From Archangium violaceum (GTDB taxonomy: Bacteria; Myxococcota; Myxococcia; Myxococcales; Myxococcaceae), in NCBI RefSeq assembly GCF_016887565.1, contig NZ_CP069396.1, positions 6,926,001-6,990,000 on the forward strand: 64,000 nt of DNA, written 5' to 3'. Under the pieces are notes generated by a model. The model saw only the letters and a program-made list of their open reading frames with translations, ran no database searches and was not told the origin of the DNA. The stretch's first letter is position 1, and the number at the start of each line of letters is the position of its first letter. Positions 1 through 64,000 of the stretch are shown piece after piece. Made by a program: the position numbers and the translations under genes.

Positions 1-1
1 C

Positions 2-394
2 GTGTCGGCGATCGTCATCGCCTCGCTCGGCGGCTGGATGCTCAGCATGCGCAGCACCATGGTGGGCGTGCTCGCCGAGGACTACATCACCATGGCGAAC
101 GCCAAGGGCCTGTCCCAGAAGCGGATCATGTTCCACTACGCCGCTCGCAACGCGCTGCTGCCCAACATCACGGGCTTCGGCATGGCGCTGGGGTTCGTCC
201 TCTCCGGCTCCCTGCTGACCGAGATCGTCTTCTCGTATCCGGGACAGGGCTACCTGCTCATCCAGGCGGTGCGCAACCAGGACTACCCGCTCATGCAGGG
301 CATCTTCCTGACCATCACGCTGGCCGTGCTGGGCGCGAACCTGCTCGTGGACATCCTTTACGTGTGGCTCGATCCCCGGACGCGGGCTCGTTGA
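2..394 (+). CDS. Opp/Dpp-type ABC transporter permease, 3' part
   Basis: This is the C-terminal 130 residues of an inner-membrane permease of the dipeptide/oligopeptide/nickel family (DppB/OppB side). The 5' end lies outside the window, so the GTG at base 2 is an internal valine and not a start. The cytoplasmic EAA coupling loop that contacts the ATPase is visible around residues 28-50 (EDYITMANAKG...RIMFHYAARNALLP), followed by the last membrane helices and a short basic tail. The second permease starts 24 bases downstream, and two ATPases and a GH3 glucosidase follow on the same strand. The substrate is therefore more likely a cello-oligosaccharide or similar sugar than a peptide, although the family alone does not decide this. 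The solute-binding protein is not in the window. Confidence 0.88.
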   Translation: MSAIVIASLGGWMLSMRSTMVGVLAEDYITMANAKGLSQKRIMFHYAARNALLPNITGFGMALGFVLSGSLLTEIVFSYPGQGYLLIQAVRNQDYPLMQGIFLTITLAVLGANLLVDILYVWLDPRTRAR

Positions 395-418
395 CAGGTG
401 GGAAGCAGGGGGCCTGAC

Positions 419-1366
419 ATGTCATCCTCGAAGCAATCCAACAAGCAGCGCACGGGCTTCATCTGGCAGCTGCTCGAGAACCGCAAGGCATCCGCCGGGG
501 CGGTGCTCATCCTCTTCTTCGTGCTGCTCGGTCTCTTCGGACCGCTGCTCGTGCGCGTCGACCCGTCCGCCTTCGTGGGCCCGCCGCACCAGGAGCCCTC
601 CTCCGAGTATCTCTTCGGAACCACCGGCCAGGGGCAGGACGTGCTCGCGCAGACGGTCGCGGGGGCTCGCACGTCGCTCACGGTGGGGTTCCTGACGGGC
701 TTCGCCGTCATGGCCATTGGCGCGCTCGTCGGAATGACCGCTGGCTTCTTCGGCGGGTGGGTCGACAGCGTCCTGTCGTTCATCACGAACGTGTTCCTGA
801 TCATCCCCGGGCTGCCCATGGCCGTCGTCATCGCGGCCTACCTGCAGCCCGGTCCCGTCACCATCGGGCTCGTGCTGGTCATCACGGGGTGGGCGTGGAA
901 CGCGCGCATGCTGCGCTCGCAGATCCTCTCCCTGCGGGAGAAGGACTTCGTGCTGGCCGCGATCGTGAGTGGCGAGGGGCGCATGCGGATCATCTTCCGG
1001 GAGATCCTCCCCAACATGACGTCGCTGCTGATGAGCGGTTTCATCTCGGCGACGGTCTACGCGATCGGCGCGCAGGTGGGCCTCGAGTTCCTGGGCATCG
1101 GGGACGTGAGCACCGTCACGTGGGGCACGAACCTGTACTGGGCCTCCAACGACGCGGCCCTGCTGACGGGCGCGTGGTGGACCATCATTCCCACGGGCGT
1201 GTGCGTGGCGCTCATCGGCTTCGCGCTCGTGCTCGTCAACTTCGCGATCGACGAGATCACCAACCCGCGGCTGCGGGCCGAGCGGACGTGGACACGGCTC
1301 CTCAAGAGCCATGACCTGGAAGGGGGCCTGTCGACCCCCGTGGTGAGGCACAGTGGAAACAACTAA
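419..1366 (+). CDS. Opp/Dpp-type ABC transporter permease (DppC/OppC side)
   Basis: This 315-residue second permease has an N-terminal cytoplasmic stretch, a first membrane helix near residues 25-45 (GAVLILFFVLLGLFGPLLV), a periplasmic loop and a block of further helices. The EAA loop contacting the ATPase is around residues 172-198 (EKDFVLAAIVSGEGRMRIIFREILPN). I chose the ATG at 419 because a purine-rich run (ggaagcaggggg) precedes it; a longer GTG start at 398 is possible but lacks a good ribosome-binding site. It should form the membrane channel with the upstream permease. The next gene starts inside its last codons, which argues for translational coupling. Confidence 0.9.
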   Translation: MSSSKQSNKQRTGFIWQLLENRKASAGAVLILFFVLLGLFGPLLVRVDPSAFVGPPHQEPSSEYLFGTTGQGQDVLAQTVAGARTSLTVGFLTGFAVMAIGALVGMTAGFFGGWVDSVLSFITNVFLIIPGLPMAVVIAAYLQPGPVTIGLVLVITGWAWNARMLRSQILSLREKDFVLAAIVSGEGRMRIIFREILPNMTSLLMSGFISATVYAIGAQVGLEFLGIGDVSTVTWGTNLYWASNDAALLTGAWWTIIPTGVCVALIGFALVLVNFAIDEITNPRLRAERTWTRLLKSHDLEGGLSTPVVRHSGNN

Positions 1367-2327
1367 ACCCTCGACGTTGCTCTCCGTGCGCGACCTCCGG
1401 GTCGAATACCTGACGCCCACGGGGCCCGTGTGCGCCGTCGACGGCGTCTCGTTCGACATCGGGCGAGGCGAGGTGCTCGGGCTCGCCGGCGAGTCGGGCA
1501 GCGGCAAGTCGACCGTGGCGCAGGCCCTGCTGCGGATCCTCCGCCCCCCCGCCGTCATCACCGGCGGGCAGGTGCTCTTCGAGGGCGAGGACATCCTGGC
1601 GATGAGCGAGGCGCGGCTGCGGGAGCTGCGCTGGCGCAAGGTGTCGCTCGTCTTCCAGAGCGCGATGAACTCGCTCAACCCCATCCTCACGATCGGTGAT
1701 CAGATCGTGGATGCGATCCAGGCGCACCAGCCGGTGAAGCGCTCCGAGGCCGTCGACAAGGCCGTCTCGCTGCTCAAGCTCGTGGGGATCGACAGCTCGC
1801 GGATCACGAGCTACCCGCACCAGCTGTCGGGCGGCATGAGGCAGCGCGTGGTGATCGCCATCGCGCTCGCGCTCGAGCCGCCGCTGATGCTCATGGACGA
1901 GCCGACGACGGCGCTCGACGTGGTGGTGCAGAAGGAAATCCTCCACCAGGTCGCCGAGCTCAAGGACAAGCTCGGGTTCTCCATCCTGTTCATCACGCAT
2001 GATCTCTCGCTGATCCTCGAGTTCTCCACGCGGATCGCCGTGCTCTACGCGGGCAAGCTCATGGAGATGGGGCCCTCCCAGGAGCTGTTCCACGCGCCCA
2101 AGCACCCGTACACCCAGGGGCTGCTGGGCTCGGTCCCCTCGGTCCGAGGGCCCCGCCGCAAGCTCGTGGGCATCCCTGGCTCTCCCCCGGACATGCGAAA
2201 GCTCCCCGTGGGGTGCCGCTTCCACCCGCGCTGCCCGTCCGCGACGAATATCTGCCGGACACATGCGCCCGTCCTGCGCGAGCTGGGCCCCGCCCACATC
2301 GAGGCCTGTCACCTGGATTCCCCATGA
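1353..2327 (+). CDS. Opp/Dpp-type ABC transporter ATPase (OppD side)
   Basis: This 324-residue cytoplasmic ATPase powers the importer. Walker A is GESGSGKST at residues 46-54, the signature is LSGGMRQR, Walker B is LMLMDEPTTALD and the switch histidine is in FITHD. The C-terminal oligopeptide/dipeptide extension is present, with its cysteine pattern (GCRFHPRCPSATNIC...EAC) typical of OppD/DppD. The GTG start at 1353 overlaps the upstream stop by 14 bases and is preceded by ggtgagg, so the start is well supported. It pairs with the next ATPase to form a heterodimeric motor, as is normal in this family. Confidence 0.92.
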   Translation: METTKPSTLLSVRDLRVEYLTPTGPVCAVDGVSFDIGRGEVLGLAGESGSGKSTVAQALLRILRPPAVITGGQVLFEGEDILAMSEARLRELRWRKVSLVFQSAMNSLNPILTIGDQIVDAIQAHQPVKRSEAVDKAVSLLKLVGIDSSRITSYPHQLSGGMRQRVVIAIALALEPPLMLMDEPTTALDVVVQKEILHQVAELKDKLGFSILFITHDLSLILEFSTRIAVLYAGKLMEMGPSQELFHAPKHPYTQGLLGSVPSVRGPRRKLVGIPGSPPDMRKLPVGCRFHPRCPSATNICRTHAPVLRELGPAHIEACHLDSP

Positions 2328-3415
2328 CGACCATCGACCGGAAGAACCAGGCCATCCTCGAGGCGAAGGGCCTCGGCAAATACTTCCAGGTGGGCGGTGG
2401 CTTCAGGCCCAAGCAGCTGCGTGCCCTCAACGAGGTCTCCTTCGCGCTCGGGCAACGGCAGGTCGTCGCGCTCGTGGGCGAGTCAGGCAGCGGCAAGAGC
2501 ACGATCGCGCGGCTGCTCGTGCGGCTGATGGAGCCTTCCTCCGGGAAGATCCTCTTCCGCGGCAGGGACATCCTCCAGGAAGAGCCTCGGCAGGCCTCAC
2601 TCGACTACCGGGCGCAGGTGCAGATGATCTTCCAGGATCCGTTCGGCTCGCTGAACCCGGTCCATACCATCGGAAATCACCTCGAGAGGCCCCTGCTCCT
2701 GCACGGAAAGGCGAAGGGCACCTCCGAGCTCAGGGAGCGCGTGCATGATCTGCTCGCGACCGTCGACCTGAACCCGGCGGCGGAGATCGCGTCGCGATAT
2801 CCGCATCAGCTCTCGGGCGGGCAGCGACAGCGCGTGGCGATCGCGCGAGCGCTGGCACCGGGTCCCTCGGTGATCCTCGCCGACGAGCCGATCTCCATGC
2901 TCGATGTGTCCATCCGGGTCGGCGTCTTGAACCTGATGGAGCGCCTCAAGGAGGAGCGGGGAATCTCCTATCTGTACATCACGCACGACATCGCGAGCGC
3001 GCGCTACTTCGCGGACCGGACGATGGTGATGTACGCGGGGCACATCGTGGAGGGCGCGCCGAGCGAGGAGCTGATGCAGCGGCCGGCGCACCCCTATACG
3101 CAGCTGCTGCTGTCCGCGGTGCCGGACCCGCATGGCTCGATGAAGAACGAGCTGAAGGCCAAATCGGGTGCGCCCAAGTTGATCGATCCGCCTCCCGGCT
3201 GTCCGTTCGCCGATCGGTGCCCGAGCGCCATGGCGGTGTGCCGCCAGGAGATGCCGGGCACGACGCAGCTCGAGCAGGATCGCTGGGTGCGGTGCCACCT
3301 GTTCGGACAGGGCGCCTCGTCCGGTACGGTGGGCTCGCAGACGCCCACGAACGCCGCCGACCCGGAGAGCGGGATCTCGGGGGTCGCGGCGCGGCGTCTC
3401 GAGGAAGCTCGCTGA
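2324..3415 (+). CDS. Opp/Dpp-type ABC transporter ATPase (OppF side)
   Basis: This is the second motor subunit, 363 residues. It carries Walker A GESGSGKST, Q-loop FQDPFGSLNP, signature LSGGQRQR, Walker B VILADEPISMLD and switch histidine in YITHD, all canonical. The C-terminal family extension has the cysteine motif CPFADRCPSAMAVC. The ATG at 2324 overlaps the previous stop in an ATGA arrangement, so I prefer it to the much longer open frame starting at 2213. About 35 extra residues after the family domain (GQGASSGTVGSQTP...) look disordered. The glucosidase gene begins 92 bases further on, after a strong hairpin. Confidence 0.92.
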   Translation: MTTIDRKNQAILEAKGLGKYFQVGGGFRPKQLRALNEVSFALGQRQVVALVGESGSGKSTIARLLVRLMEPSSGKILFRGRDILQEEPRQASLDYRAQVQMIFQDPFGSLNPVHTIGNHLERPLLLHGKAKGTSELRERVHDLLATVDLNPAAEIASRYPHQLSGGQRQRVAIARALAPGPSVILADEPISMLDVSIRVGVLNLMERLKEERGISYLYITHDIASARYFADRTMVMYAGHIVEGAPSEELMQRPAHPYTQLLLSAVPDPHGSMKNELKAKSGAPKLIDPPPGCPFADRCPSAMAVCRQEMPGTTQLEQDRWVRCHLFGQGASSGTVGSQTPTNAADPESGISGVAARRLEEAR

Positions 3416-3445
3416 ATCGAGGTCCCAAGCACACATGATGAACAC

Positions 3446-3477
3446 CCGCGTTCTCCGCGTCCTCGCGAAGAACGCGG
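3446..3477 (+). terminator. hairpin between ABC transporter and glucosidase genes
   Basis: A 9-bp perfect inverted repeat, ccgcgttct (3446-3454) and agaacgcgg (3469-3477), encloses a further cgcg/cgcg stem with a tcct loop and one mismatch. No T-run follows, so it could be a partial terminator, an mRNA-end stabiliser or an attenuator that sets the ratio of transporter to glucosidase transcript. The role is inferred from position only. Confidence 0.5.
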
Positions 3478-3507
3478 TGCCATGCCCTGAACCCGAGGCC
3501 CCCTGAC

Positions 3508-5814
3508 ATGTCCAAACAATCCAAAGACTACAAGGCAAGAGCGCAGGAACTGGTGTCCCAGATGACGCTGGAGGAGAAGGCCCTGCTCTTGTCTGGCAAT
3601 GGCGCGTGGACGACCCACCCGATCGCGCGGCTGGGCATCCCCTCCATCTTCATGACGGATGGTCCGCATGGACTCAGGAAGGCGCAGGGGCTGAACATCT
3701 CGGAGAGCGTTCCCGCGACCTGCTTCCCGACGGCGTCCTCGCTGGCCTCCACCTGGAACACGGAGCTCATCCAACAGGTGGGCGCCGCCATGGCCCGGGA
3801 GTGCCAGGCCAACGACGTCCAGTTGCTGTTGGGGCCGGGCATCAACATGAAGCGCTCTCCCCTGGGTGGGCGCAACTTCGAGTACTTCTCCGAGGACCCC
3901 CTCCTGGCCGGTCAGCTGGCGGCGTCCTACATCCAGGGTGTCCAGAGCGAGGGCGTGGGTACCTCGTTGAAGCACTTCGCGGTGAACAACCAGGAGTTCG
4001 AGCGGATGGTGAACGACTCGAACCTGGATGAAAGGACCCTGCGAGAGATCTACCTGCCCGCCTTCGAGATCGCGATCACCCAGGCCCAGCCATGGTCGGT
4101 GATGTGCGCCTACAACAAGGTGAATGGTGTCTACGCCTCCGAGAACCCCCTCCTGCTCGAGCAGATCCTCCGGAAGGAGTGGGAGTTCGAGGGGTTCGTG
4201 GTGTCGGATTGGGGCGCCGTCCACGATCGCGTGAAGGGCGTCCTGGCCGGGCTGCACCTGGAGATGCCCGGCAGCGGCGACGTGAATCGCAAGAAGATCA
4301 TCGAGGCCGTCAACGCGGGACAACTGCCAGTCTCGCGCCTGGACGAGGTGGTGGGCGCGCTGCTCGCGGTGGTCCTCAAGGCCTCGGAGAGCCGCCGGAG
4401 CGGGGCGCGCGCCGACCTGGAGCAGCACCATGTCCTGGCGAGGCAGGTGGCGGGTGAGAGCATCGTCCTGCTGAAGAACGAGGATCACCTCCTGCCGGTC
4501 GACGTGGGTGGGAAGAAGAAGATCGCCCTGATTGGCGCTTTCGCCAAGGACCCCCGCTACCAGGGCGCTGGAAGCTCGCAGGTGAATCCGACCCGCATCT
4601 CCAACGCGTATGACGAGCTGGTGGCGCTCGTGGGCGGGAGCGAGCGCATCGGTTACGCGAGCGGCTACGACTCGGAGGGAGTCACCACCGCGCAGCTGCT
4701 CGACGAAGCACGGCAGCAGGCGAAGGACGCGGACGTGGCCATCGTCTTCGCTGGACTGCCCGACAGCCACGAGTCCGAGGGATTCGACCGCGCCTCCCTG
4801 GACATCCCCGAGGGGCACAACCGGTTGATCGACGCGGTCAGCCAGGTCCAGCCCAACACGGTGGTGGTGTTGATGAACGGCTCCGCCATCACCCTGCCCT
4901 GGGTGGGCCGGGTGAAGGCCATCCTGGAGGCCTGGCTGACGGGACAGGCGGGCGGAGGAGCCATCGCCGATATCCTGACCGGCAAGGTGAACCCCTCGGC
5001 GAAGCTGGCGGAGACCTTCCCGCAGAGGCTCGAGGACACGCCGACCGCCACCGAGTTCCCCGGACTCAACCAGCAGGCCTACTACGGCGAAGGCGTCTTC
5101 ATCGGCTACCGGTACTACGACAAGAAGAACATCACCCCGCTGTTCCCCTTTGGCTTCGGGCTGAGCTACACCACCTTCGCCTACTCGGACCTGACCCTCG
5201 GCGCGCAGTCCATCAAAGACACGGACAGCCTGACCGTGCAGCTGAAGGTCAAGAACACGGGGAAGGTGGCTGGAAAGGAGATCGTCCAGCTCTACATCCG
5301 TGAGGACAGGCCCGTGGTGAGCCGTCCGGACAAGGAGCTCAAGGCCTTCACCAAGGTGGCGCTCGAGCCCGGTCAGGAGAAGACGGTGACCTTCACGCTG
5401 AAGCGGCGTGATTTCGCCTACTACGACACCACCCACCACCGCTGGACCGTCAACCCGGGCCGGTTCGACATCCTGGTCGGTGGTTCGTCCAGGGACCTGC
5501 CGCTGAGAAAGCACGTCCAGGTGGAGACGACCCAGGTGCCCGTGCCCAAGCTGACGCGCGAGTCCATGGTGAAGGAGTTCAAGAACCACCCCAAGGGCAA
5601 GGCGTTCTACCCGCAGCTGAAGAACGTCATCATGGGCAGCTTCGAGGAGCCGACGCCCGTGAAACGCACCCCGCGGGAGGAGTACGCCCGGAAGAAGGCC
5701 GAGATGTCGACGCTGGTGTTCGTCAACGACATGCCCGCCTACAAACTGATCGCCTTCTCCGAGGGCAAGTTCACCGAGCAGATGCTCAACGACATCCTGG
5801 CGCAGGTTCAGTAG
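3508..5814 (+). CDS. GH3 family beta-glucosidase
   Basis: This 768-residue glycoside hydrolase of family 3 probably releases terminal glucose (or a related sugar) from beta-linked oligosaccharides. No signal peptide is seen, so it acts in the cytoplasm. The N-terminal TIM barrel opens with the KALLLSGNGAWTT and MTDGPHGLR motifs. The nucleophile is Asp234 in VVSDWGAVHD. The alpha/beta sandwich follows (about residues 315-560, with HESEGFDR and FPFGFGLSYT), then the fibronectin-III-like domain (about 577-645). A C-terminal extension of about 85 residues ends the protein, as in several cytoplasmic GH3 enzymes. GAGG lies nine bases before the ATG. The position behind an Opp-type importer suggests that imported oligosaccharides are its substrate. 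Confidence 0.92.
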   Translation: MSKQSKDYKARAQELVSQMTLEEKALLLSGNGAWTTHPIARLGIPSIFMTDGPHGLRKAQGLNISESVPATCFPTASSLASTWNTELIQQVGAAMARECQANDVQLLLGPGINMKRSPLGGRNFEYFSEDPLLAGQLAASYIQGVQSEGVGTSLKHFAVNNQEFERMVNDSNLDERTLREIYLPAFEIAITQAQPWSVMCAYNKVNGVYASENPLLLEQILRKEWEFEGFVVSDWGAVHDRVKGVLAGLHLEMPGSGDVNRKKIIEAVNAGQLPVSRLDEVVGALLAVVLKASESRRSGARADLEQHHVLARQVAGESIVLLKNEDHLLPVDVGGKKKIALIGAFAKDPRYQGAGSSQVNPTRISNAYDELVALVGGSERIGYASGYDSEGVTTAQLLDEARQQAKDADVAIVFAGLPDSHESEGFDRASLDIPEGHNRLIDAVSQVQPNTVVVLMNGSAITLPWVGRVKAILEAWLTGQAGGGAIADILTGKVNPSAKLAETFPQRLEDTPTATEFPGLNQQAYYGEGVFIGYRYYDKKNITPLFPFGFGLSYTTFAYSDLTLGAQSIKDTDSLTVQLKVKNTGKVAGKEIVQLYIREDRPVVSRPDKELKAFTKVALEPGQEKTVTFTLKRRDFAYYDTTHHRWTVNPGRFDILVGGSSRDLPLRKHVQVETTQVPVPKLTRESMVKEFKNHPKGKAFYPQLKNVIMGSFEEPTPVKRTPREEYARKKAEMSTLVFVNDMPAYKLIAFSEGKFTEQMLNDILAQVQ

Positions 5815-5850
5815 CCGGGACGCGCTGCGGAGGCACGCTCCACGTAGAAC

Positions 5851-5883
5851 GGCCTTGCTTCAGAGAGCGTCTGAAGCAAGGCC
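5851..5883. terminator. bidirectional terminator between convergent genes
   Basis: A perfect 13-bp inverted repeat, ggccttgcttcag (5851-5863) and ctgaagcaaggcc (5871-5883), has a 7-base loop. It sits midway between the stop of the glucosidase (5814) and the stop of the RND pump gene (5899) on the other strand. Symmetry and position suggest that it ends transcription from both sides. Confidence 0.8.
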
Positions 5884-5898
5884 CACATCCTCACGAGG

Positions 5899-8800
5899 TC
5901 AGCTTCCCGCGAGCCGGGGTTTCTCCTCCCCACCCGCCAGGGGAGTGCCCTCGCCGCCGGAGCCCGAGCCGTGCTCATCCCGCCCGCGCCTCCGGTCCAG
6001 CCGCGCCTTCATCCGATCCGCCACCACGTAGAAGGCGGGCACCACCAGCAGGCTGAGCACGGTGGAGACGGACAGTCCTCCCAGCACCGCCACGGACATG
6101 GGGGCGCGCGTCTCGCTGCCCGCGCCCAGCGCCAGCACCGCGGGCACCGCCGCCATCATCGTGGCCAGTGACGTCATCAGGATGGGCCGCAGGCGCACCG
6201 GCCCCGCCCGCTGCATGGCCTCCACCGCGTCCGCGCCCTGCTCGCGTTGTTGCAGCGCGTAGTCCACCAGGATGATGGAGTTCTTCTTCACGATGCCCAT
6301 CAGCAGCAGCAGGCCGATCATGCTGAAGATGTTGAGCGTCGTGTTCGTGCCCCACATCGCGAAGGCCGCTCCCGCCACCGACAACGGGAGGATGGTGAGC
6401 ACCGTCACCGGGTGCAGGAACGAGTTGAACTGCGAGGCGAGCACCATGTAGGCCACCCCAATGCCCAGGAAGAGGGCGAAGAGGAGGCTGCTCATGGACT
6501 CCTGGAAGGCCACGCTGGAGCCGCCGAAGACCACGCGCGTGCCACCGGGAAGATCCTTCGCCAGCCGCTCCACCGTCTCCAGCGCATCCTGCTGGGTGGC
6601 GCCGGGGGCCACGTTGGCGAAGATGCTGATGGCGCGCTCACGATCCTTGCGGGTGATCGCCTGGAGCGCCGGGCGCTCCTCCTGCGCCACCAGCGAGGAC
6701 AGGGGCACCAGCTCGCCGGAGCGGGTCCGCACCTTCAACAGCGCCAGATCCTCCGGCCGCGAGCGCTGATCCTTCAAGAGGCGCAGCCGCACGTCGATGC
6801 GCCGGCCCCCCGTGCTGTACTTGCCCACGCGCACCCCGCCCACCAGGGCGTTGAGGGTAGAGCCCACGTCCTGCATGGACACGCCCAGGTCCGCGGCGCG
6901 CGCCCGGTCCGGGGTGATCCGCAGCTCCGGCATGCCGAGCTGGTAGTCCGTGTCCACGTCCACCACCTTGCCGCTCGCCTGGAGCTTCTCGCGCATCTCC
7001 GTGCTGGATTCGATGAGCCGCTCCCAGTCCGAGCCGCGCACGCTGAACTCCACCGGGAAGCCGCGCGAGGCCGTGAAGCCGCTCTGCGACAGATCCATCA
7101 CCACCGCGCGCAGGCCCGGGTACGAGTTGAGCTCCTTGCGCACCAGCTGGCTGAACTCGGACATCGGCATGCGCTGGTCCTGCGGCACCAGGGTGATGAA
7201 CAGCATGCCGCCGTTCACCCCGCTGCCACCACCACCCACCACCGCGAACAGGCGTGTCACCTCGGGCCGGTTGCGGAGGAACTCCTCGGAGCGCAGGAAG
7301 AGCCGGTTCGTCTCCTCCACCGTGCTGCCCACCGCCGTCTGCAACCGCACCATGACGCGGCCCTGATCCTGCGAGGGGACGAACTCGCTCGACAGGCTCT
7401 TGAAGGCCAGGCCCGACAGCGCCAGCAGCACCACCGCGCCTCCCAGCACCCACCAGGGCCGCGCCAGCCCCCGGGCCAGCACCTTCCCATAGTGGTGCTC
7501 CAGCCAGGTGAAGGCCCGGTCCACGGCCAGGCCCACCTTGCTGCGGCCCTCGCGGCTCGTCTTGAGCAGCTGCGCGCACCGCGCCGGCGCCAGGGTGATG
7601 GCCTCCACGTACGACAGCAGCACCGCCACGCACAGCGTCACGCCGAACTGCAGGAAGAACCTGCCGATGACCCCTTCCATGAACACGACGGGCAGGAAGA
7701 TGGCCACCACCGCCAGCGTCGCCGCCAGCGCCGCGAAGGTGATCTCCTGCGTGCCCTCGCGCGCCGCCGCCACCCGCTCCTTCCCCTCTTCCGCGTGCCG
7801 GAAGATGTTCTCCATCACCATGATGGCGTCATCGACCACGATGCCCACTGCCAGTGACAGGCCCAGCAGCGTGAAGGTGTTGAGGGTGAAGCCCAGGAAG
7901 TAGATGACCGCCACCGTACCCAGCAGCGACATGGGGATGGCGAGAATCACGTTGAGCGTACTGGACAGCGAGCCCAGGAACGCCCAGCACACCAGCGCCG
8001 TCAGGATGCACGCCAGCAACAGCTCGAACTCGATCTCGTGGACGCTCTCCTCGATGAACCGGGTGGAGTCGAAGTTGATGCCCACCTCCAGGCCCTCGGG
8101 CGCGTCCTTCTGCACCTCGGCGATCTTCGCGCGCACGCCCTGCGCCACGGCCACCGCGTTGGCGCCGCGCTGCTTCCTCACCCCCAGGCCCTGCGCGGGC
8201 TGGCCGTCGACACGCGCGATGCGCCGCTCGTCCTCGAAGCCATCCTCCACCAGCGCCACGTCGGACAGGTAGACGGGGGAGCCAGCCCCCTCGCGAACCA
8301 CCAGGTGGCGCAGCGTCTCCATGTCCAACGCCTCGCCCATCATGCGGACGTTGACCTCGCGGCCCTCCGTCTCGATGCGGCCCGCGGGCAGCTCCACGTG
8401 CTCACGCTGCAGCGCGGTGACGATGTCCGTGACCGTGAGTCCCCGCGCGTCCAGCTTCTGCGCGTCCACCCAGATGCGCACGTTGCGCTCCAGCGAGCCT
8501 CCCAGCGTCACCTCGCCCACGCCCGGCACCGTCTGCAGCGACTCCTTCAGCCGGTAGCGGGCGAAGTCGGAGATGAACTGCCGCGAGAAGGGCCCGGACA
8601 CGCCCACCTGGACGATGGGTTGATCCTCCGGGTTGCTCTTGGAGATGACCGGCGGATCGATGTCCCGCGGCAGGCGGTTCTGCGCCTGGCTCACCTTGGA
8701 CGTCACGTCCTGCAGCGCCTGGTCCACGTCGCGCGACAGGTCCAACTCCACGGAGATGCTGCCGCCGCCCAGGCTCGACTTGGAGGTGATGGACTTGACG

Positions 8801-9027
8801 CCCTCCACCTGCATCGCCGCTTCCTCGAGCGGCTCGATGATGTCGCTCTCCACCGCCTCCGGCGAGGCTCCCTCCCACGTCACGCTGATGCTGATGACGG
8901 GGTAGTCCACGTCCGGAAACTGGCTGATGCCGATGCGCTGGGCCGCCACCAGGCCGAAGACGATCGTCGCCGCCATCAACATCCAGGCGAAGACGGGCTT
9001 CTTGATGCACACCTCGGTGATGTTCAT
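5899..9027 (-). CDS. RND efflux transporter, inner-membrane pump (AcrB/MdtBC-like)
   Basis: This 1,042-residue proton-driven pump is the trimeric inner-membrane part of a tripartite drug or metabolite exporter. The N-terminus (NITEVCIKKPVFAWML...GISQFPDVDYPVISI) is typical of the HAE1 group. The proton-relay residues are in place: Asp399-Asp400 in GIVVDDAIMVMEN (helix 4) and Lys915 in GIVKKNSIILVDY (helix 10). The two large periplasmic porter loops are complete, and the overall length is normal. The C-terminus ends in a charged, Gly-rich cytoplasmic tail. Its ATG overlaps the stop of the membrane-fusion gene by four bases, so the two are translationally coupled. The substrate cannot be read from sequence. 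Confidence 0.95.
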   Translation of the reverse strand: MNITEVCIKKPVFAWMLMAATIVFGLVAAQRIGISQFPDVDYPVISISVTWEGASPEAVESDIIEPLEEAAMQVEGVKSITSKSSLGGGSISVELDLSRDVDQALQDVTSKVSQAQNRLPRDIDPPVISKSNPEDQPIVQVGVSGPFSRQFISDFARYRLKESLQTVPGVGEVTLGGSLERNVRIWVDAQKLDARGLTVTDIVTALQREHVELPAGRIETEGREVNVRMMGEALDMETLRHLVVREGAGSPVYLSDVALVEDGFEDERRIARVDGQPAQGLGVRKQRGANAVAVAQGVRAKIAEVQKDAPEGLEVGINFDSTRFIEESVHEIEFELLLACILTALVCWAFLGSLSSTLNVILAIPMSLLGTVAVIYFLGFTLNTFTLLGLSLAVGIVVDDAIMVMENIFRHAEEGKERVAAAREGTQEITFAALAATLAVVAIFLPVVFMEGVIGRFFLQFGVTLCVAVLLSYVEAITLAPARCAQLLKTSREGRSKVGLAVDRAFTWLEHHYGKVLARGLARPWWVLGGAVVLLALSGLAFKSLSSEFVPSQDQGRVMVRLQTAVGSTVEETNRLFLRSEEFLRNRPEVTRLFAVVGGGGSGVNGGMLFITLVPQDQRMPMSEFSQLVRKELNSYPGLRAVVMDLSQSGFTASRGFPVEFSVRGSDWERLIESSTEMREKLQASGKVVDVDTDYQLGMPELRITPDRARAADLGVSMQDVGSTLNALVGGVRVGKYSTGGRRIDVRLRLLKDQRSRPEDLALLKVRTRSGELVPLSSLVAQEERPALQAITRKDRERAISIFANVAPGATQQDALETVERLAKDLPGGTRVVFGGSSVAFQESMSSLLFALFLGIGVAYMVLASQFNSFLHPVTVLTILPLSVAGAAFAMWGTNTTLNIFSMIGLLLLMGIVKKNSIILVDYALQQREQGADAVEAMQRAGPVRLRPILMTSLATMMAAVPAVLALGAGSETRAPMSVAVLGGLSVSTVLSLLVVPAFYVVADRMKARLDRRRGRDEHGSGSGGEGTPLAGGEEKPRLAGS

Positions 9028-10217
9028 CGACCGGCGCCTCCATTGCTGGCATCCGCCTCGGGGCGCGGCTCACCCGTGAACGAGGGCTTGGGGCCCTCGG
9101 CGATCCGCACCGCGGCGCCGTCCTTGAGCGCCTCGCCACCACGCACCACCAGCTGCTCGCCGGGCTTGACGCCCCCGCGCACCTCCACGAGGCCATCCGC
9201 CGTGCGCAGTCCGAGCTCCACCACGCGCTCACGTGCCTTACCGTCCTCCACCACGAAGGCCAGGAAGCCGCGCTCGCTGGGGCGCACCGCCGTCTGGGGG
9301 ATGACCGGAGCCCCCTGGGCCGTCTCCACCGGCACCGTCACCGTGGCGAAGGCGCCCGGCCGCAGCGCCTGGGCCTCCTTGCCGCTCACCTCCGCCGTCA
9401 CCTTCACCATGCGGCTGGCCGGATCCGCCGCGTCCGCCACGTAGCTGATGCGGCCCGTGTACGTGCGCCCGTCCGAGCGCACCGTGAAGCGCGCCGGCAT
9501 GCCCGGCTTCAGCCGCGCCACGTCCGCCTCGGCCACGGTGAAGCGCAGCAGCAGCGGATCGCGCCGCAGCAGCGTGGCCAGCACCGTGCCCGGCTGCACG
9601 TACTGCCCCGTCTGCACCGTGCGCGTCTGCAGCACCCCTTCCATGGGCGCCTTCACGTAGGCATCACGCAGGTTGAGCTCGGCCTGATCCAACGCCGCCT
9701 TCGCCGCGCTCGCGTCCGCCGCCGCCGTGCGCGCCCGCGCCTGGGCGGTGTCGAGCTGCTCGGCCGGCAGCAGGCCCGGCTTCGCCTCGTTGGCCGCCGT
9801 GCGCCGCCCGGACGCCGTCTCCGCCTCGTCCTTCGCAGCCTGGGCCTTCTCCAGCGCCGCCTGCGCCGATCGCACCGCGATGCTGTAGCGCGTGGGCTCG
9901 ATCTCCGCGAGCACCTCGCCCTTCTTCACCGTCTGGCCTTCCATGAAGCGCACCTGCTCCACCACGCCCGCCACGCGCGCGGTGATCTGCACCTGCTCGA
10001 AGGCCTCCACCGACCCCACCGCCGAGACGATGTACTCCACGTCCCGCGACTCCACCGGCGCCACCTCCACGGGGAACTGGATGGGACCGCGGCCTCCGGG
10101 ACCACCCTTCGCGCCTCCCTTGCCCGCGGGCGGGCTACCGGCGGCCTCCTTGCCTCCACACCCCGTCCCCAGGGCGAGCGCGGCGCCCAGTGCCATCGTC
10201 ACCACACGGATCTTCAC
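9024..10217 (-). CDS. RND efflux periplasmic adaptor (membrane-fusion lipoprotein)
   Basis: This 397-residue HlyD/AcrA-family adaptor bridges the pump and the outer-membrane channel. The signal peptide ends in a lipobox (LGTGC, Cys20), so it should be anchored as a lipoprotein. The barrel-sandwich half-motif begins near residue 62 (YIVSAVGSVEAFEQVQITARVAGVVEQV), followed by an Ala-rich helical hairpin (about 110-180), the second half-motif (YVKAPMEGVLQTRTVQTGQYV) and the beta-barrel and membrane-proximal domains. The start is GTG at 10217, directly after the upstream TAA, with ggaaggag inside the end of the preceding gene. It is the middle gene of the three-gene pump operon. Confidence 0.94.
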   Translation of the reverse strand: MKIRVVTMALGAALALGTGCGGKEAAGSPPAGKGGAKGGPGGRGPIQFPVEVAPVESRDVEYIVSAVGSVEAFEQVQITARVAGVVEQVRFMEGQTVKKGEVLAEIEPTRYSIAVRSAQAALEKAQAAKDEAETASGRRTAANEAKPGLLPAEQLDTAQARARTAAADASAAKAALDQAELNLRDAYVKAPMEGVLQTRTVQTGQYVQPGTVLATLLRRDPLLLRFTVAEADVARLKPGMPARFTVRSDGRTYTGRISYVADAADPASRMVKVTAEVSGKEAQALRPGAFATVTVPVETAQGAPVIPQTAVRPSERGFLAFVVEDGKARERVVELGLRTADGLVEVRGGVKPGEQLVVRGGEALKDGAAVRIAEGPKPSFTGEPRPEADASNGGAGR

Positions 10218-11561
10218 TTACGGCTCCTTCCCCAGCGGATCGAGTCCCACGGCGGCCCGCAACTCCAGGAGCGCGGAGCCCAATGAATAGCGGGCTTGTG
10301 CGAGCGATACCTCGGCCTCGAACAACCTCACTTGCGCATCGCTCAACGCCAGGGACGTGGCAAGACCCTGACGGTAGAGGATGCTCGTCTCCTCGGCGTT
10401 CTGTCGGGCGGCCTTCACGGCCACCTCGCCGAGCTCCAGTGCGGCCTGGGCCGTGCGCAGCGACACGCGCGCGCTCTCCACCGCCACGTCCACCCGCCGC
10501 ACCCGCGCCTGCGTGTCCAGCTCTTGCACCCGCGTCAGCGCGAGCCTCTCTCGGCGATCGGCGTAGCGCTCGCCTCCGTCGAAGAGGGTCCAGGTCAGGT
10601 CCACCGTGAGGAAACCGTTGAAGGTGTTGCCGGTGAGGCCCGCCTCGTTGGTGGCGCTGCCCTGCGCGGAGGCCGTCAGCGAGGGGAAGAGCCGCGCCAG
10701 GGGCTCTCGCGCGAGGGCCTTCTGCTGCTCCACCCGCAGTTTCGAGGAGAGGATGTCCGGACGGCGCTCCAGGGCGTTCTCCGCCAGCCCCGCGAAGGAG
10801 TCCACCGGACGGGAGGCCTCGGAGAACAGCGTCTCGGGCGCGGCCAGCGGCTCCTGCACGGGCGCCACCAGCAGGTAGCCCAGCTCCAGGCGGCTCTCCG
10901 CGGCGTTGCCCACCGCATCGGCGAGCTGCGACTGCGCGGTGGCCACGTCCAGCTCCGCGCGCGTCACGTCGTTGGTGCTCGCCAGCCCCGCCTGGGCCCG
11001 CGCCCGGGCCTCCTCCAGGGACTGCTTCGCGTAGGCCAGCCTCCGCTCGGCGGCATCGGCCACCTGCTGCCGGCCCAGCGTCGTGAGGAAGGCGTTCGCC
11101 GCCTGGAAGCCCACCTGCCGGCGTGCCTCCACCGCGTCCAACGCCGTCGCCTCGTCGTCCCGCTTCGCCGCCTCGTAGAGGGGAAAGCCGCGCGCGTCGA
11201 AGAGGGTGATGCGCGCCACGGCGTTGGCGCCCAGGGCGTTGAAGCGCTGCAGCACCACCGTCTGATCCCCCACCTGCCGCGTCGACTCCTGGGGACGGCG
11301 CGTATAGCTGCCGTTGAGCGTGAGCCTCGGGAGGAAGAAGGCCAGGGCGCGAGACACGCGGGCCCGGGCGGCCTCGGAGCGGGCCGCGGCCGACAGCGCG
11401 GACTCGTTGTTCTCGGCCGCGAGCGACACCGCGCGCTCCAGCGTCAGCGGCTCCTGCGTGGCCCCTGGAGTGGGCCCCGGCTCCTGCGCGCGCGCGTCAT
11501 GCGCACATAGAGCGAGCCACACACACATGGGGACGGCAACTGCGGATCGGATCAAGGACAT
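10218..11561 (-). CDS. TolC-family outer-membrane efflux protein
   Basis: This 447-residue outer-membrane factor provides the exit duct for the RND pump encoded downstream. The two repeated alpha-helical halves of the family are recognisable (LTLERAVSLAAENNESALSA and, later, the FAGLAENALERRPDIL block). The open frame extends to 11717. I chose the ATG at 11561 because it gives a clean Sec signal peptide (SLIRSAVAVPMCVWLALCAHDARA). It is the first gene of the operon, and its stop abuts the adaptor's GTG. The following gene on the right is divergent, so the 177 bases up to 11738 must hold the promoters for both directions. Confidence 0.93.
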   Translation of the reverse strand: MSLIRSAVAVPMCVWLALCAHDARAQEPGPTPGATQEPLTLERAVSLAAENNESALSAAARSEAARARVSRALAFFLPRLTLNGSYTRRPQESTRQVGDQTVVLQRFNALGANAVARITLFDARGFPLYEAAKRDDEATALDAVEARRQVGFQAANAFLTTLGRQQVADAAERRLAYAKQSLEEARARAQAGLASTNDVTRAELDVATAQSQLADAVGNAAESRLELGYLLVAPVQEPLAAPETLFSEASRPVDSFAGLAENALERRPDILSSKLRVEQQKALAREPLARLFPSLTASAQGSATNEAGLTGNTFNGFLTVDLTWTLFDGGERYADRRERLALTRVQELDTQARVRRVDVAVESARVSLRTAQAALELGEVAVKAARQNAEETSILYRQGLATSLALSDAQVRLFEAEVSLAQARYSLGSALLELRAAVGLDPLGKEP

Positions 11562-11606
11562 GTTCGTGCGCAGAGGGGCGATCCGGAGGGGGAGGACAGC
11601 AGGCCC

Positions 11607-11635
11607 ATATATAGGAGCCAGCCGAGCACGGCCAA
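11607..11635 (-). promoter_or_regulatory. possible sigma-70-type promoter of the RND operon
   Basis: On the minus strand, TTGGCC (11635-11630) and TATATA (11613-11608) are separated by 16 bases, about 47 bases upstream of the outer-membrane factor start. This fits the -35/-10 pattern loosely and is the only AT-rich patch in the divergent spacer. No start site can be seen directly, so this is a weak call. Confidence 0.35.
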
Positions 11636-11708
11636 GGGAACCCACCCGTCTGGACGCTGCATCGCACATCGAGCTAATGGGGAGGGAGACGAAGGCTTTC
11701 TTCACGTC

Positions 11709-11723
11709 GGGCGCCAAGCGCCC
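11709..11723. promoter_or_regulatory. short inverted repeat in divergent spacer
   Basis: The perfect inverted repeat gggcgc-caa-gcgccc lies 15 bases before the start of the MopE-repeat lipoprotein. It could be an operator or a hairpin in the leader. Such repeats also arise by chance in DNA of this composition. Confidence 0.25.
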
Positions 11724-11738
11724 GGGAATGCACGAGCG

Positions 11739-13676
11739 ATGCGTTTATTCCTGGTGACGGTAGGAATGTTGGCGCTGGCCGGTTGCAGTCGGGATGAGGC
11801 CGGAGCGGGGGCCGTGCGCGTGGAGGTGTTCTACGCGACGTTCCGCCCGGGGTGCCTCACTGTGACGGCACTGGACGAAGCGGACCCGAGCCGCACCGAG
11901 ACGCAGCAGCTCACGGTGGACGAGGGGAAGAGCGACACCAAGACGGTGGCGGTGTTCCGCAAGGCGGACTGGAGCCGCACGCTGCGGGTGACGGCGAGCG
12001 CGCGCGAGCTGTCGTGCGCGGGGGCGGAGGTGGCCACCAGCTCGCAGGTGGTGGAGGTGCCCGAGAAGGGCGCCGCAACGGCGTACCTGGATCTGCGCGC
12101 GGAGGACCTGGACGGGGACGGATACGTCTCGGCGAGCTCGAAAGGCACGGACTGCGACGACACCGACGCCACCGTGCACCCCGGGGCCGAGGAGCGGTGC
12201 GGCGGCAAGGACAGCAACTGCGCCAACGGCGATGACGACGCCACCGACAAGCGCGCGTACTACGAGGACAAGGACGGGGATGGGTACGGCAACTCCCTGC
12301 AGGGGACGGTGGCGTGCGCGCCGCCGACGGGCTGGGTGGCCCAGACCGGGGACTGCCACGACGGAAACCCCAACGTGCGCCCGGGCCGGGCGGAGCTGCT
12401 CTGCGACGGGCAGGACGAGGACTGCGACGGCAAGGCGGACGACGACTTCCAGGTGGGCGCCTCGTGCGAGGCGGAGCTCGGCTGCGGGGGCACGCGCATG
12501 ACGTGCAGCGCGGATCAGACGTCGGCCCCGTGTGTCCGCACGGAGGCTCCCAAGGAGTGGTTCGTGGACAGGGATGGGGACGGGCACGCTGGCACGTCCG
12601 CGGGCCAGTCCTGCAAGGCGCCGTCGCCGGGCGCGGTGTCCACCCAGAGCGACTGCGACGACGCCTCTCGCTTCCGCTTCGCGAGCGGCACCGAGGTGTG
12701 TGACGGGCTCGACAACGACTGCGAAGGCGGAGTGGACGAGGGCGGAGTCTGCGGCTCGCATGCATGGAAGACGGAGACCGTGAGCGGCGAGAGCGCGTCG
12801 TGGCCCGTGGTGACGACCTACGCCCCGGGCAAGGCGTGGCTCGCGGGCGACAACGGCAGGCTCGCGCACGTGGACATGAGTGCGCAGACGCGCGTCTCCC
12901 GATTCAGCTGCGCGGGAGATTGGAAGGCGGCCTGGGCGAGGCCGAGCGACGGGCGTGTCTTCCTCGGCGGGGCCCAGGGCGCGCTCGCCACCACCACCGC
13001 GGCGTCGAACGCGACGTGCGTCACCGCCTCGGTGCAGATCGTGACGAGCACCATCAACGGCCTGGTGGGATTCGAGCGCAACGGCGTCACCACGGTGTAC
13101 GCGGTCACCAGCGGCGGCCACGTGCTGCGCTGGGAATGGCCGGCCACCCAGGCGGAGCCCTCCGCGCCGGTGGAGATGCAGCGGCTGGCGGCGAATCTGC
13201 GGAGCATTCACGGCCTGAGCCCGGACACGCTGATGGCCGTGGGCGCCGAGGACTACCTGCTGATCAACCCCCTGCCCCGCGCCTTCAGCCTCGACATGGC
13301 CACGGGGAAGTGGAAGCCCGAGGAGCTGCCCACCAATCTTGGCACGGGCTACCTGCGCGGTGTGTCCATGACCGACGGTGGACTGGCCTACGCCGTGGGC
13401 GACAAGGGACTCGTGCTCGAGCGTAGGAACGGAGCATGGAGCAAGCCGGCATCCCCCACCGGCGCGGGATTGGATCTGCTGGACGTGGTCGCCTTCCACC
13501 CCACCCTCGTCTACGTCCTCTCCAACAAGAGCAACACGTATCTCCACCGCTTCAATGGCACGGCCTGGAGCGAGCCCCTCAATCCGACCCAGTCGCTCCT
13601 GTCCCTCGATGCCCTCCAGCCCGATGAGCTCTGGGCCTCGGGCGGAAGCGGGACGTGGACGCGCTGGGGGAAGTAG
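11739..13676 (+). CDS. lipoprotein with MopE-type metal-binding repeats and a propeller-like domain
   Basis: This 645-residue secreted lipoprotein has a signal peptide ending LALAGC. After a beta-rich N-terminal region, three Asp/Cys repeats follow, starting near residues 122 (DLDGDGY), 178 (DKDGDGY) and 277 (DRDGDGH). Each ends with a DCDD/DCHD...C.G.D..C pattern. These resemble the putative metal-binding (MopE) motif, a calcium-type DxDxDG loop, common in myxobacteria. Residues about 340-645 look like short beta-propeller blades (GLAYAVGDKGLVLERRNGAW). The stop lies 13 bases before the MlaF-like ATPase on the same strand, so it may be the first gene of the lipid-transport operon. Its role there is unknown; a surface or periplasmic lipoprotein partner is one possibility. 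Confidence 0.75.
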   Translation: MRLFLVTVGMLALAGCSRDEAGAGAVRVEVFYATFRPGCLTVTALDEADPSRTETQQLTVDEGKSDTKTVAVFRKADWSRTLRVTASARELSCAGAEVATSSQVVEVPEKGAATAYLDLRAEDLDGDGYVSASSKGTDCDDTDATVHPGAEERCGGKDSNCANGDDDATDKRAYYEDKDGDGYGNSLQGTVACAPPTGWVAQTGDCHDGNPNVRPGRAELLCDGQDEDCDGKADDDFQVGASCEAELGCGGTRMTCSADQTSAPCVRTEAPKEWFVDRDGDGHAGTSAGQSCKAPSPGAVSTQSDCDDASRFRFASGTEVCDGLDNDCEGGVDEGGVCGSHAWKTETVSGESASWPVVTTYAPGKAWLAGDNGRLAHVDMSAQTRVSRFSCAGDWKAAWARPSDGRVFLGGAQGALATTTAASNATCVTASVQIVTSTINGLVGFERNGVTTVYAVTSGGHVLRWEWPATQAEPSAPVEMQRLAANLRSIHGLSPDTLMAVGAEDYLLINPLPRAFSLDMATGKWKPEELPTNLGTGYLRGVSMTDGGLAYAVGDKGLVLERRNGAWSKPASPTGAGLDLLDVVAFHPTLVYVLSNKSNTYLHRFNGTAWSEPLNPTQSLLSLDALQPDELWASGGSGTWTRWGK

Positions 13677-13689
13677 AACCCGTAGGCTC

Positions 13690-14388
13690 ATGGAGCTGCG
13701 CGCGGACAGGCTCTCGGTGCGGCAGGGGGTGCGGCCCGTCCTTCGGGACGTGGACTGCACCCTTCCGCCGGGCAGCCGCGTGCTGGTGATGGGGCGCTCG
13801 GGCGCGGGCAAGACGACGCTGTTCAAGGCGCTCGCGGGGCTGGTGGCGCCGACCAGCGGCCGCGTCCTCTGGAAGGGCGGGGACGTGGCCGGGATGACGC
13901 CCGCGGACAAGCGCGTGCGCCAGGCGGCGTTCGGCATGGTGTTCCAGACGGATGCCCTCTTCGACTCGATGACGGTGCGGGGCAACGTGCTGCTGCCGCT
14001 GGAGCGCCGGCGCGTGCCACGCGAGGAGGCGGAGGCACGAGCGGACGAGGTGCTGCGCGCGGTGGGACTCGCGGACGCCGCGGACACGCTGCCCGAGCGG
14101 CTGTCCGGCGGCATGCGCAAGCGGGCCGGCATCGCTCGGGCGCTGGCGGCGAGGCCCTCGGTGCTGCTGGCGGATGATCCCTTCGCGGGGTTGGACCCGG
14201 GCACGGCGCGGCAGGTGGCGCGGGTGCTGCTGGAGGTGGCCGGGAGCGGCACGCTGATCGTCGCCGCGCCCGATGCGCCCCCCGAGCTCTCCCTCTCCCG
14301 CTGGCTGTACCTGCGCGAGGGGCAGCTCGTCTACGACGGCCCTCCGTCCCCCGAGGTGGAGACGCTGACGGACGAGGCGCTCGCATGA
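13690..14388 (+). CDS. mlaF: MlaF-like ATPase A, degenerate Walker B and H-loop
   Basis: This 232-residue ATP-binding subunit belongs to the Mla/MCE lipid-transport type. Walker A (GRSGAGKTT, Lys41), the Q-loop (Gln86) and the signature (LSGGMRKR, from residue 138) are canonical. Two catalytic positions are not. Walker B reads LLADDPFAGLD, with Asp163 where the catalytic Glu is expected. The switch region reads TLIVAAPDAPPE, with Pro194 where the H-loop His is expected. Hydrolysis at its own site should be poor or absent. It overlaps the permease start in an ATGA arrangement. Its partner is probably the second ATPase at 19388, which has the complementary defects. The ATG at 13690 starts the conserved domain; longer frames run into the upstream gene. 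Confidence 0.88.
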   Translation: MELRADRLSVRQGVRPVLRDVDCTLPPGSRVLVMGRSGAGKTTLFKALAGLVAPTSGRVLWKGGDVAGMTPADKRVRQAAFGMVFQTDALFDSMTVRGNVLLPLERRRVPREEAEARADEVLRAVGLADAADTLPERLSGGMRKRAGIARALAARPSVLLADDPFAGLDPGTARQVARVLLEVAGSGTLIVAAPDAPPELSLSRWLYLREGQLVYDGPPSPEVETLTDEALA

Positions 14389-15161
14389 GCGGGATGCTGG
14401 TGTGGCTCGGCCAGGAGGCGCTGGGCGCGGTGCGGTCGGTGGGGGCGCTGGCGCTCGTGCTGGCGCGGACGGTGCTGGGGCTCGGGCGGATGGATCGCCG
14501 CGAGCTGCTGCGCGGGCTGGAGGAGTTCGGCTGGGGCTCGCTGCCGCTGACGCTGGCGGTCGCGGCGCTGACGGGGGCGACGGTGGTGGTGCAGACGTCG
14601 CTGTACGTGCAGCGCTTCGGGGCGCGGGCGTTCCTCGGGTGGGCGGCGGGGTACGCGGTGCTGTGGGAGTTCGGCCCGTTGCTGCTGGGGCTGGTGATGG
14701 CGGCACGGCTGGGGGCTCGCAACGCGGCGGAGCTGGCGACGATGCAGGTGGGCGGGCAGCTCGAGGGCCTGCGCGGCATCGGGTTGGATCCCTTCGCGGT
14801 GCTGGTGGCCCCGCGCGTGGTGGCGATGACGGTGAGCGTGACGGGCCTGTCCACCCTCACCTTCCTGGTGGCCGTGCTCTTCGAGGCGGTGGCTGCCTAC
14901 TTCACGCTGGCGCTGCCGGTGCGCGCCTTCTTCGACAGCTTCGAGCGCATGCTGCACGCGACGGACGTGCTGGGCGGCGTGGTGAAGTCGGGCGCCTTCG
15001 GGCTGGCGATCGCGCTGGTGTCCACCGCGGTGGGAATCCAGGCGCGCGGAGGCGCTCGGGCGGTAGGACAGGCGGCCGCGGGCGCGGTGGTGATGGGGTG
15101 CGCGGCCATCTTCCTGCTGGACTTCCTGCTCACCTCCTCCCTCGCGTTCCTGCTGAGGTGA
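14385..15161 (+). CDS. mlaE: MlaE-like lipid-transport permease A
   Basis: This 258-residue integral inner-membrane permease belongs to the MlaE/YrbE family. The N-terminal amphipathic elbow helix is followed by about five membrane helices. The family signature is around residues 101-128 (WEFGPLLLGLVMAARLG and ARNAAELATMQV), and the conserved GLDPFAVLVAPRVVA motif follows. It should pair with an MlaF-type ATPase on the cytoplasmic side and with an MCE ring on the periplasmic side. The ATG overlaps the ATPase stop (ATGA). A second, clearly different MlaE paralogue is encoded at 18648, so the transporter core may be a heterodimer, as with YrbE A/B in actinobacterial Mce systems. Confidence 0.9.
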   Translation: MSGMLVWLGQEALGAVRSVGALALVLARTVLGLGRMDRRELLRGLEEFGWGSLPLTLAVAALTGATVVVQTSLYVQRFGARAFLGWAAGYAVLWEFGPLLLGLVMAARLGARNAAELATMQVGGQLEGLRGIGLDPFAVLVAPRVVAMTVSVTGLSTLTFLVAVLFEAVAAYFTLALPVRAFFDSFERMLHATDVLGGVVKSGAFGLAIALVSTAVGIQARGGARAVGQAAAGAVVMGCAAIFLLDFLLTSSLAFLLR

Positions 15162-15219
15162 GGCCGGGAGTCCGTTTCACGGCGAGCGAACGGCCTGGAG
15201 TTCTCGTAGAGTCACGCCC

Positions 15220-16152
15220 ATGTCCCGCTTGTTGCCCCTCCGGAGTGCCGGCGCCGCGGCGTTGGCCCTCGTCCTGTCCGCGACCCCGACGACCTCCGCG
15301 TGGGCGGCCCGCCCCAAGAGCCGCGCGCCGAAGCAGCAGCCAGCCCCACCTCAACAGCAGCCGCGCGCCGAGGAGCCGCAGCCGGTCCTGCGCACGTACC
15401 TGAACGCCGCCCTTCGCTTGTACGAGAGCCTCGAGTACGAGCGCGCGCTCGAACAGATCCGCCGTGCGAAGAGCTACACGCGGAGCGTGGACGACGACGT
15501 CACCGTGTCGCTCTTCGAGGGCGTCATCCTGGCGGACATGGGGCGGAAGGAGGACGCGATCGCCGCCTTCCGCACGGGGCTGCTGCTGCGGCCGGAAGCA
15601 ACGCTGCCGGTGAAGGTGTCCCCCAAGGTGGAGCGCGACTTCGAGACCGTGCGTCAGGGAGTGCGCCGCGAGCTGGCCACCCTGCAGGCGAAGCAACAGG
15701 CGGAGCAGAAGCCCCCGGAGCCCGGCGGGGAAACACCCGCCCAGCAGGAGCCGACCTCCACCCGATCCGCGCTCGACGCACCGGCCGCGGCCACCCCGGA
15801 TGCGGCGGTGGCCACCGCCACCCCGGCGGCACCGCGTTCGAAGACACTCTCCTATGCCCTCATGGGTGGAGGCGTGGTGGCGACGGGCGTTGGCGCGTAC
15901 CTGGGCGTGTCCGCCCTCTCCTACAACCAGCGCAAGCTGGAGCTCCGCGCCGATGACGCCGTGAAGGCCCGCTCCCAGGCGGAGACGCAACTCACCGCGG
16001 GCGCGGTGCTGGTGCCCGTGGGGCTCGCCGCGCTCGGCACCGGGCTGGTGATGATGCTCCTGCCCGGAGACACCGCTTCCACCCCTTCATCCACCGTCTC
16101 GCTCGCGCCGCTTCCCGGGGGAGTCTCCCTCGGTGCCGCCGGGCGCTTCTAG
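15220..16152 (+). CDS. secreted or membrane protein with TPR-like N-terminal domain
   Basis: This 310-residue protein has a Sec signal peptide (cleavage probably after SAWA, about residue 27) and a Pro/Gln-rich linker (about 28-55). A helical TPR-like pair follows (about 57-125; LNAALRLYESLEYERALEQI and DMGRKEDAIAAFRTGLLLRP), then a charged and Pro/Ala-rich region. Two hydrophobic segments lie near 207-230 and 258-280. I do not recognise a named family. The layout resembles myxobacterial proteins of unknown function with a periplasmic TPR and C-terminal anchors. It lies between the two halves of the Mla-type cluster on the same strand, 58 bases after the permease, so a role in assembly of that system is possible but unproven. 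Confidence 0.7.
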   Translation: MSRLLPLRSAGAAALALVLSATPTTSAWAARPKSRAPKQQPAPPQQQPRAEEPQPVLRTYLNAALRLYESLEYERALEQIRRAKSYTRSVDDDVTVSLFEGVILADMGRKEDAIAAFRTGLLLRPEATLPVKVSPKVERDFETVRQGVRRELATLQAKQQAEQKPPEPGGETPAQQEPTSTRSALDAPAAATPDAAVATATPAAPRSKTLSYALMGGGVVATGVGAYLGVSALSYNQRKLELRADDAVKARSQAETQLTAGAVLVPVGLAALGTGLVMMLLPGDTASTPSSTVSLAPLPGGVSLGAAGRF

Positions 16153-16175
16153 CCGCCTCACCCAGAGGACACGCG

Positions 16176-18572
16176 ATGACCCTTCGTCCCTTCCACCTGT
16201 GGATGTGCTGCCTCGTGGTGAGCACGGGGTGTGGTTGGCTGCTGGAGGACTACTCCGGCGTCCTGTGCAACGAGGACGGCAGTTGCCCCACGGGCTACTT
16301 CTGCGCGGCGGACACCGGGCGTTGCCAGCCCGGAGAGGCGCCAGTCGTCGAGGACGCGGGCGTGTGCGCCAATGTCTCGGCCTGCGTCGCGGACGACGGT
16401 TGCTGCCCGAGCGGCTGCAACGCGAACAACGACACCGACTGCCAGCCGGCGTGCGGCAACGGCCAGGTGGAGACGGACGAGGTCTGCGACGACGGCAACA
16501 CGCTCAACGGCGACAACTGCGATCCCACCTGCCGCTACTTCAACGGCGTGTCCGTGGTGTCCGGTGTGCCGGGCTCGCGCGGCTACTCGGATGGGCCGCG
16601 CAACGCCGCCCGCTTCCAGGGGCCGACCTCCCTCGCCCAGGGCACGGGCACGCTCTTCGTGGTGGACACGGATAACGCCACCATCCGCCGCATCCAGCTC
16701 TCGGATGGCACCACCTCCACCGTCGCGGGTGCCCCCTTCGTGAAGCAATACGTCGACGGTCCCCTGGCCCAGGCGCGCTTCGTCCAGCCCGAGGACGGAG
16801 TGTTCTTCGACCAGTACCAGGACCTCTACCTGCGGGATCGTCTGCTCCTGTCGGACGGGGGCACGTCGAGCGAGCAGGTGCTCCGCCGCATCTCACTTGA
16901 TGGCGGCGTGGTGGAGACGGTGGATGCCGGCACGGGATTCACCAACCTGCGAGGCCTGGGCAAGGATACCCAGGCCCTGCTCCTGCTGGATGACAACGGC
17001 CTGCGCCGGTGGGCTCCCGCCACGGGCACGCTGGAGACGGTGGCCACCGCGGCCCAACTGGCGGCCTACGCCGGCTCGAACCCCTGCGAAGGCGTGACGG
17101 CTTCCTTGGGTGGCACCTACCCGTACTACCTCGCCTGCCGCCAGATCATCCTGCGCGTGGACGACCCGGCCGGGACCATCTCGGCCTACGCTGGGAGTCC
17201 GACCTACTCCGGGTGCTCGGACCCGACGGATGGTGGCCTGGGCTCGGCCACCTTCTACCAGGCACGCAGCCTCGCCTGGGGGCGCATGACCGTGTTGGTG
17301 CCCAGCCCCCGCACCTACACCTTCCTCTTCGTCGCGGACCCGGGCTGCCAGACCATCCGGGTGATCTTCGGAAGCACGCTCACCACCCACGCTGGCGCCA
17401 ACTACAGCGCGGGGTACGTCGACGCGGTGGGGGACAGGCTCGCCGCCCGTTTCAACCGGCCGTACTCGCTCGCGGTGACCACCGGAGCACTCAACGCCTC
17501 CCCCACGGTGTACGTCGCGGAGCCCGGAAATTCGGCGGTGCGTCAGATCACGGGCATCAGCACCGTGTTCACCACGAGCCCGAGTGGCGTGGCGACCTAC
17601 GCGGGCGCGCCTCCCAACACCACCTTCGCCTACTCGGACGCGGGGACCACGGCCCGCTACACCCAGGTCACCGACCTCGTCACCGATGGCGATGCGGGAG
17701 TCGCCTACGCCACCTCGCGCACGGGCGGGCGCGTGTTCCAGGTGTCACTCGACACGGGCGCCTCCGAGGAATTGGCCGCGTTCTCCAGCCAGGCCGTGGC
17801 CATCACCCAGCTCGAGGGCATGCTCTACGTGGCCCTCGTCGACGGTACGGTGCGCCGACTCACCCCGGGCTCCTCCACCCTGGAGCTCTACGCGGGCAAG
17901 AGCGGACAGACCACCCCGGCGGTGGATGGTGCCCGCACGACGACCGCGGTCCTCTCCGCCGCGGCCCTGGTCACCGACGGCAAGGCCCTCTTCTTCGTCG
18001 ATGACAAGGCGCACAGCATCCGCAAGCTGGACCCGGCGACGAACTTCGTCACGACGCTCGCGGGAGGCGACAGCAGCGCCGGCCCGCCAGCGGTGGCCGA
18101 TGGCACCGGCCGCACCGCGCGCTTCGAGAACCCGAGGGACCTCGCCTGTGACGGCCAGTTCCTCTACACGCTGGACGGCGACGGCTCCGTCGTGCGGCGG
18201 ATCAGCATCGGCACCGGCGAGGTCACCACGATCGCCGGCCAGCTCGACGTCCTGGGCGCGCTGGATGGCTTCGGCAAGGAGGCGCGGTTCGCCGGAGCGC
18301 GGGGGCTGACCACGGATGGCCGCTACCTCTTCATCTCGGATCCGGGCGGTGGGCCGACGGTACCGGACCTCACAGGCCCCACCATCCGCGCGCTGGACCT
18401 GCGGACGCTCTCCGTCACGACGATGGCGGGGATGCGCGGGCAGTGGAGCGTCATGGCCGGCCCCGGGACGAGCGCCCGGCTCGATGCGCCGGGCCCCATC
18501 GCCTTCGATCCGATCCGCCAGACGGTGGTGTTCTACGACGAGCGGGAGAACAGCTTCCTGAGCATCCGGTGA
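16176..18572 (+). CDS. lipoprotein with Cys-rich DUF4215-type repeat and NHL propeller
   Basis: This 798-residue exported lipoprotein has a signal peptide ending VVSTGC. The N-terminal 120 residues are Cys-rich, with a C..DGSCP.GYFC segment and a DUF4215-type repeat (CGNGQVETDEVCDDGNT, then GDNCDPTC), a motif very common in myxobacterial surface proteins. The rest is made of NHL-like blades, each with a pattern such as GPTSLAQ...LFVVDTDNATIRRI followed by TSTVAG. These probably form one or two six-bladed propellers for protein or ligand contacts. The ATG is preceded by agagga. It lies between the TPR protein and the second MlaE gene, so it may be co-transcribed with the lipid-transport genes. 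No catalytic motif is seen. Confidence 0.8.
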   Translation: MTLRPFHLWMCCLVVSTGCGWLLEDYSGVLCNEDGSCPTGYFCAADTGRCQPGEAPVVEDAGVCANVSACVADDGCCPSGCNANNDTDCQPACGNGQVETDEVCDDGNTLNGDNCDPTCRYFNGVSVVSGVPGSRGYSDGPRNAARFQGPTSLAQGTGTLFVVDTDNATIRRIQLSDGTTSTVAGAPFVKQYVDGPLAQARFVQPEDGVFFDQYQDLYLRDRLLLSDGGTSSEQVLRRISLDGGVVETVDAGTGFTNLRGLGKDTQALLLLDDNGLRRWAPATGTLETVATAAQLAAYAGSNPCEGVTASLGGTYPYYLACRQIILRVDDPAGTISAYAGSPTYSGCSDPTDGGLGSATFYQARSLAWGRMTVLVPSPRTYTFLFVADPGCQTIRVIFGSTLTTHAGANYSAGYVDAVGDRLAARFNRPYSLAVTTGALNASPTVYVAEPGNSAVRQITGISTVFTTSPSGVATYAGAPPNTTFAYSDAGTTARYTQVTDLVTDGDAGVAYATSRTGGRVFQVSLDTGASEELAAFSSQAVAITQLEGMLYVALVDGTVRRLTPGSSTLELYAGKSGQTTPAVDGARTTTAVLSAAALVTDGKALFFVDDKAHSIRKLDPATNFVTTLAGGDSSAGPPAVADGTGRTARFENPRDLACDGQFLYTLDGDGSVVRRISIGTGEVTTIAGQLDVLGALDGFGKEARFAGARGLTTDGRYLFISDPGGGPTVPDLTGPTIRALDLRTLSVTTMAGMRGQWSVMAGPGTSARLDAPGPIAFDPIRQTVVFYDERENSFLSIR

Positions 18573-18647
18573 GCCGAGCGCCCGGGCGGTTTCGCTCCCC
18601 GCGCCGGGCGCGCTACGCTCATGGCTCCCCCAGGGCCCCCACCCGGA

Positions 18648-19391
18648 ATGAACATCCTCAGATTCTTCGGAGCGCCCGCATTGATGCTCGCGCGCACGGT
18701 GCGTGCGAGCGCGCGTGATGGCCTGTCCTGGCACGAGTGCCTGCGGCAGTTGCACGAGCTGGGCGGGCGCAGCGCGTGGCTGGTGACGTCGGGCATGGCC
18801 TTCTTCGGGGCCGTGATGGTGACGATCGCGGACAGCCAGGCGAGGAAGATGACGGGGAACCTGCCGGTGGTGGGCCCGCCGTACTTCGAGCTGATGGTGC
18901 GCGAGTTCGGCCCGGTGATGTCCGCGCTGCTGACGGCGGCGCGAGGCGGAGCGAGCCACGGCGCGGAGCTGTCCACCATGAGCGTGAACGAGCAGGTGGA
19001 GGCGCTGGAGATGTCGGCGGGAGATCCGCACGCGGACCTGGTGGCGCCACGGGTGGTGGCGGGGCTTTTGGGGGTGCCGCTGCTGTGCATCCTGGGGACG
19101 ATGGCGGCGACGCTGTCGGCGGTGTTCACGGCGAGCTGGGGCTTCGGGGTGGACGGGACGGCCTTCATGGACGCGCGGTACGTGGACGGGTGGGACGTGG
19201 TGGCGGGACTGGTGAAGGCGGCGGGCTGCGGCCTCTACATTCCACTGGCGGCGGCGGTGGCGGGCCTGTCCGCGCGAGGAGGCGCCGAGGCGGTGGGCGA
19301 GGCCACCACGCGCGGGGTGGTGGCGGCGTGCCTCGGCTGCCTGCTGATCGACTTCGTGGTGGCGCTGGGCTTCCAGGCGCTGCGGGTGTGA
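18648..19391 (+). CDS. mlaE: MlaE-like lipid-transport permease B
   Basis: This 247-residue membrane protein of the MlaE/YrbE family has the conserved signature VREFGPVMSALLTAARGG followed by ASHGAELSTMSVNEQVEALE, and several hydrophobic helices. It is only distantly similar to the first permease in this cluster, so the two are probably an old paralogous pair and not a recent duplicate. I chose the ATG at 18648 (NILRFFGAPALMLART, the usual amphipathic N-terminus); an ATG at 18621 would add a Pro-rich stretch of nine residues. Neither has a strong ribosome-binding site. The next gene's GTG overlaps its stop by four bases. Confidence 0.88.
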   Translation: MNILRFFGAPALMLARTVRASARDGLSWHECLRQLHELGGRSAWLVTSGMAFFGAVMVTIADSQARKMTGNLPVVGPPYFELMVREFGPVMSALLTAARGGASHGAELSTMSVNEQVEALEMSAGDPHADLVAPRVVAGLLGVPLLCILGTMAATLSAVFTASWGFGVDGTAFMDARYVDGWDVVAGLVKAAGCGLYIPLAAAVAGLSARGGAEAVGEATTRGVVAACLGCLLIDFVVALGFQALRV

Positions 19392-20119
19392 GCGGGATGC
19401 TGCGCTTCTCGGAAGTGGCGGTGACGTTCGAGTCCGGCCGGCGGGCGCTGGTGGGCCTGAGCGCGGAGCTGTCCACGCGCGAGCTGACCTTCGTGGCCGG
19501 AGCGAGTGGCGCGGGCAAGAGCGTGCTGTGCCGGCTGGCGGTGGGGCTGCTGAGGCCGGTGGCGGGCCGGGTGGAGCTCTTCGGCGAGCGGGTGGACACA
19601 CTGCCCGAGCGGGCCTTGCGCAAGTTGCGCCAGAGGGCGCCGTACCTGGTGCAGGGCCCGGCGCTGCTGGACTGGCGGACGCTGCGGGAGAACGTGACAC
19701 TGGCGGCCCCGGGCCTCTCGGCGGACGCGGTGCACGAGGCGCTGGCCCAGGTGGGACTGGAGTCCGCGGCGGATCGGCTGCCCACCGAGCTGGGGCCCGG
19801 GGCGAAGAAGCGGGCGGCGATCGCGAGGGCCCTGGCGCTGCGGCCGGAGTACCTGCTGCTGGACGAGCCCACCACGGGCCTGGACCGGAGGGCGGCGGCG
19901 CAGGTGGAGGGGGTGCTGGCCTCACTCAAGGCGCGAGGGCTGGGCGCACTGGTGGTGTCACACGACTACCACCTGCTGCGGACACTGGCGGATCGGGTAC
20001 TGGTGGTGGGAGGGGGACGCTGTGCCTTCCTGGGCACGCCCGAGGCGTTCCTGGCATCCTCGGAACCCGAGCTGCGGGCCCTGACGGCGCCCTTCCTGGA
20101 GAGCGCAACGGATGGATGA
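19388..20119 (+). CDS. mlaF: MlaF-like ATPase B, degenerate signature motif
   Basis: This 243-residue second ATPase of the Mla/MCE-type cluster has canonical Walker A (GASGAGKS, Lys44), Q-loop (Gln89), Walker B with catalytic Glu160 (LLLDEPTTGLD) and switch His192 (VVSHD). The ABC signature is broken: TELGPGAKKR at about 133-142 replaces LSGGM/Q. This is the mirror image of ATPase A (13690), which keeps the signature but lacks the catalytic Glu and switch His. The GTG start at 19388 overlaps the permease stop (GTGA) and gives the same N-terminus (MSGML) as permease A; an ATG at 19397 is the alternative. The downstream MCE gene overlaps its end by eight bases. Confidence 0.88.
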   Translation: MSGMLRFSEVAVTFESGRRALVGLSAELSTRELTFVAGASGAGKSVLCRLAVGLLRPVAGRVELFGERVDTLPERALRKLRQRAPYLVQGPALLDWRTLRENVTLAAPGLSADAVHEALAQVGLESAADRLPTELGPGAKKRAAIARALALRPEYLLLDEPTTGLDRRAAAQVEGVLASLKARGLGALVVSHDYHLLRTLADRVLVVGGGRCAFLGTPEAFLASSEPELRALTAPFLESATDG

Positions 20120-21125
20120 GCGTCGCTTGGAGATGAAGGTGGGCGCGCTGGTGCTGGCGGCACTGGTGGGCGTGCTCGGGCTGCTGTGGCTGATGGGCGA
20201 GCTGCGCACGGGCGGCGTGACGGTGCTCTCGGTGGACTTCGCGCACACGGGCAACGTGGTGAAGGGCGCGCCGGTGAAGCTGGGCGGCGTGGCGGTGGGC
20301 CGGGTGGAGGAGATCCACCTGCAGCCGGACCGGCGGGACGCGCAGGGCCGGCCGCTGCCGGTGCGGATGGGCGTCTGGGTGCAGCCGGAGGTGCAGGCGG
20401 CGCTGCGGGCGGACACGCGGGTGACGGTGGCCACGGTGGGACCGCTGGGCGAGCCGTACCTGGAGCTGAACCCGGGCTCCGCGTCCGCGCCTCCCCTGCC
20501 CTCGGGAGTCGCCCTGCGGGGCACGGATGCGCCGCGGTTGGACCTGGTGGCCCAGCAGCTCTCGGCCTTCCTGGACGTGGCGAGCGGGGCGCTCGCGGAC
20601 GACCCCGAGGGGCTGCGGAAGCTGGCGGCCAACGTGTCACGGCTGACGACCACGATGGAGAGCGTGCTGAACGAGAACCGGGGGGACCTGCGGACGCTGG
20701 CGGGCGAGCTGTCCGCGGCGGCCAAGGACCTGCGGACGCTGGCGAGGGTCTCTCGCGAGACGATGCAGCCCGGAGGCGCGGGGGCGCGGCTGCTGGGGGA
20801 CGCGGCGGACGCGGCGGCGCTGGTGAAGCGCGAGCTGCCCGCCATCTCCGGCACGGCGGCGAAGACGCTCAACGGCCTGTCAGCGGTGACGAGCGAGCTG
20901 GACACGAAGGATGGCGAGCGACTCAAGCTGGCCCTGGAGCGCTACTCGGCGGCGGGCGAGAAGCTCGATCAGATCGCCGGGCGGGCGGACCGGCTGCTCC
21001 AGCGCATCGAGGCCGGCGAGGGCACGGTGGGCGCACTGCAGAAGGACAAGCAGATCTACGACGACCTGCGGGGACTGCTGTCGGACCTCAAGAAGCACCC
21101 CTGGAAGGTGCTCTGGAAGGAGTGA
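20112..21125 (+). CDS. mlaD: MlaD-like MCE-domain protein
   Basis: This 337-residue periplasmic lipid-shuttling protein is anchored by one N-terminal membrane helix (about residues 9-27). The single MCE domain spans about 37-120, with the typical VDFAHTGNVVKGAPVKLGGVAVGRVEEI stretch here split as VDFAHTGNVVKG and APVKLGGVAVGRVEEI. A long helical C-terminal part follows (about 150-337; repeated LRTLAGELSAAAKDLRTL), as in MCE proteins whose helices build a hollow needle or tunnel. It is the only MCE gene for two permeases and two ATPases, so a homohexameric ring on a heterodimeric core is the simplest model. The ATG at 20112 overlaps the ATPase stop. It is the last gene of the cluster; 107 bases without clear features follow. 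Confidence 0.9.
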   Translation: MDERRLEMKVGALVLAALVGVLGLLWLMGELRTGGVTVLSVDFAHTGNVVKGAPVKLGGVAVGRVEEIHLQPDRRDAQGRPLPVRMGVWVQPEVQAALRADTRVTVATVGPLGEPYLELNPGSASAPPLPSGVALRGTDAPRLDLVAQQLSAFLDVASGALADDPEGLRKLAANVSRLTTTMESVLNENRGDLRTLAGELSAAAKDLRTLARVSRETMQPGGAGARLLGDAADAAALVKRELPAISGTAAKTLNGLSAVTSELDTKDGERLKLALERYSAAGEKLDQIAGRADRLLQRIEAGEGTVGALQKDKQIYDDLRGLLSDLKKHPWKVLWKE

Positions 21126-21232
21126 CGCGGCGGATTTGATGGCGCCTCGCGTCATTACCTCTGTCGTTGGAGCGGGAGAGTCCGCTATCTTGGTTTTCTC
21201 CGCCAGAAAGCCGTGCCGCAGGAGGCGCAGTC

Positions 21233-22393
21233 ATGAACGTCGTCTTCATCTCGCCCCACTTCCCGCCTCAATTCTTCCACTTCGTCATGGCCCTGCGTGA
21301 GCGGGGCGTCAACGTGCTGGGAATCGGCGACGCCCCCTACGACACCCTCCGCCCCGAGCTGCGCGAGGCCCTCTCCGAGTACTTCTTCATCCCCAACCTC
21401 AACCACTACGACGGCCTGCTGCGCGCCACGGGCTACCTCACCTGGCGCCACGGCCGCATCGACCGCATCGACTCGCTCAACGAGTCGTGGCTCGAGGTGG
21501 AGTCGCACCTGCGCGAGGACTTCCACGTCCCCGGCCTGAAGCCCGCCGACATCGCCCTGCTGCGCTCCAAGCTCGGCATGCACGATGTCTTCAAGAAGGC
21601 CGGCATCCCCCACCCCGATGCGATCCCCGTCAAGGACGCCGCCGGGGTGAAGGCCTTCGCCGGGAAGGTCGGCTACCCGCTCGTCCTCAAGCCGGACGTG
21701 GGCGTCGGCGCGGCCCGTACCTTCAAGGTCTCCAACGACGCACAGGTGGACGAGGCCTTCACCGAGTCCCTGAACGGCTACGTCGCCCAGGCCTTCGTGC
21801 GCGGCACCATCGTCACCTACGACGGGCTCGTCGACGCGCAGGGACGGATCATCTTCGCCTTCAGCCACGAGTACAGCGACGGCATCATGGAGTCGGTGCT
21901 CGAGCAGAAGGATCTGGCCATCTGGAGCCACAAGGAGCTGCCCCCCGCGCTGGATGAGCTGGGCCGCCGGACGGTGGCCGCGCTCGGGCTGCGCGAGCGC
22001 TGGTTCCACCTCGAGTTCTTCCGCCTCGCGGACGGGAGCTACGTCGCGCTGGAGGCGAACCTGCGCCCGCCGGGAGCCTTCCTGACGGACATGATGAACT
22101 ACGCGTGCGACATGGACGTGTACCGCCTGTGGGCCCGCATGATGACCGGCGATGACCTGAGCGGATTTCGGTACACGCCCCGCTACCACGTGTGTCACGC
22201 CGGCCGGCGCACGGGGAGGCAGTACCGCCACCGGCACGCGGAGGTGGTGGACCGGCTGGGAGGGGCGCTGCTGCAGCACCGCGAGCTGCCCGCCGTCTTC
22301 AAGAGCGCCCTGGGGGATGAGATGTACCTCATCCGTCACCAGGAGCTGCCGGCCATGCAGGAGGCCGTGCGCTTCATCCAGGCGCGGAGCTGA
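21233..22393 (+). CDS. ATP-grasp family ligase
   Basis: This 386-residue cytoplasmic ATP-grasp enzyme would join a carboxylate to an amine or thiol through an acyl phosphate. A Rossmann-like preATP domain opens it (NVVFISPHFPPQFFHFV). The nucleotide-binding core follows, with LRSKLGMHDVFKKAGIPHP, the Lys of YPLVLKPDVGVGA and the Gln/Ala-Phe-Val hinge (VAQAFVRG). The metal-binding acidic and Asn residues are in FHLEFFRLADGSYVALEANLRPPG, here noted as FHLEFF and ALEANLRPPG. The ATG is preceded by aggagg. No dedicated partner enzyme is adjacent, so the substrate is unknown; dipeptide ligases and carbamoyl-phosphate-type enzymes share this fold. Confidence 0.85.
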   Translation: MNVVFISPHFPPQFFHFVMALRERGVNVLGIGDAPYDTLRPELREALSEYFFIPNLNHYDGLLRATGYLTWRHGRIDRIDSLNESWLEVESHLREDFHVPGLKPADIALLRSKLGMHDVFKKAGIPHPDAIPVKDAAGVKAFAGKVGYPLVLKPDVGVGAARTFKVSNDAQVDEAFTESLNGYVAQAFVRGTIVTYDGLVDAQGRIIFAFSHEYSDGIMESVLEQKDLAIWSHKELPPALDELGRRTVAALGLRERWFHLEFFRLADGSYVALEANLRPPGAFLTDMMNYACDMDVYRLWARMMTGDDLSGFRYTPRYHVCHAGRRTGRQYRHRHAEVVDRLGGALLQHRELPAVFKSALGDEMYLIRHQELPAMQEAVRFIQARS

Positions 22394-22411
22394 ACGCGGA
22401 GGGCCCGGCGC

Positions 22412-23185
22412 TCAGCCGAGCAACCAGCGCATGGCGAGTGGCAGCCGGCGCTGCCAGTCCTTCTCGTGGTGGAGCCCACCCGGCTCCAGCACGAGGAACA
22501 GCTCGTGGTCGGCGTAGCCCAGGCTCTTGAGGTGGTGGAAGAAGTCGCGCGTGGCCTCGCCGTAGTACATGGTGTAGCCGACCGGATCGATGGTCTCGTG
22601 GAGACCGGCATCCAGGTAGATGCGGGACCAGCGCCGGGTGTGGGCGGACCACTCGGAGAACATCCGGTTCCAGCCCCACATGACGGAGGGAGAAAGCCCG
22701 CCGATGCGGCCGAACAGCTCCGGGTGCTTCCAGCCGAGGTACAGCGAGATGAGGCCACCCAGGGACGAGCCCATGACCGCCGTCCACTCGGGGCCCTGAC
22801 GGGTGCGGTAGGTGGAATCGATGTAGGGCTTGAGGGTCTCGACGACGAAGCGGGTGTAGGGCCCGCCGCGGGCCTGGACGTGGCTGCGCGGCTCGTCCCA
22901 GGGCGAGTACTCGGAGAGCCTGTTGGACGTCGAGTCGACCGCGACGATGAGCCAGGGCTCCAGACGGCCCTCGGAGACCATGTGCTCAAGGGCGGTGTTG
23001 GCGCACCAGGTGTCGTAGATGGAGGACTCGGGGTGGGCGAAGACGTTCTGCCCGTCCTGCATGTAGAGCACGGGGAAACGCCGGTGGGGCTCATGGTCGT
23101 ACGCGTCCGGGGTGTAGATGCGGACGGTGCGGGAGAACCCCTCCTGCGGAGAGGCGAAGTCTCGGATGATGTGGACGTGTCCCAT
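22412..23185 (-). CDS. alpha/beta-hydrolase esterase (esterase D / enterochelin-esterase type)
   Basis: This 257-residue putative serine esterase of the PF00756 type has its nucleophile in GSSLGG (VMGSSLGGLISLYLG). The catalytic His is probably in GGLHHEKDW near the C-terminus, and the acidic residue between them is likely in the LDAGLHETIDP segment. The early MQDGQNVF motif is typical of the family. No signal peptide is seen. Its first 194 bases, and 26 bases upstream of it, are repeated perfectly at 23953-24172, where they form a truncated pseudogene. It converges on the ATP-grasp gene and lies 46 bases downstream of the DUF4377 lipoprotein on the same strand. Confidence 0.88.
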   Translation of the reverse strand: MGHVHIIRDFASPQEGFSRTVRIYTPDAYDHEPHRRFPVLYMQDGQNVFAHPESSIYDTWCANTALEHMVSEGRLEPWLIVAVDSTSNRLSEYSPWDEPRSHVQARGGPYTRFVVETLKPYIDSTYRTRQGPEWTAVMGSSLGGLISLYLGWKHPELFGRIGGLSPSVMWGWNRMFSEWSAHTRRWSRIYLDAGLHETIDPVGYTMYYGEATRDFFHHLKSLGYADHELFLVLEPGGLHHEKDWQRRLPLAMRWLLG

Positions 23186-23211
23186 GGAGGCTGCCGGATT
23201 CTACGGCGTCC
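22992..23211. repeat. 220-bp perfect direct repeat, copy 1 (esterase 5' end)
   Basis: By direct base comparison this stretch is identical to 23953-24172 at an offset of 961 bases. It covers the first 194 bases of the intact esterase gene and 26 bases upstream. Beyond both ends the sequences diverge at once on the right (c versus a) and on the left. Confidence 0.95.
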
Positions 23212-23231
23212 CTACAACATAGCCCGAACTC

Positions 23232-23774
23232 TCAGGGAGTGGAGATCAACCGCTCCGCGACCAGGGGCTTGTCGTAGCTGCTCGGGTAGCTGAACTCGAG
23301 CGTGAACCGCCGGGTCGAATCTCCTGCCAGCCGGGCGAGCTCGCCGCACAACTCCTGCGTCGCGCAGACGAACTTCGTGGACAGCAGCGAGATGCCAGAG
23401 CCCCTGTCGGGCCAGATGAAATCCCCGGTGAGCGCGAGCTGGAAGCGAGAGCCCTCGGGCAGCCGGTTCCGCTTGACGGTCCGCTCCAGCGAGTACCGCT
23501 TGGAGGCCCCATCCGCTGGAGGGTTCGCGACATCGTGGACCCGCACATCGATGGTCTGGGCAACGCCCCACTGGAAGGAGAAGCCAGAGATTCCCTCATA
23601 GAAGAGCTGCCGCTCGCCGGAGCCGACCTCCTTCGCATCGATACAGAGCCAGGGCCCCAATCCATGGCAGGGAACCATGTGGGGGGTCACCTCGTAGGTG
23701 CGAGGCTCGCCGCACCCGATCAACCCCACTGCGCCCAGCAGACAAAGTCCCATCCAACGACGTGTTTGACGCAT
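23232..23774 (-). CDS. DUF4377-type lipoprotein
   Basis: This 180-residue exported lipoprotein has a signal peptide ending VGLIGC. The mature part matches the DUF4377 pattern, a small beta domain with conserved Cys and a W/F-rich turn (LCIDAKEVGSGERQLFYEGI, then GFSFQWG). The function of DUF4377 is not known; it is often found in envelope lipoproteins. I chose the ATG at 23774 (preceded by aaaggag) over the upstream start of the open frame at 23867. A diverged remnant of its last 40 or so codons lies at 24240-24365. Confidence 0.75.
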   Translation of the reverse strand: MRQTRRWMGLCLLGAVGLIGCGEPRTYEVTPHMVPCHGLGPWLCIDAKEVGSGERQLFYEGISGFSFQWGVAQTIDVRVHDVANPPADGASKRYSLERTVKRNRLPEGSRFQLALTGDFIWPDRGSGISLLSTKFVCATQELCGELARLAGDSTRRFTLEFSYPSSYDKPLVAERLISTP

Positions 23775-23952
23775 CCGAAGCTCCTTTCGGATGCACGCCA
23801 AAGCAAACGGCGCGCCACGGGCTCTCGGGGCCTCACTCCCCGGGAATCCGAGCAGGCCACACGCCACGGTCTCTCAAATTCATCCGGCACCATGACGTGC
23901 GTGCCCTACCCGGAGGACGCGCTCGCGTTCTGGGCGCTCTTGATCAACGCGT
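23775..23952. other. spacer with no recognisable gene
   Basis: This sequence lies between the DUF4377 lipoprotein and the truncated esterase copy. I see no convincing coding region, RNA or repeat in it. The junction with the 220-bp repeat at 23953 is abrupt. Confidence 0.5.
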
Positions 23953-24146
23953 GCGGTGTTGGCGCACCAGGTGTCGTAGATGGAGGACTCGGGGTGGGCG
24001 AAGACGTTCTGCCCGTCCTGCATGTAGAGCACGGGGAAACGCCGGTGGGGCTCATGGTCGTACGCGTCCGGGGTGTAGATGCGGACGGTGCGGGAGAACC
24101 CCTCCTGCGGAGAGGCGAAGTCTCGGATGATGTGGACGTGTCCCAT
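23880..24146 (-). pseudogene. truncated esterase copy
   Basis: From its ATG at 24146 this frame reproduces the first 64 or so residues of the intact esterase exactly (GHVHIIRDFASPQEGF...YDTWCANTA). It then runs into unrelated sequence (RVDQERPERERV) and stops, before the GSSLGG nucleophile. It cannot make an active hydrolase. The identity at DNA level implies a recent duplication or continuing gene conversion. Confidence 0.85.
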
Positions 24147-24172
24147 GGAGGCTGCCGGATTCTACGGCGTCC
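23953..24172. repeat. 220-bp perfect direct repeat, copy 2
   Basis: This is an identical copy of 22992-23211 in the same orientation. It carries the esterase start region and its leader, and forms the intact part of the truncated esterase pseudogene. Confidence 0.95.
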
Positions 24173-24239
24173 ACGCACCATGGGATGACGGGAGCACCCG
24201 CGTCATCGCTCTCGCGCGCTCCGTCCCTCCGCACCTTTC

Positions 24240-24370
24240 TCAGAGAATGGAGATCAACCGCTCCGCGAGCGGTGGCTTGTCGTAGCTGCTCGGGCCGCCG
24301 AACTCGATCGTGCATTCCCGGATCGAGTATTCAGCCTGCCGGGCAAGTTCGTCACACAGACTTCGAACTA
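24240..24370 (-). pseudogene. diverged 3' remnant of a DUF4377 lipoprotein gene
   Basis: Read on the minus strand to the TGA at 24242-24240, this encodes LCDELARQAEYSIREC followed by TIEFGGPSSYDKPPLAERLI. The intact gene ends LCGELARLAGDSTRRF and TLEFSYPSSYDKPLVAERLI. The rest of the gene is missing; its place is taken by the small gene after the Rhs toxin. With the esterase fragment it shows that a two-gene block was duplicated and then truncated. Confidence 0.75.
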
Positions 24371-24652
24371 CTTCGAACGATCCCATTTGTCGCGACTACC
24401 GATGATCAACGGCATTATTTGAGCCTCCACTTCCTCGCGACTCCAGGTACCACCAGGAAAGAACGACCATGCCCCAATTGGCATCAATTCCGCGAGACCA
24501 AGCCCAAAGGCCTCTCGCAAATGAGCAATTACCGGCACACGAGCATCTTTCCCAACGCCAAGCGAATCACAAATCTCAACAACCATGTCACACACCGATT
24601 CACCCTGTTTGGCCATCTCACGAATCTTAAAAACCACATTGGAGTTCAGCAT
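24368..24652 (-). CDS. small protein downstream of Rhs toxin, probable immunity protein
   Basis: This 94-residue soluble protein is rich in charged residues and has no signal peptide (LNSNVVFKIREMAKQ start, then DMVVEICDSLGVGKDARVPV). I recognise no family. It begins nine bases after the Rhs stop, with aggggga just before the start; a GTG at 24655 is an alternative. Base composition is much more AT-rich than the surroundings and matches the toxin tip. A small cytoplasmic protein directly behind a variable Rhs C-terminus is the standard place for the cognate immunity protein. That function is inferred from context, not from homology. Confidence 0.72.
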   Translation of the reverse strand: MLNSNVVFKIREMAKQGESVCDMVVEICDSLGVGKDARVPVIAHLREAFGLGLAELMPIGAWSFFPGGTWSREEVEAQIMPLIIGSRDKWDRSK

Positions 24653-25110
24653 CACTCCCCCTATTCAAACCTCACCTCAATATTAGTATAAGCCCCCATC
24701 TCGCCTTCTATCTTCTCCAGCGTTGGCTTCGTAAACTCGTACTCAGCTGCTCGCCTTCCGGTCCACGCCTGCTTCACCGCTTCCTCCAGGGGCACCCCCT
24801 TTGCCGTAAGCTCATTCACCTTGGCCAAGTTATCACCGTACACCCACTTGCCCCTGACAGCCTTCACTTTGGGACCGAAGTGATTCATCATCTTAAAAAA
24901 CATATCACTTCCACGCACGGGAGATTCTTTACCAGCCTCAATGACCATTTCGACAACACCTTTTTCATCTATCGCTCCAAGAATACCATACTTGGTACCA
25001 GGAATAGTAAATACAAAGTCTTCCGCAGATCCCGGACCAAGACTGATAAAGAGTCGCCGAGAAACCGGATGTTCATGAGTAAGAGCCGCAAATGTCTCCG
25101 GCAATTCACC
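24368..25110. other. AT-rich island covering toxin tip and immunity gene
   Basis: Counts on 60-base lines give 21 G+C at 24961-25020, 28 at 24541-24600 and 29 at 24601-24660. Most of the window has about 38-44 per 60. The drop begins inside the Rhs C-terminal region and ends with the small gene, as expected if the toxin-immunity cassette was acquired separately from the conserved Rhs shell. Confidence 0.8.
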
Positions 25111-28100
25111 ATTCTCGCCAGCTACAGCAGCCCGAAGCGCCGACTCGTCGGAGTAGTGCTGGATTTGCTGCCCAGTACTACGCGCCCAACCAACCACCTC
25201 ATCAGCTGACTTGAGATTGCGGAAGTACATGCGCGCCCTTTTCAGCGCCACTCCGCCAACCTTGACCACGATGTAGCCGCCGCCCGCTGTCGCGGCCATC
25301 AACACAAGGTCTCCCTTGCTCGTCGGCACCCCCATCATGCCCGCCACCAGCACGGTGCGTTCGGCGTACTCATCCGCCTGCTTCACGCCCTCGCGATTCA
25401 GCTTGACGGCATAGGCGCGGCCATCCCAGCCCTCGAGCACTTCTCTGTCGAAGCTGTCGCTGAGTTGCTTGCGCGCATGGAAGCCACGGCGGATTCCTGA
25501 TGCGATGGCCTCCTTACGCAAAAACCCAAGATCCTTGTCGTCGGCGTAACGCTCCTCGACGAAGTTGATTGCAGCGGTGATGCCTTCCATCGAGCCAGCA
25601 GCCAAAAGGCCTGCGGATTCGAATCGTTCCGCAGCGTTGAAGAGATCGTCTGCGGTATCGCTCTCTTCGACGTGGAACTCGCCCTTCGCCACATCGTAGG
25701 TGTAGTGGCCTGTCGGATCCGTGTACCGCAGCGGATTCCCATGGGCATACACATAGCGATGCAGACTCGGCGCATCGCCCAGCCCCCCTTCGTACGAGTC
25801 ACGGTTGATGAACCTACCCAGATCGCTGTCGTAGTATCGAGCCCGGGCGTAGGTAAGGCCCGTCTCCGGATCATACTGGTGCCCCGTGTAGCCAAGCTTG
25901 AAGTCCGCGACCAAAGGCGCGGTCTCGCTACGATAGCTACCCCAGGCGTCGTACTTGCGCGTAGTCGAGACGGTACCAGCGACAGACGTAACATCGGTGA
26001 CGCTGCCCAGCACATCGGTGTGGAGAATGCGTGTGTTGGTGCTGCCAGAGATTTCGCTGACGGCAAGCGGCCCCGCCGCGTAGTGGTAGCGGCGCTTCGC
26101 TGGCTGGCTCGTCTGTGCCGCATCCAACTCCTGGAGAACGAAGTCGTCATCCAGCACATACGACACGTTCTCGGAAGCGGTCTTCCGGCTCACCCGCTGG
26201 AGGTTGGCGTCGTAGTCATAGCGACCCACTTCCGTAGTGGTTGTGAGTGTGACATCGAACACGACCGTCAGCGTATTACGCACGTCCCATGCGAACGTCC
26301 GCGTAATACCCCCCTTCAGCTTCGACACCAGGTTGCCGTTGAGGTCGTAGCCGAAGGTGATGGCGCGAGCCGCGTCCTTCGCATCCGTGCTGGTCCGCAA
26401 CCAGTCCGCACGATTGAGGGCGTACGTCACGTCGCGGAACAGGCTCGAATACTCTACCCCGTACGCTTCGGGCCCCAGTGAGGTGACGTACTCCGAGGAT
26501 ACTTCCTTCTCTCCCGTCCGGTTCCCCACCGCATCCAGACGGTAGAGGACGGCCCTGCCCGCCAGGATGCGAGTCCCCGTCAGCCGGTCCAGCTCGTCGT
26601 AGCCGTACTCCGTCTGCTCCTCGGTCTCCAGTTTCTGGTCTGCCGCGTTGGTCCGCAACTCCTTCAGACCGTTGCGGTTGCCATTGTTGTCATATCCATA
26701 CTCGGAGCGGCTGAGGAGTGTGGCGCCGTCCCCCAGGCTGCAGTCGGCATTGAGCGACCCACGCGCGGTCAATTGCTTCGACAACCGACCCGCGTTGTCA
26801 TAGCAGCGCGCCTCCCTCACATCATTGGGGTGCGTGGTGAGCTTGAGCAATCCATCGGGCCAGTAGAAGTACTCCGTCGTACCCAATGCGAGAACGGCTG
26901 TCTTCAACCGATCCAGCGCATCGTACGTGTACGTGGTGGTTGCGTTGTCCGCGTCGCGCACCTCGGTTCGGTTACCCTTGTCATCGTACTTGTACGTGAC
27001 GGTGACGTTTCTGCTGCCGTAGTAGCGCGCCCGCAGCCACAGCCTGTCCAGATCGTCGTACCCGAAACGGGTCTGCTTCAACTCCTGCCCGGCCAGCGTC
27101 TGCTTCGTTTCCTTGACGAGAGTCTGGTTGCCATTCTCGTCGTACTCGAAGGACTGCGCTTCGACGTAAGGCATCTCTCGGGCCACAGGGCTCGAGTAGG
27201 AGCGCGACACGAGTCGGTTGAGCACCCCGTAAGTGGACGTCGTCACCTGTCCCTTCGGGTCCGTCTCGGTCTCGATGTTCCCGTTGTTGTCGTACGTCCA
27301 CTCCCAGGTGAGGGTACCGAGATCTCCGTCCGAAGTGGCCTGATCCTCGGTGCCAGGCAGGCTGGCACGGCCGGACAGCCTCGTGTGTGGATCCAGGTGC
27401 TGGTGCTCGGCACTGCGAAGGTTTCGCTCGTCGTACTCGTACGTCGTCAGGTGCCCGTTGGCATCCTGCTTGGCCACCAGGTTGCGTGCCTTGTCGTAGA
27501 CAAACGTGTACTTGCCTTCGTTCGCATCAATGCTCTGGGTGAGCTTGCCCAGCTCGTCATACTCATACTTCGTGACGTAGGAACCGTCACACACGGCCGT
27601 CTTGATGGCCTCGAACGACAACCCGATGGTGTTGCCGTGCGTCAGGGTCGCATTGCCGAGCGGACGCTTCTCGCACAGCTTGTTGCCGGCCTTGTCGTAG
27701 GCAGATGCCCACACATGGCCCATCGCATTCTCGCGCCGCACCAGACGGTTCAGACCGTCGAAGCTGTTGCGCTCGTCGTAGGTGACGCCCCCCACCAGCG
27801 CGCGCGGCCCCTTCCAGGCCACCAGATTGCCCGCCTCGTCGTACGTGTACTTCGTCGTCGCCGCATCGGCCGAGCCCGCCCCAAGCGTCTCCTCCAGCTT
27901 GCGTCCGGCTCCGTCGTACAGCCACTCCTTGCGGTGGAGGTTCGCGTCGATCACCGCGACCACTTCGTCCCGGGCGCTGTACTCCGTCTCATCCGTCTGC
28001 AGCAGCGGCGAGGTGCCTCGGGTGGTGCGTACCACGCGGCCCAGGCCATCCTTCTGATTCACCAGGGGAATGCCGCGACGGTCGGTGAGCGTCTCACGCT

Positions 28101-31100
28101 GCTGGGCATCCTCGTAGAGGATGGACTGCCGGTACTTCAACACCGCGGACCCGTCGACAATGTCCTCCTCGTCCTGAGCCTTCAGACGGTCGGCCTTGTC
28201 GTACCGCAGGAGAGTCCGGTAGCCCTTGCGATCACGCCGCTCGCGAACATTGACGGCGTCGTAGCGCGAGACCTGCGCCTTCCCCTTCGCATCCACCACG
28301 CTGAGCTCTCGGCCCAGGGCATCCCGGTAGCGCCGTGTGGTGTTGTCGCGCGCATCCTTCTCCTCCACGGATGTCACGCCATCCGGCCCCGCCAGGTCGA
28401 AGTACGTCCGCGTCAACAGGTCCAGAGGCGTCCCGTTGTTGGACAGGGACTCCACCAGCCAGTCGGTGACGGGCCGACGGAACATGTCGAAGGTGAACTC
28501 GCGACGAATCCCCCGCGCGTCCACCCGTCCGATGACCGCCCCTTCCCCGTCGTACTCGACGCTCTCCGTCGCCTCCATCGGGCGGTGCGTCTCCAGGAGC
28601 CGCTTCAGGGCGTCGTACACGTACGTCGTCTTGCGACCGAGCGGATCCACCTCGGTTGTCAGGTTGCCGTTGCCGTCGTACCCGCGCAGGGTGGTCAGGG
28701 ACAGTGCGGGTCCCACGGCCTCGACAGGCGTACGCGACAACTTGCCGGAGCCATCGTCCACCACCACGCGGATGACACGGTCGAGGTCATCCTTCACCGT
28801 CGTGGTGACGAAGTTCCGGGCATCCTTCACCGTGACGGTGTTCTCCGCGTCCGTGTAGCGCGTCTCGACGTGCCGCTCGCGCTGGACCAGAGAGCCACTC
28901 GCGTTCGGGTGGAGGTACTTCTCCTCCACGTACACCGGCCGATTGAGACCGTCGTACGTCGTCGTCCGCGTCAGGTGGACGGTGCCGCCCGTGCGATTCT
29001 CGAGGACCCTCGGGTTCCCAGCGTGATCGTACGTCCGGCGCTCCTCGCGGCCCTCGGCATCCACCGCGCTCACCAGCCGGTTGGCGAAGTCATAGGTCAT
29101 CCGCGTGAGGTGTGCGTTGCCGTCCGTCTTCTTCGTGGGATTGCCCACGAGGTCGTAGCGGGCCGTCGGCTCGTAGCGCACGGGTGTCACCGACGCGAAG
29201 CTGGCTCCCGGCACGGAGGGCATCCGGGTGCGCACCACCCGGTAGAGCGAGTCGAGCACGTGATCCGTCCGCTGCCCGTGGAGGTTGGTCTCGTAGACCT
29301 TGTTACCCACGGCGTCGTAGCCGAACGTCGCCGTCACCACCTCGCTGGCCGAGTCGTTCACGCCCCCCTGCGACCCATACCGGGCCGCGCCTTCCAGGAC
29401 GCGCACGGAGGTCTGGATCGGCCGGTCACCCCAGTCATACGTGGTGATCGCCGTCACCCCGCGGCGATCCGTCACATGCGTGCGATTGCTCGCCTTGTCG
29501 TAATCATACGCGATGACGAGCTCCTCGCTCAGACCATTGCCGGACTCACGCACATTCTTGACACGGTTGAGCGCATCGAGCTCGTAGCGGCGCTCGAAGC
29601 CGATGCTGTCGTTCTTCTCGCTCTTGAGCTGGCCACCCGGGTAGTAGTCGAACGTCTGGACGATGGACGGCGAGGCCACGGACAGATGTGGCCCACCCGC
29701 CGCCTTGTCGTTGAACCGGGTCGTGCTCTTGACGCGATCCAGCCCGTCATACGTCCACTCGGTATCGTGCCCGAAGGTGTCCGTCTGCTTTTCCGTCAAC
29801 CCGCGCTTGTTGCGGAAGAACTCGGTCCTGAGCTCCTGGGTGTCGTTCACGTACGCCACCTGGACGGAGGGCAGACCCCAATCGTCATACGCCGCGTTCC
29901 GGGTGTGCTGGATGCGCTCACTCGCACTCGCGCCTTCGAGCCACGTCTCCAGCGGATCACCCGGGAGCGCATCCGCGGGGCAGGACAACACTCCATTCAC
30001 CTTGCACCAGGTCCGGTGCTGCACGATGTCGTCAGGCCCTGACGACAACTGCGCCGCGAGTTCCTTGCACGTCTTCGTGCCCGTCCGCTCCGCGCTGGCA
30101 ACGGTCTGCGCATACTGGCGGCTGCTCAGGACGAGCCCGGTCCCAACGGCCGTGCCGGTGCGTGGATCCTCACCATTGGAGTTCAGCACCAACAGCGTGA
30201 TGCGTCCCTCGGAGTCCATGGAGCAGACCGGCACGCTGAAGGCCGGATCGTAGCTCCACTTCTCCACCACCTCGCCGTGCACCTTCGTCTCGTCCTGGCC
30301 ATCCTTGACGGACTCGGTGGCCGCACCATCTCCGGAGGCGGGCAGCGGCGCGAGTGAAATCCGGCGCTCGATGAGGTTGCCAAAGCCGTCATACTTGAAG
30401 GACGTGCCACGGCCGCGGGCATCCATCTCGGAGTCGCGGCGCATGTGGAGAGGATCCCATTTGGCGGAGGTCGTCGCGGTGAGCGTCGTGGACAGGGGCC
30501 GCTCCGTTCTCGCCACCGTGCCATCCAGGCCCATGTAGTAACGCGTGCCCTTGGTGACCTCCGGGCGCGGTCCCTTCACCTCGGTCACGAAGGCGGTGAT
30601 GGGCGACCCGAACACCTGCAGCTCGCTCCGCTCCAGGCTGTAGATGAACTCGGTGGTGGCCCCCTCCGGCTCGTTCACGTAGCGAACGCGCTCCGACTTG
30701 TTCCCGAACCTCAGGAAGTCAGTCTCACCCGGGAGCCGATCCTCGGGCTGATAGTAGACATAGGACGTGGTGTTGCCGTTGGCATCCGTCCACGAGGTCA
30801 GATTGTTCCGCAGCTCGTCGAGCGGGTTGTCCACATAGGCGTAGGACTCCTGCCGCAGTGGCGTCTGCCCCTCCAGCGACTCGGGGCACGGACCGTCGTA
30901 ACGCTGGACGGCCGCGAGCATGCTCCGGGTGTTGTACAGATAGGCAATACACACGCCGAGGTGCTCGGGGTTGGCGGTCTCCGCCAGGACTTCGGGAGCG
31001 CTGGGATTGGAATAGAGCTCCACTGCCGACAGCAGCGCACGCGGTGCCCCGCTCACGCGCTCATAGCGGAACTGCAGGAAGCGCTGACGGCCGGGCTCGT

Positions 31101-34100
31101 AGACACGCCCCACCTCGTAATCGGTTCCGGGGCCCTCGTACTCGAACGTGAGCGCATTGCCCGCCGGGCTCCGGATGGACAGCAACTGGTGCCGAGGTCC
31201 CTCGGTGGTGCTGATGACCGGACCGTAGCGGTACTCCGTTCCATTCTTCGCCCGGTAGATCAGGATCTGCCGCGAGCCCGCCCCCGATCCCTCCGTCTCT
31301 CCGCGGAACGTGCCGTGGAAGCCATCCTGGGAGACGCACTCGGTCGGACCCGCCGGCTTGCACTCGAAGACCTGACCCGTACCCTCCCCGCCCACCACCA
31401 TGTAGCGGGCGACATTCAGATCCGCGTCCCACGAGGGCAGCACGTAGCCTCGGTACGAGTGCGTCCAACCCAGGCCGAACGGGCTGCCATCATGCCCGCG
31501 GTTCGTGTAGCTGCGCACCAGCTGCAACCCCGGGGCACGACCCTGCACCTCCAGGTCCACGCTCTGCTTGACGAGGTGTCCGTCGACGGTGCTGACGTCC
31601 TTGACGAAGGTGTGGCCCACGGGAAGCGCGCTCGCGTCCTCCACCGAGGTGATGAGCGGAATGTGCTGTGACTCAGTGCTGCCCGTCCGGGTCGGGAGGA
31701 AGTCCACGACGACTTCCTGGCCACTCGGATCCCCCGGGGGAACAAGGACCAACAAGGCTCCGTTCGAGGGATGATCCGGCAGGGGCACATCGTCCGCGAT
31801 CCTCGAGAGCTCCACCGCGCCATCGTCCTGGACCACCACATTGGCGCCCGCGATGGTCGCCGTGCCCGACTTGACCTCGAGCTTGCCCGTCTCGTTGACG
31901 CAGAGGGGAAGCTGCGCGGGACGGAAGATGGGCTTCGGGACCCGGACGGGCGTGACCTCCTCCGAATCCTTGGGCGTCCGGGCCGCCGCGAAGTTGCGGA
32001 CCGCCAGGACGATGCTCGCCCGGAGCTCACGGGTCGAGCTGCCAACGCCACCGAACTGCTTGCGCACGGAGAAGGTGTACGAGTCCCTCTTCTTCAGTTG
32101 CGTCCGAGCGTCCGGCCCTATCCTGAAGTCCGGCACATAGAACTCCACCTCCGCCTGTCCGCTTCCCGAGCCAACGGTCAACTCGAGGGGAATGCGGATC
32201 GTCGTGCCAGGGGGGACGAGCAAGCGCGACACATCCACGGGATCCCGCGCGAGGACGTCCGGGGATGGAACCTTGAACAGCTCGGTGCCCGCGATCTCCG
32301 GGCGCTGGATGATCCGCGCGTAGATGGGGAAGGTGCCGGGGTTCGACAGGTTGAGCCGCAAGGCCTCGTCATCCGGAGCGAGCTGACCGCACGGATTGAG
32401 CGGCTCCTCCGTACCACCCGGGCGCAGGCGCTTGACCTCGACCTCCGGCACACCGGAGTAGAAGGAGGAGACGAAGCGGTTGTCGCAGCACACCAGATCC
32501 TCGCCAACAACTCCGTACCCCTTCTTCTTGAAGACCTGCGCGAAGAAGGCCATCTCCTGCATGCCGTTCTCCACGTCGTAGGTCGGCCAGGCGACGACGT
32601 TGTCGTCCACGTCGATGCCGTCGGTTGCGCCCGATCCCAGCAAATAGGGAGGGGTCGTCTTGACGTCCGCCAGCAGCCTGGCCGCCGTCACCCGCCCCAT
32701 GATGACGTTGGCCCGCAGATCGGGCTCGTTCCCCTTCACCCGCGTCCAGCTTCCGCTCTCGTTCCGCAGGATCTCGACGATGAAGGGCTTGGGCACGGAG
32801 GCGCCGAACACACCGCTGCTGCCAGCGGTGTCCGGCGTGGCCAGACGGAAGGTGAACTCCTTCCCCACGAAAGAGTGGACGGTGAACGTCTGGGTCACCG
32901 TGCCGCTCTGAGCGAGCACCGTGACATCCGAGGGCGTGCCGGGGATGAAGCCCGCCACCACCATTCCGGAGGTGGGCGTCACCAGGGGGAGCTGCTGCTT
33001 CTGCTGCTCCGGATCGCTCCCCAGGAACTGCACCCGAGTCACGCCCCCTGTCTCCGGAATGAAGAAACGGCCCGCGGCGTCATTCGACGTCCAGGTGACG
33101 GTCTTGTTGGCGAGCGCGTTGCCATATTGGTCCGCGGCCCTGACCTCGAAGGGCAGACCAATCTCGACCCCGCTGTCACCGCTGTAGGTGCGCGTCGGGT
33201 CCACCTTCATCAACTGTGAGATCGGTCCCGGCTTCGCGGTGAACCAGAGGGGCTCCGCGAGTTTCATGGAACCCGTCGTCGTCGCGACCTCCGCCGTCAC
33301 CACGTTGAAGCCGTGAAGCTCCTGGTTGGGATCACCCGGCCAGAAGACGCCAAGGCGACCGATGTTGGTATCGGGGAAGGCCTTGACGGAGGCCCGTCCG
33401 AACCTGTTGGTCTGAACCGTGACCGTCTCGCTCTGGCTCGTGTCGCCCGCCTTCTGGAACTTCGGCTTGGACAGATCCGCGGTGCGGAAGGTGACCGCGG
33501 CTCCCCGCACGGGTACGCCGTCGGTGGTGGTGACGTAGACGGCGATCTCCTTGGGAAGAGCCTCTCCCACGGTCCCCTGCTGAAGGTCCGTATCGGGCAC
33601 CTTGAGGATGTGACCGATGAGCGAGGTGTCGTTGGTGGAGTCGGGCGCATTGGTCTCGAGGTAATCCGCGAGTGCGCGGTCCAACCAGGAATCGGGCGAC
33701 ACCACCGTCTGGCCACCGGAGAGCCGGCCGGACAGGAAATAACCACCCTCCTCCGTCTTCGGATCGCGAGCGATGAAGCCCGTCCCCGTCCAGTCGCGGA
33801 TCGTGAGAGGCGTCTTCGGAATGAGTACCTCACGGCCGTTGGCCACCAGCTCGCTCACGTCGGCGAGCACCTCGGGCGAGGCCAGCAGCTTGCCCAGCTC
33901 GGTCCCCACGTTCGCCGGGTCGATCCGCAGCACCGGCACGCCGTTCTCGTGCGCCGCCTGGAGCAGTGTCACGGCGGACACGGACTCCTCACCGGTGCTG
34001 TCGGCGAGCACCTTGGCTTCCAGGAAGGAGCCCTCGTAGCCAGAGAGGCGCAGCAGCGCGGCTCCCCGCCCCGCTACGAGCTCGAGCGGGGTCAGGCTGC

Positions 34101-36321
34101 GGAGATCCGCATCGACCTCCAGCCCCTTCCACTCCACCTTTTCGCGGACGCCGAAGGACTCCTTGACCTGGAGCTGGTTCTCCACGAGCACCAGGCTCGC
34201 CGTGGGCCGAACCGGTACCACCCGGGTGAGGTTGGCCAGCGCCTCCTCTGACTCCGTCCAGTCATTCACGTATTCGACGGCTCGCTGGAAGAGGAAGCGC
34301 GCCGCATCCGTGTCGACATCGCCCGCGGGCTTCGACGTGGGCTCCAGGTAGCGGTTGAGCGGAGCGCCCAGCCCGATCGCCACCTGATTGCCAGCGATGA
34401 TCTCATTCTCCACCCGGCGCTTGGAGCCGTCGGGAAGGAGCATCTCCAACGTCCAACGATGGCGGGCACCCAGCCCCACCGAGCGCGTCGCCAGGGCCTT
34501 CCGCACCCCATCGAGCCGGAAGGTGGCGCGCAGTTCCACGACCGACGCCGGGGCGTTGTAGAGCCCACCCGAGGCGGAGATGAGCTCCTTGTCCTCGTTG
34601 GTGGCGGGCTCGTAGGTGAAGATGGCGCGATGGCCCATCACCAGGTGCATGGGCAGGGTGATGTCGAGCAGGGGCTCGGACCCGTCGTGCGCGGTGATGT
34701 GCAGCCGGTGCTTGAGCTTCTCGGGCAGGAAGGTGTGCTCGGCCTGCACCGAGACGACCCGGTACGGCAGCGCGCCAGGAAGCAGGGGCAGCTCCTCGGG
34801 CTTCTTCTCCACCTTGCGCAGGACCTGCTCGTAGGAGAGGCCCGAGGAGTGTCCGTTGAGGAACTCCGTCACCTCATTGCGCCAGAACACGAGCGGCGCG
34901 AGCCCCTGGTCCTGCTGGAGGTACGCATGGGTGAGCGACTCCGCGCTGGCGCCCATGGCCGAGAGCACATCGAGGCTCGGCGTGGTCGCGACATACTTGG
35001 GGCCACCCGGGATGGAGGGCTCCAGCGGCACCCACTGGCGCCCGCCCCGGGCCTCGCCCGCACCACGGTAGTCCGTGACGGGCAGGTAGGCCTCGACCCA
35101 GATGTGGCTCAACCTGACGGCCGTCATCCGGCCACCGGACACCACCGGCTCGAAGGGAACGCCAATGGCGCCCAGCGCGGTGAGCACGAGCTGTCTCTTG
35201 GCGTCCGTCAGGACGAAGGGAGCACCGCCAACGGCCGGCGCATAGAGGGCCTGCAACTCCTCCTGGCCGAGCAGTCCGAACAGATCCGCGAGCTTGCCCT
35301 CGGACAGCTCGATCGTTCCTTCCACGAAGCGCGCGGGAGTTCCCTGGGCCCGCAGCAGCGACACCAACAGCGCCGCGAGATCCGCGTCGTTGCCGCGCTC
35401 CTCCCGCAGCGTCTCCGTGGCCCCCTTGAGCGAGCCGTAGTACCAGTCGAGCCGCAGCTCGTTCCTCACGAAGTCGTAGGCGGCCTTGGCGCTCCCGAGC
35501 GCCTCGGCCTTGGCCTTGATCTCGGAAGACAGCTCCACCTCACGATCCTGGGTGGTGTCCTCCAGCTCGAAGACGGGGGTTCCTCCGGCCAGGTACGCCG
35601 GAACGATGCTCTCGGTGGACAACGGCCCGGGCTGGAGCCGTCCCTGCACGTAGGTGAGGTCGGCGGAGAGGACACCGGAGCCACGCCCCACCCCCAGGTT
35701 CGCGAGCCGGGTGCGCAGCGAGTCCAGATCGTCCACGGCGCCGAGGCCCCTGCCCCACTGCCAGACACCCGGGAACCGATCCCATACGGAGCCGGTGTCG
35801 CACCCCATGGCGCCGCTCACCTCGGCGATGGCACGCTCCATCTCCTGGGCGCGTGTCTCGAGCCGGGTGCGCTCGGCCGCGAGCCGGGCCAGCACCCCGG
35901 ATGCGTTGGGAGCGGTCTGGAGCCGCGCTTCGATCGCGTCGAAATGTATGAGCGATTCGGCGAGCCCCTGCCGCACGGCGACGCGGGCGGCCTCCAACTT
36001 GCCGTGCGCGGAGGTGCTCCGCTGGCGGTGCTCCTCCGAGGGCAGCACGCACGAGACGAGCCGGCTCAACCCACCCGGGGGCTCTCCCGCGGCGGAGCGA
36101 GCCTCCTGGAGCAGCACCGACACCTGGGCCGACAGCTCCGCCGACACGGTGGGAGCCCGCTCCCGGCGCAGCACCGCCCGGTAGGCCTCGGTGCGAGCCT
36201 GGATCTCGGCCAGCCCCGGCAACTGCGGGGAGGACCGCTGGACCCGGATGGTTCGCGGTGGCTCCGCTGCGGACGCGACGAGCGCGAACGCGACGACGAC
36301 TGAAACTAGAGCGCGGACCAA
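24661..36321 (-). CDS. giant Rhs/YD-repeat polymorphic toxin with transglutaminase-like N-terminal domain
   Basis: This 3,886-residue exported protein begins with a signal peptide (VRALVSVVVAFALVASA). A helical N-terminal region follows, then a transglutaminase-like domain (about 250-440), Ig-like domains (about 920-1150), a pre-Rhs region from about 1,560 and a long YD-repeat shell (about 1,610-3,490). The Rhs-associated core (LGYTGHQYDPETGLTYARAR, ending NPLRYTDPTGH near 3,540) closes the shell. A 345-residue variable tip follows. The transglutaminase triad is altered: Asp312 replaces Cys in GNDAD, His406 is kept and Glu434 replaces Asp. The Rhs shell normally encapsulates the tip. The tip has a Gly-rich hydrophobic stretch and ends in an unrecognised AT-rich domain. 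I chose the TTG at 36321 (gggagg upstream) over TTG 36333. It overlaps the giant upstream gene. Confidence 0.88.
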   Translation of the reverse strand: MVRALVSVVVAFALVASAAEPPRTIRVQRSSPQLPGLAEIQARTEAYRAVLRRERAPTVSAELSAQVSVLLQEARSAAGEPPGGLSRLVSCVLPSEEHRQRSTSAHGKLEAARVAVRQGLAESLIHFDAIEARLQTAPNASGVLARLAAERTRLETRAQEMERAIAEVSGAMGCDTGSVWDRFPGVWQWGRGLGAVDDLDSLRTRLANLGVGRGSGVLSADLTYVQGRLQPGPLSTESIVPAYLAGGTPVFELEDTTQDREVELSSEIKAKAEALGSAKAAYDFVRNELRLDWYYGSLKGATETLREERGNDADLAALLVSLLRAQGTPARFVEGTIELSEGKLADLFGLLGQEELQALYAPAVGGAPFVLTDAKRQLVLTALGAIGVPFEPVVSGGRMTAVRLSHIWVEAYLPVTDYRGAGEARGGRQWVPLEPSIPGGPKYVATTPSLDVLSAMGASAESLTHAYLQQDQGLAPLVFWRNEVTEFLNGHSSGLSYEQVLRKVEKKPEELPLLPGALPYRVVSVQAEHTFLPEKLKHRLHITAHDGSEPLLDITLPMHLVMGHRAIFTYEPATNEDKELISASGGLYNAPASVVELRATFRLDGVRKALATRSVGLGARHRWTLEMLLPDGSKRRVENEIIAGNQVAIGLGAPLNRYLEPTSKPAGDVDTDAARFLFQRAVEYVNDWTESEEALANLTRVVPVRPTASLVLVENQLQVKESFGVREKVEWKGLEVDADLRSLTPLELVAGRGAALLRLSGYEGSFLEAKVLADSTGEESVSAVTLLQAAHENGVPVLRIDPANVGTELGKLLASPEVLADVSELVANGREVLIPKTPLTIRDWTGTGFIARDPKTEEGGYFLSGRLSGGQTVVSPDSWLDRALADYLETNAPDSTNDTSLIGHILKVPDTDLQQGTVGEALPKEIAVYVTTTDGVPVRGAAVTFRTADLSKPKFQKAGDTSQSETVTVQTNRFGRASVKAFPDTNIGRLGVFWPGDPNQELHGFNVVTAEVATTTGSMKLAEPLWFTAKPGPISQLMKVDPTRTYSGDSGVEIGLPFEVRAADQYGNALANKTVTWTSNDAAGRFFIPETGGVTRVQFLGSDPEQQKQQLPLVTPTSGMVVAGFIPGTPSDVTVLAQSGTVTQTFTVHSFVGKEFTFRLATPDTAGSSGVFGASVPKPFIVEILRNESGSWTRVKGNEPDLRANVIMGRVTAARLLADVKTTPPYLLGSGATDGIDVDDNVVAWPTYDVENGMQEMAFFAQVFKKKGYGVVGEDLVCCDNRFVSSFYSGVPEVEVKRLRPGGTEEPLNPCGQLAPDDEALRLNLSNPGTFPIYARIIQRPEIAGTELFKVPSPDVLARDPVDVSRLLVPPGTTIRIPLELTVGSGSGQAEVEFYVPDFRIGPDARTQLKKRDSYTFSVRKQFGGVGSSTRELRASIVLAVRNFAAARTPKDSEEVTPVRVPKPIFRPAQLPLCVNETGKLEVKSGTATIAGANVVVQDDGAVELSRIADDVPLPDHPSNGALLVLVPPGDPSGQEVVVDFLPTRTGSTESQHIPLITSVEDASALPVGHTFVKDVSTVDGHLVKQSVDLEVQGRAPGLQLVRSYTNRGHDGSPFGLGWTHSYRGYVLPSWDADLNVARYMVVGGEGTGQVFECKPAGPTECVSQDGFHGTFRGETEGSGAGSRQILIYRAKNGTEYRYGPVISTTEGPRHQLLSIRSPAGNALTFEYEGPGTDYEVGRVYEPGRQRFLQFRYERVSGAPRALLSAVELYSNPSAPEVLAETANPEHLGVCIAYLYNTRSMLAAVQRYDGPCPESLEGQTPLRQESYAYVDNPLDELRNNLTSWTDANGNTTSYVYYQPEDRLPGETDFLRFGNKSERVRYVNEPEGATTEFIYSLERSELQVFGSPITAFVTEVKGPRPEVTKGTRYYMGLDGTVARTERPLSTTLTATTSAKWDPLHMRRDSEMDARGRGTSFKYDGFGNLIERRISLAPLPASGDGAATESVKDGQDETKVHGEVVEKWSYDPAFSVPVCSMDSEGRITLLVLNSNGEDPRTGTAVGTGLVLSSRQYAQTVASAERTGTKTCKELAAQLSSGPDDIVQHRTWCKVNGVLSCPADALPGDPLETWLEGASASERIQHTRNAAYDDWGLPSVQVAYVNDTQELRTEFFRNKRGLTEKQTDTFGHDTEWTYDGLDRVKSTTRFNDKAAGGPHLSVASPSIVQTFDYYPGGQLKSEKNDSIGFERRYELDALNRVKNVRESGNGLSEELVIAYDYDKASNRTHVTDRRGVTAITTYDWGDRPIQTSVRVLEGAARYGSQGGVNDSASEVVTATFGYDAVGNKVYETNLHGQRTDHVLDSLYRVVRTRMPSVPGASFASVTPVRYEPTARYDLVGNPTKKTDGNAHLTRMTYDFANRLVSAVDAEGREERRTYDHAGNPRVLENRTGGTVHLTRTTTYDGLNRPVYVEEKYLHPNASGSLVQRERHVETRYTDAENTVTVKDARNFVTTTVKDDLDRVIRVVVDDGSGKLSRTPVEAVGPALSLTTLRGYDGNGNLTTEVDPLGRKTTYVYDALKRLLETHRPMEATESVEYDGEGAVIGRVDARGIRREFTFDMFRRPVTDWLVESLSNNGTPLDLLTRTYFDLAGPDGVTSVEEKDARDNTTRRYRDALGRELSVVDAKGKAQVSRYDAVNVRERRDRKGYRTLLRYDKADRLKAQDEEDIVDGSAVLKYRQSILYEDAQQRETLTDRRGIPLVNQKDGLGRVVRTTRGTSPLLQTDETEYSARDEVVAVIDANLHRKEWLYDGAGRKLEETLGAGSADAATTKYTYDEAGNLVAWKGPRALVGGVTYDERNSFDGLNRLVRRENAMGHVWASAYDKAGNKLCEKRPLGNATLTHGNTIGLSFEAIKTAVCDGSYVTKYEYDELGKLTQSIDANEGKYTFVYDKARNLVAKQDANGHLTTYEYDERNLRSAEHQHLDPHTRLSGRASLPGTEDQATSDGDLGTLTWEWTYDNNGNIETETDPKGQVTTSTYGVLNRLVSRSYSSPVAREMPYVEAQSFEYDENGNQTLVKETKQTLAGQELKQTRFGYDDLDRLWLRARYYGSRNVTVTYKYDDKGNRTEVRDADNATTTYTYDALDRLKTAVLALGTTEYFYWPDGLLKLTTHPNDVREARCYDNAGRLSKQLTARGSLNADCSLGDGATLLSRSEYGYDNNGNRNGLKELRTNAADQKLETEEQTEYGYDELDRLTGTRILAGRAVLYRLDAVGNRTGEKEVSSEYVTSLGPEAYGVEYSSLFRDVTYALNRADWLRTSTDAKDAARAITFGYDLNGNLVSKLKGGITRTFAWDVRNTLTVVFDVTLTTTTEVGRYDYDANLQRVSRKTASENVSYVLDDDFVLQELDAAQTSQPAKRRYHYAAGPLAVSEISGSTNTRILHTDVLGSVTDVTSVAGTVSTTRKYDAWGSYRSETAPLVADFKLGYTGHQYDPETGLTYARARYYDSDLGRFINRDSYEGGLGDAPSLHRYVYAHGNPLRYTDPTGHYTYDVAKGEFHVEESDTADDLFNAAERFESAGLLAAGSMEGITAAINFVEERYADDKDLGFLRKEAIASGIRRGFHARKQLSDSFDREVLEGWDGRAYAVKLNREGVKQADEYAERTVLVAGMMGVPTSKGDLVLMAATAGGGYIVVKVGGVALKRARMYFRNLKSADEVVGWARSTGQQIQHYSDESALRAAVAGENGELPETFAALTHEHPVSRRLFISLGPGSAEDFVFTIPGTKYGILGAIDEKGVVEMVIEAGKESPVRGSDMFFKMMNHFGPKVKAVRGKWVYGDNLAKVNELTAKGVPLEEAVKQAWTGRRAAEYEFTKPTLEKIEGEMGAYTNIEVRFE

Positions 36322-39300
36322 CGTGCCTCCCAATAGATGATGAGCCGATCCAGGGCGAGTCGCGTCTGGACAGGGCTGACGGCACCCAGATTGCTGGCGA
36401 TTCCGGCGGCTTGATAGAGGTCGCGGAGGTTGGCCTCCGCGTCAGCCGCCGTGACGACCGGCCGCGTCTGGACTTGATTGAGCAAATCCTCGATGGCGGA
36501 GCGGAAGACGCCATCCTGTCCCTCGGTGGGCAGTGCCTCGACGAGGGTACGAGCCTCGGTGAAGAGCGCGTCCCCGGTCCGCGCCACCTCCACGGAGAAG
36601 GTCCGGCTGCCAGCCAGCCACGGGCCGTCTGGCAGCAACACCTCCACCCGCGTGGTGGTCACGTACTGACCCACGGCGTCGGGGAGCCGCACGAGGTAGT
36701 GCGGGAATGCGCGCTCGCCGTAATCGAGCGAGTACGTCCACTCGAGCGAGGGCGAGAGCGGCTCCGTCAGGATGGCCGAGAGCTCCGGAGCGAGCTGCTC
36801 GCGCACCCGGACGTCGACCGGGCTGGATAGGTTGCCCACCCGGAGCTCCACCGGAATCACCCCGAGCGGCAGGCTCTCGGCGGGCGACGGATGGACCCAG
36901 GACATGGCGCCCTGGAAGATCTCGCTCGCGGTCGTGGACGGCGTGGCCTGCCCCGGGTCGAAGCCGAAGCTGACACTCCTGCCCTCGCCAAAGGCATGGG
37001 TGGCGACGGCCACCTCGCCACTCAGCGAGGAGCCGTACCAGGCCGCGGGAATCGCGTATCCAGGCTCGAGCTGAAGTATCGACACCTCTTCGAGCGCGTT
37101 CGCCTGGAGATCGCCTTGCGGAGCGAGTGGCCCCTCCCAACCACTCACCGTTCGCGAGCCAGGGGCGAGATTGTCTCCATTCAATCCCAACACCTCCCAG
37201 CAGGTGCTCCTCATCCGGTAGGAGCCCGGGTTGATGGCGATCAGGCCCGCGTTGCCGGAGTAGACCCGCTCCGTCACCCAATGGCACACGTCCGAGGAGT
37301 CCGGAGTGTTGGGAGAACAGCCGTTGTCATACGCACGGGCGGACGCGAGGATGATGAGGTTGAAGCGCCCGGAGCGCAGCTGCTCCTTGAAGTCATCCTC
37401 GTTGGACGTCACCTGGAGGATGCCGCCGGCCTGTTGCAGCTCGGCCGAGAGGTAATTGGAGAGCCGGCTCACCTCGCTCGGCGGGGGTACGCATTTGCCG
37501 GATCCCACCAGGGCCAGGGCCCGGGGGAAGCCAAAGGAGGCTTGCCCCTTGGCCACCTGCAGCTGGAACCGCCGCACGCTGAAGGAGACCACGACCTGGT
37601 GATGGCGGCCGACGGCATCCGACGCCTCGGCGACGAGCGTGTGCCAGCCATCGGCCCTCACCTGCGTCCCCGAAACGAAGTCCACCCCATCGAGCTTCAC
37701 GGACCGAGAGACCAAGTTCGTGTCCGAGATGGTCACCACCGGCGTCACCGCTTCCTGGTAGGAGCCCCCATCGACGACTCCGGTGATCTCGATGGTCGGC
37801 CGCTCGTCGTCGATGACGAAGGAGACGTTCACCGAGCTGGAGTTACTCGCGCGATCGGTTGCCTCGGCCGTGATCAGGTGGCTGCCCCCTGCCGTTACGA
37901 CCGTACCGGGCACCCATTCCTGTCCATCCAGCAGGATGCTCTTCGTGACGAGGTTGGAGTCCACCACCTCCACCACCGGCGTGACCGGCCCGGCGAGGAT
38001 CGCGCCATTGGACACCCCCATCACGGAGATGACGGGCTTGCTGCGATCCACCACGAAGTCGAGGCTCGCGCTGCTCGAGTTCCCCGCCTTGTCGTGAGCC
38101 TCGACCCGGAGCTGGTGCGGGCCATCGGTCCCCACGGACATTCCAGGGACGAAGGTCACGCCGTCGAGTGTGATGACGGGGGGCACCAGGTTGGCATCGC
38201 TCACCACCACCACGGGCCAGACCACCGAGGCACTGAACTCGCCGTCCTCCACGCCGGAGATATCGATCTCGGGCCGCAGCGTGTCGCGCACCACGGTGAC
38301 GGTGAGGGGATTGCCCGGAACCGGCTTGCTGTCACCGTCGTTCCCGTCCTTGTCGACGGCGGTGAACCTGAGCGTGTGCGAGCCCTCCGAACCGAGCGGG
38401 ATCAGCCCGCGCCAGGTGCCATTCTGCGGCGGCGTTCCCGGTACGAGGGCGAGCTCCACCGTCCCGGTGCCATCCACCAGGGCACGAACGCTCGCGACAC
38501 CGGAATCGACATCCACCACTTGCAGGCTGGCCAGGACATCTCCCTGCACGAACATTCCGTTGGAGAGGTTCGCGGAAGTGATGACCGGCACCGAGGAGTC
38601 ACCCACGCGGAAGAAGGTGGAGGACAGGTTCGTCTCCGCCGCCCCAGTCCGGGTCGCCGTGAGCGACACTCCATGGAGCCGCGGTACCAGTCCGGTGGTC
38701 GGTACCACCAGGGTGTGGGACCAGGAGGCGCCGGGTGCGAGCGTCCCCACCGTCACCGGCCAGGTGTCCACGACAGCCGCGGGTACCGCGCCCTCATCCA
38801 CCAGGAGAACGGAGAGCACCAGCGACTCGGCCGGGGCCGAGCCGTCATTCCTCACCTCGAGCTGAATCGAGGCATCCTCGCCAGATGGAACGACGGGAGG
38901 CGCCCCGGGTGCACCCACCACGGCGACGACGCCCTGCACGTCCACCCGGCCCTCCACCACGAAGGTGGTCTCGGAGGTGGCGAGCACGGAACCATCGAAC
39001 CGGAGCCACGCGGTGGCCCGATACGTGCCCGGCGACGGACGCGTGGCCAGCAGGACCACCGGCGATGCCGAGGCACCCGGAGTAAGGGCCTGCAGGTCGA
39101 GGCTCAGCGTCTCGATGACGGCCCCCTCCGCGTCCTTCACCTCGAGCGCGATCATCGCACCCGAGAGCAGTGAGTTGCTCGAGAGGTTCACCACCCGGGC
39201 CATGAGATCGACCGGCTCTCCACCGATGTACTGGCTCCGCGAGGGGGACAGTGCCAGGGAAGCTCCCTGATCGGGGAGGACCTCCAGCAGCGCATGGGCC

Positions 39301-42300
39301 GTGGAGACTACCGAGCCCGCCACCCTGGCCGTGGCCATGACCTTGTAGGTGCCGGCGAGCAACCCCAGCACCTCGACCGGCCGTTTGAAGGACTTGCTCG
39401 CGTCAGCACCCAGGGGGCTGTACAGCTCGCTCGCCCCCAGGGTCCTGACACGGGTGCCCTCTTCGTCCAGCAGCTCCACCTCCACGGCCACGGGGGTGGC
39501 CGCACCGGTGTTGACGACAGACACCGTCGCGGAGGCGGTGTCATGGGCCCCGAGCGTCCTACGGGAGAGATGGACGCCCAGGGTGATTCCCGTGTCTCCG
39601 GCGATGACGAAGGGGACCCGCTGCTGGTTGTTGCCTCGATTGGACTCCTCGATGAGCTGCTCGGGATCCACCATCGCCACCAGTTCCTGGCCACCGGAGA
39701 GCCCGGAGATATCGATGGGCACGAACGCCGCCACGGTCGCTCCCGGCGCCAGCGTCCCGGAGAGCGTCACCAGACGCGAGGGGCGTATCGAACCATCGCT
39801 GCCCAGGACCGAGGCGGTGACCTTCACGCCGCTGACAGGGCTCCCACCGTCATTCCTCACGGTGATGGCGGCCTGGGCGGGCTCTCCCACGCGAGGAATC
39901 GCCGGCTGCACCACCGCGCTGACGACGAGTTCCGGCAACCGGCTCGTGTCGACGAGCACATCGATGGGACTGGAGTAGGGACTCTGGGTGCCAGCGAGAC
40001 TCCTGGCGGTAGCCACGAGCCGGTTGGGTCCCCGGTCCAGGGTCACGCGGCTGAAGGTGAATGGCACGCCCCAGTCGAGCCGGCTCGGGGTCAGGAGCGG
40101 CTCCGTGCTCCTGTTTGGCTCGGTGAACTGCAAGAGGTCTTCGTCAGACGGCCATAGGAGCTGGCCCGTGGAGGCAAAGGCGCCGACCGGCTTCCCGACA
40201 CTGTCGCTGGTGTCGAGAGTCTGGAACATGAGCTGCCCCGAGGCCTTGTACACGACCCGGTTCGAATCCCAGGAGAAGGCCGCGCTCGAAGCGCTGCCAG
40301 AAGACGAAAGCAACCGGGACGTCGGCGTCGTGCCCGAGGTGTCGACCAGATACAGGCCCATCGGGTCCGACCAGATCATGTTCGCCTGCACCAGCATCCG
40401 GGTGCCACTGCGTGAGACCACCAGCGTGTTGCGCTCGAGGCTGAACTCAAGGGTCGAGGCAGTCAGAAGCTTGCGACGAGAGCTTGGGTCGCAAGGCTCC
40501 GTGGGGTTCGTCTTGTCGAGGTCCCACTGCACGAGGCTGCTGGAGACAACGGCGACGATCCCTTTGTTCCCGGTCCAGGCAGGGATGCCAGCGGGCGCGC
40601 CCTCACACCTCACCGACCAGAGGATCCGCTCCGGCTCCGCCACGGACCCCACTGCCAACACCGGGCCCATACCATCCTTGAAGGGGGCATAGGCGACGCG
40701 GGTGGAATCCGGAGACCAGGCCATTACCCTGATGCTGCCGGGGTTGGAGGCATCCACCTTCCGCCACGTGTTCGACGCCACCTCGCCAACGAGGAGAACG
40801 ATATTGCCAACGACGCTGCAAAGCGTCCCCGTGGCGATGTTGCAAGACCCGGTGATGGCCACACGGGTCTTGTCCGGCGAGAGGAACGGGGTGCCGGTGA
40901 ATTGCACATCGGACAGGGTGAGCACCTTGACGTCGTGGGTGGACAGATCCTCCACCCCGATGGCCGGCGTCGAGCCACTGCTCGTGGTCGAATTGAAGCG
41001 GTACGCAATCGCGCGACCGTCGCTCGACAGCGAGTAGTACTCCGAGGGTGTGTTCTTCAACTGCAACGCCGAGGAGATGACCCTGGAGGTGGAATCCTCG
41101 GGGGTGACGGTGCCAGCGGAGCGGCCATTGACGAAGAGTTCCACCGTCGTATCCGGGCCCGTGACGCCCGAGATGGTGTTGACGGTCGTCGCGACGGTCA
41201 GCGGGTTACCCGCCCTGGTGGGCGAAGTCAGCCGAGGCGCCTCGGGAACCTCGCTCGCGGGAGACTTCACCTCGAACAACAACGTATTGGAGGTCGCGGC
41301 TTCGAGCCCATTCTCATACAACGCCACCACCGTGTAGCGGTAGAACCCATTGCCCAGATTGTTCTCGGAGAATTCCGTGGGCGTGGGCGAGACAGGCAAC
41401 GAGATGGACTCCGGCGCATTCGTTCCACGCACACGAAGAACCTTGTAGCCCTTGACGAAGGAAAGACCCTCCCCCGCCACCGAGATCTGGAAGTACACCT
41501 GGGAGCTGGGGTCGTCGACCTTGGTCAGCGTGATGACGGGCGGAGACTGGTAGGTCACCTTCAGCGGTGTGGAATCGGCACTGACGTTGTTGGTCGGGTA
41601 CTTCGCCCTGACGAAGAGCGTGTTCTCCCCGGCGACGAGCGGGGTGGGAATCTCGAACTTGCCATCCCAGCCAGCGCTGCCTTGCGCCACGAGCACGGGC
41701 GTTGGCACCTGCTGCCGGAACACCTCGATGGTGGAGGTCGAAGGAAGAGGACCGGAGGAGTAGAGATAGCCCTTCACCGCCACGGAGGGAGTTGGCACCA
41801 CGCCAGTCGCCAGCGCATCGAGGATCGGCGCGTAGGTGGTGATGAATGCCTTCCCATCCCCGGTGAGGCCGAACGGAGAGACAGCCGAGACGGTGTATTC
41901 ACGTTTGTCGCTGGAGAGTTGCGACGTATCCAGCAGCGGGCGCGGACCGGTGACGAACGGAAGCGTATTGAGTGTCACCTCCGCGAGACCCACCGGGCTC
42001 GACGAAGAAGCCGGGGTGAGATCGTACGCCACGGCCCGTACCTCGAGCGGCGGAGCCAGGGTCACGTCGATGTACGGTTCGTGATTCTCCTTGAGCAGCA
42101 CCCAGAGACCACGCACCTGCACCCATACCTTGGCCTTCTGACCACTGGTATTCATGGCCGATGTCGCGGAGATCCGATCGACGAGCACCGGGTCGCGCAG
42201 TTGCATCTCCCAGCGCCGATGCGCCGGATCGCTGGAGACCCAGGCCGTGGACGCGTTTTTGTCGTAAGCGTCGCCCCCATTGCCCGTGGCAACGGGGAAC

Positions 42301-45300
42301 GTCTCCGCGACGGGCCTCGGACCACTGCTGAGACCTTGCAGGTGCCCGCCATTTCGCGTGACGAGGTAGCCCGCGACCTTGCCCGCCGGGTTCGAGTCCG
42401 TCCAATCCACGTAGATGCTGTAGCCCTCGGCCCTGAGCACTGGCACCGGAGCGCTGGGGCTGACATCCCGGAAGTAGTAGGCGGAAACCGGAGCCGGGTC
42501 GCTGCCGGATGCGTCGGAGGCCACGGCCTGCACTTCCACGGCCTCCGAGCTGAAGCTCGCCGAGTCGACCTCCAGGATGAAGGGAGGGCTCGTCACGACT
42601 CCCAGCGTCGTGAAGGCCGTCTCACTGCCCGCACGCGCCTGGAACAGCACCTGGGTCACATCGGAGCCGTTTACCTTCGCCTCCAGGGCGACCTTCCCGG
42701 AGATACGCGCCATCGAGGGAGGAGACTCGAGCCCCGCCACCGGCGCGAGCACATCCAGGGGGACCGACCTCGGCACGGAGCGCTCACTCAGGTTGCCGGC
42801 CTTGTCCATGGCCTGCAACTCGTAGGTGTTGGCGCCGTCCGGTACGTCCTTGTCGAGGTAGCTCGTCAAGGTCGAGGTCAGGAGATAGTCCTTGAGTTCG
42901 ACGGGCGAGGAGTCGGGGGAAGGTTTGAGCGGGACACCGTTGCGGAACAGCAGGTAGCCGGCCAGATCCGCCTCGGAGTTGGGCTTCCAGGCCAAGGTGA
43001 CATTCGATCCCGACCTGGACGGATCCTCGGCAACCCACTGAGGACGGCTCGGAGCGACGTTGTCCACCGACACGGTGATATGCGTCTCCGATACGTTACC
43101 GAGGATGTCCTCTGCTTCGAGCCGGATCGTCCACAACGAGCCCTCGGTCTTCGCGGAGAGATCGACCGTCCCCAGTAGTGCATCGGAGGCGGCCATCCGA
43201 GAGGACGACAGGACACGGGTGAACGCCGAGGGATTAACACCCTCGCCGAGGAGCAGCCTGTACTCCTTGAAGTTCTCGACCGCGTAGGCGCTTCCCATCA
43301 CCTCGACGCGACCGCTGACCACCGCTTGCGCGACTGGCTGGCTGATGACGACGACCGGCATGTCGACGCCGACGGACACCTCGTTGGAAGGCACGCTCTC
43401 GAGGCTGTTCTGATCGACGGCAACCACGATGTACCGGTAGGTGCCATTCGTCGTGAGGTCGTCCACCTTGGACAGGGTGGTGCCCGACAGCACGACCGGA
43501 TCCCCGAACTTGCCCGAGCCGGTGGCGCGCTTCATCTTGTACTGCTTGATGCCGGAGGCATCGCTGCTGGCGGTCCAGGAGAGCTCGACGTGCCGCCCCG
43601 GCTTCACGATCGCACTGAGCACCGGAGGCGTTGGCGGCTGGGTGTCGACGACGAACTCAAAGGGGTCGCTCTGCCTGCTGTTGTTGGCACGGTCCAGAAC
43701 GGTGAGCCGGGCGGTATAGATGCCATCGGCGGGAAGCACCGGCAATTCGCCCAGCAAGCCCGAGCCCACGGACACAGTGCCCGAGGCAATCTCGCTGAAG
43801 AGCAACGCCCCCGTGGAAGAGCCACTGGCGAGCTCCAGCGTGTAGCTCGCCAGGTTGGTATCGCGTGCGGTGCCGTTGATCTTGATGGAGGACGTGCCAA
43901 CCTGAACCGAGGAGATCTGCGCCTCCGGATCCGTGTTGTCCACGACCACGGGGATCTCGGCATGGGCGCTGTTGCCAGCCAGATCCGTGGCCGTCCAGAC
44001 GAGCGTCACCGGCCCTTCGGTGGCAAGGGACCAGGGGAGCTCCACATCCCCCTCCACCGGGGGAACGACCGTGCCGATCTCCTGCGAGCTGGTGCCGCTC
44101 CTGGCCGAGAGCGTCACCTGGGACAGGTCATCGCCAGACACGTGGCCCCCCACCATCTGGGAGCCGGTGATCGGGTCCGAAGAGAGGTACTCACCCGCCA
44201 CGGGATAGAGGAAGGCAATCCGGGGAGGCGTCGAATCAGAGATGAAGTTCACCGAGGTGCTGGCGCTGTTGCCAGCACCATCCGTGGCGGTCAGCACGAT
44301 CCGCTGCGCCCCGTCCGTCAGCCCCTCGAAGCGGGCCAGGATGCTGTTGGCTCCCTGGGCCTGGTGGCCGCTGCCGATCACCGCTCCCGGTCCCGACAGA
44401 CCGTAGGCGACCTTCCACTCGCGGAGATGGGGGTCGGAGACGGAGCCAACCACGTCTCCACGTCCCGGCACGCGGCCGCCCGCCTGCGGTGCCGTGAGCT
44501 CGAGCGTGGGCGGGGTGCGATCGATCGCGAGCCGAGCGACAGCCGTCTCGGTGAGCGCGAGCGCATCCACGGTGGTGACGAGCTTCACATTGTAATCGCC
44601 ATCGACATCGAGCCTCGGGTCGTCGAAGAGGGCCGAGGGCAACTCCACCGCGGTGGGAACGGGATCGAGCAGGATCGGTCCATGCAGCGTCTTGAGTGAA
44701 CCATCCTTGGTCTCGATCTGCAGTTCCACCCTCGCGGACTGCCGCAGCACGATGTTGGCGACGACCTTCCCGAGCGGCTGAATGGGAGAGATGAGATCGG
44801 GCGTGATCAAGAAACTGGCGATCACACTCCCGGCCGCTACCTGGACCTTGATCCTCGCCTCACTGGTCAAACCGGCCTGATCCTTGACCGTGAGCACGAG
44901 GGTATGCTCGCCGTTCACGAGGCCAGCGGTGCTCACCGTTCCGAGCACGCCCGTCGCGGCCACTTCCGATTCAAAGGGCTTGGCGGTGCTTCCCTCGAAG
45001 AACAGCGAGTAGCTCTTGAAGTTGGCATCCGTTGCCTGACCCGTAACCTGGATGACAGACCCCACGGAAGCCCCGACCACCGGTGTATCGATCCGGGCCA
45101 CGGGCGGAGTCGTGTCGCGCACCACCTGTGTGGTCTTCACGGACTGACGGCCGCAGGCATCGACGGCCTCCACCCGGAGCGTGTACGTCCCGTCGATCAA
45201 GGCATCCCCCCCCACCACCACGCTCCCATTCCAGGTGAAGTCGTGGAGCCCTTTGGCCTGTCCGCCGAACCGATGGACCACCGACGTCTGCCCTCCCGCA

Positions 45301-48300
45301 CTGACGGCGTACAGGGTCACATCCCCGGGACCATCCAGGGAGTAGTGCACCAGGGTCGTCTTGTTTTCGGTCCCCTGGGGACCAGGATTGAAGACAACCG
45401 GGTCCACCGTCAGTGCATCCAGGTTGATGCCATCGCTCACGTAGAAGGTGCGGGTGCGAGGTGTCAGGCACACCGAGCCACCACTGGCATCACGAGCGAA
45501 GCCGGTGAGCGTATAGGCACCCGGGGGAAGATCCGCGGCATCCATCTTCCCGAGCGTGCCCTCGGCGAGCACCCATTCCGGTCTCGTCTTGGAGAAGAGA
45601 GACACGGTCTTGACCTCGTTGCTGTCGACAGGTCGGATCTCCAATCCAGCGAGCTCCAACCACTGGTCGGAGAGGAGTCCCTTGAAATCAAAGGACGTCC
45701 CCAGGGTTCCATCGGAGAGGTTCGAGGCCACCGGGCAGAACTGCGCACCGTCAGCGGGCGCCGAGAGGGTGAACTGGACGGGCGTCCGGTCCACGAACAC
45801 CGATCCCTCCGTGATGCTGGAAATCCTCCTGTGCCGGGTCCCCTTCACCGTCGTGGCGATGACCTCGACGCGATGCTCCCCTTCCGGCAGGTCTCCCGTC
45901 TCCACTTCCTGGGTCCAGAGGGTACCTGAAGCGCTTTGGGTGAGCGCGAGTGGCTTGACGCGCTTCTCCATGGGCGTGATCAGCCACGCTTCGAGCTTCT
46001 GCCAGCCCCCCGCGACGTCGGTGCTGGCGTTGACCGAGATGTCGTAGACCGGGTTCTGGGATGCACAGACAGCCGCATTCGCGCGGCGTTCGATATTGAT
46101 ATCGATGTTGGCACACTCAGGCTCGCGCGCGTCGCACAGGCGGAGCATGGTCTGCTCGTTGCGCGCACTGTCGAGCACGGTGCCGTCGGCCAGCTTCGCC
46201 ACGAAGCGCAACCGGTTCCGCTCTCCGCAGGACAGTCCCGGAACTGGCACCTCCGCCGACTGGCCGTCGAAGCCTGGGAGGGTCGTGACCAGACGCGGCA
46301 GGCCTGTGCTCTCGTCGGTGACATAGACCTCGACGGACTGGAGCGGCTGGCGGAACGTCTCGATGAGGCTGAGCGGTTGCCGCGAGGCGCCCGAGGCCGC
46401 TCCGACGTCGATCAACCCGCAGACATTCAGGATGCCGGACCCCTCGACATCACTACCGTCGATGCGCTTTCCCTGGATCGCCACCGTATAGAGACACTTC
46501 GTGAGGCCGCCGGTGGGCACTTGCGTCCTGTAGAGGATGTCCCCGTCGAGGATCGCACCGCCGAGAGAGACCGGTACGCGCACCTCCGAGGTGGCGCCAC
46601 CATAGGGGATGAACTCCAGCGTGGCACCCGGGGCGAGCAGCTCGGTATCCGGAGCGCCACGCGCGAGCCGGACGGAGATCGTGGCCTCCTCCGCTCCGCC
46701 CTCGTACTTCATACAGGTGTCCACGGTCGCGCCGGGGACGAAGGGAACCTTCGTGGAGAAGACCCGCCCCGTGGCATCCGTGGCCAGGATGTGGAGGTCG
46801 AAGGGGCGCACCGGAAGGGTGCGGGCATCCCAGACGATCGCGTCCTCCGCGAGCATCTCCACGTTCATGTAGTCGACCACCGTGGCTCCGGTCACCGGAG
46901 ACGGGTAGGACACCGCGTAGGAGACGATGCGCTCTCCCACGGTATTGGCGAGCGCGAAGGCATAGCGCTGGGGCTTGAAGGTGAAGCTCGAGGGATTGAT
47001 GTCGGTCGTTGCGTCGAACAGGCCCAGGTGGTCCACCAGGACCTGGTTCTTCACCGGGCGGAGCAGATCGATACGGGGGATGGTCCGCCCGTCGTAGTGC
47101 AACGTGCCACCGGACTCGAGCGTGGACGCCTCTCCGATGCCAGTCAGGAAGAGCCGCTCGGGCACGGTGACCCGCGGGCTCAAACCCGTGTTACCCGCCA
47201 TGTCCCTGGCGCGTACCTGCAGTTGCCCACCCCGCAGCTCCTCGGGCAAGGCGACCCAGAGAGTCTCACCTGTCTGGCTATTGGGAATCCCGTCACGCTC
47301 GATCGCGACGGAACCCGTCCCAGATACGGACTCCAGCTTCTCCTCACCCGGATGGAGCTCGTCGGTCGTCGAGGCCGCCCAGACCCGCACAGAGGGAATC
47401 TCAACGGGCCTGCCTTCCGCGGAGTAGGCAAACGTCCCGCTGCTGTCGATGAAAATGGACCGCTTGCCGACCCTGGGAAGCTGCTGGCCCGGCGCGATGC
47501 TCACCACAGGAGGCTTCGTGTCCACCACGAATCCCGTGTTGGCCCGATCCGCGCTGATCAGGTAGTCACCGTCGGGGACACGCGTGTTGTCCACCTTCCC
47601 ATCCCAGGTGAACTCGTTCCAACCCACTTCAAGAGGAGGGCTCCCGAAGTGTTTCACGGCCGCACCGGTGTCGGTGCGGGTCACGACGAATCCGGCGCTG
47701 GTGGGAGAAGTCACCTGGTACTTCATCGCCACCGTATCCAGCACGCCGTCATCATTCGGAGAGAAGATGACGGGATCGGCGGAGAGGTTGGCGATGGTGG
47801 AGGCGGCATTGGACCAGATGGCCTTCGTGGTCCGGGTGACTGAATTGCCGGCCTTGTCCCTGACCGTCAGCATCACCTCGTACAAGCCAGGGCCAGGCGG
47901 GTTCCAGGTGGCGAGCTGCCCCTCGATGACGGGCACCCGCCGCTGCGCGACCACCACCGGCTCGGCCGTCGAGCCAAGAGGCCGGACGGCGACGGTGTAA
48001 CTGTCGAAGTTCCGATCGGTGGCCGTTCCCCTGAGGGAGATGGCGGAGCCGCCGGGCGGGCGGGACGCCTGGATCCACGCCGACAGGTTCTCCAGGTGGT
48101 ACATGGCCCAGTACGACAACCCATCGCTCACCTCGCCATGGAGGAAGGTTCCGCGAGGAGACCACTCGAATCCCACCCCATTCACACCAGGCACCCAGGC
48201 GAACTCCTTGGAATCGCCATCAATGACGGGCCTGGTGATGCCGAGGGTCACTCCTCCCGGAGGCCCCGAAATCAAGCTGACCGCGGCGTCGCCTCGAGGA

Positions 48301-51300
48301 CTGAGTGCGAACCCATAGGTCTTGAACCGGGAGTCTGGGTACGCCTTTCTCTCTCCGGACTCCAGGCCATGGAGCACCCACTGCACCCCCACATTCCGGT
48401 AGAGCCCTCCATCAAAGAAGTCTTGAACGTAGCGGGCCAGGAGGAGGGAGTTGCCTCCATCGACCCAGCCGAACACGTTCAAACTGTTCTGGTAGTGGCA
48501 TTCGATCGCCGAGGCGTAGTCCGGCTGGTCGAGTGAGATTTTGTTCAGACACCCGAATCTGGAATCACGATGCCAGGCCGAAACAGCCACATGACGCCCA
48601 TCAGGAGACAGCCTGAAGTCGTTGAGGGTGCCATAATCAGAGTAGGCGGGGCCGCCAATCCTGCTGTATGAGGCAGCGACCTCGGTCCTGACGTCGTGCA
48701 CTCCCTGCACGCCGACACTGCGAAGCTGGTGAGAAGTGTAGGTATACGAGGCGGAACTCCAGATATACCAGAGCCGTTGTGAATCCGCCTGGAACCGGAT
48801 GGGGCCGGCGATGATGTCCTCTTGGGAGATATTGCTCGAAACCAGGGTCGAGGGCGCCTTCCCTCCCCGCAGGACACGCTTCAGCTCGTATTTTCCCGTC
48901 GAGGAATTGTACTCGAGGTAGGCAAAGGAATTGCCATCCGGAGACACCTCGAAATTATACATATTGACATTGCAACTCACGCCCATCACGCCGACTTGAG
49001 CGAGCAGCTCGGGCTCTCCTCCCATGAGTGACTGGCGATAGAAGCCACAAATGCGAGTGGAGGCATTGCTTCCAAAGTAGACGAGGCCGCTGTCGTCCGG
49101 CATCCCCCGGTCACCAGCATCCACGTTCTTGAAGAAAGCGTGACGGATCAGCGATGGATCCTCGACTTCATCGATCTGGATCCCGTTGGTGTCGACCACT
49201 GCCACGGCCATGCCGAGTTGGACCTGCTTACCGCCAACTTCAGCGAGGACGATGATCCGGTATTCACCGTCCTTCACCACCCTGCCCGCCTCGTCCTTCC
49301 CATCCCACACAACCGAAACCGAGGGCTCACCGCTCTCGGGAACCTCGAACGTCCGCACTTGCGTTCCGTCTCGCGTGGTGACGAGCACCTTCGAGGCACC
49401 GCTGTCATCGGGAAGCCGGTAGAAGATCCCGGTCGAGTCCTTCACGCCATCGCCATTGGGCGAGATGTAGGGCTCGGTGAGCGCGACCGCTCCGGTCTGC
49501 ATGAGGATCTGGCGCTCGGCCCGGTTGTTACCGGTGCTCTGCTCCTGGATCAGTCCATCGCGATTCACGATGGCCACCAGGGTCTGCGCCCCTGAAAGCC
49601 CCGAGGTGGACCAGGGAATGACGACCTGCCCCCGAGCCCCCGCCTCGACCGCCGCGAGGGGGGCCTGGTCGATCAAATTGCTACCATCCGACTTCGGTGC
49701 TCCGCGGTAGAGGTGCACCTGGGTGGGCTGGGATGGCTGCTCCCCCCGGTTGTAGACGGAGACGGTCACGGAGACCGCATCGCCCGCCGTGGGGAAGGAA
49801 TTGTCCGGGAGGATGTCTCCCTCCGTGAGCACCAGGTCGGGAATGGAACGGGGGGTGAGCTCCAGAACCGAGGTGTTGTTGTTCTCCTCGAGCTCATCCA
49901 CCTGATTGCCTTTATCGACCTGCGCCACCAGCACGAACTTGTCCGCGCCAGGCGGGGTGTATTCGAAGGTGACGACCTTCGACTCTCCCGCCGCGAGCCC
50001 CTCCACCGTGGCACTGCCGACAGGCGTACCCGTCGCGCTCCCCAGGAACAGATCGACCGTGAATGTTCCCACCGGGGCTCCGGCATTGCGCACCCGAACG
50101 AGGATGTCCGCCTTCTTCCCTTGCAGCGGCGGCTGGGGAGAGGTGGAGATGGCGCCCGCCCCCAGCTGAAGGTCTGGCTCGTTGGAAGGATTGACCTTGA
50201 GCGTGGCCGTCACCGCGCTTCCCCGAGGAGTGCCCTGGTACATGGCCTGGGCCTCCACGGTGTAGGTGCCAGCGTGGGTGGCCACCCAGGACACCGTCCC
50301 CGGCCTCTTCTGCCCCGAGGCCAGGGGTTGCAGGGACGCGGGCAGCGTCACCAGGCGCACCCCATCCGCCGCCACCACACGCACCTCCACGCTCGCTCCG
50401 ACCACCTCGGTCGTCCCCGTATTGGAGACCTCGAACGTGATGGGCACGGTGGCGTTCTGATCCGTGGTGGGGACGTTGTCGATCAGCGCTACTCCCGGCA
50501 GCTGGAGGGCCCCCACCTGGAGGCCCACGGTGCTCTCCGCCGCCACATTCAAGGTGGCGACGTTGTTGTCCACCCGAGTCTCCTCGGGTGCACCCGACGC
50601 CTGCGCGATGCGAACCTTCAGCGCGACGGGATACGGTCCGCCCTGGATGACCACCGGGAGCGACACCGGGACGTCCTTCGCCTGGGCCGCCAGATTCAAG
50701 GTGGTGCTGTTCAGGACCGTCTCTCCGACGGAGATCGACACCACGACTCCGTTGGCTGGCGTAAGACCCGCATTGCCCACCAGGGCGGTCACCTGCAGCG
50801 TCTGGGGCAGATGACCCACCTTCTCCGGCGAGGCCACCACGTTCCCGGGCACCACGAAGAGATCCACACCACTCGGCGCCGGATTGACGATGAAGTCCTT
50901 CGCCGCGTGGTTGTCGTCCTCACGCACCTCATCGATGTCATCCCAGGGATCGACCACCACGAACAGCTGGGTCGAACCCGCGTGCTCGCTGGTATCGATC
51001 GGGAGCCGGACCCTGGCGGTCGCTCCAGGCGCCAGCGGAGGAAGATCCTGCGGATCACCGAAGAGAACACGGTTCGAGTCGACGGCCTGAACCAGGGTCG
51101 TCTCATCCGAGGCGATGAAGCCAGTGTTGCGCACCAGCACCTCCACGGTGGCCCCCGCCCCTTCCGACACGGAGCAGCCAGAGGCGCCCTCCAATACGGA
51201 GCAACCGGAGAGCTCCACGCTGGCGATGGAGAGGTTGGGCACCTGCAGCAACCGGAGCACATGAAGCACCCGCGCGGTCTGGTAGACCGAGCCCTCCCAG

Positions 51301-53075
51301 CTTCCATCCGCGAGCTGTTGCGCCTGGAGCGAGGCGATGATCTGCTCGCCATCCCCGGCCCCCAGCTCCCCCCAGGCCACCAGGGCCAGGACGACCTCCG
51401 CGGTCGTGCTCGGCAGATCGAGGTCGTCACGGTAGAGACCATCGATCCCCCTGTGCGCCTCCAGGTAGGTGAAGGCCGCTCCCACGGCCATGGAGATGGG
51501 ATCCAGCGCGGAGCCCATCCGCGGACGCCGGGCCAGGAACTGCAGCACCAGCGCGGTCGTCTCGAGCCGGCTCGGACCGCGCTCCAGGGCCGGCCAGCCT
51601 CCATCTCCGTTCTGATGGGCGAGCAGGTACGACTCGATCCCCGCGAGCGTGGACTTCAAGGGCTCGCTCTCCGCTCTCCCGGCCTCCGTCTCCGTCAGCG
51701 CCAGTCCGACCAGCGCGGTGTCGAGAACGGTCGCGCCGTATCCGGGCGCGTAGCCACGTCCTCCTTCCCAACGAATCCCCAGGGGGTCGGTGTCCTGCGC
51801 GAGCGAAGCGAGGCCCGGATCATCGGGCCTCCAGGCCAACGCGAGCCCTCGCAGGCGGCGTGCCCGCTCGTCACCATCCTTGGGCGTGCGCTCGTCGAGC
51901 CAGTCCGCCCCGTCCTTCACGGCTTGAAAGACCCCTTCCCTGCCGTCGAAGTACGCCAGCGCGGCGAGCACCGCCTCCGTCTCACGGACAGCCGTCTCCG
52001 GGTGATCCTGCCAGTGCGTCCCGGTCTTGTGATTCAGCAGGTACTGAAGACCCTGCACCTCACCCACCCAGGAGCCCGTCGGGGCCCGATCCACCCGCTC
52101 GGTCTGCATGAAGGCGCGACCGCGCGTCAGGTAGAAGAACTGGTTGGCCCAGGCGGCCCGCACCTTCTCGACATGCGCGAGCTGCGCCGCGGTGGCCTCC
52201 TGCCCTTCTGGAACCAGCAGGATGAAGGCGGCTCTCAGGTCACGAGGCGTATTCGCCGCCTTTGGACTCCGCTCGCCGAGCAGGGCGATGAGGTTCTCCA
52301 CCTGGAGGGTGGCCGGAGTGGCAGGAATGGTGACGGTGGCGTCGAGCGGAGGCAGATCATCGGGATTCTGGGTGACCCCGCTGCCGGGCGTGAGCAGCTG
52401 GAAGGGAGGGACCTCCTCGGGGGCCATGAAGCCCATCAGGTACAGGTCCAGCGGCGAGTAGCGCCGCATGGACTCGACAGCGGTGAAGGTCCCCATCTTG
52501 GTGGGGGTCGCGTCCTTGTTGTCCTTCCATTCCGAACCGTAGAGGACCGAGGCGTTCGAGCTCAGGAAGAAGCTCCAGTGGGAGTCCTCCTCCCCCAGCA
52601 TGCCGAGTTCCTTCCCGGCCTGCCCCGACCATTGGTGCGCCACTTCGTGGGCGAGGATCTGCAGGGCCTCCGCTTCCGTCTTCATCGGAGAGGTCGGCCG
52701 GAGCGTGCCAATGTCGATGTAGCCCTTGAGCTGCCGGGCACTATGGAAGAGAGCGCCGATGTCGTAGTTGATCGGCTTGCCGATGCCCTTGACGGAGTTC
52801 CTCACCAGGGTGTGCAGACCCACGGTGTGGCTCGGATTCACGTCATCCTGGCGCAGGATGGTGTCGAAGCCGGGGAAGACCACCAGGAAGTCGTAGGCGT
52901 CCGAGTTCCGCGCGTAGAACGCCTGGGCCACGCTCCGCCGGGCATCACCCGTCCCGGTGTAGTCGTCAGGGTCCACCTTCACGACCGTGACGTTCCCCGT
53001 ATCCGCGAAGGAGAGGGACGACGCGCCCACCAGCAACAGGGTCAGAAGACCGCGAAGTGGCTTCAGTCCAGACAC
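36306..53075 (-). CDS. giant secreted multidomain protein (metallopeptidase-like, CARDB, FlgD-like, propeller, Ig, GATase-like)
   Basis: This protein has about 5,589 residues and a signal peptide (SGLKPLRGLLTLLLVGASSLSFA). Domains in order: metallopeptidase-like (His143-Glu-x-x-His147 in AHEVAHQW, then EEDSHWSFF); alpha/alpha-toroid repeats (about 355-610); CARDB repeats (about 615-1,190); a FlgD-like unit (ISPNGDGVKD, about 1,203); a TolB-like propeller (about 1,310-1,665); a second FlgD-like unit (about 1,769); many Ig/Fn3 units; a discoidin-like part (about 3,580-3,700); another propeller (about 4,010-4,325); more CARDB; three tandem 80-residue repeats (about 4,930-5,170); an amidotransferase-like alpha/beta domain (about 5,180-5,400). 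GTG 53075 has ggaagggg upstream; ATG 53090 is an alternative. The end overlaps the Rhs gene, so the two are likely partners. Protease activity is unproven. Confidence 0.85.
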   Translation of the reverse strand: MSGLKPLRGLLTLLLVGASSLSFADTGNVTVVKVDPDDYTGTGDARRSVAQAFYARNSDAYDFLVVFPGFDTILRQDDVNPSHTVGLHTLVRNSVKGIGKPINYDIGALFHSARQLKGYIDIGTLRPTSPMKTEAEALQILAHEVAHQWSGQAGKELGMLGEEDSHWSFFLSSNASVLYGSEWKDNKDATPTKMGTFTAVESMRRYSPLDLYLMGFMAPEEVPPFQLLTPGSGVTQNPDDLPPLDATVTIPATPATLQVENLIALLGERSPKAANTPRDLRAAFILLVPEGQEATAAQLAHVEKVRAAWANQFFYLTRGRAFMQTERVDRAPTGSWVGEVQGLQYLLNHKTGTHWQDHPETAVRETEAVLAALAYFDGREGVFQAVKDGADWLDERTPKDGDERARRLRGLALAWRPDDPGLASLAQDTDPLGIRWEGGRGYAPGYGATVLDTALVGLALTETEAGRAESEPLKSTLAGIESYLLAHQNGDGGWPALERGPSRLETTALVLQFLARRPRMGSALDPISMAVGAAFTYLEAHRGIDGLYRDDLDLPSTTAEVVLALVAWGELGAGDGEQIIASLQAQQLADGSWEGSVYQTARVLHVLRLLQVPNLSIASVELSGCSVLEGASGCSVSEGAGATVEVLVRNTGFIASDETTLVQAVDSNRVLFGDPQDLPPLAPGATARVRLPIDTSEHAGSTQLFVVVDPWDDIDEVREDDNHAAKDFIVNPAPSGVDLFVVPGNVVASPEKVGHLPQTLQVTALVGNAGLTPANGVVVSISVGETVLNSTTLNLAAQAKDVPVSLPVVIQGGPYPVALKVRIAQASGAPEETRVDNNVATLNVAAESTVGLQVGALQLPGVALIDNVPTTDQNATVPITFEVSNTGTTEVVGASVEVRVVAADGVRLVTLPASLQPLASGQKRPGTVSWVATHAGTYTVEAQAMYQGTPRGSAVTATLKVNPSNEPDLQLGAGAISTSPQPPLQGKKADILVRVRNAGAPVGTFTVDLFLGSATGTPVGSATVEGLAAGESKVVTFEYTPPGADKFVLVAQVDKGNQVDELEENNNTSVLELTPRSIPDLVLTEGDILPDNSFPTAGDAVSVTVSVYNRGEQPSQPTQVHLYRGAPKSDGSNLIDQAPLAAVEAGARGQVVIPWSTSGLSGAQTLVAIVNRDGLIQEQSTGNNRAERQILMQTGAVALTEPYISPNGDGVKDSTGIFYRLPDDSGASKVLVTTRDGTQVRTFEVPESGEPSVSVVWDGKDEAGRVVKDGEYRIIVLAEVGGKQVQLGMAVAVVDTNGIQIDEVEDPSLIRHAFFKNVDAGDRGMPDDSGLVYFGSNASTRICGFYRQSLMGGEPELLAQVGVMGVSCNVNMYNFEVSPDGNSFAYLEYNSSTGKYELKRVLRGGKAPSTLVSSNISQEDIIAGPIRFQADSQRLWYIWSSASYTYTSHQLRSVGVQGVHDVRTEVAASYSRIGGPAYSDYGTLNDFRLSPDGRHVAVSAWHRDSRFGCLNKISLDQPDYASAIECHYQNSLNVFGWVDGGNSLLLARYVQDFFDGGLYRNVGVQWVLHGLESGERKAYPDSRFKTYGFALSPRGDAAVSLISGPPGGVTLGITRPVIDGDSKEFAWVPGVNGVGFEWSPRGTFLHGEVSDGLSYWAMYHLENLSAWIQASRPPGGSAISLRGTATDRNFDSYTVAVRPLGSTAEPVVVAQRRVPVIEGQLATWNPPGPGLYEVMLTVRDKAGNSVTRTTKAIWSNAASTIANLSADPVIFSPNDDGVLDTVAMKYQVTSPTSAGFVVTRTDTGAAVKHFGSPPLEVGWNEFTWDGKVDNTRVPDGDYLISADRANTGFVVDTKPPVVSIAPGQQLPRVGKRSIFIDSSGTFAYSAEGRPVEIPSVRVWAASTTDELHPGEEKLESVSGTGSVAIERDGIPNSQTGETLWVALPEELRGGQLQVRARDMAGNTGLSPRVTVPERLFLTGIGEASTLESGGTLHYDGRTIPRIDLLRPVKNQVLVDHLGLFDATTDINPSSFTFKPQRYAFALANTVGERIVSYAVSYPSPVTGATVVDYMNVEMLAEDAIVWDARTLPVRPFDLHILATDATGRVFSTKVPFVPGATVDTCMKYEGGAEEATISVRLARGAPDTELLAPGATLEFIPYGGATSEVRVPVSLGGAILDGDILYRTQVPTGGLTKCLYTVAIQGKRIDGSDVEGSGILNVCGLIDVGAASGASRQPLSLIETFRQPLQSVEVYVTDESTGLPRLVTTLPGFDGQSAEVPVPGLSCGERNRLRFVAKLADGTVLDSARNEQTMLRLCDAREPECANIDINIERRANAAVCASQNPVYDISVNASTDVAGGWQKLEAWLITPMEKRVKPLALTQSASGTLWTQEVETGDLPEGEHRVEVIATTVKGTRHRRISSITEGSVFVDRTPVQFTLSAPADGAQFCPVASNLSDGTLGTSFDFKGLLSDQWLELAGLEIRPVDSNEVKTVSLFSKTRPEWVLAEGTLGKMDAADLPPGAYTLTGFARDASGGSVCLTPRTRTFYVSDGINLDALTVDPVVFNPGPQGTENKTTLVHYSLDGPGDVTLYAVSAGGQTSVVHRFGGQAKGLHDFTWNGSVVVGGDALIDGTYTLRVEAVDACGRQSVKTTQVVRDTTPPVARIDTPVVGASVGSVIQVTGQATDANFKSYSLFFEGSTAKPFESEVAATGVLGTVSTAGLVNGEHTLVLTVKDQAGLTSEARIKVQVAAGSVIASFLITPDLISPIQPLGKVVANIVLRQSARVELQIETKDGSLKTLHGPILLDPVPTAVELPSALFDDPRLDVDGDYNVKLVTTVDALALTETAVARLAIDRTPPTLELTAPQAGGRVPGRGDVVGSVSDPHLREWKVAYGLSGPGAVIGSGHQAQGANSILARFEGLTDGAQRIVLTATDGAGNSASTSVNFISDSTPPRIAFLYPVAGEYLSSDPITGSQMVGGHVSGDDLSQVTLSARSGTSSQEIGTVVPPVEGDVELPWSLATEGPVTLVWTATDLAGNSAHAEIPVVVDNTDPEAQISSVQVGTSSIKINGTARDTNLASYTLELASGSSTGALLFSEIASGTVSVGSGLLGELPVLPADGIYTARLTVLDRANNSRQSDPFEFVVDTQPPTPPVLSAIVKPGRHVELSWTASSDASGIKQYKMKRATGSGKFGDPVVLSGTTLSKVDDLTTNGTYRYIVVAVDQNSLESVPSNEVSVGVDMPVVVISQPVAQAVVSGRVEVMGSAYAVENFKEYRLLLGEGVNPSAFTRVLSSSRMAASDALLGTVDLSAKTEGSLWTIRLEAEDILGNVSETHITVSVDNVAPSRPQWVAEDPSRSGSNVTLAWKPNSEADLAGYLLFRNGVPLKPSPDSSPVELKDYLLTSTLTSYLDKDVPDGANTYELQAMDKAGNLSERSVPRSVPLDVLAPVAGLESPPSMARISGKVALEAKVNGSDVTQVLFQARAGSETAFTTLGVVTSPPFILEVDSASFSSEAVEVQAVASDASGSDPAPVSAYYFRDVSPSAPVPVLRAEGYSIYVDWTDSNPAGKVAGYLVTRNGGHLQGLSSGPRPVAETFPVATGNGGDAYDKNASTAWVSSDPAHRRWEMQLRDPVLVDRISATSAMNTSGQKAKVWVQVRGLWVLLKENHEPYIDVTLAPPLEVRAVAYDLTPASSSSPVGLAEVTLNTLPFVTGPRPLLDTSQLSSDKREYTVSAVSPFGLTGDGKAFITTYAPILDALATGVVPTPSVAVKGYLYSSGPLPSTSTIEVFRQQVPTPVLVAQGSAGWDGKFEIPTPLVAGENTLFVRAKYPTNNVSADSTPLKVTYQSPPVITLTKVDDPSSQVYFQISVAGEGLSFVKGYKVLRVRGTNAPESISLPVSPTPTEFSENNLGNGFYRYTVVALYENGLEAATSNTLLFEVKSPASEVPEAPRLTSPTRAGNPLTVATTVNTISGVTGPDTTVELFVNGRSAGTVTPEDSTSRVISSALQLKNTPSEYYSLSSDGRAIAYRFNSTTSSGSTPAIGVEDLSTHDVKVLTLSDVQFTGTPFLSPDKTRVAITGSCNIATGTLCSVVGNIVLLVGEVASNTWRKVDASNPGSIRVMAWSPDSTRVAYAPFKDGMGPVLAVGSVAEPERILWSVRCEGAPAGIPAWTGNKGIVAVVSSSLVQWDLDKTNPTEPCDPSSRRKLLTASTLEFSLERNTLVVSRSGTRMLVQANMIWSDPMGLYLVDTSGTTPTSRLLSSSGSASSAAFSWDSNRVVYKASGQLMFQTLDTSDSVGKPVGAFASTGQLLWPSDEDLLQFTEPNRSTEPLLTPSRLDWGVPFTFSRVTLDRGPNRLVATARSLAGTQSPYSSPIDVLVDTSRLPELVVSAVVQPAIPRVGEPAQAAITVRNDGGSPVSGVKVTASVLGSDGSIRPSRLVTLSGTLAPGATVAAFVPIDISGLSGGQELVAMVDPEQLIEESNRGNNQQRVPFVIAGDTGITLGVHLSRRTLGAHDTASATVSVVNTGAATPVAVEVELLDEEGTRVRTLGASELYSPLGADASKSFKRPVEVLGLLAGTYKVMATARVAGSVVSTAHALLEVLPDQGASLALSPSRSQYIGGEPVDLMARVVNLSSNSLLSGAMIALEVKDAEGAVIETLSLDLQALTPGASASPVVLLATRPSPGTYRATAWLRFDGSVLATSETTFVVEGRVDVQGVVAVVGAPGAPPVVPSGEDASIQLEVRNDGSAPAESLVLSVLLVDEGAVPAAVVDTWPVTVGTLAPGASWSHTLVVPTTGLVPRLHGVSLTATRTGAAETNLSSTFFRVGDSSVPVITSANLSNGMFVQGDVLASLQVVDVDSGVASVRALVDGTGTVELALVPGTPPQNGTWRGLIPLGSEGSHTLRFTAVDKDGNDGDSKPVPGNPLTVTVVRDTLRPEIDISGVEDGEFSASVVWPVVVVSDANLVPPVITLDGVTFVPGMSVGTDGPHQLRVEAHDKAGNSSSASLDFVVDRSKPVISVMGVSNGAILAGPVTPVVEVVDSNLVTKSILLDGQEWVPGTVVTAGGSHLITAEATDRASNSSSVNVSFVIDDERPTIEITGVVDGGSYQEAVTPVVTISDTNLVSRSVKLDGVDFVSGTQVRADGWHTLVAEASDAVGRHHQVVVSFSVRRFQLQVAKGQASFGFPRALALVGSGKCVPPPSEVSRLSNYLSAELQQAGGILQVTSNEDDFKEQLRSGRFNLIILASARAYDNGCSPNTPDSSDVCHWVTERVYSGNAGLIAINPGSYRMRSTCWEVLGLNGDNLAPGSRTVSGWEGPLAPQGDLQANALEEVSILQLEPGYAIPAAWYGSSLSGEVAVATHAFGEGRSVSFGFDPGQATPSTTASEIFQGAMSWVHPSPAESLPLGVIPVELRVGNLSSPVDVRVREQLAPELSAILTEPLSPSLEWTYSLDYGERAFPHYLVRLPDAVGQYVTTTRVEVLLPDGPWLAGSRTFSVEVARTGDALFTEARTLVEALPTEGQDGVFRSAIEDLLNQVQTRPVVTAADAEANLRDLYQAAGIASNLGAVSPVQTRLALDRLIIYWEARWSAL
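37565..38265 (-). repeat. three tandem Ig-like protein repeats in the giant protein
   Basis: Three consecutive units of about 80 codons each start with ISGVEDGEF, VMGVSNGAI and ITGVVDGGS. Each contains a VVVVSDANLV/VEVVDSNLV/VTISDTNLV strand and an LDGxxxVxGxxVxxxGxHxLxxEAxDxxG core. DNA identity between units is low, so these are old duplications. They probably form a rigid stalk before the C-terminal alpha/beta domain. Confidence 0.8.
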
Positions 53076-53214
53076 AACGACCCCTTCCATGGGTGAAGGG
53101 CCCGTATAGGGGATCTGTTGGCTACAGGACAAGCAACCCGTGACGTGACACACTCCGGCGGGTAGACACCCGGCGCGTTCGACTGAAAGCGCTGCTCAAG
53201 ATCGACATCACATC

Positions 53215-53817
53215 ATGCGATTCATGAAGTTCTCCCAGGGCGCCGTTTCACTCCTGTTATTGGTTTGTGCATGCAAGGAGTCCGGATCCGGCACGCCACC
53301 GAAGCAAGAACCCGTCGTGGCACGGGTGGGTGACAGCACCATCACGCTCCAGGAGCTCAAGGCCCGGCTCGATGAGCAGCCGCCCGCCATTCGCGCGCGC
53401 TACACCACCGCCGAGCGCAAGAAGGAGTTCCTCGAGAACCAGATCCGCGTCGAGCTGCTCGCGCAGGAGGCCCGCAAGCAGGGGCTGGACAAGGATCCCG
53501 AGGTCCTGGCCTCCCTCGAGCGGCTGATGGTCCAGAAGCTCCTCCAGAAGCATGCCGCGACTCTCGAGAATCAGCCCGTGAGCGAGGCGGAGCTCCAGAA
53601 GTACTACCAGGAGCACCTCTCGGATTTCGGGAGCCCCGACGGCACGCTGGCCTTCGACATGGTCCGTACGCGCATCGAGGCCCGCCTCAAGATGGAGCGG
53701 CGCTCGCGGGCCATCGACGACCTCATCGCCAACCTCAAGAAGAGCACCCCCGTCGAGATCGACGACAAGGTGCTGGAGCAGGTCGACGTCCAGGGGGCTG
53801 ATCCCAAGGCGCCCTAG
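53215..53817 (+). CDS. SurA N-terminal-like chaperone lipoprotein
   Basis: This 200-residue exported lipoprotein has a signal peptide ending LLVCAC. The mature part begins with the SurA/PrsA-type N-terminal helical domain (VVARVGDSTITLQELKARLD, then KKEFLENQIRVELLAQEARK and VSEAELQKYYQEH). The parvulin-type proline isomerase domain that normally follows is absent; only about 50 further helical residues are present. It may be a periplasmic chaperone without isomerase activity. It is divergent from the giant secreted protein gene, so a role in that protein's export or folding is conceivable. ATG 53224 is an alternative start. Confidence 0.8.
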   Translation: MRFMKFSQGAVSLLLLVCACKESGSGTPPKQEPVVARVGDSTITLQELKARLDEQPPAIRARYTTAERKKEFLENQIRVELLAQEARKQGLDKDPEVLASLERLMVQKLLQKHAATLENQPVSEAELQKYYQEHLSDFGSPDGTLAFDMVRTRIEARLKMERRSRAIDDLIANLKKSTPVEIDDKVLEQVDVQGADPKAP

Positions 53818-53830
53818 ACCCTCACCCCAG

Positions 53831-53851
53831 CCCTCTCCCAGAGGGAGAGGG
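53831..53851. terminator. hairpin terminator between convergent genes
   Basis: A perfect 9-bp stem, ccctctccc (53831-53839) and gggagaggg (53843-53851), has an AGA loop. It lies between the stop of the SurA-like lipoprotein (53817) and the stop of the SPFH lipoprotein (53864) on the other strand, so it could serve both directions. Confidence 0.7.
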
Positions 53852-53863
53852 GGCATACACAGG

Positions 53864-54925
53864 TCACTGTCCGTTGTTCGCGGAGCTCTGTGCGCTCTTG
53901 CTCACCGCGTACTGCGAGAGGATCTGGTTCATGTCCATCGTCTGGAGCGTGGCTCCGCCGCGCCCGCTGGGAATGAAGATGATCTGTTTGCCTTGAAGCG
54001 CCTCGGCGATGCGCAGCTTCACCATCGTCCGGCCGCCCGCTCCCGCCAGCGCCTCGTTCTCCTTGGCGATGCCCTTCGACTTCGCCTCGGCTTCCTTGAG
54101 GATCGCCGTCGCCTCGTTGGTGGCTCTCACCAGCTCCGCGTCCGCCGCCAGCTTCGTCTGCTCCAGCTCTCCCTGCGCCTGGGCGATCTTCTGTGACACC
54201 GTGCCCTTGGCCGACTCCAGGTTGCGCTTGGCCTCCTCCGCCGCCGCCTGCGCCTCCGAGCGCAGCTTCTCCGCCGTCTGCTCCGCCAGCTTCTTCTCCC
54301 GAATCACCTTCTCGTACTCGGGATTGAAGCGGTGCTCCTGCAGGATCACCTGCTCCACGATGACCCCCTCGGGCGCGAGCGCATCCTCCATCAGCTTGCG
54401 CGCGCTCTCCGCCGCCGCGAAGCGCTTGTCCGCGGTGTAGAAGTCCTCCGAGCGCAGCACGTTCAACGCGTCCCGCACCAGCGCTCGTGTCGCCGGCCGC
54501 ATCAGCCGGTTCTCCACGTCCAGCGTGGAGCGCCCCACCTTCTGGACCAGGTGCGGCGCCTTCGCCGGATCGATCCGCCAGGCCACCGTCACGTCCACCG
54601 CGATGTCGTTGCCATCCACCGTCTTGAACTCGATGTCGTCGCTCCGGCCCTTCTCCTCATCCCCCTTTATCCGCATCCGCAGGTTCTGAAGCTTCGTCTC
54701 GAAGGTGTTCCAGTCCGTGGAGAACGGCGGGAAGAAGAAGTACGTCGCGCCCGGTGCGTACGTCTCCGGCTGCACGCCTCGCGAGCCCACCAGCGTGAAC
54801 TTCCGCGTGAGCACGCCCACCTCGTTCGAGTCCGTCGAGTGGCACGCGCACCCCTGCACCACCGACAGCGCCAGCAGCACCAACACCCCCAGCATCCTCA
54901 AGTCCATGCGCGTCATGGTCTTCAC
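53864..54925 (-). CDS. SPFH/prohibitin-like lipoprotein
   Basis: This 353-residue Band-7 family protein has a signal peptide ending VVQGC, so it is probably a lipid-anchored envelope protein instead of the usual transmembrane type. The SPFH core spans about 35-210 (NEVGVLTRKFTLVGSRGV and VDGNDIAVDVTVAWRI). A long Ala/Glu/Lys-rich coiled coil follows (about 215-300), then a C-terminal segment with MVKLRIAEALQGKQIIFIPS. The start is GTG 54925, overlapping the upstream stop (GTGA). It most likely forms a hetero-oligomeric ring or cage with the SPFH protein encoded just upstream, in the manner of HflK/HflC. Confidence 0.85.
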   Translation of the reverse strand: MKTMTRMDLRMLGVLVLLALSVVQGCACHSTDSNEVGVLTRKFTLVGSRGVQPETYAPGATYFFFPPFSTDWNTFETKLQNLRMRIKGDEEKGRSDDIEFKTVDGNDIAVDVTVAWRIDPAKAPHLVQKVGRSTLDVENRLMRPATRALVRDALNVLRSEDFYTADKRFAAAESARKLMEDALAPEGVIVEQVILQEHRFNPEYEKVIREKKLAEQTAEKLRSEAQAAAEEAKRNLESAKGTVSQKIAQAQGELEQTKLAADAELVRATNEATAILKEAEAKSKGIAKENEALAGAGGRTMVKLRIAEALQGKQIIFIPSGRGGATLQTMDMNQILSQYAVSKSAQSSANNGQ

Positions 54926-55977
54926 AGCCCCTTCACGTCGAAGCGCTTGAGCGCCGCGTTGAGATCCAGCGGATTCACCCCACCCTCCCCGTCCGTGGGC
55001 ACCACGATGACCTGCGTGCCGCCCAGCACATCCGCCATCTTCAGGCCCACCATGTTCTCGCTGCCCGCGCCGCGCAGCGCCACGTTCTCCAGCTCGATCC
55101 CCTTCGCCTTGGCCAGCTTCACCACCAGGTCGCCCTGCGCCGCCTGGGTGCGTCGGTACAGCTCCGCCTCCGAGCGCAGCTTGGCCACCTCCGCGTCTCC
55201 GCGCGCCAGCTCCACCTGCACCTTCGCCTGGCCCTCGGCGATGATCCGGTTCTTGTCCGCCTCGGCCTGCGCCGCCGCGGTCTCCGCCATGTTCTTGAAG
55301 ACCGACTGGTCCTGGATCTTCCGCTGCTCGATCGCCTGCTGGTAGCGCGAGTCGTACCGGTACTGGCGCAGCAGCACGTGCGTCACCTTGATGCCCTTGG
55401 GCTCCAGCTCCGTGATCAACAGCTTCTGCGCCTGGGACACGGCCTTGTCGCGCCTGTCTCCCTTGTAGAAGTCATCCGCGTCCATCTCGCCCAGCGTCCG
55501 CCGCAGCACCTGCTCCGCGCGCGGAATCACCGCCGAGTCCTCGTACAGCCGCCCCGGTCCGATCTGGGTGATCACCCTGTACGGATCCTCGATGCGGTAG
55601 AGCACCGTGACGTCCGCCGAGACCGTGTAGCCCTCGGACGTCTGGATTTTGATGGCCCGCACCACCCGGTGGTCCGCGCCCTCACCCACCTCGGCCGCGT
55701 TGTCCGCCATCTCCAGCAACTGCAAATCACTGGGGAACAGGTGCATGCGCTCCGCACCCGGTGTCACCCAGTGCAGGCCCGGCCGGTACACCGTCTCGCG
55801 GATGCCCTTCTCCCCTCCGAGGATGACCTGCTTCACCCCCACCTGGTACGGCCGCACGTAGACGGTGCACGCGTTGTACGCGAAGAGGCCCGCGAAGAAC
55901 GCCACTCCCAGCGGCCACAGCACCCGGGTCCTCGGCTGCTTCAGGGCCGCGACAATCCGCTCTCCCGACAACTTCAT
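54922..55977 (-). CDS. SPFH/prohibitin-like membrane protein
   Basis: This 351-residue Band-7 family protein has an N-terminal membrane helix (about residues 20-40, VLWPLGVAFFAGLFAYNA). The SPFH core follows (about 45-230; VRPYQVGVKQVILGGEKG, IQTSEGYTVSADVTVLYRI), then an Ala/Glu/Arg coiled coil (about 230-300) and a C-terminal tail. It is related to but distinct from the next gene. It should form a large membrane-associated scaffold that organises membrane domains or limits access to a membrane protease; no FtsH-like gene is nearby. Its ATG overlaps the stop of the upstream 195-residue gene (ATGA), and its own stop overlaps the SPFH lipoprotein start. Confidence 0.85.
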   Translation of the reverse strand: MKLSGERIVAALKQPRTRVLWPLGVAFFAGLFAYNACTVYVRPYQVGVKQVILGGEKGIRETVYRPGLHWVTPGAERMHLFPSDLQLLEMADNAAEVGEGADHRVVRAIKIQTSEGYTVSADVTVLYRIEDPYRVITQIGPGRLYEDSAVIPRAEQVLRRTLGEMDADDFYKGDRRDKAVSQAQKLLITELEPKGIKVTHVLLRQYRYDSRYQQAIEQRKIQDQSVFKNMAETAAAQAEADKNRIIAEGQAKVQVELARGDAEVAKLRSEAELYRRTQAAQGDLVVKLAKAKGIELENVALRGAGSENMVGLKMADVLGGTQVIVVPTDGEGGVNPLDLNAALKRFDVKGL

Positions 55978-56561
55978 GCCTTCTCCTTTGAATGTGTCTC
56001 CCCAGGCCCCAGTTCCGGGCGCAGGGGTTCGTCCAGCGGTCGGTAGGCCTCGAGCTGTCTCTGCTCCACGCCCATGTCCCGCACCAGCGTGGCGAGTTGC
56101 CTCCGGTAACGGCGCTGGAAGAAGGACTCCTGCATGTCCGGCAGGAAGGGCCCGAAGAGGATGAACGCGAAGGGCAGCGGCTCGAACCAGTCCGGCACCC
56201 GCGTGAGGGCGATCGTCACCGCCGCGGCGATGCCCGCCCCCGTGTAGGCGGCCCGCGAGAGCAGATCCCCTCCGCGCCACAAACCGTACTTGCGCCGCTG
56301 CAGCGCGTGGTGCTCCCGGGCCAGCTGGAAATAGCGCGGCAGCACCACCGTGAAGACGCCGCGCTCCAGCCGCTCCCAGTAGCCGGGATCCACCGCCACC
56401 TCGGAGAAGCGATGGGCCACATCCGCCAGGGCCAGACGCGCCTCGGCCAGCAGCTGCGCCTCCACCTCGTCGCTCCATTCACCGAACCCGGGCCGCCGCC
56501 GCTCGAGCCACGCCAGCACGTGCTCGGTGACCTGGGGAAGCCGGAATCGTTCGGGATACAC
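55974..56561 (-). CDS. membrane protein of unknown function, first gene of the SPFH operon
   Basis: This 195-residue protein has a helical, charged N-terminal half (YPERFRLPQVTEHVLAWLER...ALADVAHRFSEV) and two closely spaced hydrophobic segments around residues 100-147 (AAYTGAGIAAAVTIAL and PFAFILFGPFLPD). A basic, helical tail ends it. I do not recognise the family. The GTG at 56561 is preceded by a purine-rich aggggggaa; the longer frame from 56687 has a low-complexity N-terminus and no site. It is translationally coupled to the two SPFH genes and is probably a membrane partner of that scaffold. Confidence 0.65.
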   Translation of the reverse strand: MYPERFRLPQVTEHVLAWLERRRPGFGEWSDEVEAQLLAEARLALADVAHRFSEVAVDPGYWERLERGVFTVVLPRYFQLAREHHALQRRKYGLWRGGDLLSRAAYTGAGIAAAVTIALTRVPDWFEPLPFAFILFGPFLPDMQESFFQRRYRRQLATLVRDMGVEQRQLEAYRPLDEPLRPELGPGETHSKEKA

Positions 56562-56580
56562 GCGGGAGTTCCCCCCTGAT

Positions 56581-56597
56581 GCCGCGCATATCGCGGC
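56581..56597. promoter_or_regulatory. inverted repeat in divergent spacer upstream of the SPFH operon
   Basis: gccgcg-catat-cgcggc is a perfect 6-bp inverted repeat, 20 bases upstream of the first operon gene's start. It could be an operator or a leader hairpin; no regulator is adjacent. The rest of the 278-base spacer shows nothing clear. Confidence 0.3.
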
Positions 56598-56839
56598 GCG
56601 TCGAGTCTTCCATGTGCGCCCATTCCCCCACAATGCCCGGCCGCTCCACGCGCTCCCGGTCGATCCGGATCGGATCGTCCGCTCCATACAGGTGCGCCGG
56701 AATGGAGCGGCCGACCTCCTCTATCGCCCTGGATTCCAAGTAAATCCAGCCATTTGGCGTTGGCCGCGTCCTTGCTCTGAGGGAGGCACGTGACGGGCGG
56801 AACGGATCGGACCGCCCCAGCCTTCGAGGAGGAGCAGCC

Positions 56840-57685
56840 ATGGAAGTGCGTTTCTACGGAGTGAGGGGGAGCATCGCGGTGTCGGGGTCGCACGCGGCGC
56901 GGATCGGAGGCAACACGTCGTGCCTGGAGGTGACGAGCCAGGGGCACCGGCTCATCCTGGACGCGGGCACGGGCATCCGCGCGCTGGGCGAGGTGATGAT
57001 GCGCGAGGGCGCGCCCCAGAAGGCCTCCATCTTCTTCTCGCACCTGCACTGGGACCATGTGCAGGGCTTCCCCTTCTTCACGCCGGCCTTCCTGCCCACG
57101 ACGGAGCTGGCGCTGTACGGCCCGGGGCCGGACGGGGCGCGGGCGCTGGAGTCGGTGCTGGCCAGGCAGATGGAGCCCCCCAACTTCCCGGTGCCGCTGT
57201 CCACCATGCGCTCGCGGATGACGTTCGACGCGGCGCTGCACGGGCGGACAGTGGAGGTGGGGCCCTTCAAGGTGACGCCCTTCGACGCGCCGCATCCCCA
57301 GGGGTGCCTGGCCTACCGGGTGGAGGCGGACGGCCACAGCTTCGTCTACGCCACGGACATGGAGATCTCCCTGGCCACGTTGGACCCGCGCGTGGCGCGG
57401 TGGATGGAGGGCGCGGACGCGCTGTGCCTGGACGCGCAGTACACCCCGGACGAGTACAACGGGAAGAAGGGCATCCCCAAGAAGGGCTGGGGGCACTCCA
57501 CCATGGTGGACGCGGCGCAGGTGGCGTCGGCGGTGAACGCGCGCCGGCTCTTCCTCTTCCACCATGATCCGGCGCACAACGACGACATGGTGGAGAACAT
57601 GGCCGAGGAGGCGCGCAACTACTTCGCCGCCGCCGAGCCGGCGCGCGAGGGCAAGCGGATCATCCTCGGAGCGGCTTGTGCGTGA
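56840..57685 (+). CDS. metallo-beta-lactamase-fold hydrolase
   Basis: This 281-residue MBL-fold protein has the dinuclear metal-binding motif in HLHWDHVQG (HxHxDH). Further ligands are probably in FDAPHPQG, the Asp of VYATDME and the late LFHHDP His. The N-terminus (EVRFYGVRGSIAVSG, then GGNTSCLEV) is typical of the large group of cytoplasmic MBL hydrolases that includes phosphodiesterase-like proteins. The ATG follows gaggagga. No signal peptide is present. Such genes often sit beside signalling genes in myxobacteria, and the next gene is a sigma-54 activator; hydrolysis of a cyclic nucleotide or similar phosphodiester is possible but not shown. Confidence 0.88.
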   Translation: MEVRFYGVRGSIAVSGSHAARIGGNTSCLEVTSQGHRLILDAGTGIRALGEVMMREGAPQKASIFFSHLHWDHVQGFPFFTPAFLPTTELALYGPGPDGARALESVLARQMEPPNFPVPLSTMRSRMTFDAALHGRTVEVGPFKVTPFDAPHPQGCLAYRVEADGHSFVYATDMEISLATLDPRVARWMEGADALCLDAQYTPDEYNGKKGIPKKGWGHSTMVDAAQVASAVNARRLFLFHHDPAHNDDMVENMAEEARNYFAAAEPAREGKRIILGAACA

Positions 57686-57697
57686 GGGGAGGGGCGC

Positions 57698-59272
<1,575 letters not shown>

Positions 59273-59298
59273 GTCCCGCCCCTCCCTCCGAGGGGAAC

Positions 59299-61611
59299 GT
59301 GGCGCGCGATCGGCCCCGCCCTCGCTCGTGCCTTGGCGGGCCTCTCTGCCGTCCTCATCCATCAGGAGACTTGTCTCCCATCCACCAGGAGCGCGCACGC
59401 TCCCATCCTCAGTCCCTCCGCCCCCCCACCGACCGCCACGAGGCATCCGCGCGCCGGTCGCTCTCGCTCGCCCTGGTACTGGCCACGGTGGTGGGCGTGG
59501 TGCTCACGCTCGGACTGCTCAGGTTCGAGCAGATGGCCCGCCAGGGACACGAGCGCGAGGCCCTCGTTCAGCAGGCAGCCCGTGCCAGCAAGCTGGCTTC
59601 CGAGCTGGAATCCCAGCTCCATGCCTCGAAGCAGCTCGTGGACACACTGGCCTCGCTCGCTGGCCCTCTCAGGGAGCAGCGCGAGCTCGAGGAGTTGCTG
59701 CGCCGGGTGCTCGCCTCCGCCCCGGAGCGCACCGCCTATGGGCTCGGGGTGTGGTTCGAACCCGGCCAGTTCAAGCCCGGGGTGCGCCTCATGGGCCCCT
59801 ACATCCACCGGAACGAGGATGAGCGAGGGGGGCCCCCGGTCCTCACCTATGAATGGTCCCACCCCGCCTACGACTATCCTCGTCGCCCCTGGTACGAACA
59901 GGCACGGAGGCTGCCTGGGGACATCGTCATCTCCGAGCCCTACCTCGAGGTGGACCAACGCACCTACGAGTCCCTGACGCGGGCCTTCTTCGATGACCAG
60001 GGCCGGTTGAGGGGGGTAGTGAGCGTGGACATCCGCCTCCCCCAGGTTCAGGAGGTGGTCCGCCAGGCCAACGTCTCCGACGCGGAGAGCTTCTATGTCG
60101 TCAGCCGTGCCGGCGTGCTCATCGCGCATCCCCAGGAGGGCTCACTCTTCGCCTGGGCCCGCGAGCACGGGAGCCCCATTCGGAGCATCTCCGAGCTCTC
60201 GCTCGAGAACCTGCGCGCCTGGGAGCACGAGCACGGGCTGGATCGCGGTCGGCACACCATCCACGTGCCCGTCTCGAATGCCGGCTGGCAGGTGTTCGCC
60301 TCGACGCGAGAGGCCACGCTCTTCTCGGCCGTGCGCCACCAGCGGTGGCTGGTGGGGGCCCTGGGCGTGGTGCTCTGGGCGGGGCTGGGAGCCAGCGGCG
60401 TGGCCATGGCCCGCTCGGAACGGACCCGGGTCCTGGCCCGCACGCTCACCGAGCGCCAGCAGCGGGAGGAAGAGCGGCGGCGGCTGCTCGCCCAGGTCCG
60501 GCAGCGCTCGGCGGAGCTCCAGGCCATCATCGAGAACATGGTCGAGGCCGTCATCGTGGCCGACGCCGATGGCAACATCACCCTCGCCAACCGTGCCGCG
60601 CTGGTGCTCTTCGGGACCTCCTCATACGAGGGGGACCGGGTGGATACCGGGTACCAGGCCCTCTACCCCATCCATAGCCTGGATGGGCAGCTCATTCCCT
60701 ATGACGACCTGCCCCTGCCCCGGGCCCTGCGGGGCGAGCAGGTGGACGACACGGACCTGCTCTTCTCCCCGCCCCAGCGCAACCGGCAGCTCGCCGTGCG
60801 GCTCAATGCCGCCCCCATCCGCAATGAGTCGGGCCAGGTCGTCGCCGCCGTGTCGGTGTGGCGCGACATCACCCAGGCCGTCGAGCTGGAGCGCCTCCAG
60901 GGCGACTTCGTGAGGATGGCCGCGCACGAGATGAAGACACCGTTGGCGGTGATGAAGTCCTTCGCCCAGCTCGCCTCGCGGACGGAGAAGCCAACGCCCT
61001 CGCTGCGCCGGGCACTCGAGGGGATCAACCGCGGTGTGAATCGGATGGACCGGGTCATCCGCACGCTGCTGGACGCCTCCCAGCTCCACCTCGGTCAGAT
61101 GCACTTCGAGAAGGAGGTGGTGGAGCTGCGCGAGCTGATGGAGGCCGCCGCCGCGCGCATCGCCACCCTCCACCCGGGCAACCCGGTGCACGTGCGGCCA
61201 GGGCCGGAAGCACGGGTGCTCGGGGATCGCGCGAGGCTGGCGCAGGTGCTCACCGAGCTGTTGGACAACGCCGCGCGCTACTCACCCGAGGGGTACCCGG
61301 TGGAGGTGGCCCTCACCCCGGACGGAGACGAGGTGGAGCTCTCCATCCACGACGAGGGCATCGGCATCCCGGAGGATCGGCGACAGCGCGTCTTCGATCG
61401 CTTCTACCGGGCCCACGCGGGGACGCCTCATGACCGCGGCGGCATGGGCCTGGGGCTGTACCTGTCGCGGGGCATCGTCCTGCATCACGGCGGCCGGATG
61501 GAGCTGGAGAGCCGGGAGGGAGAAGGGACCCGCGTGCGCGTCCGCCTGCCGCGTCTGGCCGAGCAGCACCCCACCCCGGAGCGGGCCACCTTTGGGATGG
61601 AGCTCCATTGA
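59299..61611 (+). CDS. Cache/PAS sensor histidine kinase
   Basis: This membrane sensor kinase has about 770 residues. A first membrane helix (about 54-76) is followed by a periplasmic Cache-type domain (about 77-330; PWYEQARRLPGDIVISEPYL) that would bind a small ligand, then a second helix (about 345-367) and a short coiled linker. A PAS domain follows (about 400-520), then HisKA with His543 in RMAAHEMKTPL and an HATPase domain with N-box LTELLDNAARYSPEG, DEGIGIPE and GMGLGLYLSR. GTG 59299 follows gagggg; TTG 59269, overlapping the previous stop, is an alternative. No receiver-domain partner is adjacent; the phosphoryl acceptor is probably encoded elsewhere. Confidence 0.9.
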   Translation: MARDRPRPRSCLGGPLCRPHPSGDLSPIHQERARSHPQSLRPPTDRHEASARRSLSLALVLATVVGVVLTLGLLRFEQMARQGHEREALVQQAARASKLASELESQLHASKQLVDTLASLAGPLREQRELEELLRRVLASAPERTAYGLGVWFEPGQFKPGVRLMGPYIHRNEDERGGPPVLTYEWSHPAYDYPRRPWYEQARRLPGDIVISEPYLEVDQRTYESLTRAFFDDQGRLRGVVSVDIRLPQVQEVVRQANVSDAESFYVVSRAGVLIAHPQEGSLFAWAREHGSPIRSISELSLENLRAWEHEHGLDRGRHTIHVPVSNAGWQVFASTREATLFSAVRHQRWLVGALGVVLWAGLGASGVAMARSERTRVLARTLTERQQREEERRRLLAQVRQRSAELQAIIENMVEAVIVADADGNITLANRAALVLFGTSSYEGDRVDTGYQALYPIHSLDGQLIPYDDLPLPRALRGEQVDDTDLLFSPPQRNRQLAVRLNAAPIRNESGQVVAAVSVWRDITQAVELERLQGDFVRMAAHEMKTPLAVMKSFAQLASRTEKPTPSLRRALEGINRGVNRMDRVIRTLLDASQLHLGQMHFEKEVVELRELMEAAAARIATLHPGNPVHVRPGPEARVLGDRARLAQVLTELLDNAARYSPEGYPVEVALTPDGDEVELSIHDEGIGIPEDRRQRVFDRFYRAHAGTPHDRGGMGLGLYLSRGIVLHHGGRMELESREGEGTRVRVRLPRLAEQHPTPERATFGMELH

Positions 61612-61637
61612 GACGGAGCGGCCATCCCGTACCGTCT

Positions 61638-62600
61638 TCACGGGCTCGCCCCGGAGCGCCGCGCCCCCCTCCGGATGGCCTGGGGCGGCTGCCCGAAGAC
61701 GCGGAGGAAGGCCCGGCGCATCCGCTCCGGATCGGAGAAGCCCACCGCCCGAGCCACCTGCTCGATGGGTTCGAGGCTGGTCTCGATGCGCACCCGAGCC
61801 GCTTCGGCGCGGAGCTGCTCGACCGCCTTGGCGGGAGTCTGTCCGGTCTCGGCGAGGAACGCCCGCCCGAACTGACGCGGGCTGAGGCACGCCACCTGGG
61901 CGAGCCGCTCGACGTTCAGGGGCTCATGAAGGTGCTCGCGTGCGAAGGTCAGCGCCAGGCGGATGCGATCCGATGGCGGGTCCAGCTCGAGCAGCGTGGA
62001 GAACTGGGACTGGCCCCCTGGACGGCGGTGATAGACCACCAGATCGCGAGCCGCGGCGCGCGAGGCCTCGAGGCCGAGATCCTCTTCGAGCAGGGCGAGC
62101 GAGAGATCGATCCCGGAGCTGACCCCCGCCGCCGTCCAGATGGGGCCGTCCTGGATGAAGATGGGCTCCGCGTCGACGCGGACACGGGGGAAGAGGCGCT
62201 GCAATTGTGCCGCGAATCTCCAGTGGGTGGTCGCGCGCCGGCCGTCGAGCAGACCCGCGGCGGCCAGGATGAAGGCGCCGGAACAGACGCTCGCGACCCG
62301 CCGTGATGACGCCGCGGCGGCCCGCAGGAAGTCCAGCACCGCGGGCGATTCCATCGCCCCGAAGGTTCCAGCCCCGCCCACGACCATGAGCGTGTCGGGC
62401 AGGGTCTCGCCGAACGGTCGCGTCATGATGGTGACGCCCGAGGAGCTCTCGATCGAGCCTCCGTGCTCGGACAGCAGCTGCATCCGGTAGGGACCGGGTT
62501 CCTCGGATTGGATCGTCGGCGCCTCGAACACGGACACCGGTCCGGTCAGGTCCAGGATCTGGAACGAGGGGAAGACGAGAAAGCCAATGTCTCGAACCAT
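61638..62600 (-). CDS. GlxA-type AraC-family regulator with DJ-1/PfpI domain
   Basis: This 320-residue transcription factor has an N-terminal DJ-1/PfpI-like domain (about 1-185; VFPSFQILDLTGPVSVFE, VASVCSGAFILAAAGLLDGR) and a C-terminal AraC helix-turn-helix (about 210-305; LAQVACLSPRQFGRAFLAE, VARAVGFSDPERMRRAF). The nucleophile-elbow Cys is kept in VCSGA, and the early Asp in LDLTGP is also kept. The sensor domain resembles the enzyme encoded divergently next to it, so it may recognise the same or a related ligand. ATG 62600 starts the conserved domain; the open frame extends upstream without support. Confidence 0.9.
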   Translation of the reverse strand: MVRDIGFLVFPSFQILDLTGPVSVFEAPTIQSEEPGPYRMQLLSEHGGSIESSSGVTIMTRPFGETLPDTLMVVGGAGTFGAMESPAVLDFLRAAAASSRRVASVCSGAFILAAAGLLDGRRATTHWRFAAQLQRLFPRVRVDAEPIFIQDGPIWTAAGVSSGIDLSLALLEEDLGLEASRAAARDLVVYHRRPGGQSQFSTLLELDPPSDRIRLALTFAREHLHEPLNVERLAQVACLSPRQFGRAFLAETGQTPAKAVEQLRAEAARVRIETSLEPIEQVARAVGFSDPERMRRAFLRVFGQPPQAIRRGARRSGASP

Positions 62601-62624
62601 GGCCGAAATCGAGGGAACTACGTC

Positions 62625-62651
62625 CTTTCCGTCACGACTCTGACGGGAAAG
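62625..62651. promoter_or_regulatory. dyad-symmetric candidate operator between GlxA-type regulator and isocyanide hydratase
   Basis: cttt-ccgtca (62625-62634) and tgacgg-g-aaag (62641-62651) form an inverted repeat with a 6-base spacer and one bulged g. It lies in the middle of the 87-base divergent spacer. Position and symmetry fit an operator for the regulator, although AraC-family proteins often prefer direct repeats. Confidence 0.5.
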
Positions 62652-62687
62652 AGTGCAGCCGTCAAAACCAGACAAGGAGTCCGCGAA

Positions 62688-63398
62688 ATGGCTTCATCCC
62701 TCGTCATCGTTTTTCCTCTCTTCCCGGGCGTGACGTATCTGGATTTCATGGGGCCGCAGACTGCGTTCTCGATGATTCCCGGCGTGAAGCAGATCTTCGC
62801 CTCCGTGGGAGGGCAACCGGTCAGCGAGGGCTCCCTGACCCTCGCTCCCCTAGCCCGGTTGGAGGACCTGGAGCGGTGCGATGTGCTCTGTGTGCCGGGC
62901 GGTTTCGTCGCGAAGGCGATGCAAGACCGCATCTTCATGGACGCGATCCGCCGGTTGGCGTCCACGGCCCGCTACGTCACGTCCGTGTGCACGGGCTCGT
63001 TGCTCCTGGGCGCCGCGGGGCTGCTCGAGGGCCGGCGGGCGGCGTGCCATTGGTCCATGCGCGACCTGCTGCCCCTCTTCGGCGCCATCCCGGATCCCGG
63101 CCGCGTGGTGCGTGACGGCCATGTCGTGACGGGCGGTGGCATCACCGCGGGGATCGACTTCGGACTGACGCTCGCGGCCGAGCTGGCCGACCCGGCCATC
63201 GCGCAGACCGTCCAGCTCACGATGGAATACGCTCCCGAGCCCCCCTTCAACGCCGGGCGTCCCGAGGCGGTCTCGGAGGAGATCGTGGCCCGGGTCCAGA
63301 CCCTCACCGTGGAGAACGGGATGGACATGCCCGCGGAGTACGCCCTCGTGCAGCGAGTGGCGGCGGACTACCGCCGTGGCTCGGCTCCGGCCGCGTAG
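62688..63398 (+). CDS. inhA: isocyanide (isonitrile) hydratase, DJ-1/PfpI family
   Basis: This 236-residue cytoplasmic enzyme should hydrate an isocyanide to the N-substituted formamide. The nucleophile Cys101 sits in SVCTGSLLLGAAGLLEG, at the same position as I recall for the characterised Pseudomonas enzyme. The essential Asp is Asp19 in TYLDFMGP. The GGGITAGIDFGLTLAAEL and MEYAPEPPFNAG motifs also match that enzyme closely. ATG 62688 is preceded by aaggag. It is divergent from a GlxA-type regulator with a related sensor domain. The symbol inhA is the one used for isonitrile hydratase, not for enoyl-ACP reductase. Confidence 0.88.
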   Translation: MASSLVIVFPLFPGVTYLDFMGPQTAFSMIPGVKQIFASVGGQPVSEGSLTLAPLARLEDLERCDVLCVPGGFVAKAMQDRIFMDAIRRLASTARYVTSVCTGSLLLGAAGLLEGRRAACHWSMRDLLPLFGAIPDPGRVVRDGHVVTGGGITAGIDFGLTLAAELADPAIAQTVQLTMEYAPEPPFNAGRPEAVSEEIVARVQTLTVENGMDMPAEYALVQRVAADYRRGSAPAA

Positions 63399-63415
63399 CT
63401 TTTGTTTGTGTTTGC

Positions 63416-64000
63416 TCAGCCCGCTAGCACCCAGGCCGCGGCCACCGTGAGTCCTCCGGCCGCGGCGAACATCCGCCACGCCCGGCGCGCCAGCACTGTG
63501 CCCGTTCCCTCGCCCTCGTTTCCCAGTAGCACCAGCGCCGGCCCGCCCTGCTTGCCTCGCAGCTCGTACACTCCCGGCACCGGGCCCTTGCGCAGCTCTC
63601 CCACCACCAGGCACTCCTCGCCGAGCTTCCCCACCCGCTCGTACGACAGCGCCTCCTCCACCGCCTGGCCCTCCGCTGGCACCCCCGTGCCCGTCTCCGC
63701 CAGCGGTTTGCCCATCTGACAGCGGCGGATCCGACTCGGGGCCAGCAGCAGCTTCGGCGAGAAGGACACCGACGCCTCCGCCCGCTCACCCTTCACCAGC
63801 AGCACCGGCGCGTACGCCCGCTCCACCGACAGCAGCGGACCTTTGCTCCCGTCCGGCATGACGCCTCGCAGCTCCGCCTCGTAGAAGGCGCACACCACCC
63901 CGCCCGGTGACGTCACCTGATCGCTCGACGCCAACCGTCCGCGGTAGACGCCCCACCCCGGCGAGCATCCCTCGCGCAGTGCCGCCACGCCCTCGTCGAT
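63416..64000 (-). CDS. GIDE-domain membrane protein, 3' part
   Basis: This is the C-terminal 194 residues of a protein whose start is beyond the window (the frame is open to base 64000). The sequence (GVYRGRLASSDQVTSPGG, VCAFYEAELRGV, then a beta-rich region with CLVVGELRKGPVPGVYELRG) resembles the GIDE/BAM domain known from mitochondrial MULAN-type ubiquitin ligases and found in many bacterial membrane proteins. It ends with one membrane helix (MFAAAGGLTVAAAWVLAG). The RING finger that follows in the eukaryotic proteins is absent. The stop lies 17 bases from the isocyanide hydratase stop, convergent. Function is unknown. Confidence 0.7.
   Translation of the reverse strand: MDEGVAALREGCSPGWGVYRGRLASSDQVTSPGGVVCAFYEAELRGVMPDGSKGPLLSVERAYAPVLLVKGERAEASVSFSPKLLLAPSRIRRCQMGKPLAETGTGVPAEGQAVEEALSYERVGKLGEECLVVGELRKGPVPGVYELRGKQGGPALVLLGNEGEGTGTVLARRAWRMFAAAGGLTVAAAWVLAG

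Follow-up and report, generated by a model that had tools for sequence, protein, structure and literature searches.

A myxobacterial MCE gene cluster with two unequal ATPases and a predicted asymmetric motor

A gene cluster in a Myxococcaceae genome encodes two MlaF-like ATPases, two MlaE permeases, and one MCE protein, and the two ATPases have lost different, complementary motifs. From the sequences, we propose that these ATPases (A and B) form an obligate heterodimer in which one ATP site is canonical and the other degenerate, and that this pair powers an MlaE permease, itself a heterodimer, together with an elongated MCE protein; we put the probability of this reading at about 0.88. In diderm bacteria, mycobacteria, and chloroplasts, MCE transporters carry lipids across the envelope. 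Asymmetric ABC motors are already well known; the new part is the predicted occurrence of one in an MCE system. Within the literature searched, in which subscription journals were sparsely covered, the original prediction that an asymmetric two-ATPase MCE motor is new held, with no described MCE ATPase heterodimer among the matches listed.

The genes lie on the forward strand of a 64,000-nucleotide stretch of DNA (“the window”). ATPase A (232 aa, MlaF-like; 13690..14388; PF00005, 118.4 bits) is followed by permease A (14385..15161; PF02405, 176.3 bits, cut-off 22.5), whose start overlaps the ATPase A stop. Permease B (18621..19391; PF02405, 158.7 bits, cut-off 22.5) is ~38% identical to permease A, and it matches solved MlaE chains at 1.2e-20 to 2.6e-17. 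ATPase B (243 aa, MlaF-like; 19388..20119; PF00005, 86.6 bits) overlaps both the permease B stop and the start of the MCE gene (20112..21125; PF02470, 50.4 bits, cut-off 25.1). The interval originally assigned to the system, 13690–20119, contains both ATPases but leaves most of the MCE gene, which completes the cluster, outside. The MCE protein has an N-terminal membrane helix, a single MCE domain, and a long helical C-terminus (i.e., the elongated MlaD type). The top Foldseek matches of its model are Mce1 chains; mean pLDDT is 66.8, and because confidence is low outside the MCE domain, we make no claim about the shape of the helical part. Pfam searches of eight window proteins found no MlaA, MlaB, or MlaC. 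The genome as a whole has four MlaE genes and three MCE genes.

The order ATPase A, permease A, permease B, ATPase B, MCE is complete in 61 of 74 family loci, giving a five-gene operon with a single MCE gene per two permeases and two ATPases. In the window, the operon is split into two half-operons by a TPR-like gene (15220..16152; Pfam TPR_2, under the cut-off) and a cysteine-rich repeat gene (16176..18572; beta-propeller-like as judged by eye alone). Among the 74 family loci, each insert is found at this position only in the window and in L055, and the TPR-like gene is outside the ancestral operon. Both permeases are present in 73 family loci. In six of these, the loci of the window's genus, 1.4 to 9.4 kb separates the half-operons; in the remaining 67, no more than 163 bases lie between the permeases. 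Of 34 loci surveyed, 15 have a gene for a UbiB-family kinase close to the operon, a hint that the cargo may be isoprenoid or related to quinones. An apparent fusion of ATPase A to UbiB in L131 was rejected, since the long frame before A, read by eye, differs from that of the kinase.

The two ATPases are damaged in different places. ATPase A has the Walker A motif GRSGAGKTT (residues 35–43; 13792..13818) and the signature LSGGM (residues 138–142; 14101..14115), with the Walker A Lys and Thr and the Q-loop Gln intact. The segment VLLADDPFAGLD begins at residue 158, which places Asp163 (14176..14178) at the catalytic Glu position; Pro194 (14269..14271), in LIVAAPDAPP beginning at residue 189, occupies the position of the switch His. 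ATPase B has the Walker A motif GASGAGKSV (residues 38–46; 19499..19525), the catalytic Glu160 (19865..19867), and the switch His192 (19961..19963), together with a degenerate signature, LGPGA (residues 135–139; 19790..19804). All of the motif residues originally claimed for A and B are correct, and both frames translate as stated. ATPase A scores 118.7 bits against the NCBIfam MlaF equivalog (threshold 441), and this equivalog is not among the 25 matches listed for ATPase B. The best structural match of the ATPase B model is MlaF (6xbd), with MceG third.

These changes, in the comparison called for alongside the original prediction, are conserved across the phylum (88 A and 87 B sequences). 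Walker A GK[ST] and the SGGM signature are present in 88/88 A sequences. The catalytic Glu is Asp in 81/88, the window included, and is kept in 7/88; the switch His is missing in 86/88. The two exceptions for His are L055, from the closest relative (G004; A 95% identical), whose A carries His at that H-loop position, and G164 (L138), in which A is fully canonical and B non-canonical. G164 is also the nearest approach to a cluster with two canonical ATPases, of which there was none among the genomes examined. For B, the signature is altered in 87/87 sequences (SGG in 0/87), Glu is present in 87/87, and His in 86/86, the B of L078 ending ahead of the H-loop. The B sequences of G158–G160 keep the signature Ser (ASAG, MSSG, and LSAG), and their loss of function is therefore less sure. 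Separately, the B of L149, from an 80%-complete genome, has GTS instead of GKS in Walker A. The entropy rows for the motifs rest on sequence subsets selected by hand (22 to 28 sequences). Both genes are under purifying selection (dN/dS of 0.21–0.24 for A and 0.14–0.18 for B, three comparisons each). Pseudogene decay was rejected on these values (0.14–0.24 in A and B) and on the SGGM of every A sequence, and a sequencing or frame error was rejected because the same pattern recurs across the other A and B sequences.

Canonical-type MlaF is present in 94/96 family genomes, and its motifs are intact in 30/30 family controls. These were the best 30 matches, taken blind to motifs; they form one close orthologue set, 79–100% identical to the query, and a second MlaF set (~55% identical) stands outside the control counts. 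Eighteen further controls (14 outgroup, four from G000, G047, and G083) were chosen by eye as MlaF-like with LSGGM, so that their signature count is circular. Two sequences were left out: L232, which is partial and has LSTGM, and L223 of G083, from an 87%-complete genome. L223 has LSGGM and the His intact, with DGP for DEP and GR for GK; including it, the control count for Glu is 48/49.

A, B, and canonical MlaF stay separate in a tree from which the columns for the signature, the Walker B DDP, and the H-loop were removed. Convergence of the motifs was thereby rejected as the cause of the grouping, and the damage is therefore inherited within A and within B. The placement of all A sequences on one branch has moderate support only (82/45). 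The Glu position changed at least four times on the tree, all inside A; L055, whose A has the His (the His-to-Pro reversion row), is absent from the tree and from its count of changes.

The other half of that comparison, whether A and B co-occur, also came out in favor of the prediction. Both ATPases are found in 69 of 96 family genomes, neither in 22, and only one in 5, counts that are not independent, since losses are common to related genomes. The same 22 genomes are also without strong matches to permease A and permease B. Four of the five one-ATPase genomes are interrupted by contig ends and one is 78% complete; there was no A among the matches read for G047 (78% complete). A cluster retaining a single ATPase was the other counter-example named in the original prediction. 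Ten outgroup genomes have no A next to the permeases; each of the ten proved to have one elsewhere (adjacency excluded in eight), and one-ATPase loci were rejected as counter-examples on this ground. These separate A sequences have SGGM intact in 10/10, the His lost in 10/10, and Glu changed to Asp in 6/10. They are the best matches of an A profile that includes the motif columns, and the tree was therefore built without those columns. L171 had no row among the outgroup hits read. Every one of the 16 outgroup genomes found has an altered B signature. Seventeen further loci, taken from publicly available genomes of this group, were excluded from all counts, since at least one of them (L009) matches a contig of G067. 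L009 is from the genus Myxococcus and has the operon.

Under the heterodimer model, the five genes would encode one MCE-type lipid transporter, comprising a permease A–permease B heterodimer, an ATPase A–ATPase B heterodimer, and an MCE oligomer that, by analogy with MlaD and Mce1, is probably a homohexamer. The canonical, hydrolyzing site would combine Walker A, Walker B, Glu160, and His192 of B with LSGGM of A. The degenerate site would set Walker A and Asp163 of A, with no His, opposite LGPGA of B. Because A keeps the Walker A Lys and Thr and the Q-loop Gln, this site probably still binds ATP, hydrolyzing it slowly or never. ATP binding would shut the A–B pair, and one hydrolysis per cycle would open it again. 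Lipid is predicted to pass between the inner membrane and the MCE channel.

The two halves of the cluster could instead be independent transporters that are neighbors by chance, one built on an A homodimer with permease A and the other on a B homodimer with permease B. Each ATPase gene adjoins its own permease gene, the half-operons are well separated in the window's genus (six loci), and A lies away from the permeases in ten outgroup genomes, all of which would fit such an arrangement. However, an A–A dimer would be without the His, and mostly without the Glu, at both sites, and a B–B dimer would be without a canonical signature at both sites, yet each state is conserved. Moreover, one MCE gene serves both halves, A and B are present or missing jointly across the family genomes, and the permeases are close neighbors in the other 67 loci; we consider two separate homodimers very unlikely. 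It is likewise very unlikely that A or B is partnered with the canonical MlaF of another Mla cluster, or pairs promiscuously: canonical-type MlaF is available in nearly all family genomes, but this would leave unexplained both the joint absence of A and B where canonical MlaF remains and the complementarity of their damage.

A third alternative accepts the A–B heterodimer but has both sites hydrolyzing, with the Asp and the altered signature tolerated in a near-symmetric pump. The change from Glu to Asp is conservative, such sites are capable of slow hydrolysis (PMC7756269), and seven A sequences retain the Glu. Nevertheless, the switch His is also gone in nearly all A sequences and SGG is found in no B, such that up to three elements of one site have changed together, and we regard a near-symmetric pump as improbable. 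An A–B heterodimer with a single canonical site remains our preferred reading.

The residue pattern at the degenerate site is the same as in TM287/288 and BmrCD, with an altered signature on one ATPase and an altered Walker B Glu, in some cases together with the H-loop, on its partner. In TM287/288, a type I exporter, the exporter-fold TMD is fused to the NBD, whereas the cluster described here has separate MlaE-type permease polypeptides. More generally, in degenerate-site ABC transporters (human proteins and Pdr5), the signature is altered in one NBD and the Walker B Glu (often to Asp), and sometimes the H-loop, in the other, at the same composite site (PMC7756269). The cluster resembles MlaFEDB, the E. 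coli Mla complex and a type VIII ABC transporter, in its MlaE permease domain, its MCE protein, and the LSGGM of A. MlaFEDB, however, has the stoichiometry MlaF2E2D6B2, built from one type of ATPase and one type of permease (PMC7790496), and both of its ATP sites are canonical; here, there are two unequal ATPases and two permeases. Mce1 of mycobacteria has a heterodimeric permease (YrbE1A/YrbE1B), an MceG homodimer, and six different MCE proteins (PMC9882608). Mce1 shares two different permeases and MCE proteins with long helices, but it has six MCE genes (Mce1A–F) and one ATPase, as opposed to one MCE gene and two ATPases. Lastly, the Veillonella parvula MlaEFD system also has an elongated MlaD-type MCE protein, whose long helical region is proposed to span the envelope (PMC10665443), but with one MlaE and one MlaF rather than two of each.

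Two questions about MCE transporters give the cluster its interest: whether both ATPs must be hydrolyzed per cycle, and how a two-fold motor is coupled to a six-fold MCE ring. With a natural asymmetric MCE motor, each ATP site could be separately disabled by mutation in one gene, and, because the ATPases are encoded by separate genes, subunits could easily be swapped. Relatives at graded stages of decay would make the origin of ABC motor asymmetry testable by comparison. Tentatively, and with the odds against it, the cluster may represent a phylum-wide MCE class with an obligately unequal motor, whose relatives record the order of decay: first the B signature, whose alteration is shared by all 16 outgroup genomes, then the A His, and then, repeatedly, the A Glu. 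In this evolutionary series, the His and Glu of A would have decayed because both served only the site that was already broken, and the result would be a pump that uses one ATP per cycle with a second ATP latched.

Translation of positions 13690-14388 and 19388-20119 yields the two MlaF-like ATPases of the original prediction, A and B, with the motifs that it assigned to them. ATPase A carries LSGGM at residues 138-142, Asp163 at the position of the catalytic Glu and Pro194 at that of the switch His; ATPase B has Glu160 and His192, with LGPGA at residues 135-139 for the signature. Pfam assigns both to the ABC ATPases, and identifies two MlaE permeases, permease A (14385-15161), which adjoins ATPase A, and permease B (18621-19391), which adjoins ATPase B, as well as an MCE (MlaD) protein (20112-21125). 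Stop and start codons overlap between ATPase A and permease A, between permease B and ATPase B, and between ATPase B and the MCE gene. Genome-wide (one contig of 13.2 Mb), there are four genes for MlaE and three for MCE; LSGGM, DEP and the His are all present in the ATPases of the other two clusters.

Orthologues of permease B were found in 74 of the 96 genomes of the window's family (E <= 2.4e-50; next matches at 1e-34), and those of permease A in 73 (E <= 2.7e-73; next matches at 1e-31). The 74 family loci comprise 73 stretches fetched around permease B, plus the window. The full order ATPase A-permease A-permease B-ATPase B-MCE, on one strand, is seen in 61 of them; in the other 13, at least one of the five genes is absent from the fetched stretch. 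In seven of those 13 genomes, ATPase B is located farther along the contig or on a different contig, with an MCE gene immediately after it in six cases and 0.6 kb on in the seventh. Of the 73 loci that have both permease genes, 67 show a gap of no more than 163 bases between them; in the remaining six, all from the window's genus, the gap measures 1.4 to 9.4 kb. In the window and its nearest relative, the gap holds one TPR-like gene and one cysteine-rich repeat gene. The cluster that was viewed, with its permease halves set apart, is thus a split form of the operon.

The proposed check of co-occurrence shows that A and B are, with few exceptions, present or absent together. Among the 96 family genomes (E 1e-48), A is present in 72 and B in 71, with both in 69, neither in 22 and a single one in five. 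Three genomes have A only (G018, G022 and G083), and in each the contig stops within or just past permease B. Two have B only: in G020 the contig starts within permease B, and in G047 (78% complete) there was no A among the matches read. The 22 genomes with neither ATPase are the same 22 in which permease B has no strong match, and permease A has none there either; because many share few genera, they represent fewer than 22 independent losses. Canonical-type MlaF, in contrast, occurs in 94 of the 96.

Across the phylum, permease B was found in 89 of 195 genomes at E 1e-36, and a profile search added G187, giving 90, of which 16 lie outside the family; more distant members would escape these thresholds. 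All 16 outgroup genomes have both A and B. ATPase A adjoins permease A in six of these (G108, G150, G151, G155, G157 and G164); in the remaining ten, including G187 and G156, an A-type ATPase lies elsewhere (A profile, alignment A3). For eight of the ten, the permease stretch or the A contig runs far enough to rule out that A adjoins the permease; in G156 and G194, where contigs end too soon, the two may still be neighbors. In three genomes of ~3 Mb each (G158, G159 and G160; L135-L137, L154, L155, L160, L172, L174 and L180), permeases A and B are together and ATPases A and B are at separate places; the B signatures are ASAG, MSSG and LSAG, with the Ser kept. Many of the genomes surveyed are not complete. 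Coverage of other phyla was shallower: one scan of named genomes, for short exact matches to permease B of the window, gave 17 loci, all titled as myxobacteria.

The complementary motif changes, whose conservation was also proposed for checking, are kept in one alignment of 88 A and 87 B sequences. Every A has [LI]SGGM, the Walker B Asp, GK[ST] and the Q-loop Gln; the catalytic position is Asp in 81 and Glu in 7, and the His position is Pro in 60, Thr in 11, Asn in 6, Ala in 6, Ser in 2, Gly in 1 and His in 2. No B has an SGG signature, and all 87 have the Glu and the Q-loop Gln; GK[ST] is present in 86, as is the switch His, the remaining sequence being cut off before that position. As a control, 30 of 30 canonical MlaF family matches, chosen without regard to motif, are intact at all three features, as are 18 more picked by eye (one near-canonical row was omitted). 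Across these sequences, the parts of site 1, the predicted canonical ATP site (B's Glu and His, A's SGGM), are invariant, whereas those of site 2, its predicted degenerate counterpart (A's Glu and His, B's signature), are variable. Column entropy gives the same contrast, and Walker A is looser in A than in B. The nearest relative's ATPase A (L055, G004) has His in the H-loop (LIVAAHDAPP), whereas the other 71 family A sequences have Pro, Thr or Ser; this His in the degenerate site would be either a reversion or a polymorphism. Among the family B sequences, only ATPase B of L107 (G050), whose signature reads VSPAL, lacks SGG and GPG alike.

When 85 ATPases are placed on a tree from an alignment stripped of its signature, Walker B and H-loop positions, B forms one group (support 99/97), as do canonical MlaF (94/82) and, with moderate support, A (82/45). 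Since the A group is recovered without the motif columns, the A proteins encoded away from the operon are, most likely, genuine orthologues. The minimum number of changes on the tree is one for the signature, at least two for the switch His and at least four for the catalytic Glu (four also within A alone). B's signature is altered in 16 of 16 outgroup genomes, A of G164 is still fully canonical, and the Glu is kept in A of G105, G108, G155, G187, G190 and G193. The simplest order of loss that we infer would be B's signature, next A's His and last A's Glu, with the position of G164 on the tree uncertain. Against three genomes, two from the window's genus and the third from a different genus, the window gave dN/dS of 0.21-0.24 for A and 0.14-0.18 for B; in these three comparisons, both are under purifying selection.

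Of 34 loci examined, 15 have a gene for a UbiB/ABC1-family atypical kinase in the vicinity of the operon, outgroup families included: closely upstream of ATPase A (within ~200 bases) in L113, L115, L130, L131 (distance by hand), L132 and L134, and elsewhere in the fetched stretch in nine more. Its identity was tested with PF03109 in L109 and L066, and by blastp in the others. None was seen beside the window's copy of the operon (6001-32000). This neighborhood may offer a lead to cargo or regulation. Upstream of ATPase A in the window (5899-11717, - strand), translations indicate RND pump-like, adaptor-like and TolC-type outer-membrane protein-like genes, relatives of which lie close to the operon in 12, 8 and 9 loci, respectively, out of 34. 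In two outgroup genomes (L141 and L143), a gene recognized by eye as MutT-like (Nudix) precedes permease A by one to two kb. Also by eye, the window has an open frame of 3890 aa with RHS/YD repeats and a C-terminal part that is distinct, polymorphic toxin-like (24661-36333, - strand), and two + strand ORFs (22466-23293 and 23535-24188) that have one peptide stretch in common and are antisense to an esterase-like gene (22412-23185, - strand), probably reflecting partial duplication of the esterase region.

The single-chain model of ATPase B (mean pLDDT 93.0) best matches MlaF (6xbd), with MceG (8fed) third. The MCE model shows a membrane helix, an MCE domain predicted with confidence and a long helical region that is poorly determined; its top matches are Mce1 chains and MlaD. 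The modeled protein fits the elongated MlaD type, described from Veillonella and many diderms (PMC10665443).

MlaF and MceG are both homodimers, and MceG drives the heterodimeric YrbE1A/1B permease (PMC7367683 and PMC9882608). A heterodimeric permease is thus not unprecedented in MCE systems; for a heterodimeric MCE motor, we found no precedent in the open-access library searched, which is weak evidence of absence. In human ABC proteins, every degenerate site has a changed signature; replacement of Glu by Asp ranks second in frequency and is often accompanied by an altered H-loop (PMC7756269). A and B have this same set of altered motifs. By its working parts the system resembles the motor of an asymmetric ABC exporter, and by descent it is one of the MCE/MlaE transporters. 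An ABC ATP site combines Walker A/B and the Q- and H-loops of one subunit with the signature of its partner (PMC7756269). Given this rule, the sequences predict that a full canonical site is impossible in either homodimer of the window's proteins, and that only an A-B pair would supply one.
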